From positions 1-64,000 of the forward strand of contig JAPLLY010000017.1 of the NCBI GenBank assembly GCA_026387315.1: 64,000 nucleotides of DNA. The letters are read 5' to 3'. How positions within the stretch are numbered: the stretch's first letter is position 1; every line of letters begins with the position of its first letter. Both the position numbers and the translations under genes were made by a program. Origin of the DNA: Candidatus Omnitrophota bacterium (GTDB lineage Bacteria > Omnitrophota > Gorgyraeia > Gygaellales > Profunditerraquicolaceae). The notes under the pieces were generated by a model that was not told the DNA's origin, searched no databases, and saw nothing but the letters and a program-made list of their open reading frames with translations. Below are positions 1 through 64,000 of the stretch, piece after piece.

Positions 1-456
1 AGCGATAAATCCATGGCCGAGAAATTCGGCCGGACTAAGAAAGAAGCGCCAGAGCCGTTTAAATTTACCGCGGATTTCCAAGTGGAGGGATATTTACAAT
101 ATCGCGGAGATAATTTTGTGAAACGTTTTGACGCAAACTCATATCTCTATATTACTAAGGCGATGGATAATTTTGATGCCTCAAGAGGCCGTCCGCTTCA
201 AGATGTTTTGCATGGTACTAAGGCAAAGGTACTGGTGATTTCCTTTAAATCTGATTGGTTGTATCCGGCTTATCAGTCTAAAGAGATTGTCAAGGCCTGT
301 AAACTTGCGGGAGTCCAGACCACTTATTGTGAAATTGATTCAACTTATGGACATGATGCTTTTCTTTTGGAAGTTGAGGAAGAATCGCATTTAATCAGGC
401 ATTTTTTAAAAAAAGTATTTTATGCCTATGAGGTGACCGGTGAATATGGCGCGTAA
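1..456 (+). CDS. metX: Homoserine O-acetyltransferase, C-terminal part (5' end outside window)
   Basis: Alpha/beta-hydrolase that acetylates (or succinylates) homoserine from acyl-CoA in methionine synthesis. The reading frame is open from base 1 (SDKSMAEKFGR), so the gene is cut by the window edge and an ATG at 13 is internal. The visible part has the two C-terminal members of the catalytic triad in family context: Asp in FKSDWLYP and His in YGHDAFLLE. It overlaps the next gene, metW, by a few bases; the metX-metW pair is a common arrangement and supports both calls. The Ser nucleophile lies upstream of the window. Confidence 0.92.
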   Translation, partial: SDKSMAEKFGRTKKEAPEPFKFTADFQVEGYLQYRGDNFVKRFDANSYLYITKAMDNFDASRGRPLQDVLHGTKAKVLVISFKSDWLYPAYQSKEIVKACKLAGVQTTYCEIDSTYGHDAFLLEVEEESHLIRHFLKKVFYAYEVTGEYGA

Positions 457-1039
457 AGATATTCAATTGGATCATGCCGTGATATTGGATTTGATTAAGC
501 CGCAATCTAACGTGTTAGACTTAGGCTGCGGTAATGGCGACCTTTTGTATCTTTTAATTAAGGCCAAGAAGGCTCATGCTCAAGGTATTGAGATCGATGA
601 TCAGGCGATTTATAAGTGCGTGGCCAAAGGTTTAAATGTTTTTCACGGTGATGTGGATAGCGGCTTGGCGGAATTTAATGATAAATCTTTTGATTATGTG
701 GTGCTTAATCAAAGTATGCAGCAGATTCTGCATGTGGATAAGGTGCTTGCTGATGCCTTGCGTGTGGGTAAAAAAGTAATCGTAGGATTTCCTAATTTCG
801 CGCATTATAAATCAAGATTACAGATGTTTTTTCAGGGCAAGGCTCCGGTTACCGAAGCGCTTCCTTACCAGTGGTATGAAACTCCGAACTTACATTTTTT
901 AAGCATCCTTGATTTTAAGAAGTATTGCCGCGCCAAAAAGATTAATATCCAGCGCCAAGTTTGTATCGGCCAGAACCATAAGGTTTTGTTCTTACGTAAT
1001 TTGTTCGCGCAGGTAGGGATATTTTTAATATCGAAGTAA
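446..1039 (+). CDS. metW: MetW-like SAM-dependent methyltransferase
   Basis: Class I methyltransferase fold with the SAM-binding motif VLDLGCGNGDLL near residue 25 and an acidic GIEID strand end. It matches MetW in length (197 aa) and position directly behind metX, where MetW is thought to assist homoserine acylation. The frame opens at a GTG at 440, but GAGGTGA at 430-436 is better spaced for the ATG at 446, which is used here. It overlaps the metX stop by 11 bases, so translation is probably coupled. Confidence 0.85.
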   Translation: MARKDIQLDHAVILDLIKPQSNVLDLGCGNGDLLYLLIKAKKAHAQGIEIDDQAIYKCVAKGLNVFHGDVDSGLAEFNDKSFDYVVLNQSMQQILHVDKVLADALRVGKKVIVGFPNFAHYKSRLQMFFQGKAPVTEALPYQWYETPNLHFLSILDFKKYCRAKKINIQRQVCIGQNHKVLFLRNLFAQVGIFLISK

Positions 1040-1048
1040 GGAGGAAAG

Positions 1049-1228
1049 ATGCCATATATTAATCTTAAATTGGTAGGAAAACTTAGTAAGGAGCAGAAAG
1101 AAAAGATCGCTAAGGAATTTTCTGATACGTTGTTAAAAGTAGCTGGAAAGCCTAAAGAGAGCCTTTATCTGGTTATTGATGAGGTTAACGGAGAAAACTG
1201 GGCTAAGGGTGATAAGTTTTTTGGTTAA
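1049..1228 (+). CDS. 4-oxalocrotonate tautomerase family protein
   Basis: A 59-residue protein that begins Met-Pro (MPYINLKLVG). In this family Pro2 becomes the catalytic N-terminal proline after Met removal. The length is that of 4-OT subunits, and the segment KEQKEKIAKEFSDTL fits the single helix that follows the first strand. GGAGG lies just before the ATG at 1049, and the gene follows metW by 9 bases, so it is probably in the same operon. The substrate is unknown. Confidence 0.8.
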   Translation: MPYINLKLVGKLSKEQKEKIAKEFSDTLLKVAGKPKESLYLVIDEVNGENWAKGDKFFG

Positions 1229-1244
1229 TTAAGGGGACGAACCA

Positions 1245-1290
1245 CGTAGACCTACGCGGTCTACATATATGTAGACCGCGTAGGTCTACG
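1245..1290. repeat. 46-bp perfect palindrome
   Basis: The two 23-base halves are exact reverse complements (left half starts CGTAGACCTACGCGG, centre ATA/TAT). It sits between a degraded GGGGACG on the left (1234) and a GAACCGTC on the right (1312), so it looks like a palindrome nested in a decayed REP unit. As RNA it would form a very stable hairpin behind the tautomerase gene. Confidence 0.8.
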
Positions 1291-1428
1291 CAGGAAAAAT
1301 AGAACCGTCACCTGGATTTACTAAAGGAGCGTCAGCGGCGAAGAATTAAAAAAACAGATCCCCAAGATGAAAAAAATATCTTTAGCGCAAATTAAGGTAA
1401 ATGAAAAAGTAAGGTTCAAGGAGGTTGT

Positions 1429-1935
1429 TTGGGGCTAAATAATTTAAATAATAAATTTCGTCATTATCAAACTAAATTTAGTTTTGGCGCCACATCAGCT
1501 ATCATTACTAATTTAGGGATTATTACCGGTTTAGATACTCTCGCGCATCCTAGGGTGAGTATTATCGCGGGTATGTTGGTGGTTGCTTTAGCTGATAATA
1601 TTGCTGATTCGTTTGGTATCCATATCTATCAAGAATCTGAATGTATTGATAATAAAGAGATATGGTTCTCTACTTTAAGCAATTTTTTTACAAGAATATT
1701 TGTTTCATTAACATTTATTTTTTTGGTGGCCTTATTACCATTAAATTTAGCTGTGCCTTGTTCAATCTGCTGGGGGTTAGCCTTATTAGCCATAATGAGT
1801 TACGCTATAGCCAAAGATAGAAAAGTGAATCCGTATTCAGAAATTTTTAAACATATCAATATTGCTATTTTTGTCGTTATCCTAAGTCATTTTATTGGCA
1901 TATATATAATTAATAAAATTAGAATTGCGGCTTAA
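1429..1935 (+). CDS. VIT1/CCC1-like membrane protein
   Basis: A 168-residue membrane protein whose N-terminal part (FSFGATSAIITNLGIITGLD) resembles the first helix of VIT1/CCC1 iron-manganese transporters. The next helix, ALADNIADSFGIHIYQESE, keeps the family's acidic pattern. About five membrane segments are predictable by eye. The start is a TTG at 1429 with AAGGAGG at 1418-1424; no ATG is better placed. The family normally moves Fe2+ or Mn2+ out of the cytosol; that activity is inferred here. Confidence 0.65.
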   Translation: MGLNNLNNKFRHYQTKFSFGATSAIITNLGIITGLDTLAHPRVSIIAGMLVVALADNIADSFGIHIYQESECIDNKEIWFSTLSNFFTRIFVSLTFIFLVALLPLNLAVPCSICWGLALLAIMSYAIAKDRKVNPYSEIFKHINIAIFVVILSHFIGIYIINKIRIAA

Positions 1936-2043
1936 ATAATAGTAGAAGGTAAAATAAAAACCACGACGCCTGGGTTTGCAAAAGCCTTGAAAAACGCAAA
2001 TTGCTGAATCTGGAAACTTTTGGCCCGATGGATATCAATGTTT

Positions 2044-2079
2044 CTAGGGGACGGTTCTCTTTAGAGAACCGTCCCCTAG
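2044..2079. repeat. REP-like palindrome, GGGGACGGTTCT family
   Basis: A 36-bp inverted repeat with 17-base arms (CTAGGGGACGGTTCTCT) around TT, followed by a T-run, so it could also end transcription of the VIT-like gene. Related copies lie at 3720-3776, 12051-12096 and 13573-13609. Confidence 0.85.
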
Positions 2080-2137
2080 TTTTTTCTTGGTTAGATTTTC
2101 CCGCCTCTTACGTCAATTGCTGTAGGAGGTGGCAAAA

Positions 2138-3712
2138 ATGAGAAAAATAGTTTTTAGCGGGGTAGTGGTTTGGTTAAGTATTATGGGTAACGCGCTCTTA
2201 GCGGGGGATTTTAGCTGGGAAGATATCGGAAGGGAAAATCTTAATTGCCAGGCGCTTTTAGTTAACGCGCGGGAAAGCAAAATTATTTTTGCGGGAAAAC
2301 CCGGAAATATATTAAAAACTGATAATGCCGGCAAAAGCTGGCGCAGGGTATTAGTGGTAAAAGGAAAGGACTCTGATATTAATACCTTAGTGATGGAAAA
2401 GAATAATGGTAATGTTGTTTACGCAGCAACCGGTAATGGTTTATACCGAAGTAGTAATTTAGGAGAACGCTGGGAGAGGATTTTCCGGGGTAAAACGGAG
2501 CTGGAAAATCAGTGTACGGCGGTACTGAGCATTGCGCGGGCTGTATTTGTGGGTACAAAAGCCGGCCTTTTTATCAGCAGGGATTACGGCCGTAGCTGGT
2601 CTAAACAACAGGCAGGCATCGGCAGCGGTGGCGTACTTAATATTGAGTCCGGAGCCGGGAAAAATGCGGCTATTTATTTAGCCGTCACTAGCGGCATATT
2701 TAAATCTTTAGATGACGGTAAAAGCTGGGAGAGAATTTTTGTAAGTTCTTCTCGCCGGGACTCTGAGGAAGAGATGGTTAAGGATGAGCCGGAGCAGCCG
2801 GATAAGCTAACGGATATTAATTTTGTAAAGACAGATATACATAATAGCAATCTATTATATTTTTCCAGCGCCAGAGGAGTTTATCGGAGTTTAAACCAGG
2901 GCCAAAGCTGGGAGAAGCTGTCAGAATACGGTTTATTAAATCGTGATGTGAAGATGCTTTGTTTAGCGGATAGTTCAGAGCTTTACGCGCTTACTGCATC
3001 AGGAGTTTTTCTCTATAGCCCTGGCCGCTGGATAGAAATGTCATTTGGCCTGGCCGCGGGAAAATTAAATTTTTTGGTTTTAGATAATAAAACTAATATT
3101 TATATAGCTGGAGAAAAAGGTATCTATAAGGCTAATCCCAAGAATACCTCTAATTTTTTACCATCGGTTATGCTGCAGGAGTATCTTAAATCTGAACCGA
3201 ATGTGAGAGATGTTCAGAAGGCAGCAATAAAATATGCTGAGGTCAGTCCGGAAAAGATAGCGCAGTGGCGTAAAGGGGCGGCAAGAAAAGCATTATTACC
3301 GCAGGTCAGTATTGGCCTAGACCGTAATAGTACAGACTTATGGCATTGGGAGGGTGGTTCAACTACAAAAGCCGATGATGATACTTTACGGCGCGGCAAA
3401 GATAATATTGATTGGGATGTTTCTGTATCTTGGGATCTAAGTGATTTGATCTGGAATGACGCGCAGACAAGTATTGATGTGCGTTCAAAGCTGATGGTAG
3501 AGTTACGGGATGATATTTTGGACCAGGTGAATAAGCTTTATTTTGAACGTTTGAGGGTAAAATCTGAGTTGGATAATCTAGCTCTTGAGGATAGAAGTAA
3601 AAGATTTGATAAACAATTAAAACTTCAGGAACTGGTTGCTTCTTTGGATGCGCTTACCTCTGGATACTATTCAGAGCAACAGCGTTTACTGGCGTCAAAA
3701 CAGCAAGGTTAG
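2138..3712 (+). CDS. Exported beta-propeller (BNR/Ycf48-like) protein with C-terminal coiled-coil region
   Basis: Signal peptide at the N-terminus (KIVFSGVVVWLSIMGNALLAG). Then at least five Asp-box-like repeats of the form G(I/L)(Y/F)xSxDxGxSW between residues 60 and 270 (for example GNILKTDNAGKSW, GIFKSLDDGKSW, GVYRSLNQGQSW), as in Ycf48/sortilin-type propellers. From about residue 400 the sequence changes to a helical, TolC-like stretch (DQVNKLYFERLRVKSEL). The ATG at 2138 is chosen because GGAGGT is 8 bases upstream; a GTG at 2129 overlaps that site. It probably acts in the envelope; the partner is unknown. Confidence 0.7.
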   Translation: MRKIVFSGVVVWLSIMGNALLAGDFSWEDIGRENLNCQALLVNARESKIIFAGKPGNILKTDNAGKSWRRVLVVKGKDSDINTLVMEKNNGNVVYAATGNGLYRSSNLGERWERIFRGKTELENQCTAVLSIARAVFVGTKAGLFISRDYGRSWSKQQAGIGSGGVLNIESGAGKNAAIYLAVTSGIFKSLDDGKSWERIFVSSSRRDSEEEMVKDEPEQPDKLTDINFVKTDIHNSNLLYFSSARGVYRSLNQGQSWEKLSEYGLLNRDVKMLCLADSSELYALTASGVFLYSPGRWIEMSFGLAAGKLNFLVLDNKTNIYIAGEKGIYKANPKNTSNFLPSVMLQEYLKSEPNVRDVQKAAIKYAEVSPEKIAQWRKGAARKALLPQVSIGLDRNSTDLWHWEGGSTTKADDDTLRRGKDNIDWDVSVSWDLSDLIWNDAQTSIDVRSKLMVELRDDILDQVNKLYFERLRVKSELDNLALEDRSKRFDKQLKLQELVASLDALTSGYYSEQQRLLASKQQG

Positions 3713-3719
3713 TGAATCC

Positions 3720-3776
3720 CGGGGACGGTTCTAAAACACGGGGACGGTTCTTTTTTTTAAAGAGAACCGTCCCCTG
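3720..3776. repeat. REP-like hairpin, GGGGACGGTTCT family (double left arm)
   Basis: Two direct copies of GGGGACGGTTCT (near 3721 and 3740) are followed by the complementary GAGAACCGTCCCC (3763-3775). Either left copy can pair with the right arm. It separates the propeller gene from trxA. Confidence 0.85.
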
Positions 3777-3895
3777 ATTTTAAGCAAAAAAATGAAACCC
3801 TCTTGTTTCTTTTTTTCTTGCAATTATCAAGTGTTTGTGATAATTTAAGAAATCTCCCAATTTTATTAACCCAATTATTGTGAAGGATTAAAGCT

Positions 3896-4216
3896 ATGAG
3901 CGCGCAGCATTTCACGGATCTTAATTTTAAGAAAGAGGTATTAGAATCGGATTTGCCGGTTTTGGTGGATTTTTGGGCTGCTTGGTGCGGCCCCTGCAAG
4001 ATGATCGCGCCTTTAATTGATGAGCTGGCTAAGGAATATGCCGGTAAGATGAAAATCGGTAAAGTGGACGTTGATACAAATCCTAAGATTGCTACTAAAT
4101 ATGGGGTAATGTCTATACCGACGATTATATTTTTTAAAAAAGGCAAAATTATGAATCAGCTCGTGGGTGCGGCCAGCAAGCTGGATTTGAAGCGTAAGGT
4201 AGAGGAAAATTTTTAA
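3896..4216 (+). CDS. trxA: Thioredoxin
   Basis: A full-length 106-residue thioredoxin. The active site WCGPC lies in the usual VDFWAAWCGPCKM context, and the cis-proline motif is SIPTIIFF. It reduces disulfides in cytosolic proteins and is itself reduced by thioredoxin reductase, encoded about 4 kb downstream at 8416. AAGGAT upstream of the ATG at 3896 serves as ribosome site. Confidence 0.96.
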   Translation: MSAQHFTDLNFKKEVLESDLPVLVDFWAAWCGPCKMIAPLIDELAKEYAGKMKIGKVDVDTNPKIATKYGVMSIPTIIFFKKGKIMNQLVGAASKLDLKRKVEENF

Positions 4217-4217
4217 T

Positions 4218-4294
4218 GCGTCCCGCACCTTCTTTGTATTCAAAGTTTGAAGGTGTAGGATTTAATGAATAAATAAATGGAAGGTGCGGGATGC
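4218..4294. repeat. Inverted repeat of the CCCGCACCTTC family
   Basis: Left arm GCGTCCCGCACCTTC at 4218-4232, right arm GAAGGTGCGGGATGC at 4280-4294, 14 of 15 paired. The right arm contains the start codon of the next gene. A second copy lies at 7770-7850, so this is a dispersed repeat and not a gene-specific operator. Confidence 0.75.
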
Positions 4295-5379
4295 GTAAGA
4301 TCTTTATTGCCGCCACTAAACAAAATGACGGCAAGACGACGGTCTCTTTGGGGATTATCCGGAACTTGCAGCAAAAATTTGGTAAGGTGGGTTTTATTAA
4401 ACCGATCGGCCAGCGCTATCTAGAGGAAGAGGGTTTAAGGATTGATGAAGATTCTATTCTTATCGAAAAGGTCTGTGGAATAAAGAGCGGGCTTAAAGAC
4501 ATGAGCCCGATCGCCGTAGAGAAAGGTTTTACTGAAAAATATATTGCCAAGCCGGATAAAAAAAATATCAGTAACCAGATCCAAGATGCTTTTCGCAGAA
4601 TTTCTAAAAACCAGGAGTTAGTGGTTATTGAAGGCACCGGCCATGCCGGAGTGGGATCGGTATTTGATCATTCTAATGCCACGGTGGCCAGGCTTCTGGG
4701 CGCTAAGGTAATTATTATTTCTTCCGGCGGAGTGGGCCGGCCGATTGACGAGATTGTTTTAAATAAGGCTCTTTTTGAGAAAGAGGGGGTTAAGGTTTTA
4801 GGGGTAATCGTGAATAAAGTTTTACCGAATAAGTTTGATAAGATTAATCGGCTGGTAAGAAAAGGTTTAGAGAGAAAAGGGATTCAAGTATTAGGAGTGC
4901 TTCCTTATGATCCGATGTTGGCCCGGCCAACCATTGAACAAATTTTAGAAGAAACAGGTTTTGGAGTTCTTTGCGGAGGCGAATATTTGGAACGTTCGGT
5001 GGCCAAGGTGATTGTTGCCGCCATGGAGCCTCCTGACGCGGAGCGCTATATTAGTGAAGATAGCCTGATGATTACTCCCGGTGATCGAGAGGATATGATT
5101 ATGATTGCATTGAGTTGTTTTCGCGATTCCGGTAATAAAAAATTAAAAGTTTGTGGAATAGTTTTAACCTGCGGTATCACTCCCCAGGCGCCGATTATGG
5201 AGCTTTTAGTTAAAGCCAACATCCCTGTTCTATTAGCTAAATCTGATACCTATGATGTGGCTACTTGCGTGCATGATCTAACGGTAAAAATTAGGCCTTG
5301 TGATAAGGAAAAAATTGAGGCAGTAGAAAAGCTGATTAGAGAGAACATCGATTTTAAAAAAATTTTGTCCCACTTGTAG
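4291..5379 (+). CDS. BioD-like ATPase with DRTGG domain, Pta-associated
   Basis: A 362-residue protein with an N-terminal P-loop domain (AATKQNDGKTTVSLG, residues 8-22), as in dethiobiotin synthetase. This is followed by a DRTGG-type domain from about residue 215 (RPTIEQILEETGFGVLCGG). The same domain pair forms the N-terminal regulatory part of long phosphotransacetylases, and here it stands alone just upstream of a short pta. Its likely role is to regulate or assist acetyl-CoA/acetyl phosphate exchange. The start is set by the ATG at 4291 inside the repeat arm. Confidence 0.75.
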   Translation: MRKIFIAATKQNDGKTTVSLGIIRNLQQKFGKVGFIKPIGQRYLEEEGLRIDEDSILIEKVCGIKSGLKDMSPIAVEKGFTEKYIAKPDKKNISNQIQDAFRRISKNQELVVIEGTGHAGVGSVFDHSNATVARLLGAKVIIISSGGVGRPIDEIVLNKALFEKEGVKVLGVIVNKVLPNKFDKINRLVRKGLERKGIQVLGVLPYDPMLARPTIEQILEETGFGVLCGGEYLERSVAKVIVAAMEPPDAERYISEDSLMITPGDREDMIMIALSCFRDSGNKKLKVCGIVLTCGITPQAPIMELLVKANIPVLLAKSDTYDVATCVHDLTVKIRPCDKEKIEAVEKLIRENIDFKKILSHL

Positions 5380-5440
5380 TTTAGGTTTTAAAGTGGAATC
5401 CCGCCCAAAAATAATTGGGAGGCGGGGAAAGGGATTTAAA

Positions 5441-6370
5441 ATGAATGCCATAAGCAGGATTCGCAAACAGGCGGCAGTTAAAATTAAAACCATCGTTCTG
5501 CCGGAATACCAAGATGCGCGTACCTTGGAAGCAGTAGAAATTATTCGTAAAGAAGGGTTGGCTAATCCACTGGTTCTCACCCCGGAGATGATTGATAAGG
5601 AGAAAAAAGAAAGCTATATCCAGGAATATTATAAACTTTATCAATCAAAAGATATTGATTTAGATACGGTAAAGAAACTCTTTTCCGATAACCTTTATTA
5701 CGCGGCGATGATGACCAGGGAAGGCAAGGCGGATGGTTTAGTTGCCGGGGCAATGCATACCACCGCGGATGTGGCGCGCGCTTGTATCCGTTGTATCGGT
5801 TTAGATGAACGATTCACTATCGCCTCAAGTTGTTTTGTAATGGATGTGCCGAACTGCCAGTATGGTGATAATGGGACGTTTATTTTTGCCGATTGTGGGG
5901 TAATTCCGGATCCTAATGCTCGGCAGCTATCTTGTATCGCTCTAACCGCCGCGGAATTAGCTTCTAAGGTTTTGAATCTGGTTCCGCGGGTAGCTTTTTT
6001 GAGTTATTCTACTAAAGGGTCAGCTAAGACTAAATCCGCACAAAAGATTGCTGAAGCTTTAGCTTTACTTAAGACACTCTCGCCATCGATATTAGCCGAC
6101 GGAGAACTGCAGGCGGACGCGGCGATTGTTCCACAGGTAGCTAATATAAAATGTCCGGATAGCCCGATTAATGGAGAAGCCAATGTGCTTATTTTCCCTA
6201 ATCTGGAAGCCGGTAATATTACCTATAAACTCGTGCAGCGGTTAAGCGGTTGCCGGGCAATTGGCCCGTTATTTTTAGGTTTAAATAAGCCTGCTAGTGA
6301 TTTATCCCGGGGATGTTTTACCGAAGATATCGTGGATAGCGTGGCGGTTACGGCAATTAGGGCGCAATAA
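5441..6370 (+). CDS. pta: Phosphate acetyltransferase (short form)
   Basis: Converts acetyl-CoA plus phosphate to acetyl phosphate and CoA. The 309 residues cover only the catalytic PTA domain, with family segments GLVAGAMHTTADVARACI, SSCFVMDVPN, FADCGVIPDPNARQLS and SYSTKGSAK. The frame opens at a GTG at 5393, but the ATG at 5441 has GGGGAAAGGG upstream and matches the usual family start. The stop overlaps the ackA start (TAATG), so the two are translated together. The pair makes ATP from acetyl-CoA in fermentation, or activates acetate in reverse. Confidence 0.93.
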   Translation: MNAISRIRKQAAVKIKTIVLPEYQDARTLEAVEIIRKEGLANPLVLTPEMIDKEKKESYIQEYYKLYQSKDIDLDTVKKLFSDNLYYAAMMTREGKADGLVAGAMHTTADVARACIRCIGLDERFTIASSCFVMDVPNCQYGDNGTFIFADCGVIPDPNARQLSCIALTAAELASKVLNLVPRVAFLSYSTKGSAKTKSAQKIAEALALLKTLSPSILADGELQADAAIVPQVANIKCPDSPINGEANVLIFPNLEAGNITYKLVQRLSGCRAIGPLFLGLNKPASDLSRGCFTEDIVDSVAVTAIRAQ

Positions 6371-7425
6371 TGAAAATATTAGTTATTAATAGCGGGAGTT
6401 CATCGATTAAGTATAAGCTTTTTGATATGCCTTCTGAGCGGGAAGTCAAAAAAGGCGCGATTGAACATATCGGCGAAGACGGCTCAAAGTTTAACAATCA
6501 TTACTCGGGCCTAAAAATCATACTCCAGGAAACTAAGCTGGTGGAAGCGGTGGGGCACCGGGTGGTGCATGGAGCCGAAGATTTTAATAAACCTGTCTTG
6601 GTCTCTCCGCGTGTAATTAAAGGAATTAAGAAATGCTGCGCGATCGCCCCCTTACATAATCCGGCTAATTTATCCGGGATACTTGCAACTGCGAAGCTTT
6701 TGCCCGGCGTAAAGCAGGTTGTGGTTTTTGATACAGCCTATCATCAAAGCCTGCCGGAGCATGCTTTTATATATGGGCTGCCGTATGATTATTATCAGAA
6801 ATTAAGGGTCAGAAAATATGGTTTTCATGGCACTAGCCATGAATACGTCGCGCTAGAAGCCAGCCGTATTTTAAAAAAGCCGCTGAGTAAATTAAAATTA
6901 ATTACTTGCCACTTAGGTAATGGCTGTAGTATTACCGCTATTGACCGGGGTAAATCCGTAGATACGAGTATGGGGTTTACCCCTTTAGAGGGTTTGGTGA
7001 TGGGTACGCGTTGCGGTGATGTTGACCCGGCTTTGATTACGCATATTATGCGCAAGAAGAATTACAACACGAAACAAATGGACCGTATTTTAAATAAAGA
7101 GAGCGGGTTAAAAGGAATATCCGGCATCAGTAATGATATGCGCTTACTTGAAGAAAAAGCTAATGCCGGAAACAAGCGCGCGAAACTGGCCGTAGATATT
7201 TTTGTTTATCGTGTTCGAAAATATATCGGCGCGTATTTAGCGGTTCTGGGAGGATTAGACGCTCTGGTCTTTACTGCCGGTATCGGGGAAAATCAACCCT
7301 TGGTTAGAAGTAGTATCTGCCAGGGATTATTTAATTGTTTAGCTAAGAAGCCCAAGATCATGGTTATTCCTACGAACGAAGAACTAATGATTGCTCGAAA
7401 AACCTACAAATTAATAAGGAGATGA
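6370..7425 (+). CDS. ackA: Acetate kinase
   Basis: Transfers phosphate between acetyl phosphate and ADP. Starts [18 protein letters not shown], the phosphate-1 loop of the family. [38 protein letters not shown] and [12 protein letters not shown] follow in order. At 351 aa it is shorter than the roughly 400 aa usual for AckA, mostly through a compact N-terminal lid and C-terminus; every motif I could look for is present. It overlaps pta by one base. Confidence 0.95.
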
Positions 7426-7429
7426 TGGA

Positions 7430-7789
7430 ATGTTAAGAACGATGTTAAAATCTAAGATTCACCGGGCAACTGTAACCGAAGCTAATCTTTATTATGAAGG
7501 CAGTATTACTATTGATGCGGATCTCATTTTAGCCGCGGATATTTTAGAGCATGAAAAGGTGGAGGTGCTTAATCTTAATAACGGTTTGCGGATTGAAACT
7601 TATGTAATTAAAGGCAAGCCTGGCAGCGGGGTGATCTGTTTAAACGGCCCGGCGGCTCGCGGTTCTTGTCCCGGAGATCAGGTGATTATTGTTTCTTACG
7701 CGGCTGTCGAAGATAAACAGGCCAAAACCATTAAAGCTAAAATTATAAAAGTAGATGCTAGAAACAAAATTAATCCCGCACCTTCTTGA
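7430..7789 (+). CDS. panD: Aspartate 1-decarboxylase proenzyme
   Basis: Makes beta-alanine from aspartate for pantothenate and CoA synthesis. The self-cleavage site Gly-Ser is in [10 protein letters not shown] (near residues 24-25), where Ser becomes the pyruvoyl cofactor. [10 protein letters not shown] and [16 protein letters not shown] are family motifs. The last residues (NKINPAPS) are encoded by the left arm of a dispersed repeat (7770-7786), so the native C-terminus has been altered. A CoA-linked gene here suits the neighbouring acetyl-CoA enzymes. Confidence 0.93.
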
Positions 7790-7850
7790 TAATTAATATA
7801 GAAAGCGCGGGGGGTTAAAATGAATGAACAAAGAGAAGGTGCGGGGTTAA
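7770..7850. repeat. Inverted repeat of the CCCGCACCTTC family, overlapping two genes
   Basis: Left arm TTAATCCCGCACCTTCT at 7770-7786, right arm AGAAGGTGCGGGGTTAA at 7834-7850, 16 of 17 paired. The left arm codes for the end of panD and the right arm for residues 6-10 of def. It is the same family as 4218-4294. Confidence 0.78.
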
Positions 7851-8401
7851 AGATTAAAGTATTCGGGGATTCCATTTTAAGGAAAAAAGCTAAGCGCCTG
7901 GGACGGATTACCGATGAACACCGCAGGGTTCTTAGCCAGATGGCTAAAGCTATGTATGATGATTTCGGAATTGGCCTGGCTGCTCCGCAAGTTGGCCATA
8001 GTTTGCAATTAATTGTTGTGGATATCGGAGAGGGCCTTTATAAATTAGTTAACCCTATAATTGTAAAGAGGCAGGGCAGGCAGTCAATCAGCGAAGGTTG
8101 TTTAAGTGTGCCGGGAGTTTCTATTAAGGTCAAACGCGCCAAACAGGTCTGGGTGCAGGCTCAGGATGAAAACAGCCGCTTCCTAGAAATTGAAGCTAAA
8201 GACCTTTTTGCCTGCGTTTTGCAGCATGAAATTGATCATTTAAAAGGTAAACTGATCATTGATTACGCGTCATTCTTGCAGAAATTGCGCATTAAAAGAA
8301 AATTAGCTGCTTTAAGATATGCGTCAGTGAACGGGGAAAAAAATAAAAGTGTCATTACGAGGAGCGCAGCGACGAAGCAATCTCGTAAATTACAGCTTTA
8401 G
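7820..8401 (+). CDS. def: Peptide deformylase
   Basis: Removes the formyl group from nascent proteins; metal-dependent. All three motifs are present: GIGLAAPQVG, EGCLSVPG and QHEIDHLKG. The natural family start (LKIKVFGDSILRKKA) is preceded by about ten extra residues (MNEQREGAG) coded by a repeat arm. The C-terminus ends in VITRSAATKQS, the translation of another dispersed repeat (8351-8385). No closer start codon exists, so both additions should be translated. The enzyme core is intact. Confidence 0.93.
   Translation: MNEQREGAGLKIKVFGDSILRKKAKRLGRITDEHRRVLSQMAKAMYDDFGIGLAAPQVGHSLQLIVVDIGEGLYKLVNPIIVKRQGRQSISEGCLSVPGVSIKVKRAKQVWVQAQDENSRFLEIEAKDLFACVLQHEIDHLKGKLIIDYASFLQKLRIKRKLAALRYASVNGEKNKSVITRSAATKQSRKLQL
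8351..8385. repeat. Dispersed repeat GTCATTACGAGGAGCGCAGC, inside def
   Basis: This 35-base sequence (ends GACGAAGCAATCTCG) is of a kind found scattered in many bacterial genomes. Here it forms the last codons of def (VITRSAATKQS), which shows it entered a coding end without breaking it. Confidence 0.7.
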
Positions 8402-8415
8402 TAGAAGGTGATAAT

Positions 8416-9333
8416 TTGGCTAAGCAGGATTTAGTGATTATCGGAGGCGGGCCAGCAGGATTGACGGCAGCGCTTTACGCTGGTCGCAGCCGGTTGGATA
8501 CCTTATTGATTGAAAAGATGTCGGTTGGCGGTAGGATCCTGATGAGTGAAATTATCGAAAATTATCCGGGTTTTCCTGGGGGGGTCTCTACAGCGGAGTT
8601 GATGCGCCGTATTCAAGAGCAGGTTAAGGAGCTAGGGGTAAAAATTATAAATGAAGAGGCTTCGGATGTAGATTGTGTTAACAGAATTGTCAATACTTTA
8701 GGCGCCAGTTATGAGGTTGGCGCAATTATTATTGCCAGCGGAGCGCGTCCCAGGAAACTGAATGTTCCAGGCGAGGAGCAATATACGGGCCGCGGTGTTT
8801 CTTACTGCGCTACTTGCGACGCGCCATTTTTTAAAAATAAACGCGTAGTTATAGTCGGCGGCGGTAATGCCGTTGCCGAGGAGGCAATGTATTTGAGCCG
8901 TTTTGCTAGTTTGGTAAGCGTGATTCACCGCCGCGCCGATTTACGGGCTTCGCCAATTTTACAGGAACGGATGCAGAAAAATAACAAAATTAATTTTATT
9001 CTAAACAGCATCGTTACGCAGATTAAAGGCGCAAGTAAAGTAGAGTCGGTGATGGTTAAGGATCTTTTAAGCGGCAAAGAAAATGATTTTGTTTGTGATG
9101 GAGTTTTTATTTATATTGGATATGAGCCGGAAACGGTATTTTTAAAAAATAAGTTACAGATGGATGAATCCGGATTTATCGTGACGGATGAAAATATGGC
9201 TACCACAGTTGGCGGTGTTTTTGCTTGCGGCGATTGCCGTAAAAAAGGATTTTATCAGGTAATTAACGCTTGCGGTGACGGCGCAGTGGCAGCTGATTCC
9301 GCTTACAAATTTATAGCAAGTCAGGAGAAGTAA
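8416..9333 (+). CDS. trxB: Thioredoxin reductase
   Basis: FAD/NADPH enzyme that reduces thioredoxin. FAD-binding GGGPAGLTAALYAGR at residues 9-23, redox CATC in SYCATCDAPFF, NADPH-binding GGGNAVAEEAMYL, and the C-terminal FAD motif GGVFACGDCR. 305 aa, normal length. The start is TTG at 8416 with AAGGTG upstream, since no ATG lies near the conserved beginning (AKQDLVIIGGG). It follows def by 14 bases, in one operon running to pckG. Confidence 0.95.
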   Translation: MAKQDLVIIGGGPAGLTAALYAGRSRLDTLLIEKMSVGGRILMSEIIENYPGFPGGVSTAELMRRIQEQVKELGVKIINEEASDVDCVNRIVNTLGASYEVGAIIIASGARPRKLNVPGEEQYTGRGVSYCATCDAPFFKNKRVVIVGGGNAVAEEAMYLSRFASLVSVIHRRADLRASPILQERMQKNNKINFILNSIVTQIKGASKVESVMVKDLLSGKENDFVCDGVFIYIGYEPETVFLKNKLQMDESGFIVTDENMATTVGGVFACGDCRKKGFYQVINACGDGAVAADSAYKFIASQEK

Positions 9334-11130
9334 ATGGAAAGAGCTCCAACTACCAATAAAAAATTGCTGGAATGGGTAAATAAGATGGTTAAACTTTGCG
9401 CTCCTGAGCGGATTGTTTGGATTGACGGCAGCCAAGAGCAGAAATTGGTTTTAGAAAAAGAATGCGTTAATAGCGGTGAATTAATCCGCTTAAATCAGGA
9501 GAAGTTGCCGGGTTGTTTTTTGCATCGCACCGCGCAAGATGATGTTGCTCGAACTGAACATTTGACCTTTATTTGCACGAAGAAAAAACACGATGCCGGG
9601 CCGAATAATAACTGGATGTCCCCGGAGGCCGGATACAGAAAGGCTAAGGCAATATTTAAGAAGGCTATGGCCGGCAGAACAATGTATGTTATTCCTTTTT
9701 CTATGGGGCCGGTTGGTTCGTGTTTTAGTAAAATCGGAGTAGAATTGACGGATTCCCGTTATGTAGTTTTAAATATGTTAATTATGGCTCGCTGTGGGGA
9801 GCCGGTTTTAAGGCAGTTGGAAAAAGATGATCATTTTACTAAGTGCTTGCATTCTAAGGCCCAATTAGATATTAAGAAGCGTTTGATTCTGCATTTCCCG
9901 GAAGAAAATACTATTTGGAGCGTAGGCTCTGGATACGGGGGAAATGTTTTGTTAGGCAAGAAATGCCTTGCGCTGCGCATTTCTAGTTTTTTAGCCAAAA
10001 AAGAAAAGTGGATGGCTGAACATATGTTAATTATGGGTATTGAAGAGCCCAATGGCCATATTGAATATATTGCCGCGGCTTTTCCCAGCGCCTGCGGTAA
10101 AACAAATTTAGCCATGTTGATTCCACCTGAAGGGCTTAAGGAAAAAGGCTATCGGGTTTGGACAGTGGGTGATGATATCTCCTGGATGCGGGTAGATTCC
10201 GATGGTTCTTTATGGGCGATTAACCCTGAAACGGGATTTTTTGGAGTTGCCCCCGGCACGAATTCTTCTGCTAATCCGAATATGGTGGAAACCGTTAAAA
10301 AGAATACTATTTATACCAATGTCCTTTTAAAGCCGGATAATACGGTTTGGTGGGAGGGCGCTGATGGCCCAATTCCTAGCCAGGGTATTGATTGGAAGGG
10401 CAATCCCTGGAAACCGAATGTTTTGGATGCCGAAGGTAAAGTAATTAAAGGCGCGCATCCTAACGCGCGTTTTACCACTCCGATTGTAAATTGCCCTTGC
10501 GCATCTTTCAGGCTGGAACAGCATCATGGAGTGCCGATTTCCGCGATTATTTTTGGCGGTCGGCGCCAGCATGTCGCCCCGCTAGTGTATGAATCTTTTA
10601 ATTGGCAGCACGGAGTATTTGTGGCGGCGACGATGGGTTCGGAGTTAACGGCTGCCCAGGTAGGCAAGTTGGGCCAGGTGCGCAGAGATCCGATGGCCAT
10701 GCTTCCTTTTTGCGGTTATAATATGGCGGAATATTTTAAGCATTGGTTAAATATGGGCAAGTTGATGGCCAAACCGCCGAAAATATTTCATGTTAATTGG
10801 TTCAGGATGGATGAACAGGGAAAATTTCTCTGGCCGGGGTTCTGCGAAAACTTAAGAGTTTTGGAGTGGATATTAGACCGTTGTAATAATAAAGTTAATG
10901 CCCAGCGCACTCCGATTGGTTATTTACCGTATCCGTTTAATATTGACCTGACCGGGCTTAATCTTGCTAATGGCGTTTTGGAAAGGTTACTTATGGTTGA
11001 TAAAAAGGAATGGCTAGAGGAGTTAAAAGGCATAAGCAAATTTTTCGGTGAGTTCAAGAAAGATCTTCCCCGGGAGCTTTGGCAGGAGTATGATGTTTTA
11101 CTTGAGCGGTTAAAGAAAAATGAAAAGTAA
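9334..11130 (+). CDS. pckG: Phosphoenolpyruvate carboxykinase (GTP)
   Basis: Interconverts oxaloacetate plus GTP with PEP, CO2 and GDP. 598 aa, typical for the GTP form. The nucleotide loop is AFPSACGKTNLAML, and FGGRRQHVAPLVYESFNWQ and the GSCFSKIG segment match the family. The ATG directly follows the trxB stop, with AGGAG 9 bases upstream. With Pta/AckA it suggests a cell that links acetyl-CoA metabolism to C4 acids or gluconeogenesis. It overlaps purC by 11 bases. Confidence 0.95.
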   Translation: MERAPTTNKKLLEWVNKMVKLCAPERIVWIDGSQEQKLVLEKECVNSGELIRLNQEKLPGCFLHRTAQDDVARTEHLTFICTKKKHDAGPNNNWMSPEAGYRKAKAIFKKAMAGRTMYVIPFSMGPVGSCFSKIGVELTDSRYVVLNMLIMARCGEPVLRQLEKDDHFTKCLHSKAQLDIKKRLILHFPEENTIWSVGSGYGGNVLLGKKCLALRISSFLAKKEKWMAEHMLIMGIEEPNGHIEYIAAAFPSACGKTNLAMLIPPEGLKEKGYRVWTVGDDISWMRVDSDGSLWAINPETGFFGVAPGTNSSANPNMVETVKKNTIYTNVLLKPDNTVWWEGADGPIPSQGIDWKGNPWKPNVLDAEGKVIKGAHPNARFTTPIVNCPCASFRLEQHHGVPISAIIFGGRRQHVAPLVYESFNWQHGVFVAATMGSELTAAQVGKLGQVRRDPMAMLPFCGYNMAEYFKHWLNMGKLMAKPPKIFHVNWFRMDEQGKFLWPGFCENLRVLEWILDRCNNKVNAQRTPIGYLPYPFNIDLTGLNLANGVLERLLMVDKKEWLEELKGISKFFGEFKKDLPRELWQEYDVLLERLKKNEK

Positions 11131-12016
11131 TGTTTTATTAAAAACTACATTTAAAGATTTGCCGCTTTTTCGCAGAGGCAAGGTCAGAGATTTGTATGAT
11201 TTTGGGGATAAGCTGCTTATTGTTTCTACCGATCGCATATCCTGCTTTGATGTAGTCTTGCCTTGCGGAATACCGAATAAAGGCAAGGTCTTGACCAGTA
11301 TATCCGTATTCTGGTTTGATTTTATTAAAGATATCATCGGGCATCATTTAATTACTACGGATGTGGATAAGTATCCGGCCATACTTAAGAAATATAAATC
11401 GGATCTAGCGGGCCGCTCAATGTTGGTCTTAAAAACCAAGCCCTTGGCTGTTGAATGCGTGGTCAGAGGCTATCTTTCCGGCTCAGGTTGGAAGGAATAC
11501 CAGCAAAAGCAGTCAGTTTGCGGTATTAGTTTGCCTAAGGGTTTAAGAGAATCCGAGAAACTGCCGGAGATTATCTTTACACCATCGACTAAGGCAGAGG
11601 CGGGCCATGATCAGAATATCAATCAGCAATATGTCGAGGATTTAGTGGGCGTTGACCTGGCTTTGCGTTTGAAAAAAATGAGCATCGCTATCTATAAGCT
11701 AGCTAGCGATTACGCTTTGGGCAAAGGGATTATTATCGCGGATACTAAGTTTGAGTTTGGCATACATCAAGGCCAGCTGATTATTATTGATGAAGTGCTC
11801 ACTCCGGATTCATCGCGTTTTTGGCCGCTTAGCGAATATCGCGCGGGCCAGGCTTGCCCGAGTTTTGATAAACAATTTGTGCGCGATTATTTGGAGGCTT
11901 TGGATTGGGATAAGGCCCCGCCGGCGCCGAGCTTACCGGAAGAAGTAATTAATATCACCACAAAAAAATATTTAGAAGCTTACCGTAAATTAACTTCCAA
12001 AAATAATTTAATATAG
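11120..12016 (+). CDS. purC: SAICAR synthetase
   Basis: ATP-dependent joining of aspartate to CAIR in purine synthesis. Family motifs include RGKVRDLYDFGDKLLIVSTD, VVRGYLSGSGWKEY and the C-terminal DEVLTPDSSRFWP. The 298-residue length fits the longer bacterial/yeast form. The start overlaps the end of pckG, so translation is probably coupled. Confidence 0.95.
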   Translation: MKSNVLLKTTFKDLPLFRRGKVRDLYDFGDKLLIVSTDRISCFDVVLPCGIPNKGKVLTSISVFWFDFIKDIIGHHLITTDVDKYPAILKKYKSDLAGRSMLVLKTKPLAVECVVRGYLSGSGWKEYQQKQSVCGISLPKGLRESEKLPEIIFTPSTKAEAGHDQNINQQYVEDLVGVDLALRLKKMSIAIYKLASDYALGKGIIIADTKFEFGIHQGQLIIIDEVLTPDSSRFWPLSEYRAGQACPSFDKQFVRDYLEALDWDKAPPAPSLPEEVINITTKKYLEAYRKLTSKNNLI

Positions 12017-12050
12017 ATGATCATACGAGCGCAAATAAAGGGGTACTTTA

Positions 12051-12096
12051 AGGGGACGGTTCTGTTTTTTATATATAAAAAACAGAACCGTCCCCT
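12051..12096. repeat. 46-bp REP-like palindrome, GGGGACGGTTCT family
   Basis: Perfect palindrome with 23-base arms starting AGGGGACGGTTCTG. The centre is TTTTTTATA/TATAAAAAA. It lies between purC and the flippase-like gene. Confidence 0.88.
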
Positions 12097-12123
12097 GGAT
12101 TCTAATTTGGACAGCAATGATAG

Positions 12124-13110
12124 ATGATTAAAGTTAAAAATACCTTATCACTTTTATTAAGAATCAGCGTAAGTATTCTGCTTTTATTTCTTTTGTTCAA
12201 AATCAACAAAATTGATTTGCAGGTTTTAATCAATGATATCAGGGGCACAGATAAGCGGCTATTAACGGCGGGTTTTTTGTTTTTCTTCTTTGTCTATTTT
12301 CTGGGTTTTTTACGCTGGCAGATGCTGCTTAAGGCTGTGGGGATCAATATCCCTTTAAAAAGATTAATAAGCTCTTTTTCCGGCTGCATTTTTTTTAGTA
12401 TTTTTCTGCCTTCAACTATCGGGGGAGATCTGGTCAGGGCAGCGGATCTGGCGGAGCATACTAAGAAAGCCAAGGAGGTCATTGCCACGGTTTTTTTGGA
12501 TAGATTGAGTGGTTATACGGGGTTAGTCTTGGTAATCTTGCCCGCGCTTTTATTGGGCAGGGGCCTTCTGTTGGATAAAGTTGTTTTTACTTCAGTGTCG
12601 GTGATTATAATATTATTGGTTGTCCTGCTGTTGGTTTTGTTCAATAATACTATCTATTTTAGAATTTCCAAGCTTCTTAGTTCCCCTGGTGCCGGAAAAA
12701 TAAAAGAAACAATTAAAAATATGCATCAGGAGATCCATGTTTTTCGCAGCCATAAGCGTTTGATTATTTTGAATTTGTTCATTTCTTTGGTTATCCAGCT
12801 TATTGCCCCGATTAGTGTTTATTTTATCGGGCTTTCCTTAGGAATAAAAATAAATTTTATTTATTTTCTTATCTTTTTGCCGATCATCAGCGCGGTTACG
12901 CTTCTTCCTATTGCTATCGGAGGCTTAGGGTTAAGGGAGGGGCTGTTTGTAGTTTATTTTGCTAAAGCCGGGGTAGTTAAACAGCTGGCTTTAGCCATGT
13001 CGCTTTTATCATTTTCATTTGTTGTCTTCTATGGGGCTATCGGAGGGCTTATTTATGTCCTTACAATACATCGTCGACGCCTACAACCTAATAAACCATC
13101 CTGCGTTTAA
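12124..13110 (+). CDS. Lysylphosphatidylglycerol synthase/AglD-type transmembrane protein
   Basis: An integral membrane protein of 328 residues with about eight hydrophobic segments. The motifs FLRWQMLLKAVGI, FLPSTIGGDLVRA (residues 97-109), FLDRLSG and LPIAIGGLGLREG are typical of the UPF0104/LPG-synthase-TM family. Members act in lipid or lipid-linked sugar handling, but the substrate here is unknown. The 3' end overlaps the NYN-domain gene by 56 bases in another frame. Confidence 0.75.
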   Translation: MIKVKNTLSLLLRISVSILLLFLLFKINKIDLQVLINDIRGTDKRLLTAGFLFFFFVYFLGFLRWQMLLKAVGINIPLKRLISSFSGCIFFSIFLPSTIGGDLVRAADLAEHTKKAKEVIATVFLDRLSGYTGLVLVILPALLLGRGLLLDKVVFTSVSVIIILLVVLLLVLFNNTIYFRISKLLSSPGAGKIKETIKNMHQEIHVFRSHKRLIILNLFISLVIQLIAPISVYFIGLSLGIKINFIYFLIFLPIISAVTLLPIAIGGLGLREGLFVVYFAKAGVVKQLALAMSLLSFSFVVFYGAIGGLIYVLTIHRRRLQPNKPSCV

Positions 13111-13543
13111 GCCCGCCTCTAAGCCGGCCTCAAATATCCAACAGGCCCTTGCGGATTTCATCGAATCCAACAAATTAACCGGAAGTAAAAACAATAGCCT
13201 GATTCTTGTTTTTGACGGATATCCGCCGCGTTCAGAGGATATCCCCCGCCAAAACGGTTTAGTTTGTAGGTTTTCGCGCGCGCAAGAGGCGGATGAATTA
13301 ATAAAAAAAATAGTCCAAGATTCAGCTTCTCCGAAAAATATCGTTGTAGTTTCTGATGATAAAGAGGTGCGGTTAGCCAGCAGGTTTCTCCACGCGCGAA
13401 TCCGCAGTGTCAAAGAGTTTATCCGCGGCAAGCAAGATAATAGGCCGGTAACTGATGCCGCCAAATTGGCTGCGGTTGATTTTAAGCTAAGTTATGCCCA
13501 GATGCAGAAGATAGATGCCGAGCTGAGGAAAAAGTGGCTCTAA
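13055..13543 (+). CDS. YacP-like NYN-domain ribonuclease
   Basis: Begins MSLQYIVDAYNLINH, the conserved first strand of YacP/Rae1-type NYN (PIN-like) nucleases with its metal-binding Asp. Further acidic motifs are ILVFDGYPP and VVVSDDKEVR. 162 aa, a usual size. These proteins cut RNA, in some bacteria at the ribosome. The start is the ATG at 13055 inside the previous gene; the in-frame ATG at 13019 lacks the family start. Confidence 0.8.
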   Translation: MSLQYIVDAYNLINHPAFKPASKPASNIQQALADFIESNKLTGSKNNSLILVFDGYPPRSEDIPRQNGLVCRFSRAQEADELIKKIVQDSASPKNIVVVSDDKEVRLASRFLHARIRSVKEFIRGKQDNRPVTDAAKLAAVDFKLSYAQMQKIDAELRKKWL

Positions 13544-13572
13544 TCAGTTGACAAATTTGGGCAATAAATAAA

Positions 13573-13609
13573 GGGGACGGTTCTCTTAAAAAAAAAGAGA
13601 ACCGTCCCC
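13573..13609. repeat. REP-like hairpin, GGGGACGGTTCT family
   Basis: Arms GGGGACGGTTCTCTT and AAGAGAACCGTCCCC around an A-run. It closes the operon that ends with the NYN-domain gene. Confidence 0.85.
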
Positions 13610-13629
13610 AAGTTTTTCAGATTAAATTC

Positions 13630-13658
13630 TTGACATAACTTATGAGTTATGATAGAGT
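13630..13658 (+). promoter_or_regulatory. Sigma-70-type promoter with an operator-like palindrome
   Basis: TTGACA at 13630-13635, 17-base spacer, TAGAGT at 13653-13658. The spacer is almost filled by an inverted repeat, CATAACT-TATG-AGTTATG (13634-13651), placed where a bound repressor would block polymerase. It drives the membrane protein gene at 13689. Confidence 0.65.
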
Positions 13659-13688
13659 TATAACAGTAACCTTACAAAGGAGGGGAAT

Positions 13689-14366
13689 ATGAGTAGTTGG
13701 CAAGTAGTATTACTAGAGCCCGCGCGTATGGTTTTGGCGCAAATTAGCCTATTTATGGTTAATGCGTTGCTGGTGATTATTATTTTGCTCATTGGTTGGT
13801 TACTTTCTAAAGTGATTAGGTCTGTGGTCAGTAAAACCCTTAAGACAGCTAAGATTAATGAGTTATCCAGCCGGATTGAGTTGGATAAGTTATTGGGTAA
13901 GGGGGGGATAACCTATACTTTATCCGATTTAATTGGAGTAATTTGTTATTGGCTAGGGCTTCTAATAACGTTTATGGTTGCGGTTAATTCCGTAGGCCTG
14001 ACGATAGCCGCGGATTTATTAAATAAAGTTGTTCTTTATATCCCGAATGTTATTGCCGCTTTGTTTATTCTGATCTTAGGGATGTTCGTATCAACTTTAT
14101 TAAAGAATATTGTGCAAACCGCGGCCAGTAACGCGGGCTTAAACCAGGGCAAGCTTTTAGCCCAGGTGGTCGAGACAGTGGTTATTGCTTTTGCCATTTT
14201 CGTGGGATTAGAGCAATTGCAAATTGGTATTCGGATAACTGAACTGACTATCTCTATTGTATTAGGTTCTCTGGGTTTAGGTTTAGCTCTGGCTTTTGGC
14301 CTAGGCTGTAAAGATATCGCCGGCAAATTTGTCGCCGAACTAACAGATAAATTAAGGAAAAAGTAA
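13689..14366 (+). CDS. Membrane protein with conserved TM-helix repeats (MscS-related)
   Basis: A 225-residue protein with about five membrane helices, including VVLYIPNVIAALFILILGMF and SIVLGSLGLGLALAFGLGCK. This glycine-patterned pair is typical of the conserved-TM-helix repeat family and resembles the pore helix of small mechanosensitive channels, but there is no soluble MscS beta domain. AAAGGAGG is upstream of the ATG. It is transcribed alone, between its own promoter and terminator. Confidence 0.65.
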   Translation: MSSWQVVLLEPARMVLAQISLFMVNALLVIIILLIGWLLSKVIRSVVSKTLKTAKINELSSRIELDKLLGKGGITYTLSDLIGVICYWLGLLITFMVAVNSVGLTIAADLLNKVVLYIPNVIAALFILILGMFVSTLLKNIVQTAASNAGLNQGKLLAQVVETVVIAFAIFVGLEQLQIGIRITELTISIVLGSLGLGLALAFGLGCKDIAGKFVAELTDKLRKK

Positions 14367-14395
14367 AGCGTTTGTGATTTGTTTAAGAAGCTCAT

Positions 14396-14437
14396 AAACC
14401 CCTCGCCATTAATCATAACGAGGGGTTTATTTTTTTA
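14396..14437 (+). terminator. Intrinsic terminator
   Basis: Ten-base stem AAACCCCTCG/CGAGGGGTTT (14396-14405 with 14419-14428), then ATTTTTTT. It ends the transcript of the membrane protein gene. Confidence 0.9.
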
Positions 14438-14483
14438 CTAAATTAGTGTCAGAACTCGATAACTATTTGATAGGGAAAGAGAT

Positions 14484-14540
14484 ATGAATAAAAACAAGCG
14501 TTTCTACATACGCACGTTTGGATGGCCGTTGTCCAATTAA
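14484..14540 (+). pseudogene. miaB: 5' remnant of miaB cut off by element integration
   Basis: GGGAAAGAGAT then ATG at 14484. The frame reads MNKNKRFYIRTFG and then leaves the MiaB sequence (WPLSN, stop at 14540). Joined to the sequence from 60347 it would give RFYIRTFGCQMNVRDSEV, a textbook MiaB N-terminus. So this is the native beginning of the gene, now an 18-codon stub. Confidence 0.88.
14499..14531. other. attL: left junction of the island in miaB
   Basis: Host miaB on the left, element DNA (GCCGTTGTCC) on the right of the shared GGATG at 14520-14524. Compared with attR (60326-60351), CGTNTCTACATACGCACNTT is also shared. The differences fall at codon positions that keep the protein similar, so the resemblance to the left of GGATG is probably because both encode MiaB residues. 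GGATG is the best candidate for the exchange core. Confidence 0.8.
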
Positions 14541-14595
14541 CAGTAGCACGATGCGCAGTCTTGCCGAGGCGGCGGTGGGGGCGGATTAACACATT

Positions 14596-14627
14596 CGTCA
14601 TCCCGAGCCCCGTAGGGCGAAGGATCT
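14596..14627. repeat. Dispersed repeat CGTCATCCCGAGCCCCGTAG
   Basis: A 32-base copy (ends GGCGAAGGATCT) of a scattered bacterial repeat type. It lies inside element A, so the repeat was mobile after the element arrived, or came with it from a similar genome. Confidence 0.6.
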
Positions 14628-14643
14628 AAGCCAGCGACAGATT

Positions 14644-14688
14644 AAATCCCTATGACTGTGCCGGACGGCATAGGAATAGGGTTTTTTG
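14644..14688 (+). terminator. Terminator-like hairpin
   Basis: Outer stem AATCCCTAT/ATAGGGTTT with an inner TGCC-GGAC-GGCA hairpin, then TTTTTT. It could end transcription entering the element from miaB. Confidence 0.6.
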
Positions 14689-14985
14689 TTTACGGGTCAT
14701 TGGAAGCCGGTGTCGGGTGAGGGTCGGGCGAGGCGCGAGGAGTCAGTGATGGTGGTCAAAAAAATTGATGTCAATGTCAATTCAACGGGTGTCTGGGCAT
14801 CTATTCAGAACGGCGCAAACAATTGTTCCTAGACGGTAAACCGGCGTTTTTAGGGGTGTTCAGCAGGCGTCTGGGATCATCAAAAAGGGCGTTTTTTAGT
14901 GACATGAAGTGACATAAATGTGTCGTAATTACTATATACCTTTTGCGACAGCATAAAGGGGCCTTGCTAATGTTCAGTTTGCGCT

Positions 14986-15009
14986 AATGTTCACTAAATA
15001 GTGAACATT
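14986..15009. repeat. Perfect 24-bp palindrome
   Basis: AATGTTCACTA-AA-TAGTGAACATT. It is followed by GTTACGCG and preceded by TTTGCGCT. It is likely a protein-binding site. Confidence 0.7.
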
Positions 15010-15125
15010 GTTACGCGAAAATCGTGTCACAAAAAGTATATAGTTTTTCTGACAAAATGTGGTACTTGATAATCCGCATTTATTAAAAATATCGATTTTA
15101 TACAGATTTACGCTCAAATAATTTA

Positions 15126-15166
15126 TTGACAAGACAACTGTTGTGTTCTATACTATCGAACAGTTG
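15126..15166 (+). promoter_or_regulatory. Promoter and operator of the MNT/HEPN pair
   Basis: TTGACA at 15126-15131, 17-base spacer, TATACT at 15149-15154. An inverted repeat CAACTGTT (15135-15142) / AACAGTTG (15159-15166) straddles the -10 box. This is a typical place for autorepression by an antitoxin with a DNA-binding domain. Confidence 0.75.
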
Positions 15167-15195
15167 TATTATCAAATAGAACAGGAGATGAAAAT

Positions 15196-15822
15196 ATGCT
15201 GATCCCGGCCGGAAGGAAAAAGATGCTGGAGATATTCCTAAAAGATCCTTTTAAGGAGATCCATTTAAGAGAGATTGCCCGTCAATCAAAATCCTCGCTT
15301 GCCAATGTGGACAACTCAATGCGGTTATTCGTGAAGAACGACATGTTTAAACGCAATGAAATGTCGCATTCCACGTTTTTTAAGCCTAACCTTGAAAACG
15401 ATGAGACCATAAAGATATTCGAGCTATTGGAACTTGATCGGCGTAAAACATTTTATGCCAAGAACAAGAATATAGCTCGCCTCATTAAAAAATACGCAGA
15501 TTCTATTATAGAGCTTTCAAACAAGAGGATCCAGCTTGTCATTCTTTTTGGTTCTGTAGCAAGGGGCGAATGGGCTAAGGGTAGCGATATTGACATATTG
15601 GCGGTTGTTCCGGATAAAGAAAACAGCATCATTGATATATTAAACAAAGCCAAGACAGATGTCAGTCCGCTTTTAGAAATAAGGCCGATAAGTACTACAA
15701 CAAAAAAGTTTATTGATGGTTTTAAGGCCAAGACCGAGTTCTACGATAATCTGTGGAAAGATCGCATTGTGCTGTATAGCGAATTTTTGTTCTGGCAACT
15801 TATACGAGAGGGAGGCAAATGA
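15196..15822 (+). CDS. Nucleotidyltransferase (MNT) antitoxin with N-terminal winged helix
   Basis: Residues 1-75 form a winged helix (EIARQSKSSLANVDNSMRLF). Residues 110-150 hold the minimal nucleotidyltransferase motif LFGSVARGEWAKGSDIDILAV (GS...DxD). MNT proteins of this kind neutralise a HEPN toxin by AMPylation, and the partner starts 2 bases after the stop. The winged helix probably binds the inverted repeat at 15135-15166. A clear ribosome site (AGGAGATG) precedes the start. Confidence 0.82.
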   Translation: MLIPAGRKKMLEIFLKDPFKEIHLREIARQSKSSLANVDNSMRLFVKNDMFKRNEMSHSTFFKPNLENDETIKIFELLELDRRKTFYAKNKNIARLIKKYADSIIELSNKRIQLVILFGSVARGEWAKGSDIDILAVVPDKENSIIDILNKAKTDVSPLLEIRPISTTTKKFIDGFKAKTEFYDNLWKDRIVLYSEFLFWQLIREGGK

Positions 15823-15823
15823 T

Positions 15824-16321
15824 ATGCCCGAGAACTTAGAGCGAATTTTACAAGGATGTTTTCATCCAAAAGAAGGCAGGCCTAATCTGCAAAAAGTACC
15901 GGTTAGCTCAGAACGGGCGCAACAACACATCGACAAAGCGCACAGTAACCTTCGAGCGATGAAGATGATGTTTGACGGTGACTTGTTCGATTGGACGATT
16001 ATTTGTGGATATTACGCAATGTATCATGCTGTCTTGGCGGCTCTTTATAAAATAGGCATCCGTGCTACAGCGCATTACTGCGCGCTTGCGGCGTTTAAGG
16101 AATTTTATGTCAGGCGAGGGAAAGTAAAGCCTGAATTTGTAACATATATAAATCGCGCCAAACAGCTTGAACAGAAATATTCCGAGACGTTAGATAAGGC
16201 TCAAGAGAATAGGGTTGTGGAGCAATACGGCGTTGAAATTATCACTAATGACGATGCCGAATGGATTATTGAAGATGCGAAAGACTTCGTGCTGAAGATT
16301 GAAGAAGTGCTGGCATCATAA
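15824..16321 (+). CDS. HEPN-domain protein, toxin partner of the MNT gene
   Basis: A 165-residue HEPN protein: four-helix core with DWTIICGYYAMYHAVLAALY (typical helix 2) and an Arg-His pair (RATAHYCAL) in the place of the RX4-6H ribonuclease motif. The ATG at 15824 has GGAGG 8 bases upstream; the in-frame ATG at 15713 lies within the MNT gene and is not used. The pair would stabilise the element or act in phage defence. Confidence 0.78.
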   Translation: MPENLERILQGCFHPKEGRPNLQKVPVSSERAQQHIDKAHSNLRAMKMMFDGDLFDWTIICGYYAMYHAVLAALYKIGIRATAHYCALAAFKEFYVRRGKVKPEFVTYINRAKQLEQKYSETLDKAQENRVVEQYGVEIITNDDAEWIIEDAKDFVLKIEEVLAS

Positions 16322-16385
16322 AGGAAAGCATGAACCTGAAAAAACGGTGAATTACCGCAATTTACAATTAAAAATATTGGCATCA

Positions 16386-16416
16386 ATTCCGGGCAATTCC
16401 GGGGACACATCACTTA
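16386..16416. repeat. Left inverted repeat of the transposase unit
   Basis: AATTCCGGGCAATTCCGGGG then ACACATCACTTA. The reverse complement of 17115-17146 is nearly the same sequence. Such REP-type ends are recognised by the transposase between them. Confidence 0.72.
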
Positions 16417-16421
16417 ATTCG

Positions 16422-16450
16422 TTGACATAGCCATTTCCTGCCGCTATAAT
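16422..16450 (+). promoter_or_regulatory. Consensus promoter of the transposase gene
   Basis: TTGACA (16422-16427), 17 bases, TATAAT (16445-16450). The start codon comes 8 bases after the -10 box, so the mRNA is probably leaderless. Confidence 0.75.
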
Positions 16451-16457
16451 CTCTCTT

Positions 16458-17117
16458 ATGGCAAGAATGGCTCGGATTGTTATACCAAGCATACCCCACC
16501 ATATTACCCAGCGCGGTAATAGATCTCAAAAAGTTTTCTTCAGTGACCAAGACAAAATTTCCTATCTTAACCTATTGCATAAACATGCTCAAGGCGCAGG
16601 ATTAAGCTTTTGGGCGTATTGTCTTATGGATAATCATATTCATTTAATCGCTGTTCCTGAAAGAGAAGATAGTTTGGCTAAAGGAATAGGCGACACCCAT
16701 AAATATTATACGCGTATGATTAATTTCAGGGAAAACTGGAGAGGATATTTATGGCAAGGAAGGTTTAGCTCATTTCCGTTGGATGAAAAATATCTTTACG
16801 CGGCAATTCGTTATATAGAACGTAACCCGGTAAGAGCAGGCATTGTAAAAAGGGCAGAGGATTATGAGTTTTCAAGCGCAAAGGCGCATGTTTATAAAAA
16901 GCAAGATTCTCTGTTAGTTGATAATTTTGTTATTAAAGAGATAAGAGATTGGAAGGCGTTTTTAGCAGAAGGCGACAAAGAACAGGATACAAAGCTTTTC
17001 AAGAAACACGCGCGAGCCGGCAGGCCATTAGGTAAGGAAGGATTCATAGAAAATCTAGAAAAGGTGACCGGTAGGATTTTGAAACCACAGAGACCAGGAA
17101 GAAAGAAAAAGAAATAA
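16458..17117 (+). mobile_element. REP-associated tyrosine transposase (Y1/IS200-like)
   Basis: A 219-residue HUH enzyme: HITQRGNRSQKVFF near the start, the metal-binding HIH in MDNHIHLIAVP, and the Tyr region DTHKYYTRMIN. WQGRFSSFPLDEKYLYAAIRY and YIERNPVRAGIV are hallmarks of the RAYT family. It is flanked by matching REP-like inverted repeats (16386-16416, 17115-17146). It is probably a domesticated or single-copy RAYT unit inside element A. Confidence 0.9.
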
Positions 17118-17146
17118 GTGATGTGTTCCCGGAATTCCCCGGAATT
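17115..17146. repeat. Right inverted repeat of the transposase unit
   Basis: Starts TAAGTGATGTGTTCCCGGAA and contains the transposase stop codon. Three further copies of GGAATTCC(C) follow up to 17157. Confidence 0.72.
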
Positions 17147-17293
17147 CCCGGAATTCCGCTATAATGCATGTTGATACTAAGGAATATTGGCAGTCTGATT
17201 TGACTCTGGATTTGTACGACGGTACGCCGGATAGGATAAAATAACGTATGAATAGCAGAAAGACTATTCCTAAAGAGTATTGAGAAGACTAAT

Positions 17294-19087
17294 ATGAAAA
17301 AGATACAAAAGAAGAGTCAGGGGCGCCTGCGCATTGGCGATGATTGGAACGCTATTACAATTATCGCGCTTTCTCAGAATAATCCGTTAAAGGCGATAGC
17401 TGAATTTGTGGAAAACAGTATTGATGCTCAAGCACGCCAAGTTACCATTATCCGCGGTAAAGAACGCGACCAGCAATATTTAAAGGTTATTGATGATGGT
17501 CAAGGGATTCCATGCGCTGAAGATGGCATACCTGATTTTAAATATGTCGCGACCCATATTTGCGATTCTCTGAAACGTCGCTTAAAACAGGAGGGTGTTG
17601 GGAATATCCAAGGGGAATTTGGTATAGGACTTTTGAGTTTTTGGACAGTTGGCCATGAGTTAATGATAATATCGTCAGGCAGGGATGGAAAAGCGTATCA
17701 GATGGAAATGAAAAAAGGTATGCCTGGTTATGTAGTTATTCTCCGGCCCCGCCTCTTACCTGTAAAGGGCACGCAGTTGATAATTTCCCGTTTGCTTGCA
17801 GGAATTCGTAATCTTAATGGTGAAAAAATTCAGCACTATCTAGCCTCGGAACTTAGGGATAGAATCAGGCATTCGGGCGTTAAGATAAGAATAATTGATC
17901 GTACCAGCCGCCTTGAACTTAATGTTGAACCTCGCCAGTATGAAGGTCAGCTTATTCATGATTTACCCCAGATAAATACACCTTTTGGTGATGTATATGT
18001 GGAACTATATCTTACCGAAAGAAATCCGGAAAACTGTATCAGCCTATTTCGTTCGGGAACGCGCGTATTGCCCAACATTACTGTTTTAGATCTCTTCCAG
18101 TGCGAACCGTGGACTTCCGGTTATTTTCAAGGAGTCATTGATGTTTCGTTTTTACATCTTACTCCCGGTACCCGAGATGGAATTATTCAGGATGAGCATT
18201 TCGCGGTATTTTGCGATTCGTTGATTAATCTTAAAGAACGCCTGAATGTAATAGTATCAGAACAGAGTAAGGCCGAAGAAGAACGTATGAGCAAGAGTAT
18301 ACTTCGTTCTGTACAAAAGGCATTTTTAAATGCAATGCTAAGCTTGCCCCGAGAAGAATATGATTGGTTTGATATGCCTGAAAAAAGCACTTCGCGGATA
18401 TCATCCGTAGAAAGGGCTGAAAATTATTCTTTGACTCTTGAAGGAGAGCATCATAGTGAAAGAAAACAGGCGGCGCAAAAGGAATTTTTCGAAGTTGCGG
18501 GTCCGTTGTTTTCTGCCAGAATTCAGCCCGGTTCAGCGATTTTACCTGTAAATACGACAAAAACTTTTCGTGCCGTTGGACTAGATCGTAGCAAACGGCA
18601 GATAGAACAGAATCTTTCATATGAATGGGCAATCATTGAAGGAAAAGGACAACTTGATAAAAAAGACGGAGAATTCGTTATCTTTAGCGCTTCTGATGAA
18701 CCCGCCTTATGTAAGTTGAAGGTTGCCATTCGGCAGCTTGAAACAGTAACTGAGGCGGAAAGCATAATTACGATTGTAGACTCTTTACTGAAAGCTCCTG
18801 TTGAAAACAATGAATTTTCAAAAAAAGGTTTGCCAAGTTATACATTAGAAAGCTCCGTCGGCCAGATGTGGCGCTCGCGTTACGATGAAAAACGCAACAT
18901 TATAATAATAAATAGCGGCCATCGCGACTTTATTTACGCTGGAAAAGAGCGTATGAGAAAGCTGCGTTACATTTCTCGGCTTTTTGCGAAAGAACTTGTG
19001 CTCCATAATTTTGTTGGTGAACCTCCGGAACAACTTTTAGAGCACTTGTTGGAATTGTCGATGTATACAGAAGATAATTTGAAATGA
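17294..19087 (+). CDS. GHKL-type ATPase (MutL/MORC-like), large
   Basis: 597 residues with a GHKL ATP-binding module at residues 25-130: N box IAEFVENSIDAQA, G1 IDDGQGIP, G2 GEFGIGLLSFWTVG. The rest (residues 190-580) has no motif I recognise. GHKL ATPases of this kind occur in restriction-linked and other defence operons, so a role in defence is plausible but not shown. A separate GHKL gene occurs in element B (25648). There is no strong ribosome site. Confidence 0.72.
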   Translation: MKKIQKKSQGRLRIGDDWNAITIIALSQNNPLKAIAEFVENSIDAQARQVTIIRGKERDQQYLKVIDDGQGIPCAEDGIPDFKYVATHICDSLKRRLKQEGVGNIQGEFGIGLLSFWTVGHELMIISSGRDGKAYQMEMKKGMPGYVVILRPRLLPVKGTQLIISRLLAGIRNLNGEKIQHYLASELRDRIRHSGVKIRIIDRTSRLELNVEPRQYEGQLIHDLPQINTPFGDVYVELYLTERNPENCISLFRSGTRVLPNITVLDLFQCEPWTSGYFQGVIDVSFLHLTPGTRDGIIQDEHFAVFCDSLINLKERLNVIVSEQSKAEEERMSKSILRSVQKAFLNAMLSLPREEYDWFDMPEKSTSRISSVERAENYSLTLEGEHHSERKQAAQKEFFEVAGPLFSARIQPGSAILPVNTTKTFRAVGLDRSKRQIEQNLSYEWAIIEGKGQLDKKDGEFVIFSASDEPALCKLKVAIRQLETVTEAESIITIVDSLLKAPVENNEFSKKGLPSYTLESSVGQMWRSRYDEKRNIIIINSGHRDFIYAGKERMRKLRYISRLFAKELVLHNFVGEPPEQLLEHLLELSMYTEDNLK

Positions 19088-19208
19088 TGAAACGGCTTAA
19101 ATTAAGGATGCGTTACGATCTTTTGTAAAATGGGAGGTTGCTTTATGAAGGATTTTTTTAAAGGAGGACGAATCGCAGCAGAGATTAGAACGATTTTTTG
19201 AAATATTA

Positions 19209-19574
19209 TTGAAAGTAGATTTACGAACTCTCGAAAGATTAAAAGATAAGAAAGCGGAAAAAGAAGAAAAAATAGATGTTCAGATTGAAGAATACGATAA
19301 GAGAATCTTCAGACGGAAAACAGAAAGATCAGTTAAGCGGTATAATATGATTCAAACTGCAAGAATTTTAAAAGTTTCCCGGGGCACATTATATTACTGG
19401 ATAAATAAAGGCTGGATTAAGCCAAGGCATGATTATAGAGGTTATCCTATTTTCACGACTTTAGATATCGAGAATATAATTAAGTGGAGAAATAAAATAG
19501 ACAGTTTTGTACACTTAATTGGCGAAAAAGGCGATGAAACCAGAAAAAAGTATGTTTCTTTGACTATTGGTTAA
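19209..19574 (+). CDS. MerR-like helix-turn-helix protein, orphan recombinase partner
   Basis: Residues 45-100 (QTARILKVSRGTLYYWINKG...HDYRGYPIFTTLDIENIIKWR) align with the 61-residue gene at 58531 that overlaps the serine recombinase (AAKVLGVHEMTIRYWIKKKW...YDYRNYPVF). Here a charged coiled coil precedes it and no recombinase follows. The start shown is a TTG, and the frame stays open some way upstream, so the true N-terminus is uncertain. I read it as a remnant of the integration module of element A. Confidence 0.65.
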   Translation: MKVDLRTLERLKDKKAEKEEKIDVQIEEYDKRIFRRKTERSVKRYNMIQTARILKVSRGTLYYWINKGWIKPRHDYRGYPIFTTLDIENIIKWRNKIDSFVHLIGEKGDETRKKYVSLTIG

Positions 19575-19694
19575 TCTATATTTAACCCTAATATTAATAA
19601 GGAGATATGAAAATTCGCAGTCGCGTTTATTCAACGCTTTGTACAGTTTTAGACACGGTGACGACGATTTCGTAACTGATTGGAGAAAGGCAGG

Positions 19695-19790
19695 ATGCGT
19701 AAAAAAGTTTTTGTTCGGACATATGGATGGCCGTTGGTGCAAGTACCGCGTGATGATTTTGGGGATAATAAAGAGGGTAAATGGCTGTGA
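19695..19790 (+). other. Third miaB-like junction (hybrid att site) with a 31-codon frame
   Basis: GAAAGGCAGG then ATG at 19695, reading MRKKVFVRTYGWPLVQ. The first part again mimics a MiaB N-terminus (compare RFYIRTFG at attL). After GGATG (19725-19729) comes GCCGTTG, as at attL. This fits the right end of element A, carrying its own replacement miaB start, joined to the left end of element B. Upstream of it (19575-19694) there is only a 22-codon frame at 19607 behind AAGGAG. Confidence 0.6.
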
Positions 19791-19797
19791 GTGAAGG

Positions 19798-19812
19798 GGA
19801 TAGGATAAAATA
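19798..19812 (+). repeat. 15-base repeat GGATAGGATAAAATA
   Basis: Identical copy at 17229-17243. In both places it forms the last codons of a short frame ending DRIK-stop, so it may be the shared tail of a lost gene. Confidence 0.45.
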
Positions 19813-19824
19813 GAATTCGTTTCG

Positions 19825-20946
19825 CTATGACGTTATCTTATTTTCTAATATATTCTTAAAATTCTTGTATAGCACTTCATATCTATTATGTTTCCATGGC
19901 GCCTCTGGAGGACCTTTCACATATTCTTTTATCCATATACATTTTCCATCCTGATAATGCCTAGGATGTCCCCGGACCCAAACCCTATATTTCAAATTCC
20001 ACGAAGCAGAACGCTCTTGCTCTTCCTCTTCATTAACATAACTCTTCTTAACTTCGATAAGATAATATGGTTTTAAAGGTGCGATTGGTTTTTTCCCATC
20101 GTTCATTCTTTTCCTATTGATACGTGCTAAATCTTTAGGGCTATGTGTCTCTCTATCCTTCTTCAAAACTACAACATTTTGTGCATTGATGTAACTTATG
20201 AGATTAAGAGCTAAATCAATTTTCTTTTTTCCTTCAGATAAAACATTTTTATCAACAATGCCAGTTACATCTTCCTTTTCCCATTCCAAGCTGCCCTCTA
20301 ATGTTTCAAGATTGCTTCTGAGTATTTTGTTGTTACGATAATCTATGTCATATAATCTCCTCTCTGCCTGAAATCTGAAATTAGGCAGAGTACTGATATC
20401 AAACGTCAAATCTACCACTCCCGTTTCTTGTTTCACGAAAGATGGCTCTTTGTTAAAGAAACTAATACAATATCTTGTTAGAGGGATGTTCTCTTTATCT
20501 GTAATATTCGAAAGATAATCCCTGGCAATATTTACTGCTCCCGTGTTTAGATCAGAGGCAGTGGTATAGAGCGCACCAAAAGTATCTATTGTTTTTCCAC
20601 TCATTAATTTAAAGCTTACTGGAGAGTTGAATTGAAAGAATATTTGAGGAAAGGGTAGTTTGACCGACAGCGCATAATTTATATTTTCATGTTTTACATT
20701 TTGCAGGCTGTCTTGTGTCATCTCGTCTATTAAGAAGACTTTCGATTCTCCTAGAGAATTTACCATGCTTTTTCTGCTAATAAGGCCCAATAGAACCGAT
20801 GCGCCTAAGTCGCTTCGTACAAATTCATCATAACACAGTTTTTTTTCGCTTTCGGGAATTTCTATCTTTAAGCATATTTCTTCCAATCTGGATTCCTGCT
20901 GATTTATTTCTTCAGTCAGTTTTCTTGTCAAATCGTCATAAAACAT
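19825..20946 (-). CDS. Unknown protein; C-terminus weakly like AcrVA2-type phage/plasmid proteins
   Basis: 373 residues, no signal or membrane segment, first 30 residues coiled coil. Near the end is YRVWVRGHPRHYQDGK followed by CIWIKEYVKGP. This pattern (RGH, then a basic/aromatic stretch, then IWI..Y.KGP) recalls the C-terminus of the widespread AcrVA2-like family of mobile elements, but the rest is not recognisable. It is the only minus-strand gene near the left end of element B, next to the junction, a position often taken by accessory or anti-defence genes. Function not assigned. Confidence 0.4.
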   Translation of the reverse strand: MFYDDLTRKLTEEINQQESRLEEICLKIEIPESEKKLCYDEFVRSDLGASVLLGLISRKSMVNSLGESKVFLIDEMTQDSLQNVKHENINYALSVKLPFPQIFFQFNSPVSFKLMSGKTIDTFGALYTTASDLNTGAVNIARDYLSNITDKENIPLTRYCISFFNKEPSFVKQETGVVDLTFDISTLPNFRFQAERRLYDIDYRNNKILRSNLETLEGSLEWEKEDVTGIVDKNVLSEGKKKIDLALNLISYINAQNVVVLKKDRETHSPKDLARINRKRMNDGKKPIAPLKPYYLIEVKKSYVNEEEEQERSASWNLKYRVWVRGHPRHYQDGKCIWIKEYVKGPPEAPWKHNRYEVLYKNFKNILENKITS

Positions 20947-21205
20947 TTTTCACAACACTCAGAAATCAGCTGAGATGCCTGAACACCCCTTAATTTTTCT
21001 TGTATTTCCTTATTTATAAGCTTTTCTATTTGTAACTACTGAAGAGTAATATATAAGCGGTGATTCAAACCGTTTGCGGGATAAAAAAGTTAAATATTTA
21101 TACTTGGTTTATTTCACAGGGTAAGTACTTAGAAAGTAAAGGGGATGGGGTAACCTCTCCCCTTTAAAAATATTTTCTGTTCAAGTGATTTCTAATGACT
21201 TGTAT
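20947..21205. other. Gene-free stretch
   Basis: Between the minus-strand gene at 19825 and the promoter at 21206 I see no gene. A G/C hairpin (AAAGGGGA...TCCCCTTT, 21138-21165) without a T-run is the only structure. Confidence 0.5.
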
Positions 21206-21249
21206 TTCTGATGTGTTATAATGTGAAATAATGTTAAATTAAGAAAAGG
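21206..21249 (+). promoter_or_regulatory. Repeated element promoter, copy 1
   Basis: TTCTGATGTGTTATAATGTG then AAATAATGTTAA. It has an extended -10 (TG-T-TATAAT) and no good -35. It is nearly identical to 25126-25179 and 25383-25424. The direct repeat ATGTKAARTA/ATGTTAA after the -10 may be an operator. It serves the exporter operon starting at 21318. Confidence 0.65.
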
Positions 21250-21317
21250 ATAGCTGGCTTGAAGCGAAGGAGTTAGAGAAATATTTTAATACAGATAAAT
21301 CTTAAAAAAGGGATAAT

Positions 21318-21932
21318 ATGAACAAAAAAGTAATCTTCATTTTTATTTTGACTATAATCGCGCTGGTTATCCTTGCCTTATTCAGTTTTGGACATTTATC
21401 TGACAAACGCAATGCAGCAGGAATCAATCCGTCATCTTTAAAGCCAGTATCTACAGAAACGGCGAATAAAGAAAATGCCTCAGTAGCTTGGAATCTATAT
21501 CGCAATCGGGATGTAGTGGAAAACTATTATAGCGTTCAGCTGCCGCAAAAATGGAATGTCAATGCAGGTAAGAAAGCGGGGAGTTACTCTGTAAATTTCT
21601 CCGATGGCAACGGCACAGTGGTCTTAATGGATGTGCCTGACAACAGCACTTTGGAATTATTTATATTAAGCCAGCAGGAGCCGCAGCTTAAGAAAGCGAT
21701 CCCCGGGTATCATAGAGTTGATTACAAAAAAATTTTAGTTTCGGGCAACGAGGCCTATGAGTTGATATATCAAAATACGAAAGACAATGAAGCATATGAG
21801 ACTCTGAAAACATATATTGCTGGTTCTGATCAAGCCGGAGTTCTTACATTTACAGTAAAGCAATCATCTTTCAATGAAACCTATTCCTTATTAAATTTAA
21901 TTATTCAAAACTTCAAATGGGAGAACAAATGA
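21318..21932 (+). CDS. Membrane-anchored extracytoplasmic protein (PsbP-like fold suspected)
   Basis: 204 residues: a single N-terminal helix (VIFIFILTIIALVILALFSFG), a Ser/Thr/Glu-rich linker, then a domain from residue 60 (YYSVQLPQKWNVNAGKKAG...YSVNFSDGNGTVVLMDV) with the strand pattern of PsbP-like proteins. It begins the operon that includes an ABC transporter, so it may be an accessory or immunity protein on the outer face. AAAAAAGGG precedes the ATG. Confidence 0.5.
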   Translation: MNKKVIFIFILTIIALVILALFSFGHLSDKRNAAGINPSSLKPVSTETANKENASVAWNLYRNRDVVENYYSVQLPQKWNVNAGKKAGSYSVNFSDGNGTVVLMDVPDNSTLELFILSQQEPQLKKAIPGYHRVDYKKILVSGNEAYELIYQNTKDNEAYETLKTYIAGSDQAGVLTFTVKQSSFNETYSLLNLIIQNFKWENK

Positions 21933-22132
21933 GGCAGGTATTTCTTTTTGTTTCTTTGGCGATTATAGGCATAGGAGTATACCTGAAATTTTTCTATGAT
22001 GTGCCCGACGCCCAGGAAACTATTAATTTTTTCACGAGCTGGTTTTTCATTATTGTGGGAACATCAAGCCTGCTGATTAATCTGTTTTGGGGCTCTCCTA
22101 AAAATAAACATTCCCACAAAGAACAAAAATGA
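21917..22132 (+). CDS. Small two-helix membrane protein
   Basis: 71 residues with two membrane helices (VFLFVSLAIIGIGVYLKFFY and FFIIVGTSSLLINLF) and a charged tail. It overlaps the preceding gene by 16 bases and the ABC ATPase by 4 (ATGA), so it is translated as part of the exporter operon. Family unknown. Confidence 0.6.
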   Translation: MGEQMRQVFLFVSLAIIGIGVYLKFFYDVPDAQETINFFTSWFFIIVGTSSLLINLFWGSPKNKHSHKEQK

Positions 22133-22857
22133 AAACGATAATTTCTGCAAACAACCTCATAAAATCATACGGCTCAATCAAGGCAGTTGATGGCTTGAGC
22201 CTTGAGATTGCCCAAGGTGAATTTTTTGGCTTCTTGGGCCCTAATGGGGCAGGCAAAACAACCACTATCAGAATGCTAACGGGCATTATTGAGCCCAATA
22301 GTGGCAAGATAACAATTGCAGGGAACGCTTACCCTAATCTGAAACCCATCTTGAATATGATTGGTGTTGTTCCTGAAAGCAGGGGCTTTTATGATTGGAT
22401 GACTGCAAAAGAATATTTGCTGTTTTTTGCAAATCTCTATGGCATCTCCAATCCTCATAAAAAAATTGATGAGCTCTTGGAAAAAGTCAATCTGTCAGAT
22501 AGAAAAAACAGCACGATAGGAACATTCTCTCGCGGCATGAAACAAAGGTTAGGAGTAGCAAGGGCACTTGTCAATGACCCTAAGATTCTTTTTTTGGATG
22601 AGCCTACATTAGGGCTTGATCCTCAAGGGCAGGAGGAAATCCAGAATCTCTTAAAGCAATTAAACAAGAGCGGAGTAACAATATTTCTTTCATCACATCA
22701 GCTTAACGAAGTTTCCAATCTATGCTCAAGAGTGGCTATTATCAATAAAGGGAGGCTGGTCGTGCAGGGAACAATTGCTGAGCTGCAAAAGAAGACAAAT
22801 CTTGCAGGCTCATTAAAAGACATTTTCCTTGCCTTAACCAATAATAATCATGTTTAG
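22129..22857 (+). CDS. ABC transporter ATP-binding protein
   Basis: 242 residues with the complete ATPase set: Walker A GPNGAGKTT, Q-loop region, signature FSRGMKQRLGVARAL (S-R-G-M variant of LSGGQ), Walker B ILFLDEPTLGLDP, and the switch His in SSHQL. It belongs to the CcmA/NatA-type exporters that pair with ABC-2 permeases, which follows directly. The exported substrate is unknown; self-protection against peptides or drugs is common for such pairs. Confidence 0.92.
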   Translation: MKTIISANNLIKSYGSIKAVDGLSLEIAQGEFFGFLGPNGAGKTTTIRMLTGIIEPNSGKITIAGNAYPNLKPILNMIGVVPESRGFYDWMTAKEYLLFFANLYGISNPHKKIDELLEKVNLSDRKNSTIGTFSRGMKQRLGVARALVNDPKILFLDEPTLGLDPQGQEEIQNLLKQLNKSGVTIFLSSHQLNEVSNLCSRVAIINKGRLVVQGTIAELQKKTNLAGSLKDIFLALTNNNHV

Positions 22858-23620
22858 AAATATCTGGCTTAAAGAGCTCCGAGAACAATTATATACGTGG
22901 AAAGGCACGCTGTGGCTTGTCATTTCTTCCTTGGTTTTTAGCCTGATAAGCTATCTCCTGCTTACTGACAAGGAATTAAGCCTTCTTGACCAGACAGAAA
23001 TGATGTGGATGCTTGCAAAGGTAATCATCGGCATCGGGCTTTTGATTATCAGCATTGTTGCCTCTTCGATAATCAGCAATGAATTTGAAAAAGAAACTGC
23101 CGAGAGCTTGTTTCTTTCTCCTATTAAGATGAAAGACTTTGTACTGGGCAAGCTGCTTGCGTCATTGACGATGTGGTTCTTTATTTTCATTGTCTCTATT
23201 CCATACATACTTGTTACTTCAGCAGGCACTAAATTATTTTTCCCTTTCCTTGCTTATATTTTCTTACTTGGGACTATCGGGGTATTGGGATTTATCATGC
23301 TTATTTTTGCAATCAGCCTGCTTTTCCGCTCAAGCAAAAATACCCTGACAACTTCTTTAATCGTTCTTCTTGCTTTTGCCATTCCTTCATTGTTTTCTAC
23401 CACTCTTAAGAATAATTCTTTTGCCTTGGCATTAAGCAAAGCCAATCCAATAGACAATATATTTTCCTCTCTCGATAATGTTTTGGTTGATTATCAAACA
23501 TCATTATTGCAGAATGCTCAGTTTATTTTTCCCTTAGTGCTATTTTGCCTGATAACTCTGATATTTCTTGTGTATGCCTCAAAAAGATTTAAGCGGGCAG
23601 GGGTGGTTAAACATGAATAA
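22850..23620 (+). CDS. ABC-2 type permease
   Basis: 256 residues with about six membrane helices, and the family segment ISNEFEKETAESLFLSPIKMKDFVLGKLLAS linking helices 2 and 3. It overlaps the ATPase gene by 8 bases. It forms the membrane half of the exporter. Confidence 0.88.
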   Translation: MFRNIWLKELREQLYTWKGTLWLVISSLVFSLISYLLLTDKELSLLDQTEMMWMLAKVIIGIGLLIISIVASSIISNEFEKETAESLFLSPIKMKDFVLGKLLASLTMWFFIFIVSIPYILVTSAGTKLFFPFLAYIFLLGTIGVLGFIMLIFAISLLFRSSKNTLTTSLIVLLAFAIPSLFSTTLKNNSFALALSKANPIDNIFSSLDNVLVDYQTSLLQNAQFIFPLVLFCLITLIFLVYASKRFKRAGVVKHE

Positions 23621-24167
23621 TACTAAGACGTTTTTTATGATTGGAGTGCTGGGTGGTCTTCTGATTTTGGGCATGGCTTATTGTTATGCCGACAATCAAA
23701 CCGCAAACCAGCCTTTAACTTTGAAAATTCTTTCTGAGAAGACATTAAGCGGAACAGCCGGGGATTTTACAACAGTAAATGCCCAGATAAGCAATTCAGG
23801 ATTGCAGCCGTTAAATGACATTACCACTTACATTTCGCTCGTAGATGAATCAAATAAAATGCCTGTTGATTTAGAAGATTGGAGCGCAGAGAAAGGGTTG
23901 TTCATCGGAACAATTGATTCTAACCAGACGCTTCCCCTGAATTGGAAAATCCATTTCGTCAAAGCAGGAAAATATTCATTGATTATTGTTGCAGAAACGG
24001 CAGGGCAGGAGATCCCAGAGGTAAGCAGCATTGTTCATTTCACAGTAAAGCCGAAACTGAATCTGAATCCCGGACAGGTTTTGCCTGTTGCTTTGGGAAC
24101 GCCTATTGTTGTGCTTTTTATAATGTTGCTTCTTAATTACAAGAGGAATTTGTATAAATCAAACTGA
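23613..24167 (+). CDS. Exported protein with NEW3/CARDB-like beta domain and C-terminal anchor
   Basis: Start at the ATG at 23613, overlapping the permease stop. Signal peptide (FFMIGVLGGLLILGMAYCYA), then one Ig-like domain (DFTTVNAQISNSGLQPLNDI...LPLNWKIHFVKAGKYSLIIVAE), then a helix VVLFIMLLLNYKR with a basic tail. Such domains often accompany ABC exporters as periplasmic or cell-surface subunits. Confidence 0.6.
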   Translation: MNNTKTFFMIGVLGGLLILGMAYCYADNQTANQPLTLKILSEKTLSGTAGDFTTVNAQISNSGLQPLNDITTYISLVDESNKMPVDLEDWSAEKGLFIGTIDSNQTLPLNWKIHFVKAGKYSLIIVAETAGQEIPEVSSIVHFTVKPKLNLNPGQVLPVALGTPIVVLFIMLLLNYKRNLYKSN

Positions 24168-24241
24168 ATATGGACTTGTAGTCCATAAGCTTATTAAACA
24201 GTGTTCTAATTTATAAAAAATTACTAAAGAGGAAGGAAAAT

Positions 24242-25081
24242 ATGGACTCATTAAAAATCAGGCAGATGTTGAACAAGGTTCCAGAAGTCACACTTTACTT
24301 TTGGATAATTAAGGTTTTGTGCACTACAGTAGGAGAGACGGCAGCAGACTATTTGAATGCAACACTTCATTTTGGGCTAAGCGGGACATCGCTTGTTATG
24401 GGCGCAATGCTTCTTGTTGTTCTGTTCTTTCAATTCAAATCTAAAAAATATCATCCAGCAACATATTGGCTCGCAGTCGTTCTGCTTAGCATTGTCGGAA
24501 CCTTGATTACCGACAACTTGACAGACAACCTCGGGATTTCTTTGGAAACTACTACTATTGTATTTTCCATTGCGCTGGCATTGACCTTTGCGGCGTGGTA
24601 TGTGGTTGAGAAGACATTGTCCGTGCATTCCATTGTAACGACTCGCCGTGAGGCATTCTACTGGCTGGCTATCCTGTTCACTTTTGCTTTGGGCACTGCC
24701 GCAGGTGACCTTAGTGCTGAAAAGTTTGGCTTAGGATATTTGACCTCGCTGTACATATTCGCCGGACTTATTGCATTCGTGACCATCGCGCACTTTGCTT
24801 TTAAGGGAATCCTGAAATTGGAACATAAGCACCAGTCTAGGAATGCAGTACTTGCTTTCTGGTTGGCTTACATTTTGACTAGGCCGCTGGGCGCATCTAT
24901 TGGAGATTTCCTTTCACAGGCTCGCGCTGATGGCGGGCTGGGTTTGGGGATGACCATAACAAGCGCAATCTTCCTTATTGCAATCTTGGGCTTGGTTGTT
25001 TATCTCACTCTTACGAGAAAGGACGAGATTCCTCCTGAAGTTGTTCAGGCAGAAGAGGCTGAAGTAACTCAAAAAAGATAG
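24242..25081 (+). CDS. Multi-pass membrane protein (COG4705-like)
   Basis: 279 residues with about eight helices in a twofold repeat. The halves share a motif of the form T.GE.AADYL / T.AGDLSAEKFGLG / LGASIGDFLSQ, which puts acidic residues within the membrane. This matches the uncharacterised membrane-anchored COG4705 family. AGAGGAAGG precedes the ATG. The function is unknown; it may be transported with, or protected by, the exporter operon just upstream. Confidence 0.65.
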   Translation: MDSLKIRQMLNKVPEVTLYFWIIKVLCTTVGETAADYLNATLHFGLSGTSLVMGAMLLVVLFFQFKSKKYHPATYWLAVVLLSIVGTLITDNLTDNLGISLETTTIVFSIALALTFAAWYVVEKTLSVHSIVTTRREAFYWLAILFTFALGTAAGDLSAEKFGLGYLTSLYIFAGLIAFVTIAHFAFKGILKLEHKHQSRNAVLAFWLAYILTRPLGASIGDFLSQARADGGLGLGMTITSAIFLIAILGLVVYLTLTRKDEIPPEVVQAEEAEVTQKR

Positions 25082-25125
25082 AGGCATCTGAAACTAAAGA
25101 GCAATCCAGCATAATTCAATAGGTT

Positions 25126-25179
25126 TCTTTTTTTTGATGTGTTATAATGTTAAGTAATGTTAACTCAGGAAAAGGATAA
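25126..25179 (+). promoter_or_regulatory. Repeated element promoter, copy 2
   Basis: TTGATGTGTTATAATGTTAA then GTAATGTTAACTC. Same extended -10 and direct repeat as copies 1 and 3. It serves the small gene at 25202. Confidence 0.65.
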
Positions 25180-25201
25180 ATGACTATTTAGGTAAGGGGT
25201 T

Positions 25202-25372
25202 ATGAAAGATATCTTCAGCAAAAAGGAACAAATCAAAAAATGGTCCGAGTTGTACGGCAGGCAGATATCTGAAGAGGAATATGAGAAGATCAGCCGGAAC
25301 CTGGGCGGCTTCTTTGGATTGCTCGATGAGTGGAAAAAGAAGAAAGCGCAGAAGAAAAAGAGGGAGCCATGA
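25202..25372 (+). CDS. Small charged protein
   Basis: 56 residues, starting MKDIFSKKEQIKKWSELYG and ending in a lysine-rich tail (EWKKKKAQKKKREP). Largely helical, no known family. A ribosome site (AAGGGG) and its own copy of the repeated promoter support it being real. It resembles small phage regulators in size. Confidence 0.5.
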   Translation: MKDIFSKKEQIKKWSELYGRQISEEEYEKISRNLGGFFGLLDEWKKKKAQKKKREP

Positions 25373-25382
25373 TTTTGCTATA

Positions 25383-25424
25383 GGCTTTTTTCTGAATGTG
25401 TTATAATGTTAAGTAATGTTAAAT
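25383..25424 (+). promoter_or_regulatory. Repeated element promoter, copy 3
   Basis: CTGAATGTGTTATAATGTTA then AGTAATGTTAA. It serves the excisionase-like gene at 25451 and probably the defence operon behind it. Confidence 0.65.
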
Positions 25425-25450
25425 GATAATATCAAAGAAGGTGCGCGGTG

Positions 25451-25627
25451 ATGATGAAGATTGAGACTTATTTAACAGTCAGGCATGTTGCCAAGCAGTT
25501 AGGGCTTACCGAGTATCGGGTGAGGCAGCTTATCCGCGAGAAGCAGATTCGGGCCACAAAGATAAAGCAGTGGAGAATTAAGCCTGAGGATTTAGATAAT
25601 TTTATTAAGAGCCGGAGCAATATATAG
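25451..25627 (+). CDS. Excisionase-family helix-turn-helix protein
   Basis: 58 residues: TYLTVRHVAKQLGLTEYRVRQLIREKQIRATK...WRIKPEDLDNFI is the classic HTH_17/excisionase domain. It could be a recombination directionality factor or a repressor. Its placement behind promoter copy 3 and ahead of the GHKL-restriction run suggests control of that run and possibly of the other two copies of the promoter. Confidence 0.72.
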   Translation: MMKIETYLTVRHVAKQLGLTEYRVRQLIREKQIRATKIKQWRIKPEDLDNFIKSRSNI

Positions 25628-25647
25628 GATATTAAAAGAGGTGTAAT

Positions 25648-27279
25648 ATGGCTAAGGATAAAGAAAAAGAGGAAGCGTTGAAGTTGCAGATTGGTCAAGA
25701 GCAGATTGTTCATATGAAGGTTGCTGCTCAAATTATACAGCATTTAAGTAAGGGTATATATAGTAATCCTGCAAACTGTATTAAAGAATTGATAAGCAAC
25801 TCTTTTGATGCCGACGCAAGCGAAGTCATCGTAAGAGCTAAGCCAGAGTTTGATACCTTTTCAATTACAGACGATGGCGACGGGATGAATTATGTTGATT
25901 TCAGCACTAAATTCTTGTGGATAAGCAGGTCAGATAAAAGGGATAAGAGAGAGAATACCCTAAAGTTTAAAAGACCAATAATTGGGAAAATTGGCATTGG
26001 ATTTATATCTGTTTCTGAAATCTGCGATAAAATGACAGTAATTTCTTCAAAGAGAGGAGAAAACTTTAAGTTTCAAGCAGAAATTGACTTTGAAAAATTT
26101 AAGAAGACAGTTCATCAAAAAAAAGATTTCTACGAAATAAGCCAAGTTAAATTAACCAATTTAGAAGAAGAAAAAAATTCACACTATACTATAATTCTTT
26201 TAAGCGGGTTAAGTAAAGATTTTAAGGACCTATTGGAAGATAAAGATATTCATGAAGCTGGGATTAAAATTGCTACTTTTGAAGGTAGAAAATTTGAAGG
26301 CATTATTGAGGAAATTGAAAAAAAGTACTTAGACTCTTCAAAGGATATCGGAGGATATTGGCGTTTAGTATTGGATGTGGCAAATACTGTTCCTGTGCCT
26401 TACTTAAAGGAAGGACCGATCAAAGTAAAGAATCCAAATTGGTTTAAACAAGAGTCTAAATCGATTAGTAATTTAAAAAATACCATACATAAACTGAAGT
26501 TTTTGGTAGATTTTGATGGGATAATAATAAAAAAACCAATACTTTTGCCGGGAGAGAAGGACATATTTGATAAGAAAGAAAGTTATGACCTATACTATTT
26601 TGAAGAAGAGTTTAATGATTTTCCTGATGGTTCGAAGCTAAAATTTAGAGGTTATATATACAATCAAGAAAGACAAATTTTTCCTCCTCATCTAAGAGGG
26701 ATAATAATAAGAATCAAGAATACCTCTATTGGTGGTTCTGACCCAGATTTTCTAAGTTACCCATATGCTGAGAAGTTATTTTTGCCTTGGGTCTTTGGAG
26801 AAATATACATAGACGAAGGATTAGAGGAAGCAATGAATATTAATAGAAGCTCATTTATTATAACTCACCCCCACTTTAGAAAATTAAAGAATTATTTACA
26901 TACAAAGCTTCATGCTGAAGTTTTTCCACGATGCAGAGAAAGATATACGGAAAGAAAAGAAGAAACCGAAGTTACTGAGAAGAAATCACGCGAAGAGAAT
27001 ATAAAAGTATATCTAAAAGATGTTTTTAACAAAAATTTTCAAATCAAGCCTCTTGATAAAACAGGAAAATTCCCAGTAGATATAGACATTGAAAAAAAAG
27101 AAGTATTGGTTTTTAAGGGGCATCCTATATTTAAGAAAAAGAAGAAAAAAGAAAAAGATTTACTAGAAGAGGTGCTTATTTTATTCGAAACATCTTACCA
27201 TAATGCGAATGGTGACTTAAGCAAATTGAAAGATTATTTTATTAATAGTTTGAGCGAATGGACAAATCTGAAAAAATGA
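25648..27279 (+). CDS. GHKL ATPase (Hsp90/MutL-like) of the restriction island
   Basis: 543 residues. N box CIKELISNSFDADASEVIV (residues 45-63), G1 ITDDGDGMNY, G2 IGKIGIGFISVSEICDKM. A lysine/glutamate-rich region follows residue 440. It opens a same-strand run with small or negative gaps (methyltransferase-like, radical SAM, hsdM, nuclease, hsdS, hsdR). GHKL ATPases linked to restriction-modification loci are known; they are thought to move or sense DNA. AGAGGTG precedes the ATG. Confidence 0.8.
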   Translation: MAKDKEKEEALKLQIGQEQIVHMKVAAQIIQHLSKGIYSNPANCIKELISNSFDADASEVIVRAKPEFDTFSITDDGDGMNYVDFSTKFLWISRSDKRDKRENTLKFKRPIIGKIGIGFISVSEICDKMTVISSKRGENFKFQAEIDFEKFKKTVHQKKDFYEISQVKLTNLEEEKNSHYTIILLSGLSKDFKDLLEDKDIHEAGIKIATFEGRKFEGIIEEIEKKYLDSSKDIGGYWRLVLDVANTVPVPYLKEGPIKVKNPNWFKQESKSISNLKNTIHKLKFLVDFDGIIIKKPILLPGEKDIFDKKESYDLYYFEEEFNDFPDGSKLKFRGYIYNQERQIFPPHLRGIIIRIKNTSIGGSDPDFLSYPYAEKLFLPWVFGEIYIDEGLEEAMNINRSSFIITHPHFRKLKNYLHTKLHAEVFPRCRERYTERKEETEVTEKKSREENIKVYLKDVFNKNFQIKPLDKTGKFPVDIDIEKKEVLVFKGHPIFKKKKKKEKDLLEEVLILFETSYHNANGDLSKLKDYFINSLSEWTNLKK

Positions 27280-28244
27280 AGTCTTATATCGGTTCGGAAG
27301 ACGATAAGGTTTATAATACCTCTGAAAAATGGTTTGTGAGAGAGAAATGGGCACATTATGCTTTAATTAGAAGGGATAAAAATAAAAGAAAATTTATCAG
27401 ATTACTAACCTTTACTTCTATTAAAGCTTACGATATTATCTTCTTATCTAAAAAAGGTCTTATTCAGACAACAGAAACTGGTTACTCCCCTGAAAGTATA
27501 GCCTTCTGTGAAAAGAATTCTGAAAGATACACAAGAATCTATAACTGTCTTCCTGGTGCCAGAGGATATCAAGGAACTTTTGAAGAATTTGTCGGTGCGG
27601 GAAATATAGGATTTACTGATCGAGCTAAAAAATGGTTTCCTTTTGACGTTATAAATCTCGATTTCTCAGGCCCAATGTTTAGACATGAAGACAACAATAC
27701 TTCTAAAGTTATGGATGCCATATTGAAGATGTTTATGATACAAGAGTTTACGAAACAATCATTTACTTTATTCTTATCTGTACCGGCTGTTAAAAAATGG
27801 GATGATGATACAGGTAGAAAACAACTCTCAGACTGCCTTGATGTTAATTTAGCAAGTAAAGAAACAATAAAATTCAAAGAAGCTTTTGAACAAAAATATC
27901 CTTCCAAACAAATTAATTCTTATTATCAATTCCTATTAGTTACAGTTCCTAAAATCATAATTAAATATGGTCAAAGCAAAAATTTTGATGTTGATTGTTT
28001 AGATAGATTTACATATATTGGCGAGAACGCTAGCACTAAAATGGTAAGTTTTATTTTTGATTGTGAATACAAAGGATTGCCAGATGGATACGGTGGAGAA
28101 AATCCTGCGAGTATATTAGCAAAAGTTTATCCGGATAGAGTGTTAAAAATTATAACACAAGAATACATTGATATTAATAGGTTCTTTGAAGAGCAGCCAG
28201 AGATTAAGAAAAAATGTATAGAATACAAAAAGCAAGTAGCTTGA
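27258..28244 (+). CDS. Unknown protein with methyltransferase-like (Trm1/TcmP-type) segment
   Basis: 328 residues. The order TFTSIKAYDIIFLSKKGLI...GYSPESIAF...FEEFVGAGN...FDVINLDFSGPM resembles a SAM-methyltransferase Rossmann fold whose fourth strand ends NLD-x-SGP, like the DLDPFG of Trm1 or partner proteins of the three-Cys type. No catalytic assignment is possible. It overlaps the GHKL gene by 22 bases (an alternative ATG at 27276 gives an ATGA overlap), so the two very likely work together. Confidence 0.5.
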   Translation: MDKSEKMKSYIGSEDDKVYNTSEKWFVREKWAHYALIRRDKNKRKFIRLLTFTSIKAYDIIFLSKKGLIQTTETGYSPESIAFCEKNSERYTRIYNCLPGARGYQGTFEEFVGAGNIGFTDRAKKWFPFDVINLDFSGPMFRHEDNNTSKVMDAILKMFMIQEFTKQSFTLFLSVPAVKKWDDDTGRKQLSDCLDVNLASKETIKFKEAFEQKYPSKQINSYYQFLLVTVPKIIIKYGQSKNFDVDCLDRFTYIGENASTKMVSFIFDCEYKGLPDGYGGENPASILAKVYPDRVLKIITQEYIDINRFFEEQPEIKKKCIEYKKQVA

Positions 28245-28263
28245 TAAATTTAACAGAGGTAAA

Positions 28264-29406
28264 ATGAAAGTTCTTTTAGTTGAACCTAACTTTCCGATAC
28301 CGCCTAAAAGCAAAAATCATAGGGATTTTTTACCTGTAGGCTTGCTTAAATTAGCAAGCTATCACCGGACAAAAGGAGATGAAGTAAAGTTGGTAAGAGG
28401 GAATCAACATTTTGCAGATTTTATTCCCAATCAAGTCAAGATCACCTCTCTTTTTACCTATTGGTCTAATTATGTATGGGAGAGCGTGAAATTCTACAAG
28501 GAGACATATCCTAAAGCGAAAGTGAGTGTGGGTGGAATATATGCCTCATTAATGCCTGAACATTGCAAGCAGTCAGGTTGTGATGAGGTTTTTGTGGGAG
28601 TTGATGAAAGGGTTGAAAAGTTTAAGCCAGCCTATGACTTGGTGGATGTTGATTATCAGATTGTTCATACCAGTAGGGGCTGTCTGAGAAAATGCAAGTT
28701 CTGCGGCACGTGGAAAATTGAACCAGAATTTGTTTCTAAAAAGAGCATTAAAGATGAGATTTGCAGCAACAGGGTTATTTTTTATGACAACAATCTTTTA
28801 GCTAATCCGCATATAACAGATATTTTGGAAGAATTGAAGAATGCAAAGCATAACGGCAGAGTTGTCTATTCGGAAAGCCAGTGTGGGATTGATGGTAGGT
28901 TGCTTACGCCTGAAGTGGCAAAATTACTGAAACAGGCAAGATTCCTTAGCCCGAGAATTGCGTGGGATCATGGTTATAACCAAAAGAAACTGATAACGAA
29001 ACAGATTGATATGTTGGTTGAAGCTGGCTATCCCAGAAAAGAGATTTATGTTTTCATGATTTATAATTTTGAGCAGGATTATTATGAAATGGTTAAGAAG
29101 CTGAAGCAATGCAAGAAATGGGGAGTTCAGATAGCTGATTGCAGGTACAGGCCATTAAACCAAACATTCGAGCATTACAATCCACGGCAGAAACAGACTA
29201 ACGAGGATTATTATATTCATCCTAAGTGGACAGATAGGCAGATTAAGTCATTCAGAAGAAAAGTAAGGCAGCAAAATATTATGGTGAGGCATGGGTTTAC
29301 CTTTTACAGCAGAAAATTAGAGAGATTGGGAGCAAAAAGGAATCAGGCAGAGATATTGAGTAAAGGGATAGATAAGAACCGGATTTTAGAATTTATTGAA
29401 AAATAG
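28264..29406 (+). CDS. Radical SAM protein, B12-binding-like N-terminus
   Basis: 380 residues. The [4Fe-4S] motif CxxxCxxC is at Cys140-Cys144-Cys147 (SRGCLRKCKFCGTW). The N-terminal 110 residues (MKVLLVEPNF...KVSVGGIYASLMPEH) look like the cobalamin-binding-type domain of B12 radical SAM enzymes but lack a clear DxHxxG. It is placed between the GHKL pair and the type I genes, in the same orientation, so it may modify DNA, or a protein of this island. The substrate is unknown. Confidence 0.75.
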   Translation: MKVLLVEPNFPIPPKSKNHRDFLPVGLLKLASYHRTKGDEVKLVRGNQHFADFIPNQVKITSLFTYWSNYVWESVKFYKETYPKAKVSVGGIYASLMPEHCKQSGCDEVFVGVDERVEKFKPAYDLVDVDYQIVHTSRGCLRKCKFCGTWKIEPEFVSKKSIKDEICSNRVIFYDNNLLANPHITDILEELKNAKHNGRVVYSESQCGIDGRLLTPEVAKLLKQARFLSPRIAWDHGYNQKKLITKQIDMLVEAGYPRKEIYVFMIYNFEQDYYEMVKKLKQCKKWGVQIADCRYRPLNQTFEHYNPRQKQTNEDYYIHPKWTDRQIKSFRRKVRQQNIMVRHGFTFYSRKLERLGAKRNQAEILSKGIDKNRILEFIEK

Positions 29407-29468
29407 GGATTGCGAGAGAAGGAAAAATTATTAAGCCTTTTAAGGTTATTTTTAAGGAGTAGATATCC

Positions 29469-30998
29469 ATGAAACAGCAAAAAGAAAAAGAACTTCATTT
29501 TGAAGAAAAGCTGTGGCAGACAGCAGACAAGCTAAGAAATAATATGGATGCTGCCGAATATAAGCACGTTGTTCTTGGGTTGATATTTCTTAAATATATC
29601 TCAGACGCTTTTTATGAGCTTCATAAAAAATTATCTGCTGAAAAAGGAGCCGATCCTGAAGATGCAGATGAATACAGGGCAGAGAATGTCTTCTATGTTC
29701 CCAAGAAAGCAAGATGGGATTATTTACAGAAGAATGCAAAACAACCTACGATAGGCCAGTTTATTGATGATGCGATGGATGATATCGAAAAAGGTAACCC
29801 AACACTTAAAGGTGTTTTGCCAAAGAATTATGCGCGTTCTAATCTCGATAAATCAAGGCTTGGCGAGCTGATTGATTTGATAGGCACTATTGCTCTTGGA
29901 GATAAGGAAAACAGAAGCAAGGATATTCTTGGAAGGGTTTATGAATATTTTCTCGGGCAATTCGCTGATGCAGAAGGCAAAAAAGGCGGACAGTTCTACA
30001 CTCCAAGAAGCATAGTAAAGGTGCTTGTTGAGATGCTTGAACCATACAAAGGCAGAGTTTTTGATCCTTGTTGCGGTTCAGGTGGAATGTTTGTTCAGAG
30101 CGAAAAATTTGTTCAGGCCCATGGTGGCAGGATAGGAGATATTTCCATATATGGACAGGAATCAAATCAAACAACTTGGCGACTGTGCAAAATGAATCTC
30201 GCAATCCGCGGAATTGATGCTGATATTCAATGGAACAATGAAGGAAGTTTTCTCAATGATGCTCATAAAGATTTGAAGGCAGATTTTGTTATAGCCAATC
30301 CGCCTTTTAATGACAGCGATTGGAAAGGCGACTTGCTAAGAAAAGATGCAAGATGGAAGCATGGAACGCCTCCGGAGGGAAATGCTAATTTTGCGTGGGT
30401 GCAGCATTTCATTTATCATTTAAATCCAACAGGATTAGCAGGCTTTGTATTGGCAAATGGCTCAATGTCTTCCAATACTTCAGGAGAGGGAGATATAAGG
30501 AAAGATATAATTGAAAAAGATTTAGTAGATTGCATGGTGGCTTTGCCCGGACAGCTTTTCTACAACACAACGATTCCAGCTTGTCTCTGGTTCATCGCTC
30601 GAGACAAAAAAAATCATAAATTCAGAGATAGAAGAGGAGAGGTTTTGTTCATTGATGCAAGGAATATGGGTGTATTGATTGATAGGAGGCACAAAGAACT
30701 AACCGACGAAGAAATAAAGAAAATAGAATCTGTTTATCATGCATGGAGAGGCGAGAGTGGAAAATATCAGGATGTTAAAGGCTTCTGCAAGGCAGTCAAT
30801 CTTGAAGAGATAAGAAAGCATGCCCATATTTTAACTCCGGGCAGATATGTTGGAGCCGAAGATATTGAAGAGGACGATGAGCTTTTTGACGAGAAGATGA
30901 AAAGGCTTACTTCGGAGCTTTCCTCCCAATTCAAAAAGTCAAAAGAGCTTGAACAGGAAATAAAGAAAAACTTAGGTGGTTTGGGATATGATATCTAG
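29469..30998 (+). CDS. hsdM: Type I restriction-modification methyltransferase subunit
   Basis: 509 residues. N-terminal HsdM domain ([17 protein letters not shown]). SAM motif I is [13 protein letters not shown] and catalytic motif IV is NPPFNDSDW (adenine N6 type). AAGGAG lies before the ATG. It works with HsdS for modification and with HsdR for cleavage. It overlaps the nuclease-like gene by 11 bases. Confidence 0.95.
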
Positions 30999-31545
30999 AG
31001 AATCTCCGCTAGATGAAATAAAAATATTGATAAAAGAATGCTTGGGACAGCTTTATACGAAAGATGCGCTTTTATTCAATAGGAATAACAGGAGAGGCAT
31101 ATGTGAACGTTGTCTTGTTTTCCGATTCGCACATTACTTACAAAATAATTTAACTAATTTCTTTGTAGATTGTGATTTTAATAGCTCATTTGAGGGGTTA
31201 ATTGATCAGAATGGCAGAGTCTATCAAGTAACAGAAAGACCTGGAAAGCAGATTCAGAACGAAGATGGAACAGTAACAAAGAGATTTGTAGATATAATTG
31301 TGCATAAAAGAATTTTTGATGGCAATAATGATTTTATTTGTTTTGAGATTAAGAAATGGAATAATAGATCGCAAAGTGATATCGACAAGGATACTAATAA
31401 TCTAAAGAGATTAACGTCTGATTATGGGTACCGATATGGATTTTACCTGATTTTGGGAGATACTAAAGAGAACAGTCAATGGGCTATATTTCAAAACGGG
31501 CATGTAATACAAGAAAATAGATTGGTATTCGGAAATGAAAACTAA
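30988..31545 (+). CDS. Nuclease-like (PD-(D/E)xK suspected) protein between hsdM and hsdS
   Basis: 185 residues. [10 protein letters not shown]...[12 protein letters not shown] supplies the D...ExK pattern of the PD-(D/E)xK fold, and the tail (YGFYLILGD) fits a later strand. It lies inside the type I operon, overlapping hsdM and hsdS, in the spot where accessory genes are carried. The ATG at 30988 is preferred to a GTG at 30976 because TAGGTGG then has normal spacing. The activity is inferred. Confidence 0.55.
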
Positions 31546-32815
31546 ATCAAAATTAAAAGAGACTGAAATAGGAATGATTCCCGAAGATTGGGAAGTGAAG
31601 AATGTAATGCAATTAGGTAAAGTTATAACTGGTAAAACTCCTAAAACGGAGAGCAAAGATAATTTCGGACAAGAATACCCATTCGTAACGCCTCGTGATA
31701 TGAAAGGACAAAAATATATTTTTGAAACTGAAAGATATTTATCGGGAAAAGGTAAAAACTCTGTAAAAAATTGTTTGATACCAAAAAACTCTATTTGTGT
31801 TTCTTGTATCGGTTCGGATATGGGGAAAGTTGTTATGACGACAGAAGAATGCATAACTAATCAGCAAATTAACTCAATTGTTCCTAATATTTCTTCTGAT
31901 TTTGTTTATTATGCTATTTTAAATATTTCCGCAAGTATAAAAAATCTAGGAAAACAATCAACAGCAGTTCCTATACTAAATAAAAGTCAATTCTCAAAAG
32001 TAGAAATTACTATACCCTCTTTAACAATTGAAACTGAGAAAATAGCCAAAATCCTTTCAGATTTAGACGACAAAATCGGGCTTAACCAGCAGATGAATAA
32101 AACCCTAGAGTCAATCGGTCAGGCAATATTCAAGAGATGGTTTGTAGATTTCGAGTTTCCAAATGAGCAAGGAAAGCCATACAAATCAAGTGGTGGTAAG
32201 ATGACTAATTCTGAGGTGGGCGAAATTCCTAAGGGGTGGGAAGTTAAACCGATTGATGAAATCGCAGGTTTTTTGAATGGATTAGCTTTACAGAATTATC
32301 CTCCAGAAAGCGAAGATGAATATCTGCCAGTTATAAAAATAAGAGAATTGAGACAAGGGATAACTGACTCTTCTGATAAGGCAAGCACAAAGATATCAAA
32401 GGAATACATTATTAATGATGGTGATGTTCTATTTTCGTGGTCTGGCAGTCTCGAGCTCGTAATTTGGACACGCGGGAAGGGTGCTTTGAATCAACATTTA
32501 TTCAAGGTTACTTCAGAAAAGTATCCTAAATGGTTTTATTATTATTGGGTTATGCACCACTTGCCAGAATATCGACAGATTGCAGAGGGAAAAGCAACTA
32601 CAATGGGACATATACAAAGGCACCACTTAAAAAACTCCTTTGCTTTAGTTCCTAATTACGATGCTTTATCAAAGATGGATAAAGCATTAAACCCTGTATT
32701 TGAGAAGCTTATTTTTGCAAATGTAGAGTCTGAAAAGCTATCGCAAATCCGCGATTCTCTTCTTCCAAGATTGATGTTAGGAAAAATTAGAGTTCCTATA
32801 GAGGCAAGAGCATGA
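31535..32815 (+). CDS. hsdS: Type I restriction-modification specificity subunit
   Basis: 426 residues with two target-recognition domains, each opened by (E/V)(I/V)GxIPxxWEV (residues 11 and 226), and conserved helical spacers ([37 protein letters not shown]). The two halves would read the two parts of a split DNA site. It overlaps hsdR by 4 bases. Confidence 0.93.
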
Positions 32816-35800
32816 CACGCGCAATAATAGAATCAGAAGTTGAGCAAGTTGCCATAGATATCCTGAAAGAGATTGGCTATAAAACTATTTATGGTCCTAA
32901 TATAGCTCCTGATGGAGAAAAGCCTGAAAGGCAAAGTTATTCAGATGTTATTCTAGTCGATCGGCTGAGAGAGGCTATTGAAAGACTTAATCCAAAAATA
33001 CCTCAAGAAGCAAAAGAAGAAGCGGTAAAGAGAATACTTAGAAATGAAAGTCCAAGCATCATTGTCAATAATCATAATTTCCATAAGATGCTCGTTGAAG
33101 GCGTGGATGTCGAGTATAAGCATGATGGAAGAATAAAAGGTGATAAGGTCTGGCTTTTTGATTTCGACGATCCAAAGAATAAAAATAACGAGTTCCTTGC
33201 TATAAACCAATTCACCATCATAGAAAATAACTATAATAGAAGACCCGACATACTCCTATTTATCAACGGCTTGCCTCTGATTGCAATTGAGCTGAAAAAT
33301 CCTGCTGATGAAAATGCCACAGTAAAGACCGCATATAATCAATTTCAGACATACAAAACAGAGATTCCTTCCTTATTCAATTACAATGAAATTTTGGTTG
33401 TGAGTGATGGTCTTGATGCAAGGGCGGGCACATTAACTTCTGAATGGGAAAGATTCCTACCTTGGAAAACAATAGATGGAAAGGAAAAGGCTCCAACAAA
33501 AATTCCCCAGATTGAAGTTCTAATAAAGGGCATGTTTGATAAAGAAATTCTGCTGGACTTAATAAGATATTTCGTTGTTTTTGAGCAGGAAAAAAATGGC
33601 AAGGAAAATGTTATCAAGGTTTCAAAGAAAATAGCTGCATATCACCAGTATCACGCAGTAAATAAAGCGGTTGAAGCAACAATAAAGGCATCAAGTTCAA
33701 AAGGTGATAGGCGTTGTGGTGTGGTTTGGCATACGCAGGGCTCAGGGAAAAGCTTGATAATGGCTTTCTACACAGGGAAACTTGTTCTTGCCTTGGATAA
33801 TCCTACTGTTGTTGTCTTAACTGATAGGAATGATTTAGACGATCAATTATTTGGCACATTCAGCGGCTGCCAGGAATTGCTTAGACAGAAGCCTGTTCAG
33901 GCAGATTCAAGAGAAAAACTAAGGGAATACCTTAAAGTTTCTTCCGGAGGCATTGTATTTACCACAATTCAAAAATTCTTTCCGGAAGAAAAAGGCGACA
34001 AATATCCAATGCTTTCTGATAGAAGAAACATTGTTGTAATAGCTGATGAAGCCCACAGAAGCCAGTATGATTTTATTGATGGCTTTGCAAGGCATATGAG
34101 GGATGCTTTGCCAAATGCCTCTTTCATTGGATTTACGGGTACTCCAATTGAAAAATCTGATAGAAACACTCGTTCTGTCTTTGGGAATGACATAGATATT
34201 TATGATATTGAGCAGGCTGTCAATGATGGCGCAACAGTCAGGATTTATTATGAAAGTAGACTGGCAAAACTCGAATTAAAGAGCGAGGAAAAACCAAAGA
34301 TAGACCCTGAATTTGAGGAAGTTACTGAAGGCGAGGAAGTCGCAAAGAAGGAAAAACTAAAAAGCAAGTGGGCGAAACTTGAGGCCATTGTCGGCAGTGA
34401 GAAGAGAATAAAACAGATTGCCAAAGACATTGTTAATCATTTTGAAGAACGCCTCAAGGTTATGGAAGGAAAGGCAATGATTGTCTGCATGAGCAGGCGC
34501 ATCTGCATAGATTTGCATAATGAGATAGTGAAATTAAGGCCTGAATGGTACAGCAAAGATGACAAGAAAGGCATAATCAAAGTTATTATGACTGGTTCTG
34601 CAAGTGATCCTGTAGCTTGGCAGGAGCATATAAGGAATAAGCAAAAGAGAAGAGAGATTGGCGAGAGGATGAAGGATGAAAGTGATGAGCTGAAGATTGC
34701 CATTGTAAGAGATATGTGGCTTACTGGCTTTGATGTGCCATGCCTTCACACTATGTATATTGACAAGCCTATGAAGAGTCACGGATTGATGCAAACGATA
34801 GCTAGGGTAAACAGAGTATTCAAGGATAAGCCCGGCGGATTAATTGTTGATTATTTAGGCATTGCTGATGAATTAAAAAAGGCACTTGCAGAATATACTG
34901 AAAGCGGTGGCGAAGGAAAGCCAACATTTAACCAAGAAGAAGCAGTTGCATTGATGCTTGAAAGATATGAGGTAGTAACTATCCTGTTTGATAAATTTGA
35001 TTACAAGAAATTTTTTACAGCCTCCATTAAAGATAAGATGTCTATTCTTGCAATGGCTGAAGAGCATATTCTTAAGCAAAAAAGTGGTAAAGAAAGATGC
35101 TTATCTTACGTTACGCAATTATCGAGAGCATTCGCTCTTGCTGTTCCTCATGAAGAGGCTTTAAAGATAAGGGATGATGTTGGATTTTTTCAAGCAGTTA
35201 GAGCCAGACTTTCAAAATTTGAGACTTCAACAGGAAAAACAGAAGAAGAATTAGATTCAGCAATAAAACAGATTATTTCTAGGGCAATAGTGTCTGATAA
35301 GGTGGTGGATATTTTTGAAGCAGCTGGATTAAAGAAGCCAGATATTTCAATTCTCTCAGACGAATTCTTGGCAGAAGTCAAGGGTATGCCACATAAAAAT
35401 CTTGCCCTAGAACTACTCAGAAAACTGCTTAATGATGAGATCAGAACAAGATCAAGAAAGAATTTGGTTCAAGGAAAGTCTTTTGCCGATATGCTTGAGA
35501 AGACAATAAGAAAATACCAGAATAAAGCAATTGAGGCAGCTCAAGTTATAGAGGAATTGGTTGAGTTGGCAAAAGAGATGAGAGAGGCCAATAAGCGAGG
35601 GGAAGAATTAAAACTGTCTGAGGATGAGCTTGCTTTTTATGATGCGCTAGAAGTAAATGATAGTGCTGTTAAGGTTCTTGGCGATGATACATTAAGAGAT
35701 ATTGCAAGAGAGCTTGTTGATACTGTCCGCAAGAATGTTACGATAGACTGGACTTTAAGGGAAAGTGTTCAGGCAAAACTTAGAGTCATGGTTAAAAGAA

Positions 35801-35904
35801 TTCTCAGAAAATATGGCTACCCACCCGATAAGCAAAAGAAAGCCACTGAAACTGTTTTGGAACAAGCTACTTTAATCTGCAAAGATTGGGCTGAAATTAA
35901 GTAA
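32812..35904 (+). CDS. hsdR: Type I restriction enzyme endonuclease/translocase subunit
   Basis: 1030 residues, full length. N-terminal nuclease motif [20 protein letters not shown], Walker [16 protein letters not shown] box [15 protein letters not shown] motif III, and the helicase motif VI segment IARVNRVF. The C-terminal helical region binds the HsdMS core. The start overlaps hsdS as ATGA. There is no sign of decay, so the system is probably active. Confidence 0.96.
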
Positions 35905-36328
35905 CCCTTCCTTTCTTCTCCTTGAAATATTCTTTAGCTTTTTCAACTGTGAAATAGATAATAAATGCCCCAACAATTAATGCTAATTTGAAATTCAATT
36001 TTGAATAAGAGCTGAATACACCTATTAAAAATAAAGCTAATGCTATGCTATTAATTAAAAAATCCCATAAGAAATTCCAAAATATACGCCAGAAGCCGTC
36101 TATAAGAAACATAGAGAGACCAAATAAAATAATACTGCTACTTAATAGAAGGATGAGCTTCCCATCAATAAGTTGTCCATTTGCTCCTATCAGTAATTCT
36201 GCTTGGGTAAAAAAATTCGTATTATTTTTGAGATAATAATAAGCAAAAACAGAAACCATAATCATGCTTATTATTAGCAGTATCTTTCCTATGATAGATG
36301 TAATTGTGTCTATACTGAGTTTTGGCAT
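35897..36328 (-). CDS. Four-helix membrane protein
   Basis: 143 residues, four membrane helices, no known family. The frame opens at a TTG at 36331, but the ATG at 36328 is used. No ribosome site is present; on its strand a TTAAAA box is centred about 25 bases upstream, as in leaderless archaeal-type promoters. It converges with hsdR, overlapping 8 bases. Confidence 0.55.
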
Positions 36329-36431
36329 CAATTAAGTAAACAGAAATTGCTTTTAAGCCTTGTCATAAAATAAACTCCTATCTTTCTCCCATCCTTACTC
36401 CTCTCAATCCCTGTTTTCTCCAAAACCCCCA

Positions 36432-36463
36432 TTAATATACTCTGCTGAAAAGCCGATTAAATA
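36432..36463 (+). promoter_or_regulatory. 20-base box plus TATA-like promoter, copy 1
   Basis: TTAATATACTCTGCTGAAAA (36432-36451) then TTAAATA (36457-36463), centred 23 bases before the ATG at 36483. There is no ribosome site between. Confidence 0.65.
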
Positions 36464-36482
36464 GTAATTTCGTCTTGCCTTA

Positions 36483-37049
36483 ATGAAAAAAGAGGTAAGT
36501 TGGCTTACTTCTAGGTGCATCTCTTCTGTCCTTTCTGAACTATCCAAAAAACCTCTAACGCCAATGCAGCTAAGGGTTAAAACAGGCCTGACCAAGAACA
36601 ATTACGCGAATATCATTCTCAGAAGACTTGAATCAGAAAAAATAATCAAGTGCTTGAATCCGGAAGAAAAAATAGGGAAAGTTTATGGTATAAGTCCGGG
36701 CAAATTAAAGACCGTAGCAAATGCACTGAAGAAAAAAGGGATTAACCAGAAAGTAAAACCCCCACCTTCATTAAACTGGATAGCATACGGTAAATTGCAA
36801 TGCCCTTACTGCACGCAGCTGAGAAGCGTATTCATCAAGGCAAATGAACTGAGGCTTGAATGCAGGATAATAACTCCATACACGATTATGGAAAAACTGC
36901 CGGGCATGGCGACAAGCGACGCTTACAGGGCATTGAACAGGCTCGCGCAGCTTAATCTCCTCATTGAATATGAGGAAAAGCCCAAGAGATTCATGTTTAA
37001 TTCTGATGGACTTGAGATAATAGAGTTTGATTCTGAGATTTTAATATAG
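36483..37049 (+). CDS. Winged-helix DNA-binding protein with zinc-knuckle-like pair
   Basis: 188 residues. Residues 5-85 form a winged helix (LSELSKKPLTPMQLRVKTGLTKNNYANIILRRLE). A CPYC at about residue 108 and a later Cys could bind metal. A second winged helix (TIMEKLPGMATSDAYRALNRLAQL) ends the protein. The fold and the leaderless promoter look archaeal. It heads a group with the coiled-coil gene and the HerA-like ATPase. Confidence 0.55.
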   Translation: MKKEVSWLTSRCISSVLSELSKKPLTPMQLRVKTGLTKNNYANIILRRLESEKIIKCLNPEEKIGKVYGISPGKLKTVANALKKKGINQKVKPPPSLNWIAYGKLQCPYCTQLRSVFIKANELRLECRIITPYTIMEKLPGMATSDAYRALNRLAQLNLLIEYEEKPKRFMFNSDGLEIIEFDSEILI

Positions 37050-37071
37050 ATTGCTGAAAATTGTTATAAAT
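37041..37071 (+). promoter_or_regulatory. 20-base box plus TATA-like promoter, copy 2
   Basis: TTAATATAGATTGCTGAAAA (37041-37060) then TTATAAAT (37064-37071), centred 28 bases before the ATG at 37095. It overlaps the end of the previous gene. Confidence 0.68.
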
Positions 37072-37094
37072 CAATCGAGTGCTACTTATTAGTA

Positions 37095-37661
37095 ATGGAA
37101 TACCGCAATTCAGACTATGCAAATGCACTCCCTTCCTATTTGGATAATCCTGCACTGAAGCCAAGAAATTATTATGAAACCGGACTTGAGCAAGGCCTTG
37201 AAAGCATTGTCTTGAATGAAGAGCCTGCTGATAAGGGAGTGGTTGACAAGGTATTTGCTGACAAGGGCAGGACATTAAAGGCTACGGTAAAAGCTTTGTT
37301 CAATGAAATTCTTACGAGAGAGAAACTTGATTCTGAATTGTTAAAAAGAATTGATTCTGATATATGCAAAACAGATTCTTATCTTGAACAGATTCATTTT
37401 CTTACTAAAAGGCAGTATACGCCTGATCTTGACTTAGCATTTTCAAGGAGAAGGACGCAACTTGAAAGCCAGGTGAAAGATTTGGAAAAGGAAAAACGGC
37501 AGGAATACCATGAATGCTGGAAGGATTTAATGTTCTTAAAAAAATATCTACTTTCTGCTCTGAAAGATTACTGGAATTTGGGAGGCAGGAAAACATTTCT
37601 GAACGTTGAAAATGATGGATGTAGAGGATCTGTGCAGAAAACTGAAGCCTATAATTGGTGA
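37095..37661 (+). CDS. Unknown protein with coiled coil
   Basis: 188 residues, highly charged. A long coiled coil lies near residues 115-150 (RRRTQLESQVKDLEKEKRQEY). No known domain. The 3' end overlaps the ATPase gene by 47 bases in another frame, so the two are expressed together and the product may be a partner of that ATPase. Confidence 0.55.
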   Translation: MEYRNSDYANALPSYLDNPALKPRNYYETGLEQGLESIVLNEEPADKGVVDKVFADKGRTLKATVKALFNEILTREKLDSELLKRIDSDICKTDSYLEQIHFLTKRQYTPDLDLAFSRRRTQLESQVKDLEKEKRQEYHECWKDLMFLKKYLLSALKDYWNLGGRKTFLNVENDGCRGSVQKTEAYNW

Positions 37662-39591
37662 GAAGGCAGATGAACTGTGGTATATGTGGCTAGCTTCGAA
37701 TTTGCAGGAGCGTAAAGAGCTTGAGCTTGATATTCAGATAATCGCAGAGAAAGTTTTGAAACATGGGCCATTACAAGATAAGATTATTCTATTATCTCCG
37801 CCTTCAGAAGAGCAGGCCAAGGGCGATTTTATTTTAGGCAAGGTTATTTATCGGGATAAAAAATTATTTCCATTGTATCTTAAAGAAGCAGATTTCATAA
37901 GACAGGCCGGAATATTCAGCATAACGGGCGGTGGAAAAACAAATACGGGAATGCTGCTGGCTTTGCAGTTATTAAAAAAGAAAATTCCTTTTATGGTTAT
38001 TGACTGGAAAAGACAATGGCGTTCCATGCTAAGCCTGAATAATTTTCCTGAATTGAAAGATGTGCAGGTTTATACAATAGGAAGGGATGTTCTTCCGTTC
38101 CTCTGGAATCCGTTTAGGCCGCCCCCAAACATAGATTACAAGTCTTGGATATCTGTAATAATTGAATGTCTTGAAAAAAGCCATCTTGCAGGGCTGGGGG
38201 TAGGCGATATTTTCATAAGGATATATGAAAAACTGTTTAAGGAGGTTAAAAGCGATAATTTCTATCCTAATTTTTACGATGGATTAAACGAGTTGAGCAA
38301 GATTAAGGTTGGCGGTCGCGAGTTTTTGTGGTGGCAAAGCACGAAGAGGATATTCAACAGCTTCACATTTGGCAGCGCATCGAAATCATTCAATACAAGA
38401 GACCCGATTAAGCTTGAAGAACTGCTTGAGAAACCCGTTATCTTTGAGTTGGATCAGGAAATGCCAAAGCCATTAAGGATATTCTTCATGGAGATGATAA
38501 TAAGATTTATTCATCTTTACAGATTAGGGCAGGGTGAAAGTGAGAAGCTGAGGCATGTTTTGTTTCTCGAAGAAATCCATAATATATTTCAGAAAATGAA
38601 ATATGAAAAGGACAAGATTGACAGCCTTGAGAACGTCTATCGAGAGATAAGAAGTTTCGGGCAGGGGTTAGTCAGCATAACGCAGCATCCTTCGCTTTTG
38701 CCTACGTATGTTTTAGGAAATTCCAGGACGTTAATTTTTCTTGCATTGCAACATCAAGAGGATATCGAGGCGGCCCGGAAGGCTATTTTTATTCCGAGAG
38801 ATGATGAGGCATACCTGAACATGCTGAAAACCGGACAGGGAATAACGAAGATTATGGAAAGAATCAATCCCTGCCTTGTCCAGTTCTTATATGTGCCTGT
38901 TGAGAAGGGCAAAATAACTGATGAATGGCTTATTGAGAACAGGAGGGGGTATTCTAAACCTTCCAGCGACGCTAAAGAGGGTGAAAATAGGGGGTATTCT
39001 GCGGGGGATAATAAAGAGGATGGGTTTTTAGAATACCCCTCTGGTCTGAAGGAAAGGTTTCTTGCGGATATTTTTCTTAACCCTTTATCAAGCGTTACTC
39101 AAAGATACAAGAGAATAGGAGTTTATTTGCAAGCAGGAAATAAATGCAAGGATGATTTGATTTCAAATGGCTTTATTGCACCGAAAAAGATAATCACAAG
39201 TAAAGGCTGGATTACTCTATTCGAATTGACTCAGCAAGGAAGAATGATGTTAAATGAGATTGGCTATAAGACTGTTGATGACAAGGAAAGCATTATTCAT
39301 AAATTCTGGAAGTTTAAGATTGGCGAGTATTACAGGAGCAAGGATTTTGATGTTTTGATTGAGGAACATATTAACGGCAAACCGGATATTATTGTAATGG
39401 GCAACGGAAAGAAAGTTGCGGTTGAAATTGAAACAGGCAATTCTGATTATATTAAGAATATTGAAAGAGATGTTAAGGCTTTTGATGAGGTGATTTGCGT
39501 GGCTGTGAATAAAGAGGTTGAAGCGAGAATAAGACAGGAATTAAAGACAGAAGACGGGAAAATAAAGTTAACCACATCTCTAGAATTTTAA
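37615..39591 (+). CDS. HerA/FtsK-like ATPase fused to a nuclease-like domain
   Basis: 658 residues. ATPase: Walker A SITGGGKTNTG near residue 105, MVIDWKRQWRS, and Walker B HVLFLEEIHNIF, in the manner of HerA/VirD4-type DNA pumps. A low-complexity linker (residues 445-475) and a winged helix follow. The C-terminal 95 residues (GKPDIIVMGNGKKVAVEIETGNSDYIKNI) match a PD-(D/E)xK pattern. The same two parts occur as separate genes at 53859 and 55588. It may process or transfer element DNA. Confidence 0.68.
   Translation: MDVEDLCRKLKPIIGEKADELWYMWLASNLQERKELELDIQIIAEKVLKHGPLQDKIILLSPPSEEQAKGDFILGKVIYRDKKLFPLYLKEADFIRQAGIFSITGGGKTNTGMLLALQLLKKKIPFMVIDWKRQWRSMLSLNNFPELKDVQVYTIGRDVLPFLWNPFRPPPNIDYKSWISVIIECLEKSHLAGLGVGDIFIRIYEKLFKEVKSDNFYPNFYDGLNELSKIKVGGREFLWWQSTKRIFNSFTFGSASKSFNTRDPIKLEELLEKPVIFELDQEMPKPLRIFFMEMIIRFIHLYRLGQGESEKLRHVLFLEEIHNIFQKMKYEKDKIDSLENVYREIRSFGQGLVSITQHPSLLPTYVLGNSRTLIFLALQHQEDIEAARKAIFIPRDDEAYLNMLKTGQGITKIMERINPCLVQFLYVPVEKGKITDEWLIENRRGYSKPSSDAKEGENRGYSAGDNKEDGFLEYPSGLKERFLADIFLNPLSSVTQRYKRIGVYLQAGNKCKDDLISNGFIAPKKIITSKGWITLFELTQQGRMMLNEIGYKTVDDKESIIHKFWKFKIGEYYRSKDFDVLIEEHINGKPDIIVMGNGKKVAVEIETGNSDYIKNIERDVKAFDEVICVAVNKEVEARIRQELKTEDGKIKLTTSLEF
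38941..39045. repeat. Inverted/direct repeat inside the ATPase linker
   Basis: GGGGGTATTCT occurs at about 38945 and 38990, and its complement AGAATACCCC at about 39030. The repeats code for the linker (RRGYSKP, NRGYSAG, LEYPSG) between two domains, as if a hairpin had entered a tolerant site in the gene. Confidence 0.55.
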
Positions 39592-39598
39592 AATTAGA

Positions 39599-40099
39599 TT
39601 ATATCAGATAAGCATCACATACAGTTTTTACATAATTTTTTGAGTTTTTATCCAGTATTACCTGAACGGCTATCTTTTTTGTAATCGTTCCTTGGGAATC
39701 TAAAATATTCAGTGTTATAGGACTTAAAGTGTCTCCACAATATATCCAGTTAGCATTTTGCCCTTCTTCCGAACCAACATTGCAGTAAATGATGCTATCG
39801 TTCTTTGTTGTCTTTAAAGCCGTGCTATAAACTACCTCTTCATTAGCCGTTTTATAAGGTGGAACTTCTACACTCCAACTCTGCATTAGACTGTTATAAC
39901 TTAGTAACTTCGCGTTTGATAATTCAGGACAAGGATTATTCTTTGCCACTGTAGATGGATTAACATTGTTGGGAGTATTATTTTCCCTCAACCCAGTAAA
40001 AAAACCTCCGATAGCAGGTATCAAAATCATAATTAATATAACGGTTAGAATCGGATGTTTCCTAAACCAAGATTTTTTCTTTTCTTCTTTTTTATCCAT
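39599..40099 (-). CDS. Membrane-anchored extracytoplasmic protein
   Basis: 166 residues from the ATG at 40099: short basic start (MDKKEEKKKSWFRKHP), one helix (ILTVILIMILIPAIGGFFTG), then an outside domain of about 125 residues with four cysteines. The longer frame to 40186 adds an unlikely N-terminus. On its strand an ATTTTTAAGG box is centred 26 bases before this ATG and there is no ribosome site. Function unknown. Confidence 0.6.
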   Translation of the reverse strand: MDKKEEKKKSWFRKHPILTVILIMILIPAIGGFFTGLRENNTPNNVNPSTVAKNNPCPELSNAKLLSYNSLMQSWSVEVPPYKTANEEVVYSTALKTTKNDSIIYCNVGSEEGQNANWIYCGDTLSPITLNILDSQGTITKKIAVQVILDKNSKNYVKTVCDAYLI

Positions 40100-40138
40100 T
40101 GTTTTACAAAGGCAGCAGTCCTTAAAAATCTTCCTCAA

Positions 40139-40182
40139 TTTCAGCAAATTAATATACTTTGCTGAAAACCTATTTAAAATCC
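40139..40182 (+). promoter_or_regulatory. Divergent promoter region with the 20-base box, copy 3
   Basis: A perfect 10-base inverted repeat, TTTCAGCAAA (40139-40148) and TTTGCTGAAA (40158-40167), contains TTAATATACTTTGCTGAAAA (40149-40168). TATTTAAAAT follows at 40172. The inverted half faces the minus-strand gene at 39599, so one bound protein could control both directions. Confidence 0.65.
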
Positions 40183-40240
40183 TCACCCCTGATTTCTCTG
40201 TATCTTTAATTGATTAGTACTCTTCTTAATGAAGGGTAAT

Positions 40241-40303
40241 TAAATCCTGTCTCGACGACGGGATTAGTGAAAGAGCAATTGCTAATAGCGGTTGCTCTTT
40301 TTT
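40241..40303 (+). promoter_or_regulatory. Leader RNA: hairpin plus intrinsic terminator ahead of the 40332 operon
   Basis: First hairpin AATCCTGTC/GACGGGATT (9 pairs, loop TCGAC). Second hairpin AAGAGCAATT/GGTTGCTCTT followed by TTTTTTTATTT. The first gene starts 29 bases later behind GGGGG. A terminator right in front of an operon implies attenuation or antitermination. The same layout occurs at 50753-50817 and 51742-51828. Confidence 0.68.
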
Positions 40304-40331
40304 TATTTCTAAGAGAAAGGGGGTGATTGGT

Positions 40332-40478
40332 ATGGAGTTTTGTCCTGATTGCGGGGCTCAGCTTATTCATGCTGAGGGTTGCGAGATGTGCGCGTGTTGC
40401 GGGTGGTCTAAATGCAGCTGTAATTATTGCACAGGAAAGGAGGAGAAAGATGGCATATACACCGGAGCTGAGTTATGA
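40332..40478 (+). CDS. Small zinc-ribbon protein
   Basis: 48 residues with nine cysteines: MEFCPDCGAQL, then CEMCACCGW and CSCNYC, enough for two metal sites. Ribosome site AAAGGGGGTG. It overlaps the next gene by 29 bases in another frame. It begins an operon of six small genes ending with SpoVG. Role unknown; similar ribbons bind nucleic acid or protein. Confidence 0.6.
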   Translation: MEFCPDCGAQLIHAEGCEMCACCGWSKCSCNYCTGKEEKDGIYTGAEL

Positions 40479-40677
40479 AGCAAGCTGTACTTTGCGGAGA
40501 ATATCCTGGTCGTTAAATAAGCCCATGACTAAAACGCTGGAATGGATTTTTACCGACTTGGTGAAGTTCATTCCTTCCGGGGCGATCTGCGAGGCATGCA
40601 AGGATAAGTCAAAATGCAGCGCATGCTCTTTCAGCAATGAGGGGAAAGGGGGAGTGAGTGAAAAGAATATGCAATAG
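40450..40677 (+). CDS. Small protein with Cys cluster
   Basis: 75 residues from the ATG at 40450, which has AGGAG upstream. Residues 10-40 (LRRISWSLNKPMTKTLEWIF) look like a ribbon-helix-helix or short HTH segment, followed by CEACKDKSKCSACSF, a CxxC...CxxC cluster. The longer frame to 40327 would read through the zinc ribbon region and is not used. Found with other zinc proteins of this element. Confidence 0.55.
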   Translation: MAYTPELSYEASCTLRRISWSLNKPMTKTLEWIFTDLVKFIPSGAICEACKDKSKCSACSFSNEGKGGVSEKNMQ

Positions 40678-40888
40678 GAACATTGTGTCTGAATCAAGGT
40701 TTCAGGAAACAAAAGACTGGGTAGTGATGTTGGGATATCCCTGTCTGTGTTTTGTCAGCCTTTTGCTGTCTATGTGTTTTGAGATAGCGGAAAAGCAGCT
40801 GATTGTAATATCCCTGATTACAGGAATCAGATGGATATTAACAGGAAAGAATAGTGAAGTAAAAATCCTGATTGTAGAAAGGAGTTGA
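40658..40888 (+). CDS. Small membrane protein
   Basis: 76 residues, GTG start preceded by GGGGGAG, overlapping the previous gene by 20 bases. One or two hydrophobic segments (VVMLGYPCLCFVSLLLSMCF; LIVISLITGIRWIL). No known family. Confidence 0.45.
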   Translation: MKRICNRNIVSESRFQETKDWVVMLGYPCLCFVSLLLSMCFEIAEKQLIVISLITGIRWILTGKNSEVKILIVERS

Positions 40889-40891
40889 GTG

Positions 40892-41137
40892 ATGAGAAGC
40901 ATTACCCCTGAAGAAACAAAGAAATACAGACACATAATAAGCGGCCAGTTCAGCAATTTTGTGCTGCTTGCGACTGAATTAGAGGGCATAGATACAGCAG
41001 TGATTGCGGCCCTGAACGGCACGAAAGGAGATTATGTTACTGAGCCCTTGGCAGTGTTGGTTAACAAAGAAATTCTCGGGAAGCTTAAAAGTCCGGGCGA
41101 TGTTTTGGTCGCAGGGAAAACTGTGATTCTGGAATAA
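40892..41137 (+). CDS. Unknown small protein
   Basis: 81 residues from the ATG at 40892 (GAAAGGAG upstream). It is compact and globular by composition, with no cysteine cluster or membrane helix. I do not recognise the family. It lies in the SpoVG operon. Confidence 0.5.
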   Translation: MRSITPEETKKYRHIISGQFSNFVLLATELEGIDTAVIAALNGTKGDYVTEPLAVLVNKEILGKLKSPGDVLVAGKTVILE

Positions 41138-41167
41138 AATCAGCAGTTAAAGAAAAGGAGGTTAGTC

Positions 41168-41746
41168 ATGGCTTGGAGGCCCTATGAATATCTTATAGGC
41201 GGGGAACTTGAGTTTAAGAATAACAAAGCGTTAGGCTGGGTTTATCTGCTCACGATAGGTGTTGTGAGGATAAGGCTAAAGCAGAATTATATTGCTTCCG
41301 GGAAAGTGAGGTTTGAAAAGCCGTTCGAGAAAATCCAGCAGGACATCAAAAGCATGGTTGATGAAGGTGGCGGGAGATTAGGGAGGAAAGATTATCTCAA
41401 AGGCTTCGGCAAGGTGCAGAAAGGAGAGTTAGGGGATTTTACAACAGGCAAGGATGAGAACAAGTATGCTGATTATTTTTACTTCGAGTGGTATTCGGAC
41501 GACAACGGAAGAATCGTGTACGAGGGCGAGAGCGATGAAGTTGTAATACTTGAGCCCTTGGTTTTCAATTTCCCTGATGGCCATAGAGGTAATCAGCAAA
41601 ATCTGATGGGTAATTTCCTGACAGGGGTGTGTGCATCTTTTACGGAACAGACTAAAAAACCAATGGTGGGGATTCAATTTCCCTTACCAAAAACAAATGA
41701 AGGAGGTGATTCAGATGATCGAAGTGGCGCGGTTGCATCGGTTTGA
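41168..41746 (+). CDS. Unknown protein of the SpoVG operon
   Basis: 192 residues with a strong ribosome site (AAAGGAGG). Alternating strands (YLIGGELEFKN, YLLTIGVVRIRLKQ) suggest a beta-rich domain. Segments such as YFYFEWYSDDNGRIVYEGE are aromatic and acidic. No family recognised. It overlaps spoVG by 32 bases, and the spoVG ribosome site lies inside it, so they are co-translated. Confidence 0.5.
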   Translation: MAWRPYEYLIGGELEFKNNKALGWVYLLTIGVVRIRLKQNYIASGKVRFEKPFEKIQQDIKSMVDEGGGRLGRKDYLKGFGKVQKGELGDFTTGKDENKYADYFYFEWYSDDNGRIVYEGESDEVVILEPLVFNFPDGHRGNQQNLMGNFLTGVCASFTEQTKKPMVGIQFPLPKTNEGGDSDDRSGAVASV

Positions 41747-41960
41747 AAACAACGGCAGTCCGTTAAAAGCGTTTGCTGATGTTGTGATAAACCAGGTTCT
41801 TGTGAAGGGGGTAAGGATAGTTGAGGGCAAGAATGGTTTGTTCATCACGATGCCTCAGTCGCAGGGGAAAGACGGCAAGTGGTACCCTACAACAATGCTG
41901 CTTGATGATGGCTTAAAGGATGAGCTTCAAGAGGCATTGCTTGAGGCATATAACGTTTAA
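41715..41960 (+). CDS. spoVG: SpoVG family protein
   Basis: 81 residues. VLVKGVRIVEGKNGLFITMPQSQGKDGKWYPT is diagnostic for SpoVG, a small nucleic-acid-binding regulator. The ATG at 41715 follows AGGAGGTGAT. SpoVG is common in Gram-positive bacteria and spirochaetes and also turns up on mobile elements. Here it ends the six-gene operon and may regulate element genes. Confidence 0.85.
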   Translation: MIEVARLHRFENNGSPLKAFADVVINQVLVKGVRIVEGKNGLFITMPQSQGKDGKWYPTTMLLDDGLKDELQEALLEAYNV

Positions 41961-41979
41961 CAGAAAGGAGAAAAGTCCT

Positions 41980-42008
41980 GGGCATGACGATAAACTGCCC
42001 TTTTATTT
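41980..42008 (+). terminator. Weak terminator after spoVG
   Basis: GGGCA (41980-41984) pairs with TGCCC (41996-42000), followed by TTTTATTT. The stem is short, but the position just after the operon is right. Confidence 0.45.
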
Positions 42009-43508
42009 CCATCCAAATAATGCCTTAAAGAAATCAATGATATTTTGAAAGAATGTCTTTGATTTTAACTGAGAAGGTGTTTTTATTTGTGTTTGATTTT
42101 CTATTTTATTGGGTTGCTGTAAAGATATATTCTGATTATCGCTAGAAGCATATCCCGTACCTTTATACTCTAAATGTATCTCTTTAATTCTAAAGTCATT
42201 GGATAACTTATCTAATCCCTCTTTTGTTATGCTTGCATCAAAATCCCCATTGCTCTTATAAATCATATTCAGCTCTCTTTCAGAGTAGTTTTCTAAAATA
42301 TTTTCTAGGGCTATTCTAAGCACAGCATTTTTTTGATCTACTAATACCCTCCTTTCCTCTTTTGTGCCTTGAAAAGTAATATTTGATATATCTACAATTA
42401 CCACATAAACATCAACCCAAGTCTGGTTTTGCTCGAAAGCGGTTATAACTGCCGGGTCAATATAGGGCTTAGGATTTGAAGCGCCATATATGGGGGTTGA
42501 GTAGTAAATTCTAGTTATTCTCGAATCGTTAGCTAAGATGTCAAAAACTTCTTTTGTAATAAAGGCTCCAAAGCCATTAGATAATTCTGCCACACTTCTT
42601 AATCCCTCTGGAGGCAAGTTTGCAATAATTGTGTCGCTAAAGTTGCTTAGGATGGCTTCCTGACGTTGTATATCTCTATACCTTTTTTCAACAGGGTCAT
42701 CAAGATTTATGGTTATGTTTGAAATATCAATAGTTCTTACAATAACATCAACCCATGTTTGGTTTTCAAAAGCTTTCAGTATTTCAGGATCAACATAAGG
42801 CAGGGTTTGATTTTCAGCTTCTTGAGAAGGAGAGCCACCTTGAAGGGGAATAACAATAGACCTGATATAGGGGCTATTGCTTAGCTTTTCTAAACCCTTC
42901 TTTGTGATGTAACCATTAAAATGAAACCCGCTTAGAGACAACCTAGTAGTATTAAATTCATCTACTGAAAGATTAGATACTATTTGCTCGCGAATAATTT
43001 TTAAGTGATCTTTAATTTCTTGTGTAAGCGCAAACTTTTCTTCTCTCGACAAGCTAGGATCTATGTATATCCCACTCGTATCTTTTATGCTAACTCCGAC
43101 ATAAACCCACTCTAAATTTTCTAGCGCTGCTGGTACTTTTGGGTCTATAAAGACAGGAATTGTTATATTAGTTGGATTATCAGAGGCTAAAGACGCTCCT
43201 ATGTTGTAAATCACTTGGCTAACATTTGAGTTATTAGCTAAAATATCAAGTCCCTCTCTCGTTATATTACCTACGAAATAAGGCAGATAGCTATTTCTCT
43301 TTTGCTCGAATTGAAATTCACTTTCTGGTAGGATGGCAATAACCTCATCTAATGCCTCGGGGGTGTTTACAATAATACCTACATTACACCATTTGCTTTG
43401 ATTCAGTATTTCATAAACCGAACTGCTGATAACCGGGGTGGAGTTTGCCAAGTTAAGGCTGGCAAGAATTACCATCACAGCGATTAATATTAATGCCAGC
43501 TTCTTCAT
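42003..43508 (-). CDS. Secreted protein with four peptidase-inhibitor-I9-like repeats
   Basis: 501 residues. Signal peptide KKLALILIAVMVILASLNLA. Four repeats of about 100 residues, each with WV(D/Y)V.V.I.D(I/T)S near the start and (I)TKEG(L/F)D.L(S/A)N(D)SRI..I at the end; this is the pattern of subtilisin propeptides/I9 inhibitors. It may inhibit or chaperone proteases outside the cell. The ATG at 43508 is chosen over 43514 because a TTAAATAA box is then 25 bases upstream. It ends in FFQNIIDFFKALFGWK, which echoes the next gene. Confidence 0.6.
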   Translation of the reverse strand: MKKLALILIAVMVILASLNLANSTPVISSSVYEILNQSKWCNVGIIVNTPEALDEVIAILPESEFQFEQKRNSYLPYFVGNITREGLDILANNSNVSQVIYNIGASLASDNPTNITIPVFIDPKVPAALENLEWVYVGVSIKDTSGIYIDPSLSREEKFALTQEIKDHLKIIREQIVSNLSVDEFNTTRLSLSGFHFNGYITKKGLEKLSNSPYIRSIVIPLQGGSPSQEAENQTLPYVDPEILKAFENQTWVDVIVRTIDISNITINLDDPVEKRYRDIQRQEAILSNFSDTIIANLPPEGLRSVAELSNGFGAFITKEVFDILANDSRITRIYYSTPIYGASNPKPYIDPAVITAFEQNQTWVDVYVVIVDISNITFQGTKEERRVLVDQKNAVLRIALENILENYSERELNMIYKSNGDFDASITKEGLDKLSNDFRIKEIHLEYKGTGYASSDNQNISLQQPNKIENQTQIKTPSQLKSKTFFQNIIDFFKALFGWK

Positions 43509-43592
43509 CTCCATGGAAGCCGATTTCTTTATTTAATCCTTTTGTTTTCTCCAAATCCAAAAAATTAAATAGAGATTTCTGCTTATAATTAG

Positions 43593-44984
43593 ATGAAAAA
43601 GCCAGTGCTGGTCTTATTAGCAATAATGATAATTCTGGCAGGCTCAGTTATCGCTAATGCCCAGAATGAAGCGCAAAATGCGGCAAAGCAATCTTGGTTT
43701 GATAGTTTTATTGGTTTCTTCAAAACGCTGTTTGTGAAGATGTTTAATATTGAAGAGAAAAAGGGTGCGACTATTAATGAACAAGGGAATCAATTTAATA
43801 AAGCGGCCGGAGAAAAGGAGAAAACAGAGGTTGCCGATATAACGAATGTAACTTGCGGAGATTGCCAGTATTTCTCTAATCACACTTGTCTGAATTATAC
43901 CTGCTGTAAAAATGACGAATGCTTATCAGATAAAGTCTGCATCTCTCATGAATGCGAAACACTAAACTGCGTCTCTTGTCAGTATGCAGATAATCATAGT
44001 TGCTTAGATTATGAATGCTGTAAGGATACGGACTGTGCGGAAGGGAAGGTGTGTGGTTTCAACAAATGTATGGAAAAAGGGAATTTGTCTGCTTATACTG
44101 TGCCCTTTGAAAAATTAGTGGAAACTGGTCGTTATGGTCCAAAAATAATAGGGTATGATTTCCCCGACAGCCTGCCTCATCTGTCAATCCCCGTTGACCC
44201 CTTGCTAGGGGAAGGCTCAACATTAATATTTGCAGTCATAAGGAGCCAAGAAGATTTTGTTTACGTAAAAAATAATGTAGTCCCATTCCCTAGTTGTTGC
44301 CAGCAATTGTATTTTAGTAATTATTTCTTGGTGTTGCTTTCAGGACACCTAGTTTCTGGGGGTTACTTCTTTACTACTGAAGAGGTCACGGCAACTCAGA
44401 ATAAAATTAATATATTATTTTCTAGGGGAACTAGTGATTACGGGAATGATGCAGAAAGTCTGTTCATGATAAAAAAATCAGATTTGATACAAGGAAATAA
44501 TCTTGATTTTGTATTTATTGATTCCCATAATCGTTCACTGACATGGACAATACATGATGTTGATATTGATATTGAAGAAAAATGCCCACCTTGTGACCCC
44601 CCATATATCAGCCCGACAACAGGTAATATTTGCGAGTTCTATTATTGCAATGCTTCAACCCATTATGCCAATGATCCCACAAAGTTCTTTTGTGTGCGTA
44701 AGTTAATACAACCTTGTTGTGGAAATAATGAATGCGAGATTTCGTTGGGCGAAAATGAGGAAAACTGCCCGGTAGACTGTCAGAATATATCGAAATTTCT
44801 GTATTGTGAAACAGACGAAAATTGTGCTCCTTGTTGTCAAAATCAACAAGGGAAATGTATGAACATAAATTATAGTTGCTCTGACTACCCCACATACTTT
44901 TCGCCTAATTTATGTGGGAAGGATATTCAGCCAATGTACTTGCCATGTGGGTGTGTAAATAATCAATGTATGACTGTACGTTAA
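43593..44984 (+). CDS. Secreted cysteine-rich protein
   Basis: 463 residues. Signal peptide (VLVLLAIMIILAGSVIANA), then WFDSFIGFFKTLF, like the tail of the divergent neighbour. Two tandem Cys modules of the form C..CQY..NH.CL.Y.CCK...C...KVC (residues 88-150). Later come a globular part and CGNNECEISLGENEENCPVDC, a repeat type common in surface proteins of small-genome archaea. A TTAAATA box is centred 25 bases before the ATG and there is no ribosome site. Confidence 0.6.
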   Translation: MKKPVLVLLAIMIILAGSVIANAQNEAQNAAKQSWFDSFIGFFKTLFVKMFNIEEKKGATINEQGNQFNKAAGEKEKTEVADITNVTCGDCQYFSNHTCLNYTCCKNDECLSDKVCISHECETLNCVSCQYADNHSCLDYECCKDTDCAEGKVCGFNKCMEKGNLSAYTVPFEKLVETGRYGPKIIGYDFPDSLPHLSIPVDPLLGEGSTLIFAVIRSQEDFVYVKNNVVPFPSCCQQLYFSNYFLVLLSGHLVSGGYFFTTEEVTATQNKINILFSRGTSDYGNDAESLFMIKKSDLIQGNNLDFVFIDSHNRSLTWTIHDVDIDIEEKCPPCDPPYISPTTGNICEFYYCNASTHYANDPTKFFCVRKLIQPCCGNNECEISLGENEENCPVDCQNISKFLYCETDENCAPCCQNQQGKCMNINYSCSDYPTYFSPNLCGKDIQPMYLPCGCVNNQCMTVR

Positions 44985-45080
44985 AAGTAGGATACCGATT
45001 CAAAAATATAAATAATCTTTAACAATGCAATAAATTTTATTTTTTCTCTTTAAGGGTTCCTATTTTGAACATATCTCTCG

Positions 45081-45112
45081 TTAATATTCTTTGCTGAAAA
45101 GTGTTATTAATA
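45081..45112 (+). promoter_or_regulatory. 20-base box plus TATA-like promoter, copy 4
   Basis: TTAATATTCTTTGCTGAAAA (45081-45100) then GTTATTAATAG (45101-45111). The gene it serves (45158) starts further away and has a ribosome site (AGGAGG), so this copy makes a leadered mRNA. Confidence 0.62.
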
Positions 45113-45157
45113 GCTTGTTCGTTACTCCTTCAGAATTAAAACAGGAGGAAAACAAAA

Positions 45158-45364
45158 ATGGATCAAGAAAAATTGAATGAAAGCTACGAGAAAAGAATCG
45201 AGCCGAAAATAAGAGTGAGCGGGGATGGCAAATGGGTCATCATAAAGGTGCCTGGAGTTGAGCAGCCGATCATAAAGTCAGTGAATTACCTAAAGGCAAT
45301 CCTTGCGAATGCAGAGAAGAAAAACAGGGATTTTGCCGTGAGTGTGGAAAGGGTGGGAGAGTAG
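45158..45364 (+). CDS. Small unknown protein
   Basis: 68 residues, starts MDQEKLNESYEKRIEPKIRV. It is rich in charged residues with a beta then helix pattern (KWVIIKVPGV; NYLKAILANAEKK). ACAGGAGG precedes the ATG. No family recognised. Confidence 0.5.
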   Translation: MDQEKLNESYEKRIEPKIRVSGDGKWVIIKVPGVEQPIIKSVNYLKAILANAEKKNRDFAVSVERVGE

Positions 45365-45369
45365 GAAAA

Positions 45370-45540
45370 ATGGCTAAGGAGAGATTAGAGGACAAGGCAG
45401 GCAAGGCGGTTCTTGAGATAAGGGAGAAAGTTAACAGAATTTACAGCGTTCTAAAGGATGTCGGCATGAAGCTTACCCATGTCATAGAGTACAAGTTTGA
45501 CTACCATACTTTACCGAAGGGGATTGATTACGAAGAGTAA
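45370..45540 (+). CDS. Small helical unknown protein
   Basis: 56 residues, starting MAKERLEDKAGKAVLEIREK, five bases after the previous stop. Helical, then HVIEYKFDYHTLPKG. It is too short for the usual length cut-offs but sits in a clear operon and has a GAGAGTAGG ribosome site. Confidence 0.45.
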   Translation: MAKERLEDKAGKAVLEIREKVNRIYSVLKDVGMKLTHVIEYKFDYHTLPKGIDYEE

Positions 45541-45567
45541 TATAGATTGCTGAAAAGACAATAAAAC
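45538..45567 (+). promoter_or_regulatory. 20-base box plus TATA-like promoter, copy 5
   Basis: TAATATAGATTGCTGAAAA (45538-45556) then CAATAAAAC, centred 25 bases before the leaderless ATG at 45588. It starts inside the stop codon of the previous gene. Confidence 0.62.
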
Positions 45568-45587
45568 TGCCATTTATTTTTAGTTTT

Positions 45588-45791
45588 ATGGTATGCAAGT
45601 TTTGTAATAGTGAAGAAGGGCTTGTAATGAGAAGCTCGTTTGTTAATGGAGAAGTGAAGCATAGCCAGATTTGCCTTAATTGCCTCTGGCCTTTACTCTT
45701 CATAAAAATAAATGTTGAGGGAGAAGATGGAAAAGCATTATCAGAAAAATTTGAGGGAAGAGATTCTGGTAGATGCGAAACCAAATATTAA
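45588..45791 (+). CDS. Small zinc-finger protein
   Basis: 67 residues: CKFC near the start and CLNC 26 residues later form a four-Cys site. There is no ribosome site; the promoter copy 5 layout predicts a leaderless mRNA. It overlaps the next small gene in another frame. Confidence 0.5.
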   Translation: MVCKFCNSEEGLVMRSSFVNGEVKHSQICLNCLWPLLFIKINVEGEDGKALSEKFEGRDSGRCETKY

Positions 45792-45909
45792 TTACAAGAA
45801 AGAACTGACTCAACAGGAAAAAGAAAATATATTTAAAGAGATTTATTCTAGTATTGATATATTTGAGAAGCTTATCGGTAAAGCTGCCAAATATTACGAT
45901 TCTGTTTGA
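45727..45909 (+). CDS. Small charged helical protein
   Basis: 60 residues from the ATG at 45727, with GAGG 6 bases upstream (an in-frame ATG at 45712 is possible). Mostly helix (TQQEKENIFKEIYSSIDIFEKLIGKA). Function unknown. Confidence 0.4.
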   Translation: MEKHYQKNLREEILVDAKPNINYKKELTQQEKENIFKEIYSSIDIFEKLIGKAAKYYDSV

Positions 45910-46003
45910 AATTATTAAGTAGAAGGAAAAATCCCCTCGCGCTCGGTTTGGGCGTGAGGAGATTTATAACAAGTTTTATAAATCCGAATAGCTTGCCTTG
46001 TGC

Positions 46004-47224
46004 ATGAGGCTTGACCCGTATAAGCACCAGCAATTGCACGAAGGATGGAAAAAGAATCCGTATAATCCGAATGTTTCTAAAGTTAATAATGAAATAGTCC
46101 AGCAGTATGTATTCGATATGGAGGTAGGTAGAAATATAAGCAGGCATTCTCCTAAGGGCGCACGTAGTTTTACTAGATTAAATCATCTTAGGCAAAAAAT
46201 ATTCTTTATGGCTGAATTATTGGAAAAATATCAGGAAATAAATAATATTACCAAGGTTTCAGAAGACAGCATGCATAAACTTTTCAATGATATGCGGACG
46301 GGAAAAATCAGAAGGCTTGACGGAGGAGTATATACAGGAACAGGGGATTACGTTAAAATATTCAAGGCTTTTTGGCATTGGTGGCAACTTATTAATCATA
46401 AAAAAGGCATAGAAATTCCAGATATTACGGTCGAGCTAGATACTTCAATAAACAGAGAGCCCGAATTTGTCTATTTTACTGATGACCAGCTGAATGAGAT
46501 GATAAAGATTGCTGATCCTGATATGAAAGTAGTAATGCTTTTTTTATTTGATACCGGGATGAGAGTTACAGAGATGTTGAACGTAAAGGTATCTGATTTC
46601 ATAGGGGATTTTAAAGAAGTTAATATAAGGCAGGAGACAAGCAAGACTTTTGGAAGGAGAATTAAGCTCATGATGAGTTCCGATGCAATCAGGTGCTATG
46701 TAAAAACCATGGGGCTAAAGGACAATAACTACGTTTTCAACTTAACTGCTGACGAATTGAATTTGAAACTTAAGCCGATAGGGAAGCAGATCCTTGGCAA
46801 AGAAAACCTCAGTCTTTATGATTTTAGACATAGTTCTGCATGTTATTGGTATCCAAGATATCCAAATACTCAAGGGCTGCTCTACAGATTTGGATGGAAA
46901 AAATTAGATATGGCGCATTATTACGCCAGGTTTCTTGGGATGGAGGATACAATAACCGAAGAGTCAATGCTTTTGGGTGTTACCAAAACAGAATTAGAAA
47001 AAGAGCTTAATAAACTCAAGTTGGAAAAGGATGCTCAGCAACGTGAGCTGTTATCTTTAGCCTCTGAAAACAAAGACATTTGGAATTGGTTGGGGAAGAT
47101 TGCTGCTATGAATAATATTACGCTAAAGGCAGCGACAAAAGATAAAAAATTAGAATCGCAAATTAAAAAACAACTTAAAGACATGAAAGGTAACTATGAA
47201 ATATTTAATTCTTTGAAAAAATAG
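46004..47224 (+). CDS. Tyrosine recombinase/integrase, archaeal-like
   Basis: 406 residues. A SAM-like N-terminal domain, then the catalytic domain: Arg in FLFDTGMRVTEML, RxxH region YDFRHSSACYW, His/Trp region FGWKKLDM, and Tyr in AHYYARF. It matches the XerC/archaeal integrase fold. The C-terminus adds a coiled coil (residues 320-350). The ATG at 46004 has TTTTATAAAT centred 26 bases upstream and no ribosome site. It is a second recombinase in element B, so the surrounding block may be a nested element or an invertible unit. Confidence 0.82.
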   Translation: MRLDPYKHQQLHEGWKKNPYNPNVSKVNNEIVQQYVFDMEVGRNISRHSPKGARSFTRLNHLRQKIFFMAELLEKYQEINNITKVSEDSMHKLFNDMRTGKIRRLDGGVYTGTGDYVKIFKAFWHWWQLINHKKGIEIPDITVELDTSINREPEFVYFTDDQLNEMIKIADPDMKVVMLFLFDTGMRVTEMLNVKVSDFIGDFKEVNIRQETSKTFGRRIKLMMSSDAIRCYVKTMGLKDNNYVFNLTADELNLKLKPIGKQILGKENLSLYDFRHSSACYWYPRYPNTQGLLYRFGWKKLDMAHYYARFLGMEDTITEESMLLGVTKTELEKELNKLKLEKDAQQRELLSLASENKDIWNWLGKIAAMNNITLKAATKDKKLESQIKKQLKDMKGNYEIFNSLKK

Positions 47225-47449
47225 AATTGTGTTATCCGCATCTTTACCTCTTTTGAGCAGAGCTTTCTTTCATTAACAGACCTCAAGACAGTAAGCTTCA
47301 TTTTTGGGCTTGAAAGAATTCAGGTCAATCTTATAAGGCTTGTACAAGGATACGGAGCCTGAGGGGGAGAGAGGAGAGAGATTTTGAGGCTTTCAGAAGA
47401 TTGGGGGAATAATCGATAAATTTTTATACATCGTTATATCCTAAAAACA

Positions 47450-49174
47450 ATGGGTGAAGATGAAGGTTATAGTTCTGAATATAATCTTTTTGATGAGAAA
47501 GAGGGGGAAGACGAGCCCTTAGATATTCCAGAAGGGAAAAGGAGAATCTATACTGATACCCCTAAAATCAGAATCGGGGAGCTATACACGCAATGGAAAA
47601 GAGGCAATTTAGAAGTTAGACCTTATTTTCAAAGGGGATTTGTCTGGGATGTCAAAAAAGCAAGCAGACTAATAGAAAGCATACTTCTCGATGTCCCTAT
47701 ACCCATGATTTATACCGCAGAAGAGAAAGACGGCAAGGAGATAGTAGTAGATGGACAGCAAAGATTGATTTCTGTTTTTTCATATATTGATGGCATCATC
47801 CCACCAGAGAACAAGACATTTTGGCTTAGGGGCCTAGAGGTTTTAAAAGAGTTGGAAGGAAACAAGTTTACTGAGTTGAGTAAGCCTGATCAGGAAAAAA
47901 TCTATAGGTATAGCATCCCTTTTACTGTAATCCAGAAAGATTCAGCAGAAGAGATTAGGTTTGATATTTTTGAGAGATTGAATACCGGCTCAGTCCAGTT
48001 GAATGACCAAGAGCTAAGAAACTGCACTTATCGCGGAGAATATAATGAGCTATTACGGGATTTGGCTCAGAACAAGGATTTTCAGTTCATCTTAAATAAC
48101 TCAAGATTGAATATTAGAATGCTTGATTGTGAGTTGATTTTAAGATTTTTTAGTTTCTATCACACGCCTTACTGGGAGTATAAGTCACCTATCAAATCTT
48201 TCTTAAATAAAGAGATAATAAAGTATAGAAATATTGATGAAAAAGAGGCGTCTATCCTAAAGGAAGTGTTCAAGAATTCAGTTGAATTAACGAAAACAAT
48301 ATTTGGGAATAGGGCTTTTAGAAGATTCGAGCCAGGAAATGAAAAAGATGTTAACGGTAGCTATGAGTTGGCTAAGTTAAATAGAGGGTTATTTGACATA
48401 ATTATGTATGGGTTCAGCCGTTACAATAAAAATCAAGTAATACCATGCGCAGACGCTGTTCGAGAGGAACTATTATGGCTTGAGACTTATGATGTGGATT
48501 TTATTAATTCTATAAGCGGTTCTGGAACAGACAGAATGGATAGAATCCAACTGAAATTTAAAAAATGGCTTGATTCCCTGCAAGAAATTGTAGGAAAACC
48601 AGAGTCTCGAGCCAGAGTTTTCTCGCTAAATATAAAGCGTCAACTTTTTGATAGCAATCCTGCTTGTGCGATTTGTGGGCAGACAATAATGACACTTGAT
48701 GACGGAGAAGTAGATCACACAGAATTTTATTGGAGAGGCGGACAAACAATATTATCTAATGCGAGACTGGTTCATCGATGTTGTAACAGGGCAAGAAAAT
48801 GGAAAGATAACCCCGGAGAAATAAGCGAAACAAGGAAGATGAGGATTATGGAGAAAGGTAGGGGGGAGCACAGAATGTCCGGCATGTGTATGCCTCAAGA
48901 AGAATATACAATTCCGATTCTTGAGGTACTCAATAAGATGGGTGGCACGGGCAAATCGAAGTATGTTATTAAACTAATTGGAGAGAATATGAAATCAAAA
49001 CTTTTGCCAGGAGATCTTAAAAAAATAGAATCTGGATTAGTGCGATGGGAAAACAAAGTTGCATGGCAGAGATTTAAGATGGTTAAAGAAGGACTGCTTA
49101 AGCAAGATTCCCCGCAAGGAATATGGGAGATTACCGAAATCGGCAGAAAATATCTTGCTAATCAGAAATTATAG
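47450..49174 (+). CDS. DUF262-HNH protein with C-terminal winged helix, probable restriction-type nuclease
   Basis: 574 residues. The DUF262 (ParB/GmrS-like) domain is at residues 40-200, with YFQRGFVWD, IVVDGQQRLIS and FDIFERLNTGSVQLNDQELR. An HNH region follows at about residue 405 (CAICGQ...GEVDHTEFYWRGG...NARLVHRCCN). Then comes a winged helix like the Mrr N-terminal domain (GLLKQDSPQGIWEITEIGRKYL). The DUF262 plus HNH pair is the plan of modification-dependent GmrSD-type enzymes, so a defence role is likely. TTTTTATACA is 25 bases before the ATG. Confidence 0.78.
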   Translation: MGEDEGYSSEYNLFDEKEGEDEPLDIPEGKRRIYTDTPKIRIGELYTQWKRGNLEVRPYFQRGFVWDVKKASRLIESILLDVPIPMIYTAEEKDGKEIVVDGQQRLISVFSYIDGIIPPENKTFWLRGLEVLKELEGNKFTELSKPDQEKIYRYSIPFTVIQKDSAEEIRFDIFERLNTGSVQLNDQELRNCTYRGEYNELLRDLAQNKDFQFILNNSRLNIRMLDCELILRFFSFYHTPYWEYKSPIKSFLNKEIIKYRNIDEKEASILKEVFKNSVELTKTIFGNRAFRRFEPGNEKDVNGSYELAKLNRGLFDIIMYGFSRYNKNQVIPCADAVREELLWLETYDVDFINSISGSGTDRMDRIQLKFKKWLDSLQEIVGKPESRARVFSLNIKRQLFDSNPACAICGQTIMTLDDGEVDHTEFYWRGGQTILSNARLVHRCCNRARKWKDNPGEISETRKMRIMEKGRGEHRMSGMCMPQEEYTIPILEVLNKMGGTGKSKYVIKLIGENMKSKLLPGDLKKIESGLVRWENKVAWQRFKMVKEGLLKQDSPQGIWEITEIGRKYLANQKL

Positions 49175-49191
49175 CTGGAAAACAATGTAAA

Positions 49192-49695
49192 ATGGAACAA
49201 GTGGCTCTTTTTATTGATGTAGATAATTTAAGTATCCCGGTAAGACAAGAAGGTGGTGATATCAATTGGGATATTCTATTAGGTAGTATAAAGAAGCAAA
49301 TAAATACTGAAACAAGGCTTGATTTTGCAAAAGCATATTTTGATGTTGGGAATAAGAATAATAGTGATTATTGCAGGTTATTATATGACAGAGGCATCGA
49401 AGCTGTTTATGCACCTGTTTTTTCCTTTAAGGATGCATTAACTGGGCAGATTAAGAACAAGAGCCTTAGTGATCCGATGATGATATGTGACATAATAAGC
49501 ATACTTTATGAAAAAGCAGAGATTAACAATTTTGTAATTGTAACATCTGATAAGGATTTTGTTCCAGTAGTAAGAATGCTTGTAAAGAAAAACAAGAATG
49601 TGATGGTTGTTGGAATAAAGAAAAACGGCTACTATTTATCGGAAGAATGTAAAAAACTTAATATTCCTTTCATTGATTATTTGGCTGAAACATAG
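49192..49695 (+). CDS. NYN-domain (LabA-like) ribonuclease
   Basis: 167 residues. LFIDVDNLS (first catalytic Asp), SDPMMICDIISILYE and VIVTSDKDFVPVV (further acidic residues) are the NYN/LabA signature. It follows the DUF262 gene by 17 bases in the same direction, suggesting a two-gene unit. NYN nucleases cut RNA; the pairing with a DNA-targeting enzyme would give a two-step defence. Confidence 0.8.
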   Translation: MEQVALFIDVDNLSIPVRQEGGDINWDILLGSIKKQINTETRLDFAKAYFDVGNKNNSDYCRLLYDRGIEAVYAPVFSFKDALTGQIKNKSLSDPMMICDIISILYEKAEINNFVIVTSDKDFVPVVRMLVKKNKNVMVVGIKKNGYYLSEECKKLNIPFIDYLAET

Positions 49696-49790
49696 TTCCC
49701 TTTATTGCCTTTCTATCTATTTTCTACTTTCAGCATGTGCAAGAAAAGCTAAAAGAAAGTATTAAATATTGGTTAATATGAGATTAGCTC

Positions 49791-50300
49791 ATGGAGGATT
49801 GTATAATTCTCAGAGGACCAGCGATTTGGGCTGAGCAACATAAGAATTTTCTCAACGGGAATAAAACTACTGCTATGCAATACTCTGCCGTAACTTCTCA
49901 AGAGGTGAAGGAGAGATTGAGTAAGTTGATTTCACGAGGACCATTTTGGCTCTATGTTTTTGTTCCTAAAAGATACACTTGTGGAGGAAGATTAAAACCA
50001 CCAATAGAGAGGCTTGGGAAAGTTCCAGTTCTATATCGCGCGCAGGTCATCGAATATAAAATATCGGAGGTTCCCAGAAAGTGCCCCACGGAATGGCCCA
50101 CTATAAGCGGGCATAGGTATTACGATATGAATCAGTCTTTCGAATATAAATATTGGTTTAAGGTTAATTTGATAGAAGGGTGTAATCTGGAAATTGATGC
50201 GTTTAGTGTTTACAAGAGAGATGGTACTCCAAGTAATTATTCGTCAACAGTTTTTCCTCAAGTATTCCAACGATTTATCGCATTTGCTCAACACCCTTAA
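49791..50300 (+). CDS. Unknown protein, possibly PUA/EVE-like
   Basis: 169 residues. FWLYVFVPKRYTCGGRLKPP and VLYRAQVIEYKIS suggest a small beta-barrel of the PUA/EVE kind that reads modified bases, but the match is only by eye. A TTAAATAT box is centred 25 bases before the ATG and there is no ribosome site. It may be a sensor linked to the nearby DUF262-HNH gene. Confidence 0.4.
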   Translation: MEDCIILRGPAIWAEQHKNFLNGNKTTAMQYSAVTSQEVKERLSKLISRGPFWLYVFVPKRYTCGGRLKPPIERLGKVPVLYRAQVIEYKISEVPRKCPTEWPTISGHRYYDMNQSFEYKYWFKVNLIEGCNLEIDAFSVYKRDGTPSNYSSTVFPQVFQRFIAFAQHP

Positions 50301-50340
50301 TTCTGTCTATAAGAAAGCTTTTTATATCCCGAAATAACAA

Positions 50341-50493
50341 ATGACTTCATGTCGCTCGAAGAATTTCTTACGGAGTTTCTTTTGCATTTATCCTTTTGAC
50401 TTTTTTCTGGCAGGTAGTGGGCTTTTAGAAGAAAAGCTAAAAGATTTTGATGAAGAAGCATTACTAAGCCAGAAATTAAGAAGAACAAGTTAA
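50341..50493 (+). pseudogene. Short, probably frameshifted gene
   Basis: TTTTTATAT lies 26 bases before an ATG at 50349, which reads MSLEEFLTEF and then stops. The frame from 50341 continues with LLEEKLKDFDEEALLSQKLR. Both pieces look like parts of one small helical protein split by a frameshift. Low certainty. Confidence 0.3.
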
Positions 50494-50645
50494 GCTAATT
50501 CAACGCTGCTGATTTTTCTTGTTGCAAAAAGAATTATATCAATAATCCACCACACTCCATACATCCCAAAAGTAACCAATTTTAGAATACCTAATCCTAC
50601 ATGCCCGACATAAAATCTGTCTACTCCTAAGCACCCAAGTTTCCA
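50490..50645 (-). pseudogene. Truncated TM2-domain protein
   Basis: The minus strand reads WKLGCLGVDRFYVGHVGLG then ILKLVTFGMYGVWWIIDIIL, a TM2 domain (LGxxGxDRFYxGxxGxGxLKL...WxxxD). There is no start codon: a stop lies just upstream at 50646-50648. It is a decayed fragment and fills most of the gene-free space before the 50693 promoter. Confidence 0.6.
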
Positions 50646-50692
50646 TTACTCGTTTAAAATCATATTATCGGTATTCTGTCACCAGAAAATTC

Positions 50693-50721
50693 TTGACAAA
50701 ACCATTTTCTCGATGTATAAT
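50693..50721 (+). promoter_or_regulatory. Consensus sigma-70 promoter
   Basis: TTGACA (50693-50698), 17 bases, TATAAT (50716-50721): a perfect match. It would transcribe a leader of about 100 bases with two hairpins before the gene at 50831. Confidence 0.85.
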
Positions 50722-50752
50722 TCAAACAGTTAGAAGATAGTTTATCACGAAC

Positions 50753-50817
50753 CAGCGCAAGCTGGAGAGCTCACCAAAGCTACTTTAAAGCTAACAAGCT
50801 TGAAGTGGCTTTTTTTG
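50753..50817 (+). promoter_or_regulatory. Leader RNA: GNRA hairpin plus terminator ahead of 50831
   Basis: CCAGC-GCAA-GCTGG is a tetraloop hairpin. It is followed by AAAGCTACTT...AAGTGGCTTT (50776-50785 with 50803-50812), with an inner AAGCT-AACA-AGCTT, and a run of seven T. The ATG is 14 bases past the T-run, behind AGGGG. A terminator between a perfect promoter and its gene implies conditional read-through. Confidence 0.7.
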
Positions 50818-50830
50818 TTTAGGGGCAAAA

Positions 50831-51736
50831 ATGAATACTTCGCAGAATGATAATCCGAAGAAAACTGTTAAAGAATTTTATGGCACAATGTTTGAGATAT
50901 TTGCCAATCCCGAGGGCTGGATTAAAGCTAGGCCAACTCAGGATCCACAAAAGGCAGTTGACATTGTAACGCCGGTAAGCAAAAAGATATGTGCATATTG
51001 CCCTACAGACAAATGCCTTAGTAACATAGTCGGGGAGCGAATGGTATTCCCGGAGCATTTTAAAGAAGCAGCCGGGTTTGAGTTGACTCACATAGAGTAT
51101 TTTGATATTGCAAAATGTAAACAAGGGCAAGGGAAAATATTTTTTATTGTTATCAGAGATACGCAGCCTAGAATTCTTGAAAGAGGAAGATGTATTTGGT
51201 GCAAAAGTCCTTATGTGGAGAAAATGCTAAATATAGCTGATTTGAGAAAAAATATTTCTTCATCGGATAGAGTGAAAAAATATAACTGGGTGGTTTGGAA
51301 AGAGAATGCTGGCTCGGATGAAGAAACTATTCATGCGCAGATGGAAGGCCTGAAGGTTGATGAAGTAAACACTTTGTTGTTTAAAGCCCCTTGGAAATGT
51401 AAACATTGCTATAGGATTTTTGGGCATGAGGGTTATGACCCGGAAGGGCGGGGTTTATTTAATAAGCTCGTTGAAGAAGTCCGCATGAAAGACCTCAAAG
51501 AGTCTTTCGCGAGGCTTAGGATTCCTGCTGAAAAGGTTGTTTTTAAACATGCGAAATGCCCAAATTGCCTTACTCAATTTGATTATGATGCCTGTGAATC
51601 AGAATGTTTGCTAGAATTGATTATTGATCCGGCCGGATTTTATATCGCGAAACGTAAATGTGCCAAGTGCAATAACCAGTATTTTGTTGTGTCGGATGTA
51701 TACGATATGCATAAGAGAGATAAAAAATACCAATAA
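50831..51736 (+). CDS. Multi-zinc-ribbon protein of unknown function
   Basis: 301 residues with four paired-Cys sites: CAYCPTDKC, CIWCKSPYVE, CKHCYRIFGHEG, CPNCLTQFDYDAC and CAKCNNQYF. They are spaced over the whole length, so the protein may be a scaffold of ribbons that binds nucleic acid. The family is not recognised. It is controlled by the leader terminator and is followed by another leader of the same kind. Confidence 0.55.
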   Translation: MNTSQNDNPKKTVKEFYGTMFEIFANPEGWIKARPTQDPQKAVDIVTPVSKKICAYCPTDKCLSNIVGERMVFPEHFKEAAGFELTHIEYFDIAKCKQGQGKIFFIVIRDTQPRILERGRCIWCKSPYVEKMLNIADLRKNISSSDRVKKYNWVVWKENAGSDEETIHAQMEGLKVDEVNTLLFKAPWKCKHCYRIFGHEGYDPEGRGLFNKLVEEVRMKDLKESFARLRIPAEKVVFKHAKCPNCLTQFDYDACESECLLELIIDPAGFYIAKRKCAKCNNQYFVVSDVYDMHKRDKKYQ

Positions 51737-51741
51737 TTTTG

Positions 51742-51828
51742 TATGGTAGCATGAGCTACCGGCGGTAATTTAATTACCGTTTGGCTAACCAAAGCCACTT
51801 CTCAGCATTAGTTTGCTGGGGAGTGGCT
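51742..51828 (+). promoter_or_regulatory. Leader RNA: two hairpins plus terminator ahead of 51845
   Basis: GGTAGC-ATGA-GCTACC, then CGGTAAT-TTA-ATTACCG, then AAGCCACTTCTCAGC/GCTGGGGAGTGGCTT with seven T. It shares the CCAAAGCYACTT...AGTGGCTTTTTTTG core with the leader at 50753. It also terminates read-through from 50831. Confidence 0.7.
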
Positions 51829-51844
51829 TTTTTTGTTTCTAGTC

Positions 51845-52198
51845 ATGGCTACGAAGAAAGCATTAAACATATTCCGGGCAGTTTACGCGCTCACCAAGAT
51901 TGGGATGAGCCTGAGGGAAATTGCTGCGCTCGGATTGCCCAGTAGCCATCATACCGTAAAACGTTTGCTGGAAGAGGCTTATGAATTAATAGAAGTGCAG
52001 AAATTGCCCATTTTGGCTAAGGGTGAGAAGGCTGTGCGAATCAGATATTGTGGCAGCACCAAGCATGTTGAAGACATTGACGCGATGAGAAGCGGGAATC
52101 AATGCGGCGGAGGCAGGAGAGTAAAACCGCACGTTTACAATTCAGACGATTGGAAAGACAAGTCTTACGGCTATAACGAAGGTGAACAAAGTGAATAA
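51845..52198 (+). CDS. Small helix-turn-helix protein
   Basis: 117 residues from the ATG at 51845. IGMSLREIAALGLPSSHHTVKRLLEEA (residues 18-44) is a helix-turn-helix like those of transposase or phage regulators. The C-terminal half is charged and glycine-rich. It overlaps the methyltransferase gene, so it may regulate the long operon from here to 58491. Confidence 0.55.
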   Translation: MATKKALNIFRAVYALTKIGMSLREIAALGLPSSHHTVKRLLEEAYELIEVQKLPILAKGEKAVRIRYCGSTKHVEDIDAMRSGNQCGGGRRVKPHVYNSDDWKDKSYGYNEGEQSE

Positions 52199-53009
52199 AC
52201 AAACCACAACAATATGGCAGCTTCCAAAGATAAGCCCTTTAAAGCAGAGAGAGGGATTTTATTGCGAAGAGAGCATGTCTCATCCCGCGAAAATGCCGCC
52301 TCACCTTGCCCAGTCCGCCATTCTTACATATACGGAAAAGAACGACCGCATTCTTGATGTCATGACGGGGATAGGCACGACAGTTATAGAGGCGGTTAAG
52401 TTAGATCGGAATGCGATTGGCGTTGATTGCGAAAAGAGATTTGTAGATATTTGTAACAAAAATCTGGCCATTACAAAGAAAAAGCTTGGGAGCGGGGGAG
52501 GTAATGGTTTATTCATTAAGGGCGATGCACGCAAGCTAAGTAATATTCTGAATCAGAAAAATTTCGACTCAATAATATTCTCTCCGCCTTATGAGAACGT
52601 TCTTTGTAAACAGAAAGGCAATAGTTCGGCCTTATGCAAGGAGGTATTTGGCTACATGGTTCCCTATTCCGAGGAAAAGTCAACAAAGGAGAATAAAGGA
52701 GAAGTTAATATCGGTTTGCAGAAAGGCGAAACATATCTCGGCGAAATGCTCAAGGTCTATAAGGAATGCTACAACGTCCTTAAGCCAGATGGTTTTATGA
52801 TCCTTGTCGTTAGAAATTTCAGGAGGAAAGGCGAGGAGATTGATTTAAGGACGAATACGATTCAGCTATGCAAGATAGCAGGGTTTAAATTCTTCCAGAC
52901 GTGCATGCATATTCTTAACGATCTTTCTTTCTGGCAAAAAATCAACACGAAAAAGGTTCCCTGTTTAATGCTGAATGTAACCGAATATATTCTGGTGTTC
53001 AAAAAATAG
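52191..53009 (+). CDS. DNA methyltransferase (N4-cytosine/N6-adenine type)
   Basis: 272 residues. Catalytic motif IV SPPYENVL near residue 126; SAM region RILDVMTGIGTTVIEAVKL and IGVDCEKRFVDI earlier in the order HPAKMPPHLA...motif I...SPPY, as in beta-class N4C/N6A enzymes. The start is a GTG (52191 or 52182). No matching endonuclease lies beside it, so it may be an orphan methylase that protects the element against host restriction. Confidence 0.82.
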   Translation: MNKQTTTIWQLPKISPLKQREGFYCEESMSHPAKMPPHLAQSAILTYTEKNDRILDVMTGIGTTVIEAVKLDRNAIGVDCEKRFVDICNKNLAITKKKLGSGGGNGLFIKGDARKLSNILNQKNFDSIIFSPPYENVLCKQKGNSSALCKEVFGYMVPYSEEKSTKENKGEVNIGLQKGETYLGEMLKVYKECYNVLKPDGFMILVVRNFRRKGEEIDLRTNTIQLCKIAGFKFFQTCMHILNDLSFWQKINTKKVPCLMLNVTEYILVFKK

Positions 53010-53018
53010 AGGTGGGAA

Positions 53019-53429
53019 ATGGATATCCTGATACAGATACGAGATTTCGCTATTAACTTTATCTATGGCCTGCCGGAAAACATAACGTCTTTTATCTTAA
53101 GGATGGGATTCTTGCTGGTTGTCTCGTTTGCCGCGCTTTTCGCAACCCTAGAAAACCTGCCTTTTAATGAAGTGTTGATTCAGGCTTGCATCATGTTTAT
53201 CTCGATAGTGATAAGCCTTTACCTGCCTGTGAATGAAGTCAGGAATTTCGGGAAAGAGCCGTTGGCGTTTCTTGTGGTTATCAGTTTTCTCTGCATGATT
53301 TTTTTGCCTGAGAAACTTTCAGACAAGCTTACTCCAAGGCTGGGTGATCAGATCAGGCTTGGGAAAATAATAAGGAACATCATGTGGGGGCTGTTTATCC
53401 TGCAGTTAATTTCAGGAGTAAAGCGATGA
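53019..53429 (+). CDS. Membrane protein preceding the coupling-type ATPase
   Basis: 136 residues with four hydrophobic helices (ILRMGFLLVVSFAALFATL, ACIMFISIVISLYLPV, LAFLVVISFLCMIFLP, IMWGLFILQLISGV). AGAGGTGGG precedes the ATG. The stop overlaps the next start as ATGA. It may anchor or form a channel for the ATPase at 53859. Confidence 0.55.
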   Translation: MDILIQIRDFAINFIYGLPENITSFILRMGFLLVVSFAALFATLENLPFNEVLIQACIMFISIVISLYLPVNEVRNFGKEPLAFLVVISFLCMIFLPEKLSDKLTPRLGDQIRLGKIIRNIMWGLFILQLISGVKR

Positions 53430-53914
53430 AAAAGGCAAGGTTAGTTGATAAAAGACCGGCTGAAAACGGTTCTGCTGAGGAAGTCAATGAGGGTGCTGTA
53501 ATCAATACAGAAATTACCAAAACAAAACCCGTGAAATTCTCGGGAGACGGGATCGTATCTTTTCAGCGAAACACCAAGCCGACAGAGGAGGGTCTTGAAG
53601 TCGAGCAGATAAAGCCTTCTCTTTTTGACGGAAGAGGAAGGCACTTAAACAGTGAATCAGAATTAAAAGGCGAATGCCACGTCTGCCATAAAATTGTTTC
53701 CATTATCTTCTATTGTCATGATTGCAAGAAACTGCTCTGCGAGGAACACGCGTATGCTTTTAAAGAAAACGAAGAAGTGCTTTATTTCTGCGAAGAGGAT
53801 TTCATAAAAAAAGTGATGAACCAGAACATGTGGGCAAAAAGGAAACAATTGAAAGGCCATGAAGAATACTTACGAAAAAATAAACAAGTTCGACCCGAAC
53901 AATCCCAAGGCTGA
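53426..53914 (+). CDS. Zinc-finger protein (AN1/B-box-like Cys-His cluster)
   Basis: 162 residues from the ATG at 53426. A disordered N-terminal half, then CHVCHKIVSIIFYCHDCKKLLCEEHAYAF, a CxxC...CxxC...CxxH zinc motif of the AN1/B-box kind, then CEEDF and a basic tail. Co-translated with its neighbours; it overlaps the ATPase gene by 56 bases. It may link the membrane protein to DNA or to the ubiquitin-like cassette downstream, which is an inference from position only. Confidence 0.5.
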   Translation: MKKARLVDKRPAENGSAEEVNEGAVINTEITKTKPVKFSGDGIVSFQRNTKPTEEGLEVEQIKPSLFDGRGRHLNSESELKGECHVCHKIVSIIFYCHDCKKLLCEEHAYAFKENEEVLYFCEEDFIKKVMNQNMWAKRKQLKGHEEYLRKNKQVRPEQSQG

Positions 53915-55601
53915 CTTATTCTCTTATGCAGATAAAGCCGTTGCGCGCATTGAGCATATTGCAGATGAAGCCGGGATTAGCGAGATAAAGGCCGTGCAGA
54001 ATGCAATTAAGATTATCAGGGGCTTCCCGAGAAATTATGAGCTTGTAAACAGGGAAGTTGAGAAAGTCGAGGCGCTGGTCATGAGCAACAAAAACAATAA
54101 TTCAAAGAATAAGGCCATTTCGGAAGTATTCAAAAACGGGACCATTGCCATAGGCAGAATTGAGGAGGCCGGAACAGAAGTAAAGTTATCGGTGCCTGAC
54201 TTCAGCGGTAATGTGCTTGTTTATGGCCAGTACGGTATGGGAAAGACCAACCTGAATCAGGTGATAATCCCACAGCTTGTTTCTCAAGGAATACACGTTG
54301 ATGTTTTTGATGTAACCAATGACTATAGGGATCTTATCTTAGTCCCGGAGTGTAAAGATGGGTTGGTGCTTAATCATGAGACAGACAGATTAAATCCTCT
54401 TGATATCATTGGTAACCTTGATGAAGATTTGCAATTTTTCTGGGAGATAACGAGCCAGGATTTTAATATTCATAATGAAACAAAGGAGATGCTTTTTAAT
54501 TACAGTATTGAGCTTTATGAAAAATTTGGAGTTCGCGAAGGTGGTGATCCGCCGACCCTATTTGACCTGCGTGACCGGCTGAAAGAGGAAAGAGAAAAGA
54601 AAGGCACAAGCCCGGCAACCAAAAGGAAAATTGACACTGCAATAAGCAAGCTGAATTACATTCTCAGCACTTTTGGAAAAATGGTCAATTGCAAAAGAAG
54701 CTACTCCTTGGATGTTCTGGACAGTTATCCCGTTGTAATCCGCGAAGTAAGTGCGCTGAGCGAGGATAAAAGATCGTGGTACATCAAATTAAATCTGAGG
54801 CGGTTTTATAACAAAGGATTGGCTGGCAAGGAGAGGCACAAGGTCAAGAGAGTAATAGTTATTGATGAGGCAAAGGCTATTTTTGGAAAGTCTGTAATCG
54901 GTGAAGCCTCTAATTTTATAAAGGACACCTTCACAAAAAGCCGTTCAAAAGGTGATGTCTATGTTCTCAGCGATCAGTTTGCGACTGAGCTTGCGCCTTT
55001 TACAAGAGCAGCCAATTGCCAGTTATGTTTTCAGCACACTGTGCCAAGCGAGATAAGGGAGATAGCAACATCAATAGCAGGCGATGAATCAACCAGGGCA
55101 GAAATTCCAAAGCTTGGTAAGTATAAGGTCCTGATGAAAATAACGGATTTCCCTTATCCTTTTCCTGTTGTTATATACAAATCAAAAGTGGAAAGGCATA
55201 TAGATGATGCAGAAAACGCAAGGCTGATGAAAGATAAGCATGCGAGGTTAAACAATGAGCCGCAGAAAACGAATGACAAAAAAAGAGCGCGGGTTATTGT
55301 TAGGGAATTAGTCCGGGAAAGCAGTAAAGCACTGATTAAAGTAATTTCTCAGGTGAAGGGGAATGTCTTGGATGATCTGGAAAGATTTCTGAAATACATA
55401 AAGGATAATCCTAACAGCAAAGTAACAGAGATATACCAAGCTCTTGGATTATCAGGCAGAAAAGGAAACAGCTTAAAGACCAAGGCAAAAGAAAACCAAC
55501 TGATTATTGAAAAGAGTGAACACAGGGAAGGCAAGGGAAGGCCATCCATTGAACTGGAATTGACAGATAAAGGGAAGGAATACCTCAATGAAAAGCAATA
55601 A
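53859..55601 (+). CDS. HerA/VirD4-like DNA-pumping ATPase
   Basis: 580 residues. Walker A VYGQYGMGKTNL at about residue 133, Walker B RVIVIDEAKAIF, sensor region YVLSDQFATELAP and arginine-rich strand end. This is the pattern of HerA/TraD-type coupling ATPases. A winged helix at residues 505-575 (SKVTEIYQALGLSGRK...ELTDKGKEYL) ends the protein. Together with the four-helix protein at 53019 it could pump element DNA. It overlaps the nuclease-like gene by 14 bases. Confidence 0.72.
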   Translation: MKNTYEKINKFDPNNPKADLFSYADKAVARIEHIADEAGISEIKAVQNAIKIIRGFPRNYELVNREVEKVEALVMSNKNNNSKNKAISEVFKNGTIAIGRIEEAGTEVKLSVPDFSGNVLVYGQYGMGKTNLNQVIIPQLVSQGIHVDVFDVTNDYRDLILVPECKDGLVLNHETDRLNPLDIIGNLDEDLQFFWEITSQDFNIHNETKEMLFNYSIELYEKFGVREGGDPPTLFDLRDRLKEEREKKGTSPATKRKIDTAISKLNYILSTFGKMVNCKRSYSLDVLDSYPVVIREVSALSEDKRSWYIKLNLRRFYNKGLAGKERHKVKRVIVIDEAKAIFGKSVIGEASNFIKDTFTKSRSKGDVYVLSDQFATELAPFTRAANCQLCFQHTVPSEIREIATSIAGDESTRAEIPKLGKYKVLMKITDFPYPFPVVIYKSKVERHIDDAENARLMKDKHARLNNEPQKTNDKKRARVIVRELVRESSKALIKVISQVKGNVLDDLERFLKYIKDNPNSKVTEIYQALGLSGRKGNSLKTKAKENQLIIEKSEHREGKGRPSIELELTDKGKEYLNEKQ

Positions 55602-55956
55602 CCATAAAGAAGCCCAGAAAACAATACAGGATTACTACATAAGCATTGGCTGGATTGCGATCATAGAGCATTACATCAGGGGTAAAAAGATAGATGTTCT
55701 GGCGCAGAACATCAAAACAAAACGCACCATAGCAAATGAAATACAGCTTACTTCCAGGCATTTTCTTGAGAACATACAGCTCGACATTAAAGCCGGCTGC
55801 GATGAGGTAATAACCATCTGTCTAGATAATTCCACATTGGAAGAAATAAAGCGAAAAGCCCAGACAGGTTTAGACAAAAACCTGCTTGGGAAAACAAGGT
55901 TCCAGCATATAGAAGAATTTATTCCGCATTCGCGCAATAACAACAACACAAAATAA
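55588..55956 (+). CDS. PD-(D/E)xK-like nuclease, stand-alone
   Basis: 122 residues. YYISIGWIAIIEHYIRGKKIDVLAQN...TIANEIQLTSRHFLENIQLDIKAG, with Asp and Glu in the places of the PD...ExK motif (the last position is Gln-Leu). The same arrangement of strand, D, E and DEVI strand forms the C-terminal domain of the ATPase at 37615, and here it follows an ATPase gene directly. Likely a DNA end or site processing partner. Confidence 0.58.
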   Translation: MKSNNHKEAQKTIQDYYISIGWIAIIEHYIRGKKIDVLAQNIKTKRTIANEIQLTSRHFLENIQLDIKAGCDEVITICLDNSTLEEIKRKAQTGLDKNLLGKTRFQHIEEFIPHSRNNNNTK

Positions 55957-56033
55957 AGGAATACGCCTGAATTTAATGCGGAAATTAAGGCGGAACATAA
56001 TCCGGAATAAATTCCGGAAGAAAGGAGGGGGAA

Positions 56034-56798
56034 ATGGAAAAACCTATCCGTATAGTGGTGGGAGGTAGCGGCGTGGAAAAAGACCTCATGATCTCGCCCG
56101 GTGCAACAGTGGCTGAGGTTACTGAGGAAGCAGGCCTGCGCGGTTACCAGTTGGCAAGAAAAGGCGAAAAAGAGCCTCTTGCTCCCGAAACCGATCTTTT
56201 CAAGGAGGCTGCTGATTCTGAAACATTTTATGCATCTCCTTCTAAGGTCGAGGTAGGGGGCGGAGGCTCCGCCTCCCTCTATCATTCTTTTGATTTGTTG
56301 AAAACAAAAGCGATTTACTTACTTGATAGGATTAAGCGTTGGTTTCAAAGAATAAGAAATCGCTCGCCTGTCTTTAAGAAAAAAAGAGTGGTGGTTATCA
56401 GGACAAGAATTTTCAGGCAAAAAAAGGAAATAAGCCGGGCAGGGATTAAGGTTAAGGTAATCTATAAAGAAACAACATCTCGATTGGTTGTTAAAGGCAA
56501 GAAACCCCTTTATTGGCAGAAGAGCGGATGGCTAAAGAGAGGAAGAGATTATTACGAGGGGTTTTATAAAACGTATTTTGGCAAATGGCGCGGTTCCATC
56601 AGGGAAAACTATAAAGGAAATTATTCTTTTTATATTTCAGATCCGCCAGATGAAGTGCTGGACGGCGAGCATGGCGTATGTTTTTTCTTCCTGAACGATA
56701 CACTTTATTTCGTTCATTTCAAACATGAGCCCAATGATATTAGCTCAGGTATTATGGCAGTGGAAAAGGTAATCAGCAATTCTTTTAAGGAGGCTTGA
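56034..56798 (+). CDS. Ubiquitin-like domain fused to a second domain
   Basis: 254 residues. Residues 1-74 look like a beta-grasp/ubiquitin-like fold (IRIVVGGSGVEKDLMISPGA, then YQLARKGEKEPLAPETDLF) ending in Gly75-Gly78. A basic linker follows, then a domain at 165-254 (YYEGFYKTYFGKWRG...CFFFLNDTLYFVHFKHEP) that I cannot assign; an E2-like role is possible because the next genes are a JAMM protease and an E1-like enzyme. GAAAGGAGG precedes the ATG. Cleavage after the Gly run would release a Ub-like modifier. Confidence 0.62.
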   Translation: MEKPIRIVVGGSGVEKDLMISPGATVAEVTEEAGLRGYQLARKGEKEPLAPETDLFKEAADSETFYASPSKVEVGGGGSASLYHSFDLLKTKAIYLLDRIKRWFQRIRNRSPVFKKKRVVVIRTRIFRQKKEISRAGIKVKVIYKETTSRLVVKGKKPLYWQKSGWLKRGRDYYEGFYKTYFGKWRGSIRENYKGNYSFYISDPPDEVLDGEHGVCFFFLNDTLYFVHFKHEPNDISSGIMAVEKVISNSFKEA

Positions 56799-56799
56799 A

Positions 56800-57450
56800 A
56801 TGTTTTGGCGATCAAACAAGAAAAAGAAAGTCAAGCTGATCATTCCTGAAAAAGCAATAGATTTCAGTTTTGACAAGCAGTTATGTGAATTGATGCAGAA
56901 AGGTGTCTTGGAAATTTCATGCAGGCGCATGCTTTTGAGCCAAAGAATGAACGAAGCTATCCTTGGAAATTTAAATGAAATCAGGGAATTGCATTATTGC
57001 ATTGGCTCAAGATTCCTTCGCATGAATTACGGGATTTTCTGTAGATCTGAAAAAGAATCAGTGCATCTTATAACAGGGATAGAAACCGGCATTCTAAAAC
57101 ATCTTGATGAGGCATTGATTTTAAATCATGAAGTAAAAGAGTTGGTTAATGCAAAGATTTTTGACAGTGAGGTAAATATCTATATGCAGAATTTACATTT
57201 TGAAGGCTATAAGTTATTCGGCTGTTTTCATATTCATCCGGGTTCTGGTGCTGGCTCAACGTATCCTTCAAGCATAGACATTGAATTGATTGGCAATTTA
57301 GAAAGAGGGGAATACCCTGCAGTCAGCGCAATATTCAGCAGGGATGGTTATATCAGGTTCATGGCTCCGTTTCAGTTTAAAATTCATATTCATGGCAGTG
57401 GAGTGAGGAAAATAAATGAAGAACTCTTCCAGTTGGTTAAAGTCAGTTAA
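56800..57450 (+). CDS. JAMM/MPN metalloprotease
   Basis: 216 residues. HIHPGSGAGSTYPSSID supplies the HxHP...SxxD zinc motif, with an upstream Glu (HLITGIETG). The spacer between HxHP and SxxD is longer than in most JAB proteins. Such enzymes cleave Ub-like precursors or conjugates. It starts one base after the Ub-like gene, and its 3' end overlaps the E1 gene by 35 bases, so the three are one translation unit. Confidence 0.78.
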   Translation: MFWRSNKKKKVKLIIPEKAIDFSFDKQLCELMQKGVLEISCRRMLLSQRMNEAILGNLNEIRELHYCIGSRFLRMNYGIFCRSEKESVHLITGIETGILKHLDEALILNHEVKELVNAKIFDSEVNIYMQNLHFEGYKLFGCFHIHPGSGAGSTYPSSIDIELIGNLERGEYPAVSAIFSRDGYIRFMAPFQFKIHIHGSGVRKINEELFQLVKVS

Positions 57451-58198
57451 ATATCAGGCCAAAGGCGTATTAGGCCCTGAAGTTACCCTAGCTCAGGAAG
57501 CAGTGCCTGGTTTTGATCAGTCTGTTATGAACAGGCTAAGGGTCCTGCTGATTGGCGCTGGGGGATTAGGCTGTGAAATAGCACAGGGGTTACTTCGCAA
57601 AGGTGTTGCCCAGCTGAAGATATTTGATGGGGATACTGTCTCTTTGACGAATCTCACGCGGCAGTATTTTTACGAATCCGATCTTGGGAAGAATAAAGCT
57701 ATCTGCCTCGGGAAGAATTTACTTAATGAAGCTACAAGGAAAACAGAGATTATAGCTTATCCTATTATGTTTCAGAAAGGGGTTGAAGAGAAAATTGATA
57801 TGAGTTGCGACGTTGTTGTATGCGCCCCTGATAACGATAAAACAAGGGCTTCTGCTTCAAGACATTTTTTGAATAAAGTACCTGTGATTTTTACAGGACT
57901 AGATGAAGAAGGAACAACAGGCTATGTTTTTATTCAGGAACCGGGGAAGGCATGTATTGCTTGTGCAAGACCTGACGTAACAGAATCAAGTATAGAAAGA
58001 AATCCTTGCAGACAGGCAGCAGCCATAATTGATTTAGGGAAAATAATTTCAGGGTTCACTATTTTTGCAGTTGATTCAGCTGTAATGAACAGAAAGAGAG
58101 ATTGGAATTTCAGGCAGCCGTTTATGGCTGGTTATTTGCCGGAGACGTTAAAGACAGTAGAGAAGAGAAAAGGCTGTCAAATTTGTGGAAAGAAGTAA
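57416..58198 (+). CDS. E1-like adenylyltransferase (ThiF/MoeB family)
   Basis: 260 residues. Nucleotide loop LIGAGGLGCEIAQ (GxGxxG), FDGDTVSLTNLTRQYFY (Asp plus the LTNLTRQ form of SNLNRQ), and two CxxC pairs for zinc (CIACARP, CQICGKK). A Cys in NPCRQAAA may be the thioester site. It would activate the C-terminal glycine of the Ub-like protein encoded two genes upstream. GTGAGG lies before the ATG. Confidence 0.85.
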   Translation: MKNSSSWLKSVKYQAKGVLGPEVTLAQEAVPGFDQSVMNRLRVLLIGAGGLGCEIAQGLLRKGVAQLKIFDGDTVSLTNLTRQYFYESDLGKNKAICLGKNLLNEATRKTEIIAYPIMFQKGVEEKIDMSCDVVVCAPDNDKTRASASRHFLNKVPVIFTGLDEEGTTGYVFIQEPGKACIACARPDVTESSIERNPCRQAAAIIDLGKIISGFTIFAVDSAVMNRKRDWNFRQPFMAGYLPETLKTVEKRKGCQICGKK

Positions 58199-58491
58199 TG
58201 AATAAGAAAAACTTTTACAGAGAACAGGCTGAACAATTCAAAGGATACTTTCAAAAGTATCCTTGCGGGAATTTGCTGTCTCTTTTTGGGAAGTGGTGCG
58301 AGTCCAAGGATATTGAAGGGAAGGACAAACATTATATCTGGAAGATAACGAGGCATTTCAAGCCCATCGAGAAAAAAGAAATAGAAAAAGGGAGCGATGA
58401 AGCGGTAAGAATAGGCGAGCTTATCAATGTAATTTTTGGGGCGGACCTTGAAAAGCTGAAAAAGATTGCTGAGAAGAAAGAAGCAGAATAA
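58198..58491 (+). CDS. Small helical protein closing the ubiquitin-like operon
   Basis: 97 residues. The ATG overlaps the E1 stop by one base (TAATG). Helical and charged: KNFYREQAEQFKGYFQKYPC, then WKITRHFKPIEKKEIEKGSD. No family recognised. It may be a target or an adaptor for the Ub-like system. Confidence 0.5.
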   Translation: MNKKNFYREQAEQFKGYFQKYPCGNLLSLFGKWCESKDIEGKDKHYIWKITRHFKPIEKKEIEKGSDEAVRIGELINVIFGADLEKLKKIAEKKEAE

Positions 58492-58496
58492 TTTAC

Positions 58497-58524
58497 TTTA
58501 CAAAACCCTACAAAGAGTTATAAT
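58497..58524 (+). promoter_or_regulatory. Promoter of the integration module
   Basis: TTTACA (58497-58502), 16 bases, TATAAT (58519-58524). The ATG at 58531 comes 7 bases later, so the mRNA is probably leaderless. Confidence 0.65.
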
Positions 58525-58530
58525 ATATGC

Positions 58531-58716
58531 ATGCAAAAAAAGGTTTACAACATTCCCCAAGCCGCAAAAGTTCTAGGCGTCCACGAAATGACGATAAGGT
58601 ACTGGATAAAAAAGAAGTGGATTTCTGTCCAGTATGATTACCGCAATTATCCTGTGTTTACTGATGAGGACATAAAGAAGATTGAGGTTTGGCGAAATAC
58701 ATTGAGGACGCCATGA
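58531..58716 (+). CDS. MerR-like helix-turn-helix partner of the serine recombinase
   Basis: 61 residues: NIPQAAKVLGVHEMTIRYWIKKKW, then YDYRNYPVFTDEDIKKIEVWR, a full MerR-type HTH and wing. Its stop overlaps the recombinase start as ATGA, so the two are made together. IS607-type recombinases carry the same HTH fused to the catalytic domain, and here it is a separate chain. It could steer site choice or excision. A homologue lies at 19209. Confidence 0.78.
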   Translation: MQKKVYNIPQAAKVLGVHEMTIRYWIKKKWISVQYDYRNYPVFTDEDIKKIEVWRNTLRTP

Positions 58717-60359
58717 AAGTAGCCCTGTACACAAGAGTTTCTACTGAGGATCAGGCACGCGAGGGAACATCCCTTGAAGTGCAAAGTGAATTTCTTGTTT
58801 CTTATGCAAAGAAGCAGGACTGGGATGTCTTTGACATTTATGTTGATGACGGCTATAGCGGTAATCTTAGAGACAGGCCCGCCCTGAACAGGCTTTTTTA
58901 TGATGCAAGGAAAAAGAAATTTGATGTTGTTCTTGTGTATAAGCTTGATCGGTTTGCACGGAATAATCGTTTACTATTGAATCTTGTTGCTGAGTTAAAC
59001 GAGTTTGCAGTTGGATTTCAATCAGCCACAGAATCTTTCGATACTGTAACAGCTGCGGGAAAGATGTCCTTGAGTATGCTTGGAACAGTCGCTCAGTTTG
59101 AAAGGGAAAGAATTATTGAAAGAGTGTTTCCCGGCATGATTAAGGGAGTGGAAAAAGGCAATTGGCAGGGTGCTAGATATGTTCCTTATGGCTACAAATA
59201 CAACAAGCATGATCCCGAAAAGAAATTGATTATTGTAAAAGAAGAGGCTGATGTTATAAAGCTGATTTATACAATGTATCTTTCAGGGCAGAGTACAACG
59301 CAGATTGCAGGCTACCTATATAATAAGGGTTATAAAACAAGAAGCGGGGGAAAATTCCATTCAAAACTTGTATGCGATATGCTGAAGCGAAAGCTCTATA
59401 TTGGTATTATTGAATGGAACAATCATCATTATGACAAAAAGCAGAAGACGTTAAAGGGTTACAAATATGTAAGGAACGATGCCTCAAAGGTTGTTTCAGG
59501 AAGAGGAAAGCACGAGGCGATTGTCTGTGAAGAAGATTTTTATGCTGTTCAAAAAAAGCTTGAGAACAACAGGAAAGGCATGTCAGTAAGGAAGGGCAGT
59601 TCTGATTACCCTCTTACAGGAATTTTGATATGCGGCAATTGCGGCCACAGGATGCAGGGATGTTTAAGCATTGCTTCCAGGGAAAACAAAAAGACAAAGG
59701 GCAAGAGAAGATATTACAGGTGTTGTGGGAGATCAACTCATTACGCTGAATGTTATGAAGGCTCTGTGCAGGCAGAGAAGATTGAAGAAGAGGTTTATGC
59801 GATTATTGATGTTGTGCTGAGCAATCCTGAGCTTGATGAAAAAAGATTGGATAATCTTGCGAGCATTCTAAGCACTTCAAGGAATGATGAGATTGAAAAA
59901 GAGATTTCCGGGATAGACAAGAAGCTCAAGGATAATATTTCAAGGCAGGAGAAACTTGGAAAGGCGTTTTCTGATAGTCTTATTGCGCATGAGGCTTTCA
60001 AAAATTTGATACTTCCTTTAAGGGATGAGCAGAGGGAATTTGAGGAGAAGAGGCAGAGGCTGAAACTCAGCCTTATTGAGAGGGAGAAATCAGAAGAATA
60101 CCAGAGAATGCTCAAGGCAGTCATTAATCATTTTGATTTCATAAAAGAAGATTTGGACGCAACAGGAAGAAAAGGGCTGTTGAGGTTGATGTTCAAGAGG
60201 ATAGTTATTGCGAATTGCAAGATAAAGGAATTTGAGCTTTACGAGCCGTTCAAAAGCTTGTATGAGGGAAGAGGGATAAAATGGGAAGTGATGGAAAATC
60301 AAAGGGTTGTGGAAAATCCGGGCTGCGTCTCTACATACGCACCTTCGGATGTCAAATGA
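58713..60359 (+). CDS. Large serine recombinase (integrase of element B)
   Basis: 548 residues. Resolvase domain with nucleophile Ser10 (LYTRVSTEDQ), YKLDRFARN and FERERIIERV. A recombinase domain follows (NWQGARYVPYGYKYN), then a zinc ribbon (CGNCGHRM...YRCCG...YAEC) and a long coiled coil (residues 400-475). The ATG at 58713 begins at the catalytic domain; an upstream in-frame ATG at 58689 would add eight residues. The gene runs through attR, so its last two codons and stop are host DNA. Confidence 0.95.
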   Translation: MKVALYTRVSTEDQAREGTSLEVQSEFLVSYAKKQDWDVFDIYVDDGYSGNLRDRPALNRLFYDARKKKFDVVLVYKLDRFARNNRLLLNLVAELNEFAVGFQSATESFDTVTAAGKMSLSMLGTVAQFERERIIERVFPGMIKGVEKGNWQGARYVPYGYKYNKHDPEKKLIIVKEEADVIKLIYTMYLSGQSTTQIAGYLYNKGYKTRSGGKFHSKLVCDMLKRKLYIGIIEWNNHHYDKKQKTLKGYKYVRNDASKVVSGRGKHEAIVCEEDFYAVQKKLENNRKGMSVRKGSSDYPLTGILICGNCGHRMQGCLSIASRENKKTKGKRRYYRCCGRSTHYAECYEGSVQAEKIEEEVYAIIDVVLSNPELDEKRLDNLASILSTSRNDEIEKEISGIDKKLKDNISRQEKLGKAFSDSLIAHEAFKNLILPLRDEQREFEEKRQRLKLSLIEREKSEEYQRMLKAVINHFDFIKEDLDATGRKGLLRLMFKRIVIANCKIKEFELYEPFKSLYEGRGIKWEVMENQRVVENPGCVSTYAPSDVK

Positions 60360-61507
60360 ATGTTAGGGACTCGGAAGTAATTTGTGGCTTGTTGCAGAAG
60401 GCAGGCTATAGTATTAGCTTAGACGATAAAGAGGCGGATGTTATTATTTTTAATACTTGTTCCGTGCGTAAGCATGCTGAAGACAGGGTGTGGAGTTTGA
60501 TTGGAGCGTTAAAAAAGAGTAAAAACCTTAGGGATAGTTCCCGTTCGGGGACTATCCCCATTATTGGTTTAGTGGGGTGTATGGCGCAGAATTATAAAGA
60601 AAAGGCGTTTGAGCGCGATGCGGATGTGGATTTTGTGGTGGGGCCGGCGGATATTGATAAGATTCCGGTCATTATTAAAGGATTATGCGTTCAGCAAACT
60701 AAAACAAGGGGACAGTCCCCGTGCGGGGACTGTCCCCGTTTTTTCGAAAGAAAGATCTGGGAAACTGAAGGAGTGAATCGGCCGGAAGAGATTTATCATA
60801 CGGGTTTCTATCAGGATCAACACCACGCTTATGTAGTAATCTCTGAAGGCTGTTCTAATTTTTGTTCTTATTGTGTTGTGCCTTATGTGCGCGGTTCTTT
60901 ACGCCACCGTAAGCATAAAGATATATTAACTGAAATTCAGGAAGCAATTAACCACGGAATAACCAAGGTGACTCTTCTTGGTCAAAATATTAATGCTTAT
61001 CAGGATAATCAGGTTAATTTTACTAAATTGCTTTATCAGGTTAACGCGCTAGCTGGTTTAAAAGAGTTTGATTTTTTTACTTCTCATCCTAAGGATGCCG
61101 GCGTTGATTCTTTTAAGGCTATTCGGGATTTGGAAAAGTTAGTCAAGCGCCTGCATCTGCCTCTGCAGTCAGGCTCAGACAGGATTCTAAAGTTAATGAA
61201 CAGGGGATACACGGTAAAAGAGTACTTGGCTTTAATCGATTCTTATCGTAAAATTATTAAAGGCGGGCTGTTAACTACGGATATCATTGTGGGGTTTCCT
61301 ACTGAAACGGATAAAGAATTTATGGAGACCTGCGCTTTGGTTAAGCAGGCCAGGTTTAATGCCGCCTATATTTTTAAATATTCTTCCCGGCCCGGCACCG
61401 AGGCTGCCAAAATGGTTGATGGACTTAAGCCGAATGAATTAGAGAAGCGGCATAAAAAGATCCTGGATCTGCAAAGAGGTATTTCCAAAGAGTTAAGGAG
61501 CAGATAA
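60281..61507 (+). CDS. miaB: tRNA-2-methylthio-N6-isopentenyladenosine synthase with element-supplied N-terminus
   Basis: Radical SAM methylthiotransferase acting on A37 of tRNAs, after MiaA. First cluster: Cys in YIRTFGCQMN, NTCSVR and GCMAQ. Radical SAM cluster: CSNFCSYC. Residues 1-24 (MGSDGKSKGC...) come from the element, with GAAGAGGG before the ATG inside the recombinase gene. Two palindromes are inserted in frame at residues 84-93 and 143-153. The protein ends at residue 408 (GISKELRSR) without the usual TRAM domain. The core looks usable. Confidence 0.9.
   Translation: MGSDGKSKGCGKSGLRLYIRTFGCQMNVRDSEVICGLLQKAGYSISLDDKEADVIIFNTCSVRKHAEDRVWSLIGALKKSKNLRDSSRSGTIPIIGLVGCMAQNYKEKAFERDADVDFVVGPADIDKIPVIIKGLCVQQTKTRGQSPCGDCPRFFERKIWETEGVNRPEEIYHTGFYQDQHHAYVVISEGCSNFCSYCVVPYVRGSLRHRKHKDILTEIQEAINHGITKVTLLGQNINAYQDNQVNFTKLLYQVNALAGLKEFDFFTSHPKDAGVDSFKAIRDLEKLVKRLHLPLQSGSDRILKLMNRGYTVKEYLALIDSYRKIIKGGLLTTDIIVGFPTETDKEFMETCALVKQARFNAAYIFKYSSRPGTEAAKMVDGLKPNELEKRHKKILDLQRGISKELRSR
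60326..60351. other. attR: right junction of element B in miaB
   Basis: Element DNA on the left encodes LRLYIRTFG in its own codons. GGATG at 60347-60351 is the shared core, and TCAAATGAATG to the right is host miaB. Crossing over within GGATG restores a native miaB on excision. Confidence 0.8.
60531..60559. repeat. Palindrome inserted in the miaB coding sequence (1)
   Basis: GGGATAGTTCCC-GTTCG-GGGACTATCCC. It codes for DSSRSGTIP, just before the conserved IIGLVGCMAQ, where other MiaB proteins have a loop. It is close to the REP arm GGGGACGGTTC in style. Confidence 0.75.
60708..60737. repeat. Palindrome inserted in the miaB coding sequence (2)
   Basis: GGGGACAGTCCCC-GTGC-GGGGACTGTCCCC, perfect 13-base arms. 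It codes for about ten residues (RGQSPCGDCPR) in a surface loop before the radical SAM domain. The frame is kept. Confidence 0.8.
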
Positions 61508-61511
61508 ATAG

Positions 61512-62270
61512 ATGCAAAAAATTAAATTAATTTTAGTTTTTTTAACTTTTTTTGTTTTTCCGGGTTTTTGTTGGACAGCGGACATGGATACTTTAAAGAT
61601 GGATTTTTTATAAGTTAACTACCGGCGGGTCATCTTTGAAGGCCAGTCTCAGGTTGAGCGGATGCATCCGGCTAACGCGGATGAATTGAATTATATCTTA
61701 GGTTTAAGTTACCTTAAAGAGTCTAAATTAGATTTAGCTGGAGATTGTTTTCGGCGCATCCTGAATAATCCTGGCAATAAATTTAAGGAAGTGGCAAGTT
61801 TGGCCCTGGCGGATACTTATTTAGTGGCCGGCCAGTTTCAGCAAGCAGAAGATATTTACAATAAATTAATTGCTGATAATTCCAATAGCAGTCAAAAACC
61901 CGCGGTATGGTATCGATTAAGCCAGTTGGAATTTAAAAGGGGTGATCAAAAGAAAGGTAATGATTATTGGTTTAAACTTAAGAGAGATTTTCCCTTGAGC
62001 CCGGAGTTAAGATTAACCAAAGGCATCGCGTCAATAAATATCCCCGCGAATGAAACAGGCGAATATTCTATACAGTTAGGTTTTTTTACAAATAGTGTTA
62101 ATGCTAATAATTTCAAGGATACATTGTTAAGTAGAAACTATCCTGCCTACGTAGAAAGTTTTGGCGCTGGTTTTCGGGTTAAGGTAGGTAGCTTTAAATT
62201 ACAAAAGGAAGCGCTGGATTTAGAGGCCAAACTTTCCCAAGACGGTTTTGCCACCAAGATCTGTCCGTAG
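61512..62270 (+). pseudogene. Exported TPR/SPOR-domain protein, interrupted by a stop codon
   Basis: Begins at ATG 61512 with a signal peptide (KLILVFLTFFVFPGFCWTA). TAA at 61611-61613 stops it at residue 33, but the same frame continues with TPR-like helices (NYILGLSYLKESKLDLAGDCF, then VAGQFQQAEDIYNKL) and a SPOR domain (YSIQLGFFTNSVNANNFKD...VKVGSFKLQKEAL). SPOR domains bind septal peptidoglycan. One base change would restore it, so it is a recent nonsense mutation or a sequence error. An ATG at 61662 could restart without the signal. Confidence 0.7.
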
Positions 62271-62272
62271 TT

Positions 62273-62556
62273 ACTGAGCCTCCAATAAATAATGGGCACA
62301 TTGGCTGAGCTGATTTTGGAGCGAGACAAGGAACGAGGACGCCGGCGTAGTCTTGCGCTACGCCAAGGACGAGTGACGCAGTCGCAGCCCAAAATCAGCC
62401 AGCCCATAACTATAGATGAGGGGGAAGCCCGCCTTTCGGCCGTCTGCGGCGTTGCTCCTCCTCGGCGTAGTACTGCGACTACGCCTTCGTCGTCGCGCCT
62501 TGCATCCGGCCAAAATGCGGGCTTCCAATGTGCCCATTATTTATCGGAGGCTCAGT
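62273..62556. repeat. Composite repeat: 32-bp inverted ends enclosing two large hairpins
   Basis: ACTGAGCCTCC (62273) to ...GCACATTGG (62304) pairs with 62525-62556 at 31 of 32 positions. Inside are two G/C-rich hairpins: GCTGATTTTGG...CCAAAATCAGC (about 62308-62400) and GAAGCCCGC...GCGGGCTTCC (about 62426-62526). The right end contains the ribosome site (CGGAGG) of miaA. It is a non-coding mobile or REP-cluster unit. Confidence 0.75.
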
Positions 62557-63477
62557 ATGCTAAAGAAAAAGATAATTTTTCTCCTGGGGCCCACCGGTAT
62601 AGGTAAATCCGCGGTAGCGATAAATTTGGCTAAAAAGATCAATGCCCAGATTATTTCCTGTGATTCTATGCAGGTATATCGTAAGATGGATATTCTTACT
62701 TCCAAGGCGACTTCTGGACAAAGAAAAAAAGTTAAGCATTATCTCTTGGATATGATTGATCCGGAGCAGGAATATAATGTGGCTAAATATCGAAAGGCGG
62801 CATTATCAATTTGCGATAAACTTTTTTTCAAAGGTAAAATACCGTTATTTGTGGGAGGAACCGGTCTTTATTACTCAATTATTATTGACGGGTTATTTCC
62901 GGCAGTGCCGCGAGATAGATTAATTCGCGTAAAGTTAGAAAAGCAGCTTAAGTTGAAGGGGAACAAATATCTTTATAGGAGGTTGGTTAAGGTGGATAGC
63001 GCGGCTGCTGGAAAAATCCATCCTAATGATGCCAGAAGGATTATCCGTGCTTTGGAGGTGTATTTAAAAACAGGTAGGCGTATTTCCGTGTTACAGAAGA
63101 GTAGGGCTGGGTTGGCCAAGGAGTATGAGGTAAAGATTTTTGGATTAAATTCGAAAAGACAAGCTCTCTATGATACAATTAATCAAAGGGTTGATAAAAT
63201 GTTTAACCTAGGCTTAGTTAATGAGGTAAAGCGTTTGCTCAAATATAAATTAAGCCAGACTGCTCAATGTGCTATTGGTATCCGTGAGTTAAAGGGGTTT
63301 TTTGATGGGCAGTATTCTTTGGTTGAGGCTAAGCGCCTTATCCAGCGCAACAGCCGGCATTATGCTAAACGTCAACTGACTTGGTTTAGAAAAGACAAAC
63401 GTATTCAGTGGATTAATATTAATAAAATGGAAACACCTTCACAATTAGCTCTTAAACTGTGGAAAAAGCTCTCTTAG
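62557..63477 (+). CDS. miaA: tRNA dimethylallyltransferase
   Basis: Adds an isopentenyl group to A37 of tRNAs; its product is the substrate of MiaB. 306 residues. P-loop LLGPTGIGKSAVA, DSMQVYRKMDI, GGTGLYY, and the C-terminal RNSRHYAKRQLTWFR. The ATG at 62557 is used because the conserved start follows at once and CGGAGG lies upstream; the longer frame from 62416 reads through the repeat. miaB and miaA are thus close neighbours, separated by the SPOR gene and a repeat. Confidence 0.95.
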   Translation: MLKKKIIFLLGPTGIGKSAVAINLAKKINAQIISCDSMQVYRKMDILTSKATSGQRKKVKHYLLDMIDPEQEYNVAKYRKAALSICDKLFFKGKIPLFVGGTGLYYSIIIDGLFPAVPRDRLIRVKLEKQLKLKGNKYLYRRLVKVDSAAAGKIHPNDARRIIRALEVYLKTGRRISVLQKSRAGLAKEYEVKIFGLNSKRQALYDTINQRVDKMFNLGLVNEVKRLLKYKLSQTAQCAIGIRELKGFFDGQYSLVEAKRLIQRNSRHYAKRQLTWFRKDKRIQWININKMETPSQLALKLWKKLS

Positions 63478-64000
63478 TAAGTATTCAATTAAAAACGGAT
63501 AAGCATCATTGGCGTATTGAAGATATCTCTTCGGAGTTAGAGGAGTTGGCAATATCGGCTTGCGTGGAGGTGGTGGAAAACGTGACCTGTATTTGTGACC
63601 GGGCTACCTCTAATTATCTTATTGGCCGGGGAAAGGTTGAGGAAATTGGTTTTATCGCTAATGAACAAGGCGTGGACACGATAATTTTTAGCCATGATTT
63701 AAGCGGGACACAGCAACGTAATCTAGAAGGGGCTTTAGGTAAAAAAACGATTGATCGCACGCAATTGATCCTGGATATATTTTCCAGGCGCGCCAGGAGC
63801 CCTGAAGGCAAGATGCAGGTGGAGTTAGCTTTGCTGCGGTATTTACTGCCGCGTTTGACGGGCAAGGGAATAATGCTTTCGGGGTTAGGGGGCGGTATCG
63901 GTACCCGCGGCCCCGGCGAGACTAAGTTAGAGATGGATCGGCGCCAGATTAGAAGAAAAATCGATAAATTAAGAGAAGATTTAAAGACATTTCGTCTGCA
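63459..64000 (+). CDS. hflX: GTPase HflX, N-terminal part (3' end outside window)
   Basis: GTG start at 63459 overlapping miaA by 19 bases. VENVTCICDRATSNYLIGRGKVEEI, then FSHDLSGTQQRNLEGALG and IDRTQLILDIFSRRARSPEGKMQVELALLRYLLPRL are the HflX N-terminal domain, ending at GGIGTRGPGETKLEMDRR before the GTPase domain. HflX splits or rescues ribosomes under stress. The gene order miaA-hflX is common in bacteria. Confidence 0.93.
   Translation, partial: MEKALLVSIQLKTDKHHWRIEDISSELEELAISACVEVVENVTCICDRATSNYLIGRGKVEEIGFIANEQGVDTIIFSHDLSGTQQRNLEGALGKKTIDRTQLILDIFSRRARSPEGKMQVELALLRYLLPRLTGKGIMLSGLGGGIGTRGPGETKLEMDRRQIRRKIDKLREDLKTFRL

Follow-up and report, generated by a model that had tools for sequence, protein, structure and literature searches.

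The locus analysed here raises the question of why a start-like piece of the tRNA-modification gene miaB occurs three times in one stretch of DNA, and what the middle copy, inside an island, marks. The window, meaning the whole stretch of 64,000 nucleotides, had been the subject of an original prediction from its letters, which placed a third miaB-type junction at 19695-19790 and read it as the right end of one element, carrying its own miaB start, joined to the left end of another. We conclude that the third junction is very probably the seam of two related site-specific elements, A and B, stacked in the 5' end of miaB, of which A would have come first and lost its integrase, with B then entering at the same GGATG. 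This core is present at three junctions within the window:

14520..14524, + strand: junction 1 (attL), core GGATG, host miaB start joined to the left end of A
19725..19729, + strand: third junction, core GGATG, right end of A joined to the left end of B
60347..60351, + strand: core GGATG, right end of B joined to the remainder of miaB

The window contains exactly two copies of GGATGGCCGTTG, one at 14520 and one at 19725, each on the + strand. The frame over 14484-14540 reads MNKNKRFYIRTFGWPLSN and then a stop, 19695-19790 translates as MRKKVFVRTYGWPLVQVPRDDFGDNKEGKWL followed by a stop, and miaB (60281-61507) shows RTFGCQMN at the position corresponding to the other starts. A scan with a motif composed of a [RK]T[FY]G-like start, GGNTG and a left-end tail gave two matches in the window, none in the reversed window and none in 60 Markov shuffles; across all fetched loci (0.91 Mb) it gave 30 matches, which are not 30 distinct sites because loci overlap, versus one in the reversed control. 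Given the two GGATGGCCGTTG copies and this near-zero background, the predicted third junction is real. The span 19695-19790 had been taken as a start region, which is correct for its first 11 codons, a miaB start, but it is not a gene, as the remainder is the left end of B read in the miaB frame. All three candidate starts are in frame with miaB, and in silico joins of the left halves to the rest of the gene (MNKNKRFYIRTFGCQMN..., MRKKVFVRTYGCQMN... and MGSDGKSKGCGKSGLRLYIRTFGCQMN...) stay open in each case, giving ORFs of 398, 396 and 408 aa. The first two starts bound element A, whose features and left flank are as follows:

13689..14366, + strand: host MscS-type channel gene, left flank (Pfam PF05552)
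14484..14524, + strand: native miaB start (MNKNKRFYIRTFG), cut off from its gene by insertion and forming the left half of attL (in silico join to miaB gives the 398-aa ORF)
14525..19729, + strand: element A, 5,205 bp, without an integrase
14525..14590, + strand: left end of A, integrase frame GRCPINSSTMRSLAEAAVGAD and stop
15196..15822, + strand: nucleotidyltransferase, antitoxin-like (PF01909, 4.8e-11)
15824..16321, + strand: HEPN protein, toxin-like (PF05168, 6.3e-10, on the longer frame 15713-16318)
16458..17117, + strand: IS200-like (Y1) transposase (PF01797, 1.8e-10)
17294..19087, + strand: GHKL ATPase (PF13589)
19209..19574, + strand: orphan HTH gene, no integrase after it
19695..19729, + strand: right half of A, second miaB start MRKKVFVRTYG plus core GGATG

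Element A has two att ends and no integrase gene, as does a CIME or integrase-less element, which is further defined by being mobilised in cis or trans by another element. Its HTH gene had been described as resembling the HTH partner of the integrase further downstream, and this is borne out, with 49% identity over 55 aa (E about 1e-14) between the products of 19209-19574 and 58531-58716. A gap of 0-55 bp separates the HTH gene from the integrase downstream of it in most integrase loci; in A, 120 bp and then a miaB start follow the HTH gene, which makes integrase deletion the simplest reading. Because the HTH gene, normally so close upstream of an integrase, stands alone here, the most likely reading is that A is a relic whose integrase was deleted and that B later inserted over it. 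A tblastn search with the integrase across the window found no copy besides that of B and none in A, and a search for an integrase remnant between the HTH gene of A and the third junction gave a best alignment score of 33.8, which 4 of 200 shuffles reached, so that no remnant stands out clearly from chance. Two loci look like decay intermediates on the way to integrase loss: genome G073 has an HTH gene, a broken integrase N-terminus and a native-like miaB start, and G054 has an HTH gene, integrase fragments and a right end; in these two genomes the integrases behind the HTH gene are truncated or internally deleted. The right half of A resembles the native miaB start, unlike integrase-borne right ends, and might have been acquired in another way.

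Element B occupies the rest of the island and carries the integrase:

19730..60351, + strand: element B, 40,622 bp
19730..19795, + strand: left end of B, integrase frame GRWCKYRVMILGIIKRVNGCE and stop, homologous to left ends in G060 and G011
58531..58716, + strand: HTH gene directly 5' of the integrase
58713..60359, + strand: large serine integrase, 548 aa in the integrated state, with miaB providing its 3'-terminal codons and stop
60281..61507, + strand: miaB with a B-derived start (MGSDGKSKGCGKSGLRLYIRTFG), in a different frame from the integrase, whose 3' end it overlaps (TIGR01574, 8e-104; PF00919 and PF04055)

The integrase of B has the Resolvase N-terminal, Recombinase and zinc-ribbon domains of a large serine recombinase (PF00239, 4e-36; PF07508, 7e-21; PF13408, 9e-12). 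A scan of genome contigs with it returned only an unrelated 29% match. The cargo of B includes a complete type I restriction-modification system (hsdM, hsdS and hsdR, 29469-35904). At 36400-47300 the window holds genes that give the impression of being archaeal-looking, with a HerA-like ATPase and few Shine-Dalgarno sites, and an adjoining tyrosine recombinase (45998-47224, PF00589); this region may be an element nested within B. A three-gene cluster at 56034-58198 ends in an E1-like protein (57416-58198) that matches PADLOC E1-E2 models and is preceded by genes that appear, by eye, ubiquitin-like and JAB-like, so that the cluster is a possible ubiquitin-like conjugation operon. The miaB gene itself is short (408 aa), and because its TIGR01574 match stops at position 372 of 437, its C-terminal TRAM region may be missing.

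Under the reading we prefer, A would have inserted at the host miaB start, supplying a new start, and would then have lost its integrase while retaining the HTH partner and the short start MRKKVFVRTYG. B, with its active-looking serine integrase, would have inserted at the same GGATG, between the start supplied by A and the rest of miaB, so that miaB would now begin inside the 3' end of the integrase gene of B. At the level of sequence, this account draws on three in-frame starts, common cores, the independent recurrence of each boundary, and empty and single-insertion relatives; that A preceded B we infer, the order not being fixed by sequence alone.

Of 384 genomes of the phylum, 41 carry homologues of the integrase (E <= 1e-60), and the comparison genomes are mostly draft assemblies. 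Among loci with a readable 3' end, almost every integrase terminates either at a left end or at GGNTG within miaB (within mtaB in G294). Of the integrase frames entering miaB, nearly all extend to the same core and have their final codons and stop provided by the gene (VK-stop, AK-stop or AR-stop). The case of G294 (L089, G294:C14) concerns a same-family integrase in mtaB, a miaB paralogue, at the corresponding GGNTG. Comparing miaB loci, the check proposed with the original prediction, recovered an intact empty site in G013 (MscS-type gene, GIY-YIG gene, miaB) and single insertions in G065 and G011. G065 has one intact 11.3-kb element with the native start and left end near the contig start, an integrase at 9825-11468, miaB from 11390 and no internal junction, and in G011 the native start carries a lone B-type left end, followed by a methyltransferase and a new miaB start. 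Junctions of a right half and a left end were also found in G024, G159, G060, G014, G226, G143, G016, G054 and G006, which on short contigs could instead be circle junctions. Both integrases are intact in each of the stacks of G024 and the single-contig genome G159, and in G060 a full element comes after a 5.3-kb segment lacking an integrase, itself preceded by an integrase remnant. A near-identical miaB element, including the integrase, is shared by G024 (L049/L050) and G159 (L097), genomes of different families, in what looks like a recent transfer.

In G006 the A-type left end is found again, accompanied by a homologous gene for a GHKL ATPase (80% nucleotide identity over 1.76 kb) that ends there beside another miaB-type junction, and the B-type left end recurs in G060 and G011. 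Because both types recur beside different upstream DNA, both boundaries are fixed at GGATG. Two related elements lie end to end in the window, with the same core bounding each, which constitutes tandem accretion. Single, empty and stacked relatives agree with the predicted joining of the right end of A to the left end of B, and the 19695 frame, sought as an internal gene of single elements, was found in none among the relatives examined. Plasmid and phage collections searched for free circular forms yielded distant recombinases only. One linear IMG/VR contig (L133/L134) carries an integrase with its tail, lacks miaB and continues into other genes, so that this could be an attP or a tandem junction; L134 is a phage-like contig whose family integrase runs through the core into the left-end tail.

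The alternative that deserves most weight concerns the origin of A, which could be an integrase-less, CIME-like cassette that brings a left end and a miaB start of its own and depends for its movement on an integrase acting in trans from a neighbour, for example B. Integrase-less segments with a left end and a short miaB start do recur, in G060 (3295-8633, about 5.3 kb) and G006 (2256-6447, about 4.2 kb), and the two differ in cargo. However, A keeps the HTH gene normally paired with an integrase, which favours deletion, and the relatives yielded no standalone insertion without an integrase whose ends were certainly complete. We consider this origin a reasonable candidate, though less likely than not.

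Two further explanations would remove the seam altogether. Given that only 12 bp are common to both left boundaries and that the right half of A lacks an integrase, the seam could be chance or decayed coding sequence within one 46-kb element, with no junction at all. Yet chance matches are expected at about zero, both left ends recur at the same core in other genomes, the single element of G065 is without such an internal site, and relatives point to a seam between different elements and never inside a single one, making this explanation extremely unlikely. We regard it as just as far-fetched that assembly wrongly joined two unrelated insertions at a repeat: the window does belong to a 62-contig assembly, but a common repeat of just 12 bp is too short for the usual misjoin, and the same architecture stands on one contig in G024 and in G159. 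Stacking of A and B remains our preferred reading.

While the original account of the junctions holds, it missed a two-frame overlap between the integrase gene and miaB. In right ends that are carried by an integrase gene, the two reading frames overlap at the crossover, and for this reason miaB provides the final codons and the stop of the integrase in its integrated state. On the other side of the core, the integrase frame stays open for at least 19 codons in all 15 tabulated left ends, and further left ends fit the same pattern, with a tail beginning [DAV][GDEV][RE][WC]. Over the first codons of left ends the mean BLOSUM62 score was highest in the integrase frame (1.32), lower in the miaB frame (0.80) and lowest in the remaining frame (0.33), and differences among similar left-end pairs numbered 77, 69 and 122 at integrase codon positions 1, 2 and 3, the pairs in these comparisons being non-independent. 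Part of this conservation may reflect DNA binding at attP. The third base of GGNTG varies and tracks the left half, as in G143 and G159, whose ILEPS-type integrases have GGTTG, and sequences diverge from the first base after TG, so that TG is likely the crossover dinucleotide.

Because attP would lie inside the integrase gene, a copy in the circle or upstream in a stack would carry the tail. The integrase of B is predicted to have 548 aa when integrated and 567 aa in the circular form. For the long-tailed integrase of G159, AlphaFold gave a mean pLDDT of 74, with the tail below 50, so that the model says nothing about the tail. Recombination may rewrite the integrase, with a tail of about 20 or more residues in circle or upstream stack copies and none in the integrated copy, which ends in miaB. 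Given that the integrated gene overlaps miaB, this swap could be a built-in switch of activity, stability or direction, an idea that we hold tentatively, at somewhat less than even chances.

Arrangements of this kind have counterparts in other systems. The integrase of SXT is a tyrosine recombinase, and the element provides prfC with a new start. SCC and SCCmec cassettes use serine recombinases (ccr genes), target the 3' end of rlmH (orfX), form composite cassettes and stack in the target gene. The miaB elements share with them serine recombinases, a composite arrangement and some regions without recombinase genes, but lie in the 5' end of miaB and not in the 3' end of rlmH, and are not SCC elements. 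For SCCmec, a mecA region without recombinase genes is reported (PMC3637587). SXT/R391 ICEs insert in the 5' end of prfC, where two related elements can lie in tandem (PMC2786100), and thus likewise combine the 5' end of a conserved gene with tandem elements, whereas the large serine integrase at miaB sets the present elements outside that family. Dehalococcoides ssrA islands resemble them in using a serine recombinase and a single-copy target gene, with several islands in tandem and the integration module in only some, and differ in their tmRNA gene target and six-gene integration module beside attL; the part of that source used here describes no overlap of integrase and target gene such as the miaB elements have (PMC3146451). 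Islands and prophages at dusA also enter a tRNA-modification gene at its 5' end, for which they substitute a new one, with a different integrase family and gene; the targets given include rimO (MiaB-like) and not miaB, and tandem arrangement is not mentioned (PMC4482086). In mycobacteriophage BPs, attP lies in the repressor gene and integration alters the C-terminus, the longer form being degraded (PMC4557955), which parallels an attP inside a gene whose product is predicted to change at the C-terminus, although the gene here is the integrase.

Stacking is thus known in other systems, and the variant here is the miaB integrase family. A limited literature search with narrow terms turned up neither a serine integrase specific for miaB nor an example of integration changing the C-terminus of the integrase responsible, which is weak evidence of novelty. 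The findings indicate that a widespread integrase family docks at miaB across one bacterial phylum and stacks there repeatedly, with insertions able to accumulate because the broken miaB is restored each time, and with defence-type cargo in this window. The two-frame overlap of integrase and target leads to a testable prediction on how a serine integrase could sense being integrated.

Follow-up and report, generated by a model that had tools for sequence, protein, structure and literature searches.

We analysed a 64,000-nt stretch of contig JAPLLY010000017.1 from a Candidatus Omnitrophota bacterium (hereafter the window). Between positions 56034 and 58491 it contains four open reading frames that agree in position and strand with the preliminary description and are either spaced by one nucleotide or overlapping. 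The first (56034–56798, plus strand) encodes a protein of 254 residues that consists of an N-terminal ubiquitin-like (Ubl) domain (residues 1–78; 56034–56267), a linker (56268–56489) and a C-terminal, E2-like domain (residues 153–254; 56490–56798). The Ubl domain ends with the motif VEVGGGG (residues 72–78), in which Val74 precedes Gly75, Gly76, Gly77 and Gly78. The linker includes a basic amphipathic helix modelled with low confidence (residues 86–110 of the model), and the E2-like domain contains the motifs H213-x2-C216-F217 and H228-F229. One nucleotide past the stop codon of this gene begins the coding sequence of a JAMM/JAB metalloprotease (56800–57450, plus strand, 216 residues). It is overlapped by 35 nt by the gene for an E1-like adenylyltransferase of 260 residues with a candidate catalytic cysteine, Cys198 (57416–58198, plus strand). 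The fourth reading frame starts with the ATG at 58198, where it shares a TAATG overlap with the E1 gene, and codes for a small helical protein of 97 residues (58198–58491, plus strand). This protein had been counted as a cassette member, but it has no counterpart at the equivalent position in two of the related loci described below (L013 and L014) and gave no match in Pfam, NCBIfam or PADLOC. Since it is not conserved in relatives we rejected it as a component of the system; it probably lies outside the core set.

The flanking genes are also encoded on the plus strand. Upstream lie a HerA/DUF87-type ATPase with a winged-helix tail (53859–55601; DUF87, 1e-7) and a 122-residue protein whose PD-(D/E)XK-like fold is read from motifs alone (55588–55956); both are conserved neighbours of the cassette. 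Downstream, a MerR-like helix-turn-helix (HTH) protein (58531–58716; MerR_1, 1.4e-6), which occupies an equivalent place in L014, precedes a large serine recombinase (58689–60359; Resolvase, 4.4e-36; Recombinase, 6.9e-21) that abuts miaB.

The cassette occupies the right end of an integrative element of the serine-recombinase type, about 40.6 kb in length (about 19,725–60,351), that has integrated into the 5′ end of miaB. At the left junction (19695–19731, plus strand) a truncated miaB start (MRKKVFVRTYG) is followed by the element sequence GGATGGCCGTTG. The right junction (60330–60351, plus strand) leads into the body of miaB and is identical to positions 14503–14524 at 20 of 22 nucleotides; no other site in the window scores as high as 17/22. 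Two truncated miaB starts, one at 14484 (MNKNKRFYIRTFG) and one at 19695, are each followed by GGATGGCCGTTG, and the miaB gene of a genome from the same genus (G223) starts with MRKKVFVRTYGCQMN. The empty site is seen in another relative (G125), where an intact miaB comes after an MscS-type gene. The doubled truncated start and the empty site together indicate two tandem insertions, the first of which measures about 5.2 kb (14,520–19,729) and uses the same miaB site. Sequence that matches the window at 17.3–19.7 kb, or the right part of it, adjoins miaB in G223 and G284. The stretch from 14.5 to 60.35 kb had been considered as a single element, an interpretation that was rejected after the internal junction at 19,695–19,731 had come to light. 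The terminal recombinase, the host gene truncated at the junctions and the empty site in a relative confirm that the cassette resides on a mobile element, as had been proposed.

The Ubl-E2 fusion protein is present in a single copy in its own genome. We found six further copies of the cassette: two in Omnitrophota, three in the phylum of Brocadia and one on an IMG/VR contig (L015). Among 384 genomes searched in the home phylum we found two more convincing copies, one from the same genus (G223, Candidatus Omnitrophota, contig JAUYBI010000028.1) and one from the same class (G183, contig CAJVXN010000021.1). A profile search of 392 genomes from the Brocadia phylum added two copies (G656 and G415) to that of Candidatus Brocadia WS118 (L013). 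With three carriers among 384 and three among 392 genomes, counting the starting genomes, the cassette family is rare. Scans of viral contigs produced only L015. The fusion protein found no match among plasmids and phages by tblastn, and neither this protein nor its homologues match Pfam, NCBIfam or PADLOC; plasmid matches to the E1 were limited to generic HesA/MoeB/ThiF proteins. Six additional candidates (L004, L005 and L061–L064) were discarded with E-values of about 3e-4 to 1e-2, most of them with internal stops. The order Ubl, E2-like, JAB, E1 is kept in all seven loci, with two methyltransferase genes placed between JAB and E1 in L012. The Ubl and E2-like parts are fused in the window, L014 and L065, and are separate genes in L012, L013, L015 and L066, where the E2-like gene lies between Ubl and JAB. 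Because the same four-part set is found at seven loci, its catalytic residues intact, the cassette is more than a chance arrangement.

How may these parts work together? The prediction that the N-terminal domain is a beta-grasp Ubl was borne out by structure modelling. AlphaFold2 returned a beta-grasp order with a pLDDT of about 92 over residues 1–73, and Foldseek matched this model to TINCR, TmoB and SUMO as well as to the bacterial Ubl complexes 8tyx_A and 8tyz_B. These models support the assignment of residues 1–78 to the Ubl fold. Residues 74–93 and 110–154 of the fusion fall below a pLDDT of 50, consistent with a disordered linker. The C-terminal end of the Ubl reads V-G in six of seven sequences and V-A-G-G in the seventh; neither the four-glycine run nor even a diglycine is conserved. 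None of the separate Ubl proteins ends at glycine. They terminate in VGK, VGKK, VGIPGNKF and VAGGAEVRAA, and the fused Ubls continue as VGGGG-SAS, VGAGG-STP and VGAG-FWRR. Every Ubl therefore carries residues past the glycine (K, KK, IPGNKF, GGAEVRAA or the E2-like part) that would have to be trimmed. Since the E2-like part is a gene of its own in four copies, the fusion in the other three looks like a Ubl-E2 precursor. Hence the idea of a precursor in the preliminary description stands, and the plain reading of these sequences makes every Ubl a precursor in need of trimming, with the fusion as one form of it. In eukaryotic ubiquitin-fusion precursors the modifier likewise sits at the N-terminus and must be released by cleavage after glycine; there the partner can be a ribosomal protein, whereas here the Ubl is joined to what is probably its own pathway's E2.

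The protease displays a complete JAMM signature: Glu86-x6-Gly93, His144-x-His146-Pro and Ser157-x2-Asp160, in which the spacing from HxH to Asp is the usual ten plus three residues. Glu86, His144, His146, Ser157 and Asp160 are conserved in seven of seven sequences; the L066 protein has His-Arg in the place of His-Pro. Although the protein scores below the Pfam cut-off (E = 0.22; 0.0021 for a homologue), a profile of five sequences identified Rpn11 as its best relative of solved structure (E = 0.0024), in line with the JAMM assignment. The E1-like protein matches Pfam ThiF with E = 1.5e-27 and contains GAGGLG (47–52), Asp71, Asn79, Arg82-Gln83, Lys94, Cys198 and two pairs of zinc cysteines (Cys180/Cys183 and Cys254/Cys257). 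Across the relatives it remains a single ThiF domain of 245–283 residues. Its catalytic residues are conserved, and the candidate cysteine occurs in all seven, shifted by the alignment in L015. The preliminary description had named loss of active residues from JAMM or E1 homologues as one observation that would speak against it; these residues are kept in all seven loci, and both enzyme assignments hold. The L014 E1 (L014:3663-4442) lacks all four zinc cysteines and retains the candidate catalytic cysteine.

When the seven E2-like domains are aligned, 11 columns are invariant. These include Cys216-Phe and His228-Phe, with the histidine at exactly +12 from the cysteine. The histidine upstream of Cys216 is shifted in L066 (HxC). 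Among the loci found, the domain is confined to Ubl/JAB/E1 cassettes. The label E2 derives from this context, from the conserved residues and from a weak fold hint discussed below. The invariant Cys and His and the standalone genes in four of seven loci agree with the earlier suggestion that this domain is the E2-like part, and we consider an E2 role quite probable. The arrangement also recalls known enzymes. In class 6d E2s a histidine downstream of the cysteine is absolutely conserved (PMC1779556), and BilB, a bacterial E2 that has been studied, uses Cys138 and His151 at +13 (PMC11354881). The similarity is one of arrangement and does not prove kinship.

In six of seven loci the cassette has an ATPase of the FtsK/HerA/VirD4 superfamily beside it. 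In L012, L013 and L065 this is a TraG-like coupling protein encoded next to the E1. A Replic_Relax-type gene comes next after the TraG-like gene in L013 (E = 4.5e-24) and, by reading, in L012/L007. In the window, L014 and L066 it is a HerA-like protein accompanied by winged-helix and PD-(D/E)XK-like pieces, the latter being a separate gene in the window and in L014 and fused to the ATPase in L066. The gene order in L014/L008 is HerA, nuclease-like, Ubl-E2, JAB, E1, HTH and serine recombinase, with an adjoining comEC-like fragment. No HerA/TraG ATPase occurs anywhere in the 70.5-kb contig of L015. Since such ATPases abound on mobile elements, the association is suggestive only. Where the fusion protein has its linker, the standalone E2-like homologues have a transmembrane or hydrophobic N-terminus instead: a transmembrane segment is predicted in L012 and L066 (mean hydropathy 2.35 and 2.45) and a hydrophobic N-terminal segment in L013 and L015. 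The JAB of L065 has a strong predicted transmembrane segment (3.41). Compared with these segments, the protein in the window has only its basic amphipathic stretch, and L014 has no clear amphipathic helix past its glycines. Judged from sequence, this pattern suggests that some cassette members may work at the membrane.

Cassettes with Ubl, E1, E2 and JAB functions are known from bacteria, and the present one is a relative of these that falls outside the classes compared here. With PRTRC and class 6d systems it shares separate Ubl, JAB and E1 genes, an E2-like cysteine with a downstream histidine, and an occurrence on plasmids or mobile elements (PMC1779556). In contrast to these systems, in which the Ubl usually ends in glycine, its Ubl is tailed or fused, and it has an ATPase as neighbour instead of a ParB-type gene; the window neighbours and the open reading frame lists of the relatives include no recognisable gene of that type. 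For profile comparison we took PRTRC proteins from plasmids other than pMOL30, because pMOL30 gave no match to PF14460. With shallow profiles of four to six sequences, which could miss remote kinship, hhalign returned 0.2%, 0.9% and 0.1% for PRTRC Ubl (C), E2 (B) and JAB (A) against their cassette counterparts; the 97.9% for the two E1s is expected of any pair of E1s. The cassette E1 scores 51.9 bits against TIGR03736, below the cut-off of 144.75, and in an E1 tree the PRTRC proteins form their own clade (100/100) apart from that of the cassette. The proposed kinship with PRTRC systems was therefore not upheld. Bil operons encode the same four activities, their Ubl is trimmed by a JAB protease, and their E2 cysteine is followed by a histidine about 12 to 13 residues on. 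However, BilA contains two Ubl domains, compared to one in all seven cassettes, and BilD combines inactive and active adenylation domains (IAD and AAD) with a Cys domain, compared to one ThiF domain of 260 residues; the Bil Ubl is also not fused to an E2-like part. Class 6e polyUbl systems can contain a Ubl fused to an E2-like domain, but their E2-like domains lack the cysteine that is invariant here, and their JAB forms one protein with E1. In classes 6a and 6b it is the E2 that is fused to E1, unlike in the cassette. A type II CBASS operon (Cap2/Cap3) likewise combines chemistry of the E1, E2 and JAB types, but it conjugates the C-terminus of a CD-NTase rather than a Ubl, its E2 is fused to E1, and the cassette includes no CD-NTase. 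By the features tested, the cassette is not PRTRC, Bil or class 6e.

The sequences show which domains are present, that catalytic residues are conserved, how the genes are ordered, that the Ubl and E2-like parts can be fused or split, that an ATPase lies nearby and where the element begins and ends; from these observations we infer a pathway with its chemical steps, E2, target and purpose. The Ubl would be made as a precursor, in the window joined through the Gly4 stretch to its own E2-like enzyme. Cleavage by the JAMM protease at the glycine stretch would release Ubl-Gly and the free E2-like enzyme, which in several relatives would have a membrane-binding N-terminus. The single-domain E1 would adenylate the C-terminus of the Ubl and take it onto Cys198. 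From there the Ubl would be handed to Cys216 of the E2-like domain with assistance from His228, and then joined to target proteins, from which the same JAMM protease could remove it. Proteins located at, or close to, the HerA/TraG-type DNA-translocating ATPase next door would be the likeliest targets; the system would then regulate or police how the element's own DNA, or competing DNA, moves. Activation of the Ubl together with processing by JAB is very probable, and a Ub-like conjugation system as such is likely. For the full reading, that the cassette is a dedicated Ub-like protein-conjugation system of integrative mobile elements, DNA transfer included, we estimate a probability of about 0.62. 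The choice of DNA-transfer proteins as targets is tentative, at less than even odds. More tentative still is the specific model of a membrane-associated system for conjugative or integrative DNA transfer, in which the Ubl on a HerA/TraG-type ATPase or a DNA-processing partner would switch movement on or off and the precursor would deliver Ubl and E2 together. We know of no earlier case of Ub-like regulation of a bacterial DNA-transfer machine; if true, this would be the first. Bacterial Ub-like pathways have so far been characterised mostly as phage defence. The minimal set of parts, the fusion of Ubl with its likely E2 and the link to DNA-translocating ATPases are distinctive. If confirmed, the cassette would offer biochemists a Ub-like system of very small size and would allow a link between protein tagging and mobile-DNA movement to be tested; the purpose of Ub-like systems on mobile elements would become a directly testable question.

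The cargo of the element bears on a different purpose, namely anti-phage defence in the manner of Bil or type II CBASS, with the Ubl placed, during infection, on phage structural proteins or on an effector of defence. The element contains a complete type I restriction system (29469–35904), a GmrSD/NsnA-like nuclease with GmrSD_N/HNH and Mrr_N domains (47450–49174) and a methyltransferase gene; the restriction genes would then be fellow cargo of the cassette, and Bil offers a precedent with the same four activities. On the other hand, PADLOC matched only a generic E1 domain, the conserved cassette has no effector or nucleotidyltransferase, and its conserved neighbour is a DNA-translocating ATPase. 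We regard a defence function as unlikely.

Within the conjugation reading itself, the C-terminal domain might be a metal- or DNA-binding module, comparable to the double wing of MotA, that places the Ubl while the E1 conjugates directly. The domain folded on its own gave a confident AlphaFold2 model (pLDDT 91, pTM 0.84). The lowest E-value in Foldseek belongs to T4 MotA (E = 0.03), and the H-x2-C-F...H cluster could also form a metal site, which counts against an E2. However, the TM-score to MotA is 0.44, compared to 0.58 for 9a0j_l (E = 1.2), the best among the matches listed, and 0.52 for 7kzp_L; none of the matches is significant. Both chains belong to Fanconi core complexes, and from chain and length we take them to be FANCL, which has a domain of E2-like fold. 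Profile searches of PDB sequences returned noise and no E2, and comparison with BFVD likewise gave noise only. These models support an E2 fold for residues 153–254 only weakly. The invariance of Cys216 and His228 in the face of a shifting upstream histidine, and the restriction of the domain to Ubl/JAB/E1 cassettes, argue for the E2 role and make the alternative module distinctly improbable.

The E1 tree unites the cassette E1 and its six homologues in one clade (92/94), which is placed closer to ThiF/MoeB-type housekeeping proteins than to the E1s of PRTRC, and the top NCBIfam model is ThiF. These similarities, together with the JAB-trimmed sulfur carriers of class 4, would fit a role in sulfur transfer or peptide processing, with a Ubl thiocarboxylate formed as in ThiS/MoaD or siderophore Ubls, trimming by JAB and an unrelated C-terminal domain, but this is very improbable given that neither a rhodanese domain nor a gene of sulfur or cysteine metabolism lies nearby, that mobile elements carry the set next to genes for DNA processing, and that a Cys/His domain always stands between Ubl and JAB.

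Some further features of these elements deserve mention beside the conjugation cassette. The 40.6-kb element encodes a second HerA-like ATPase, with a fused PD-(D/E)XK-like domain (37606–39591), a tyrosine integrase (45998), and two divergent genes for probable secreted proteins (42003–44984) that, on reading, give the impression of being archaeal (DPANN-like). A direct-repeat search in L014 revealed no clear junction. The 5.2-kb insertion (14484–19731 with its junctions) carries a HATPase gene (17294–19087); a copy with about 92% DNA identity lies beside miaB in G223. The 5′ end of miaB is a recurrent integration site in this genus, as seen in G330 (L052), G223 (L053) and G284 (L054), and in G330 it is occupied by a different serine recombinase.
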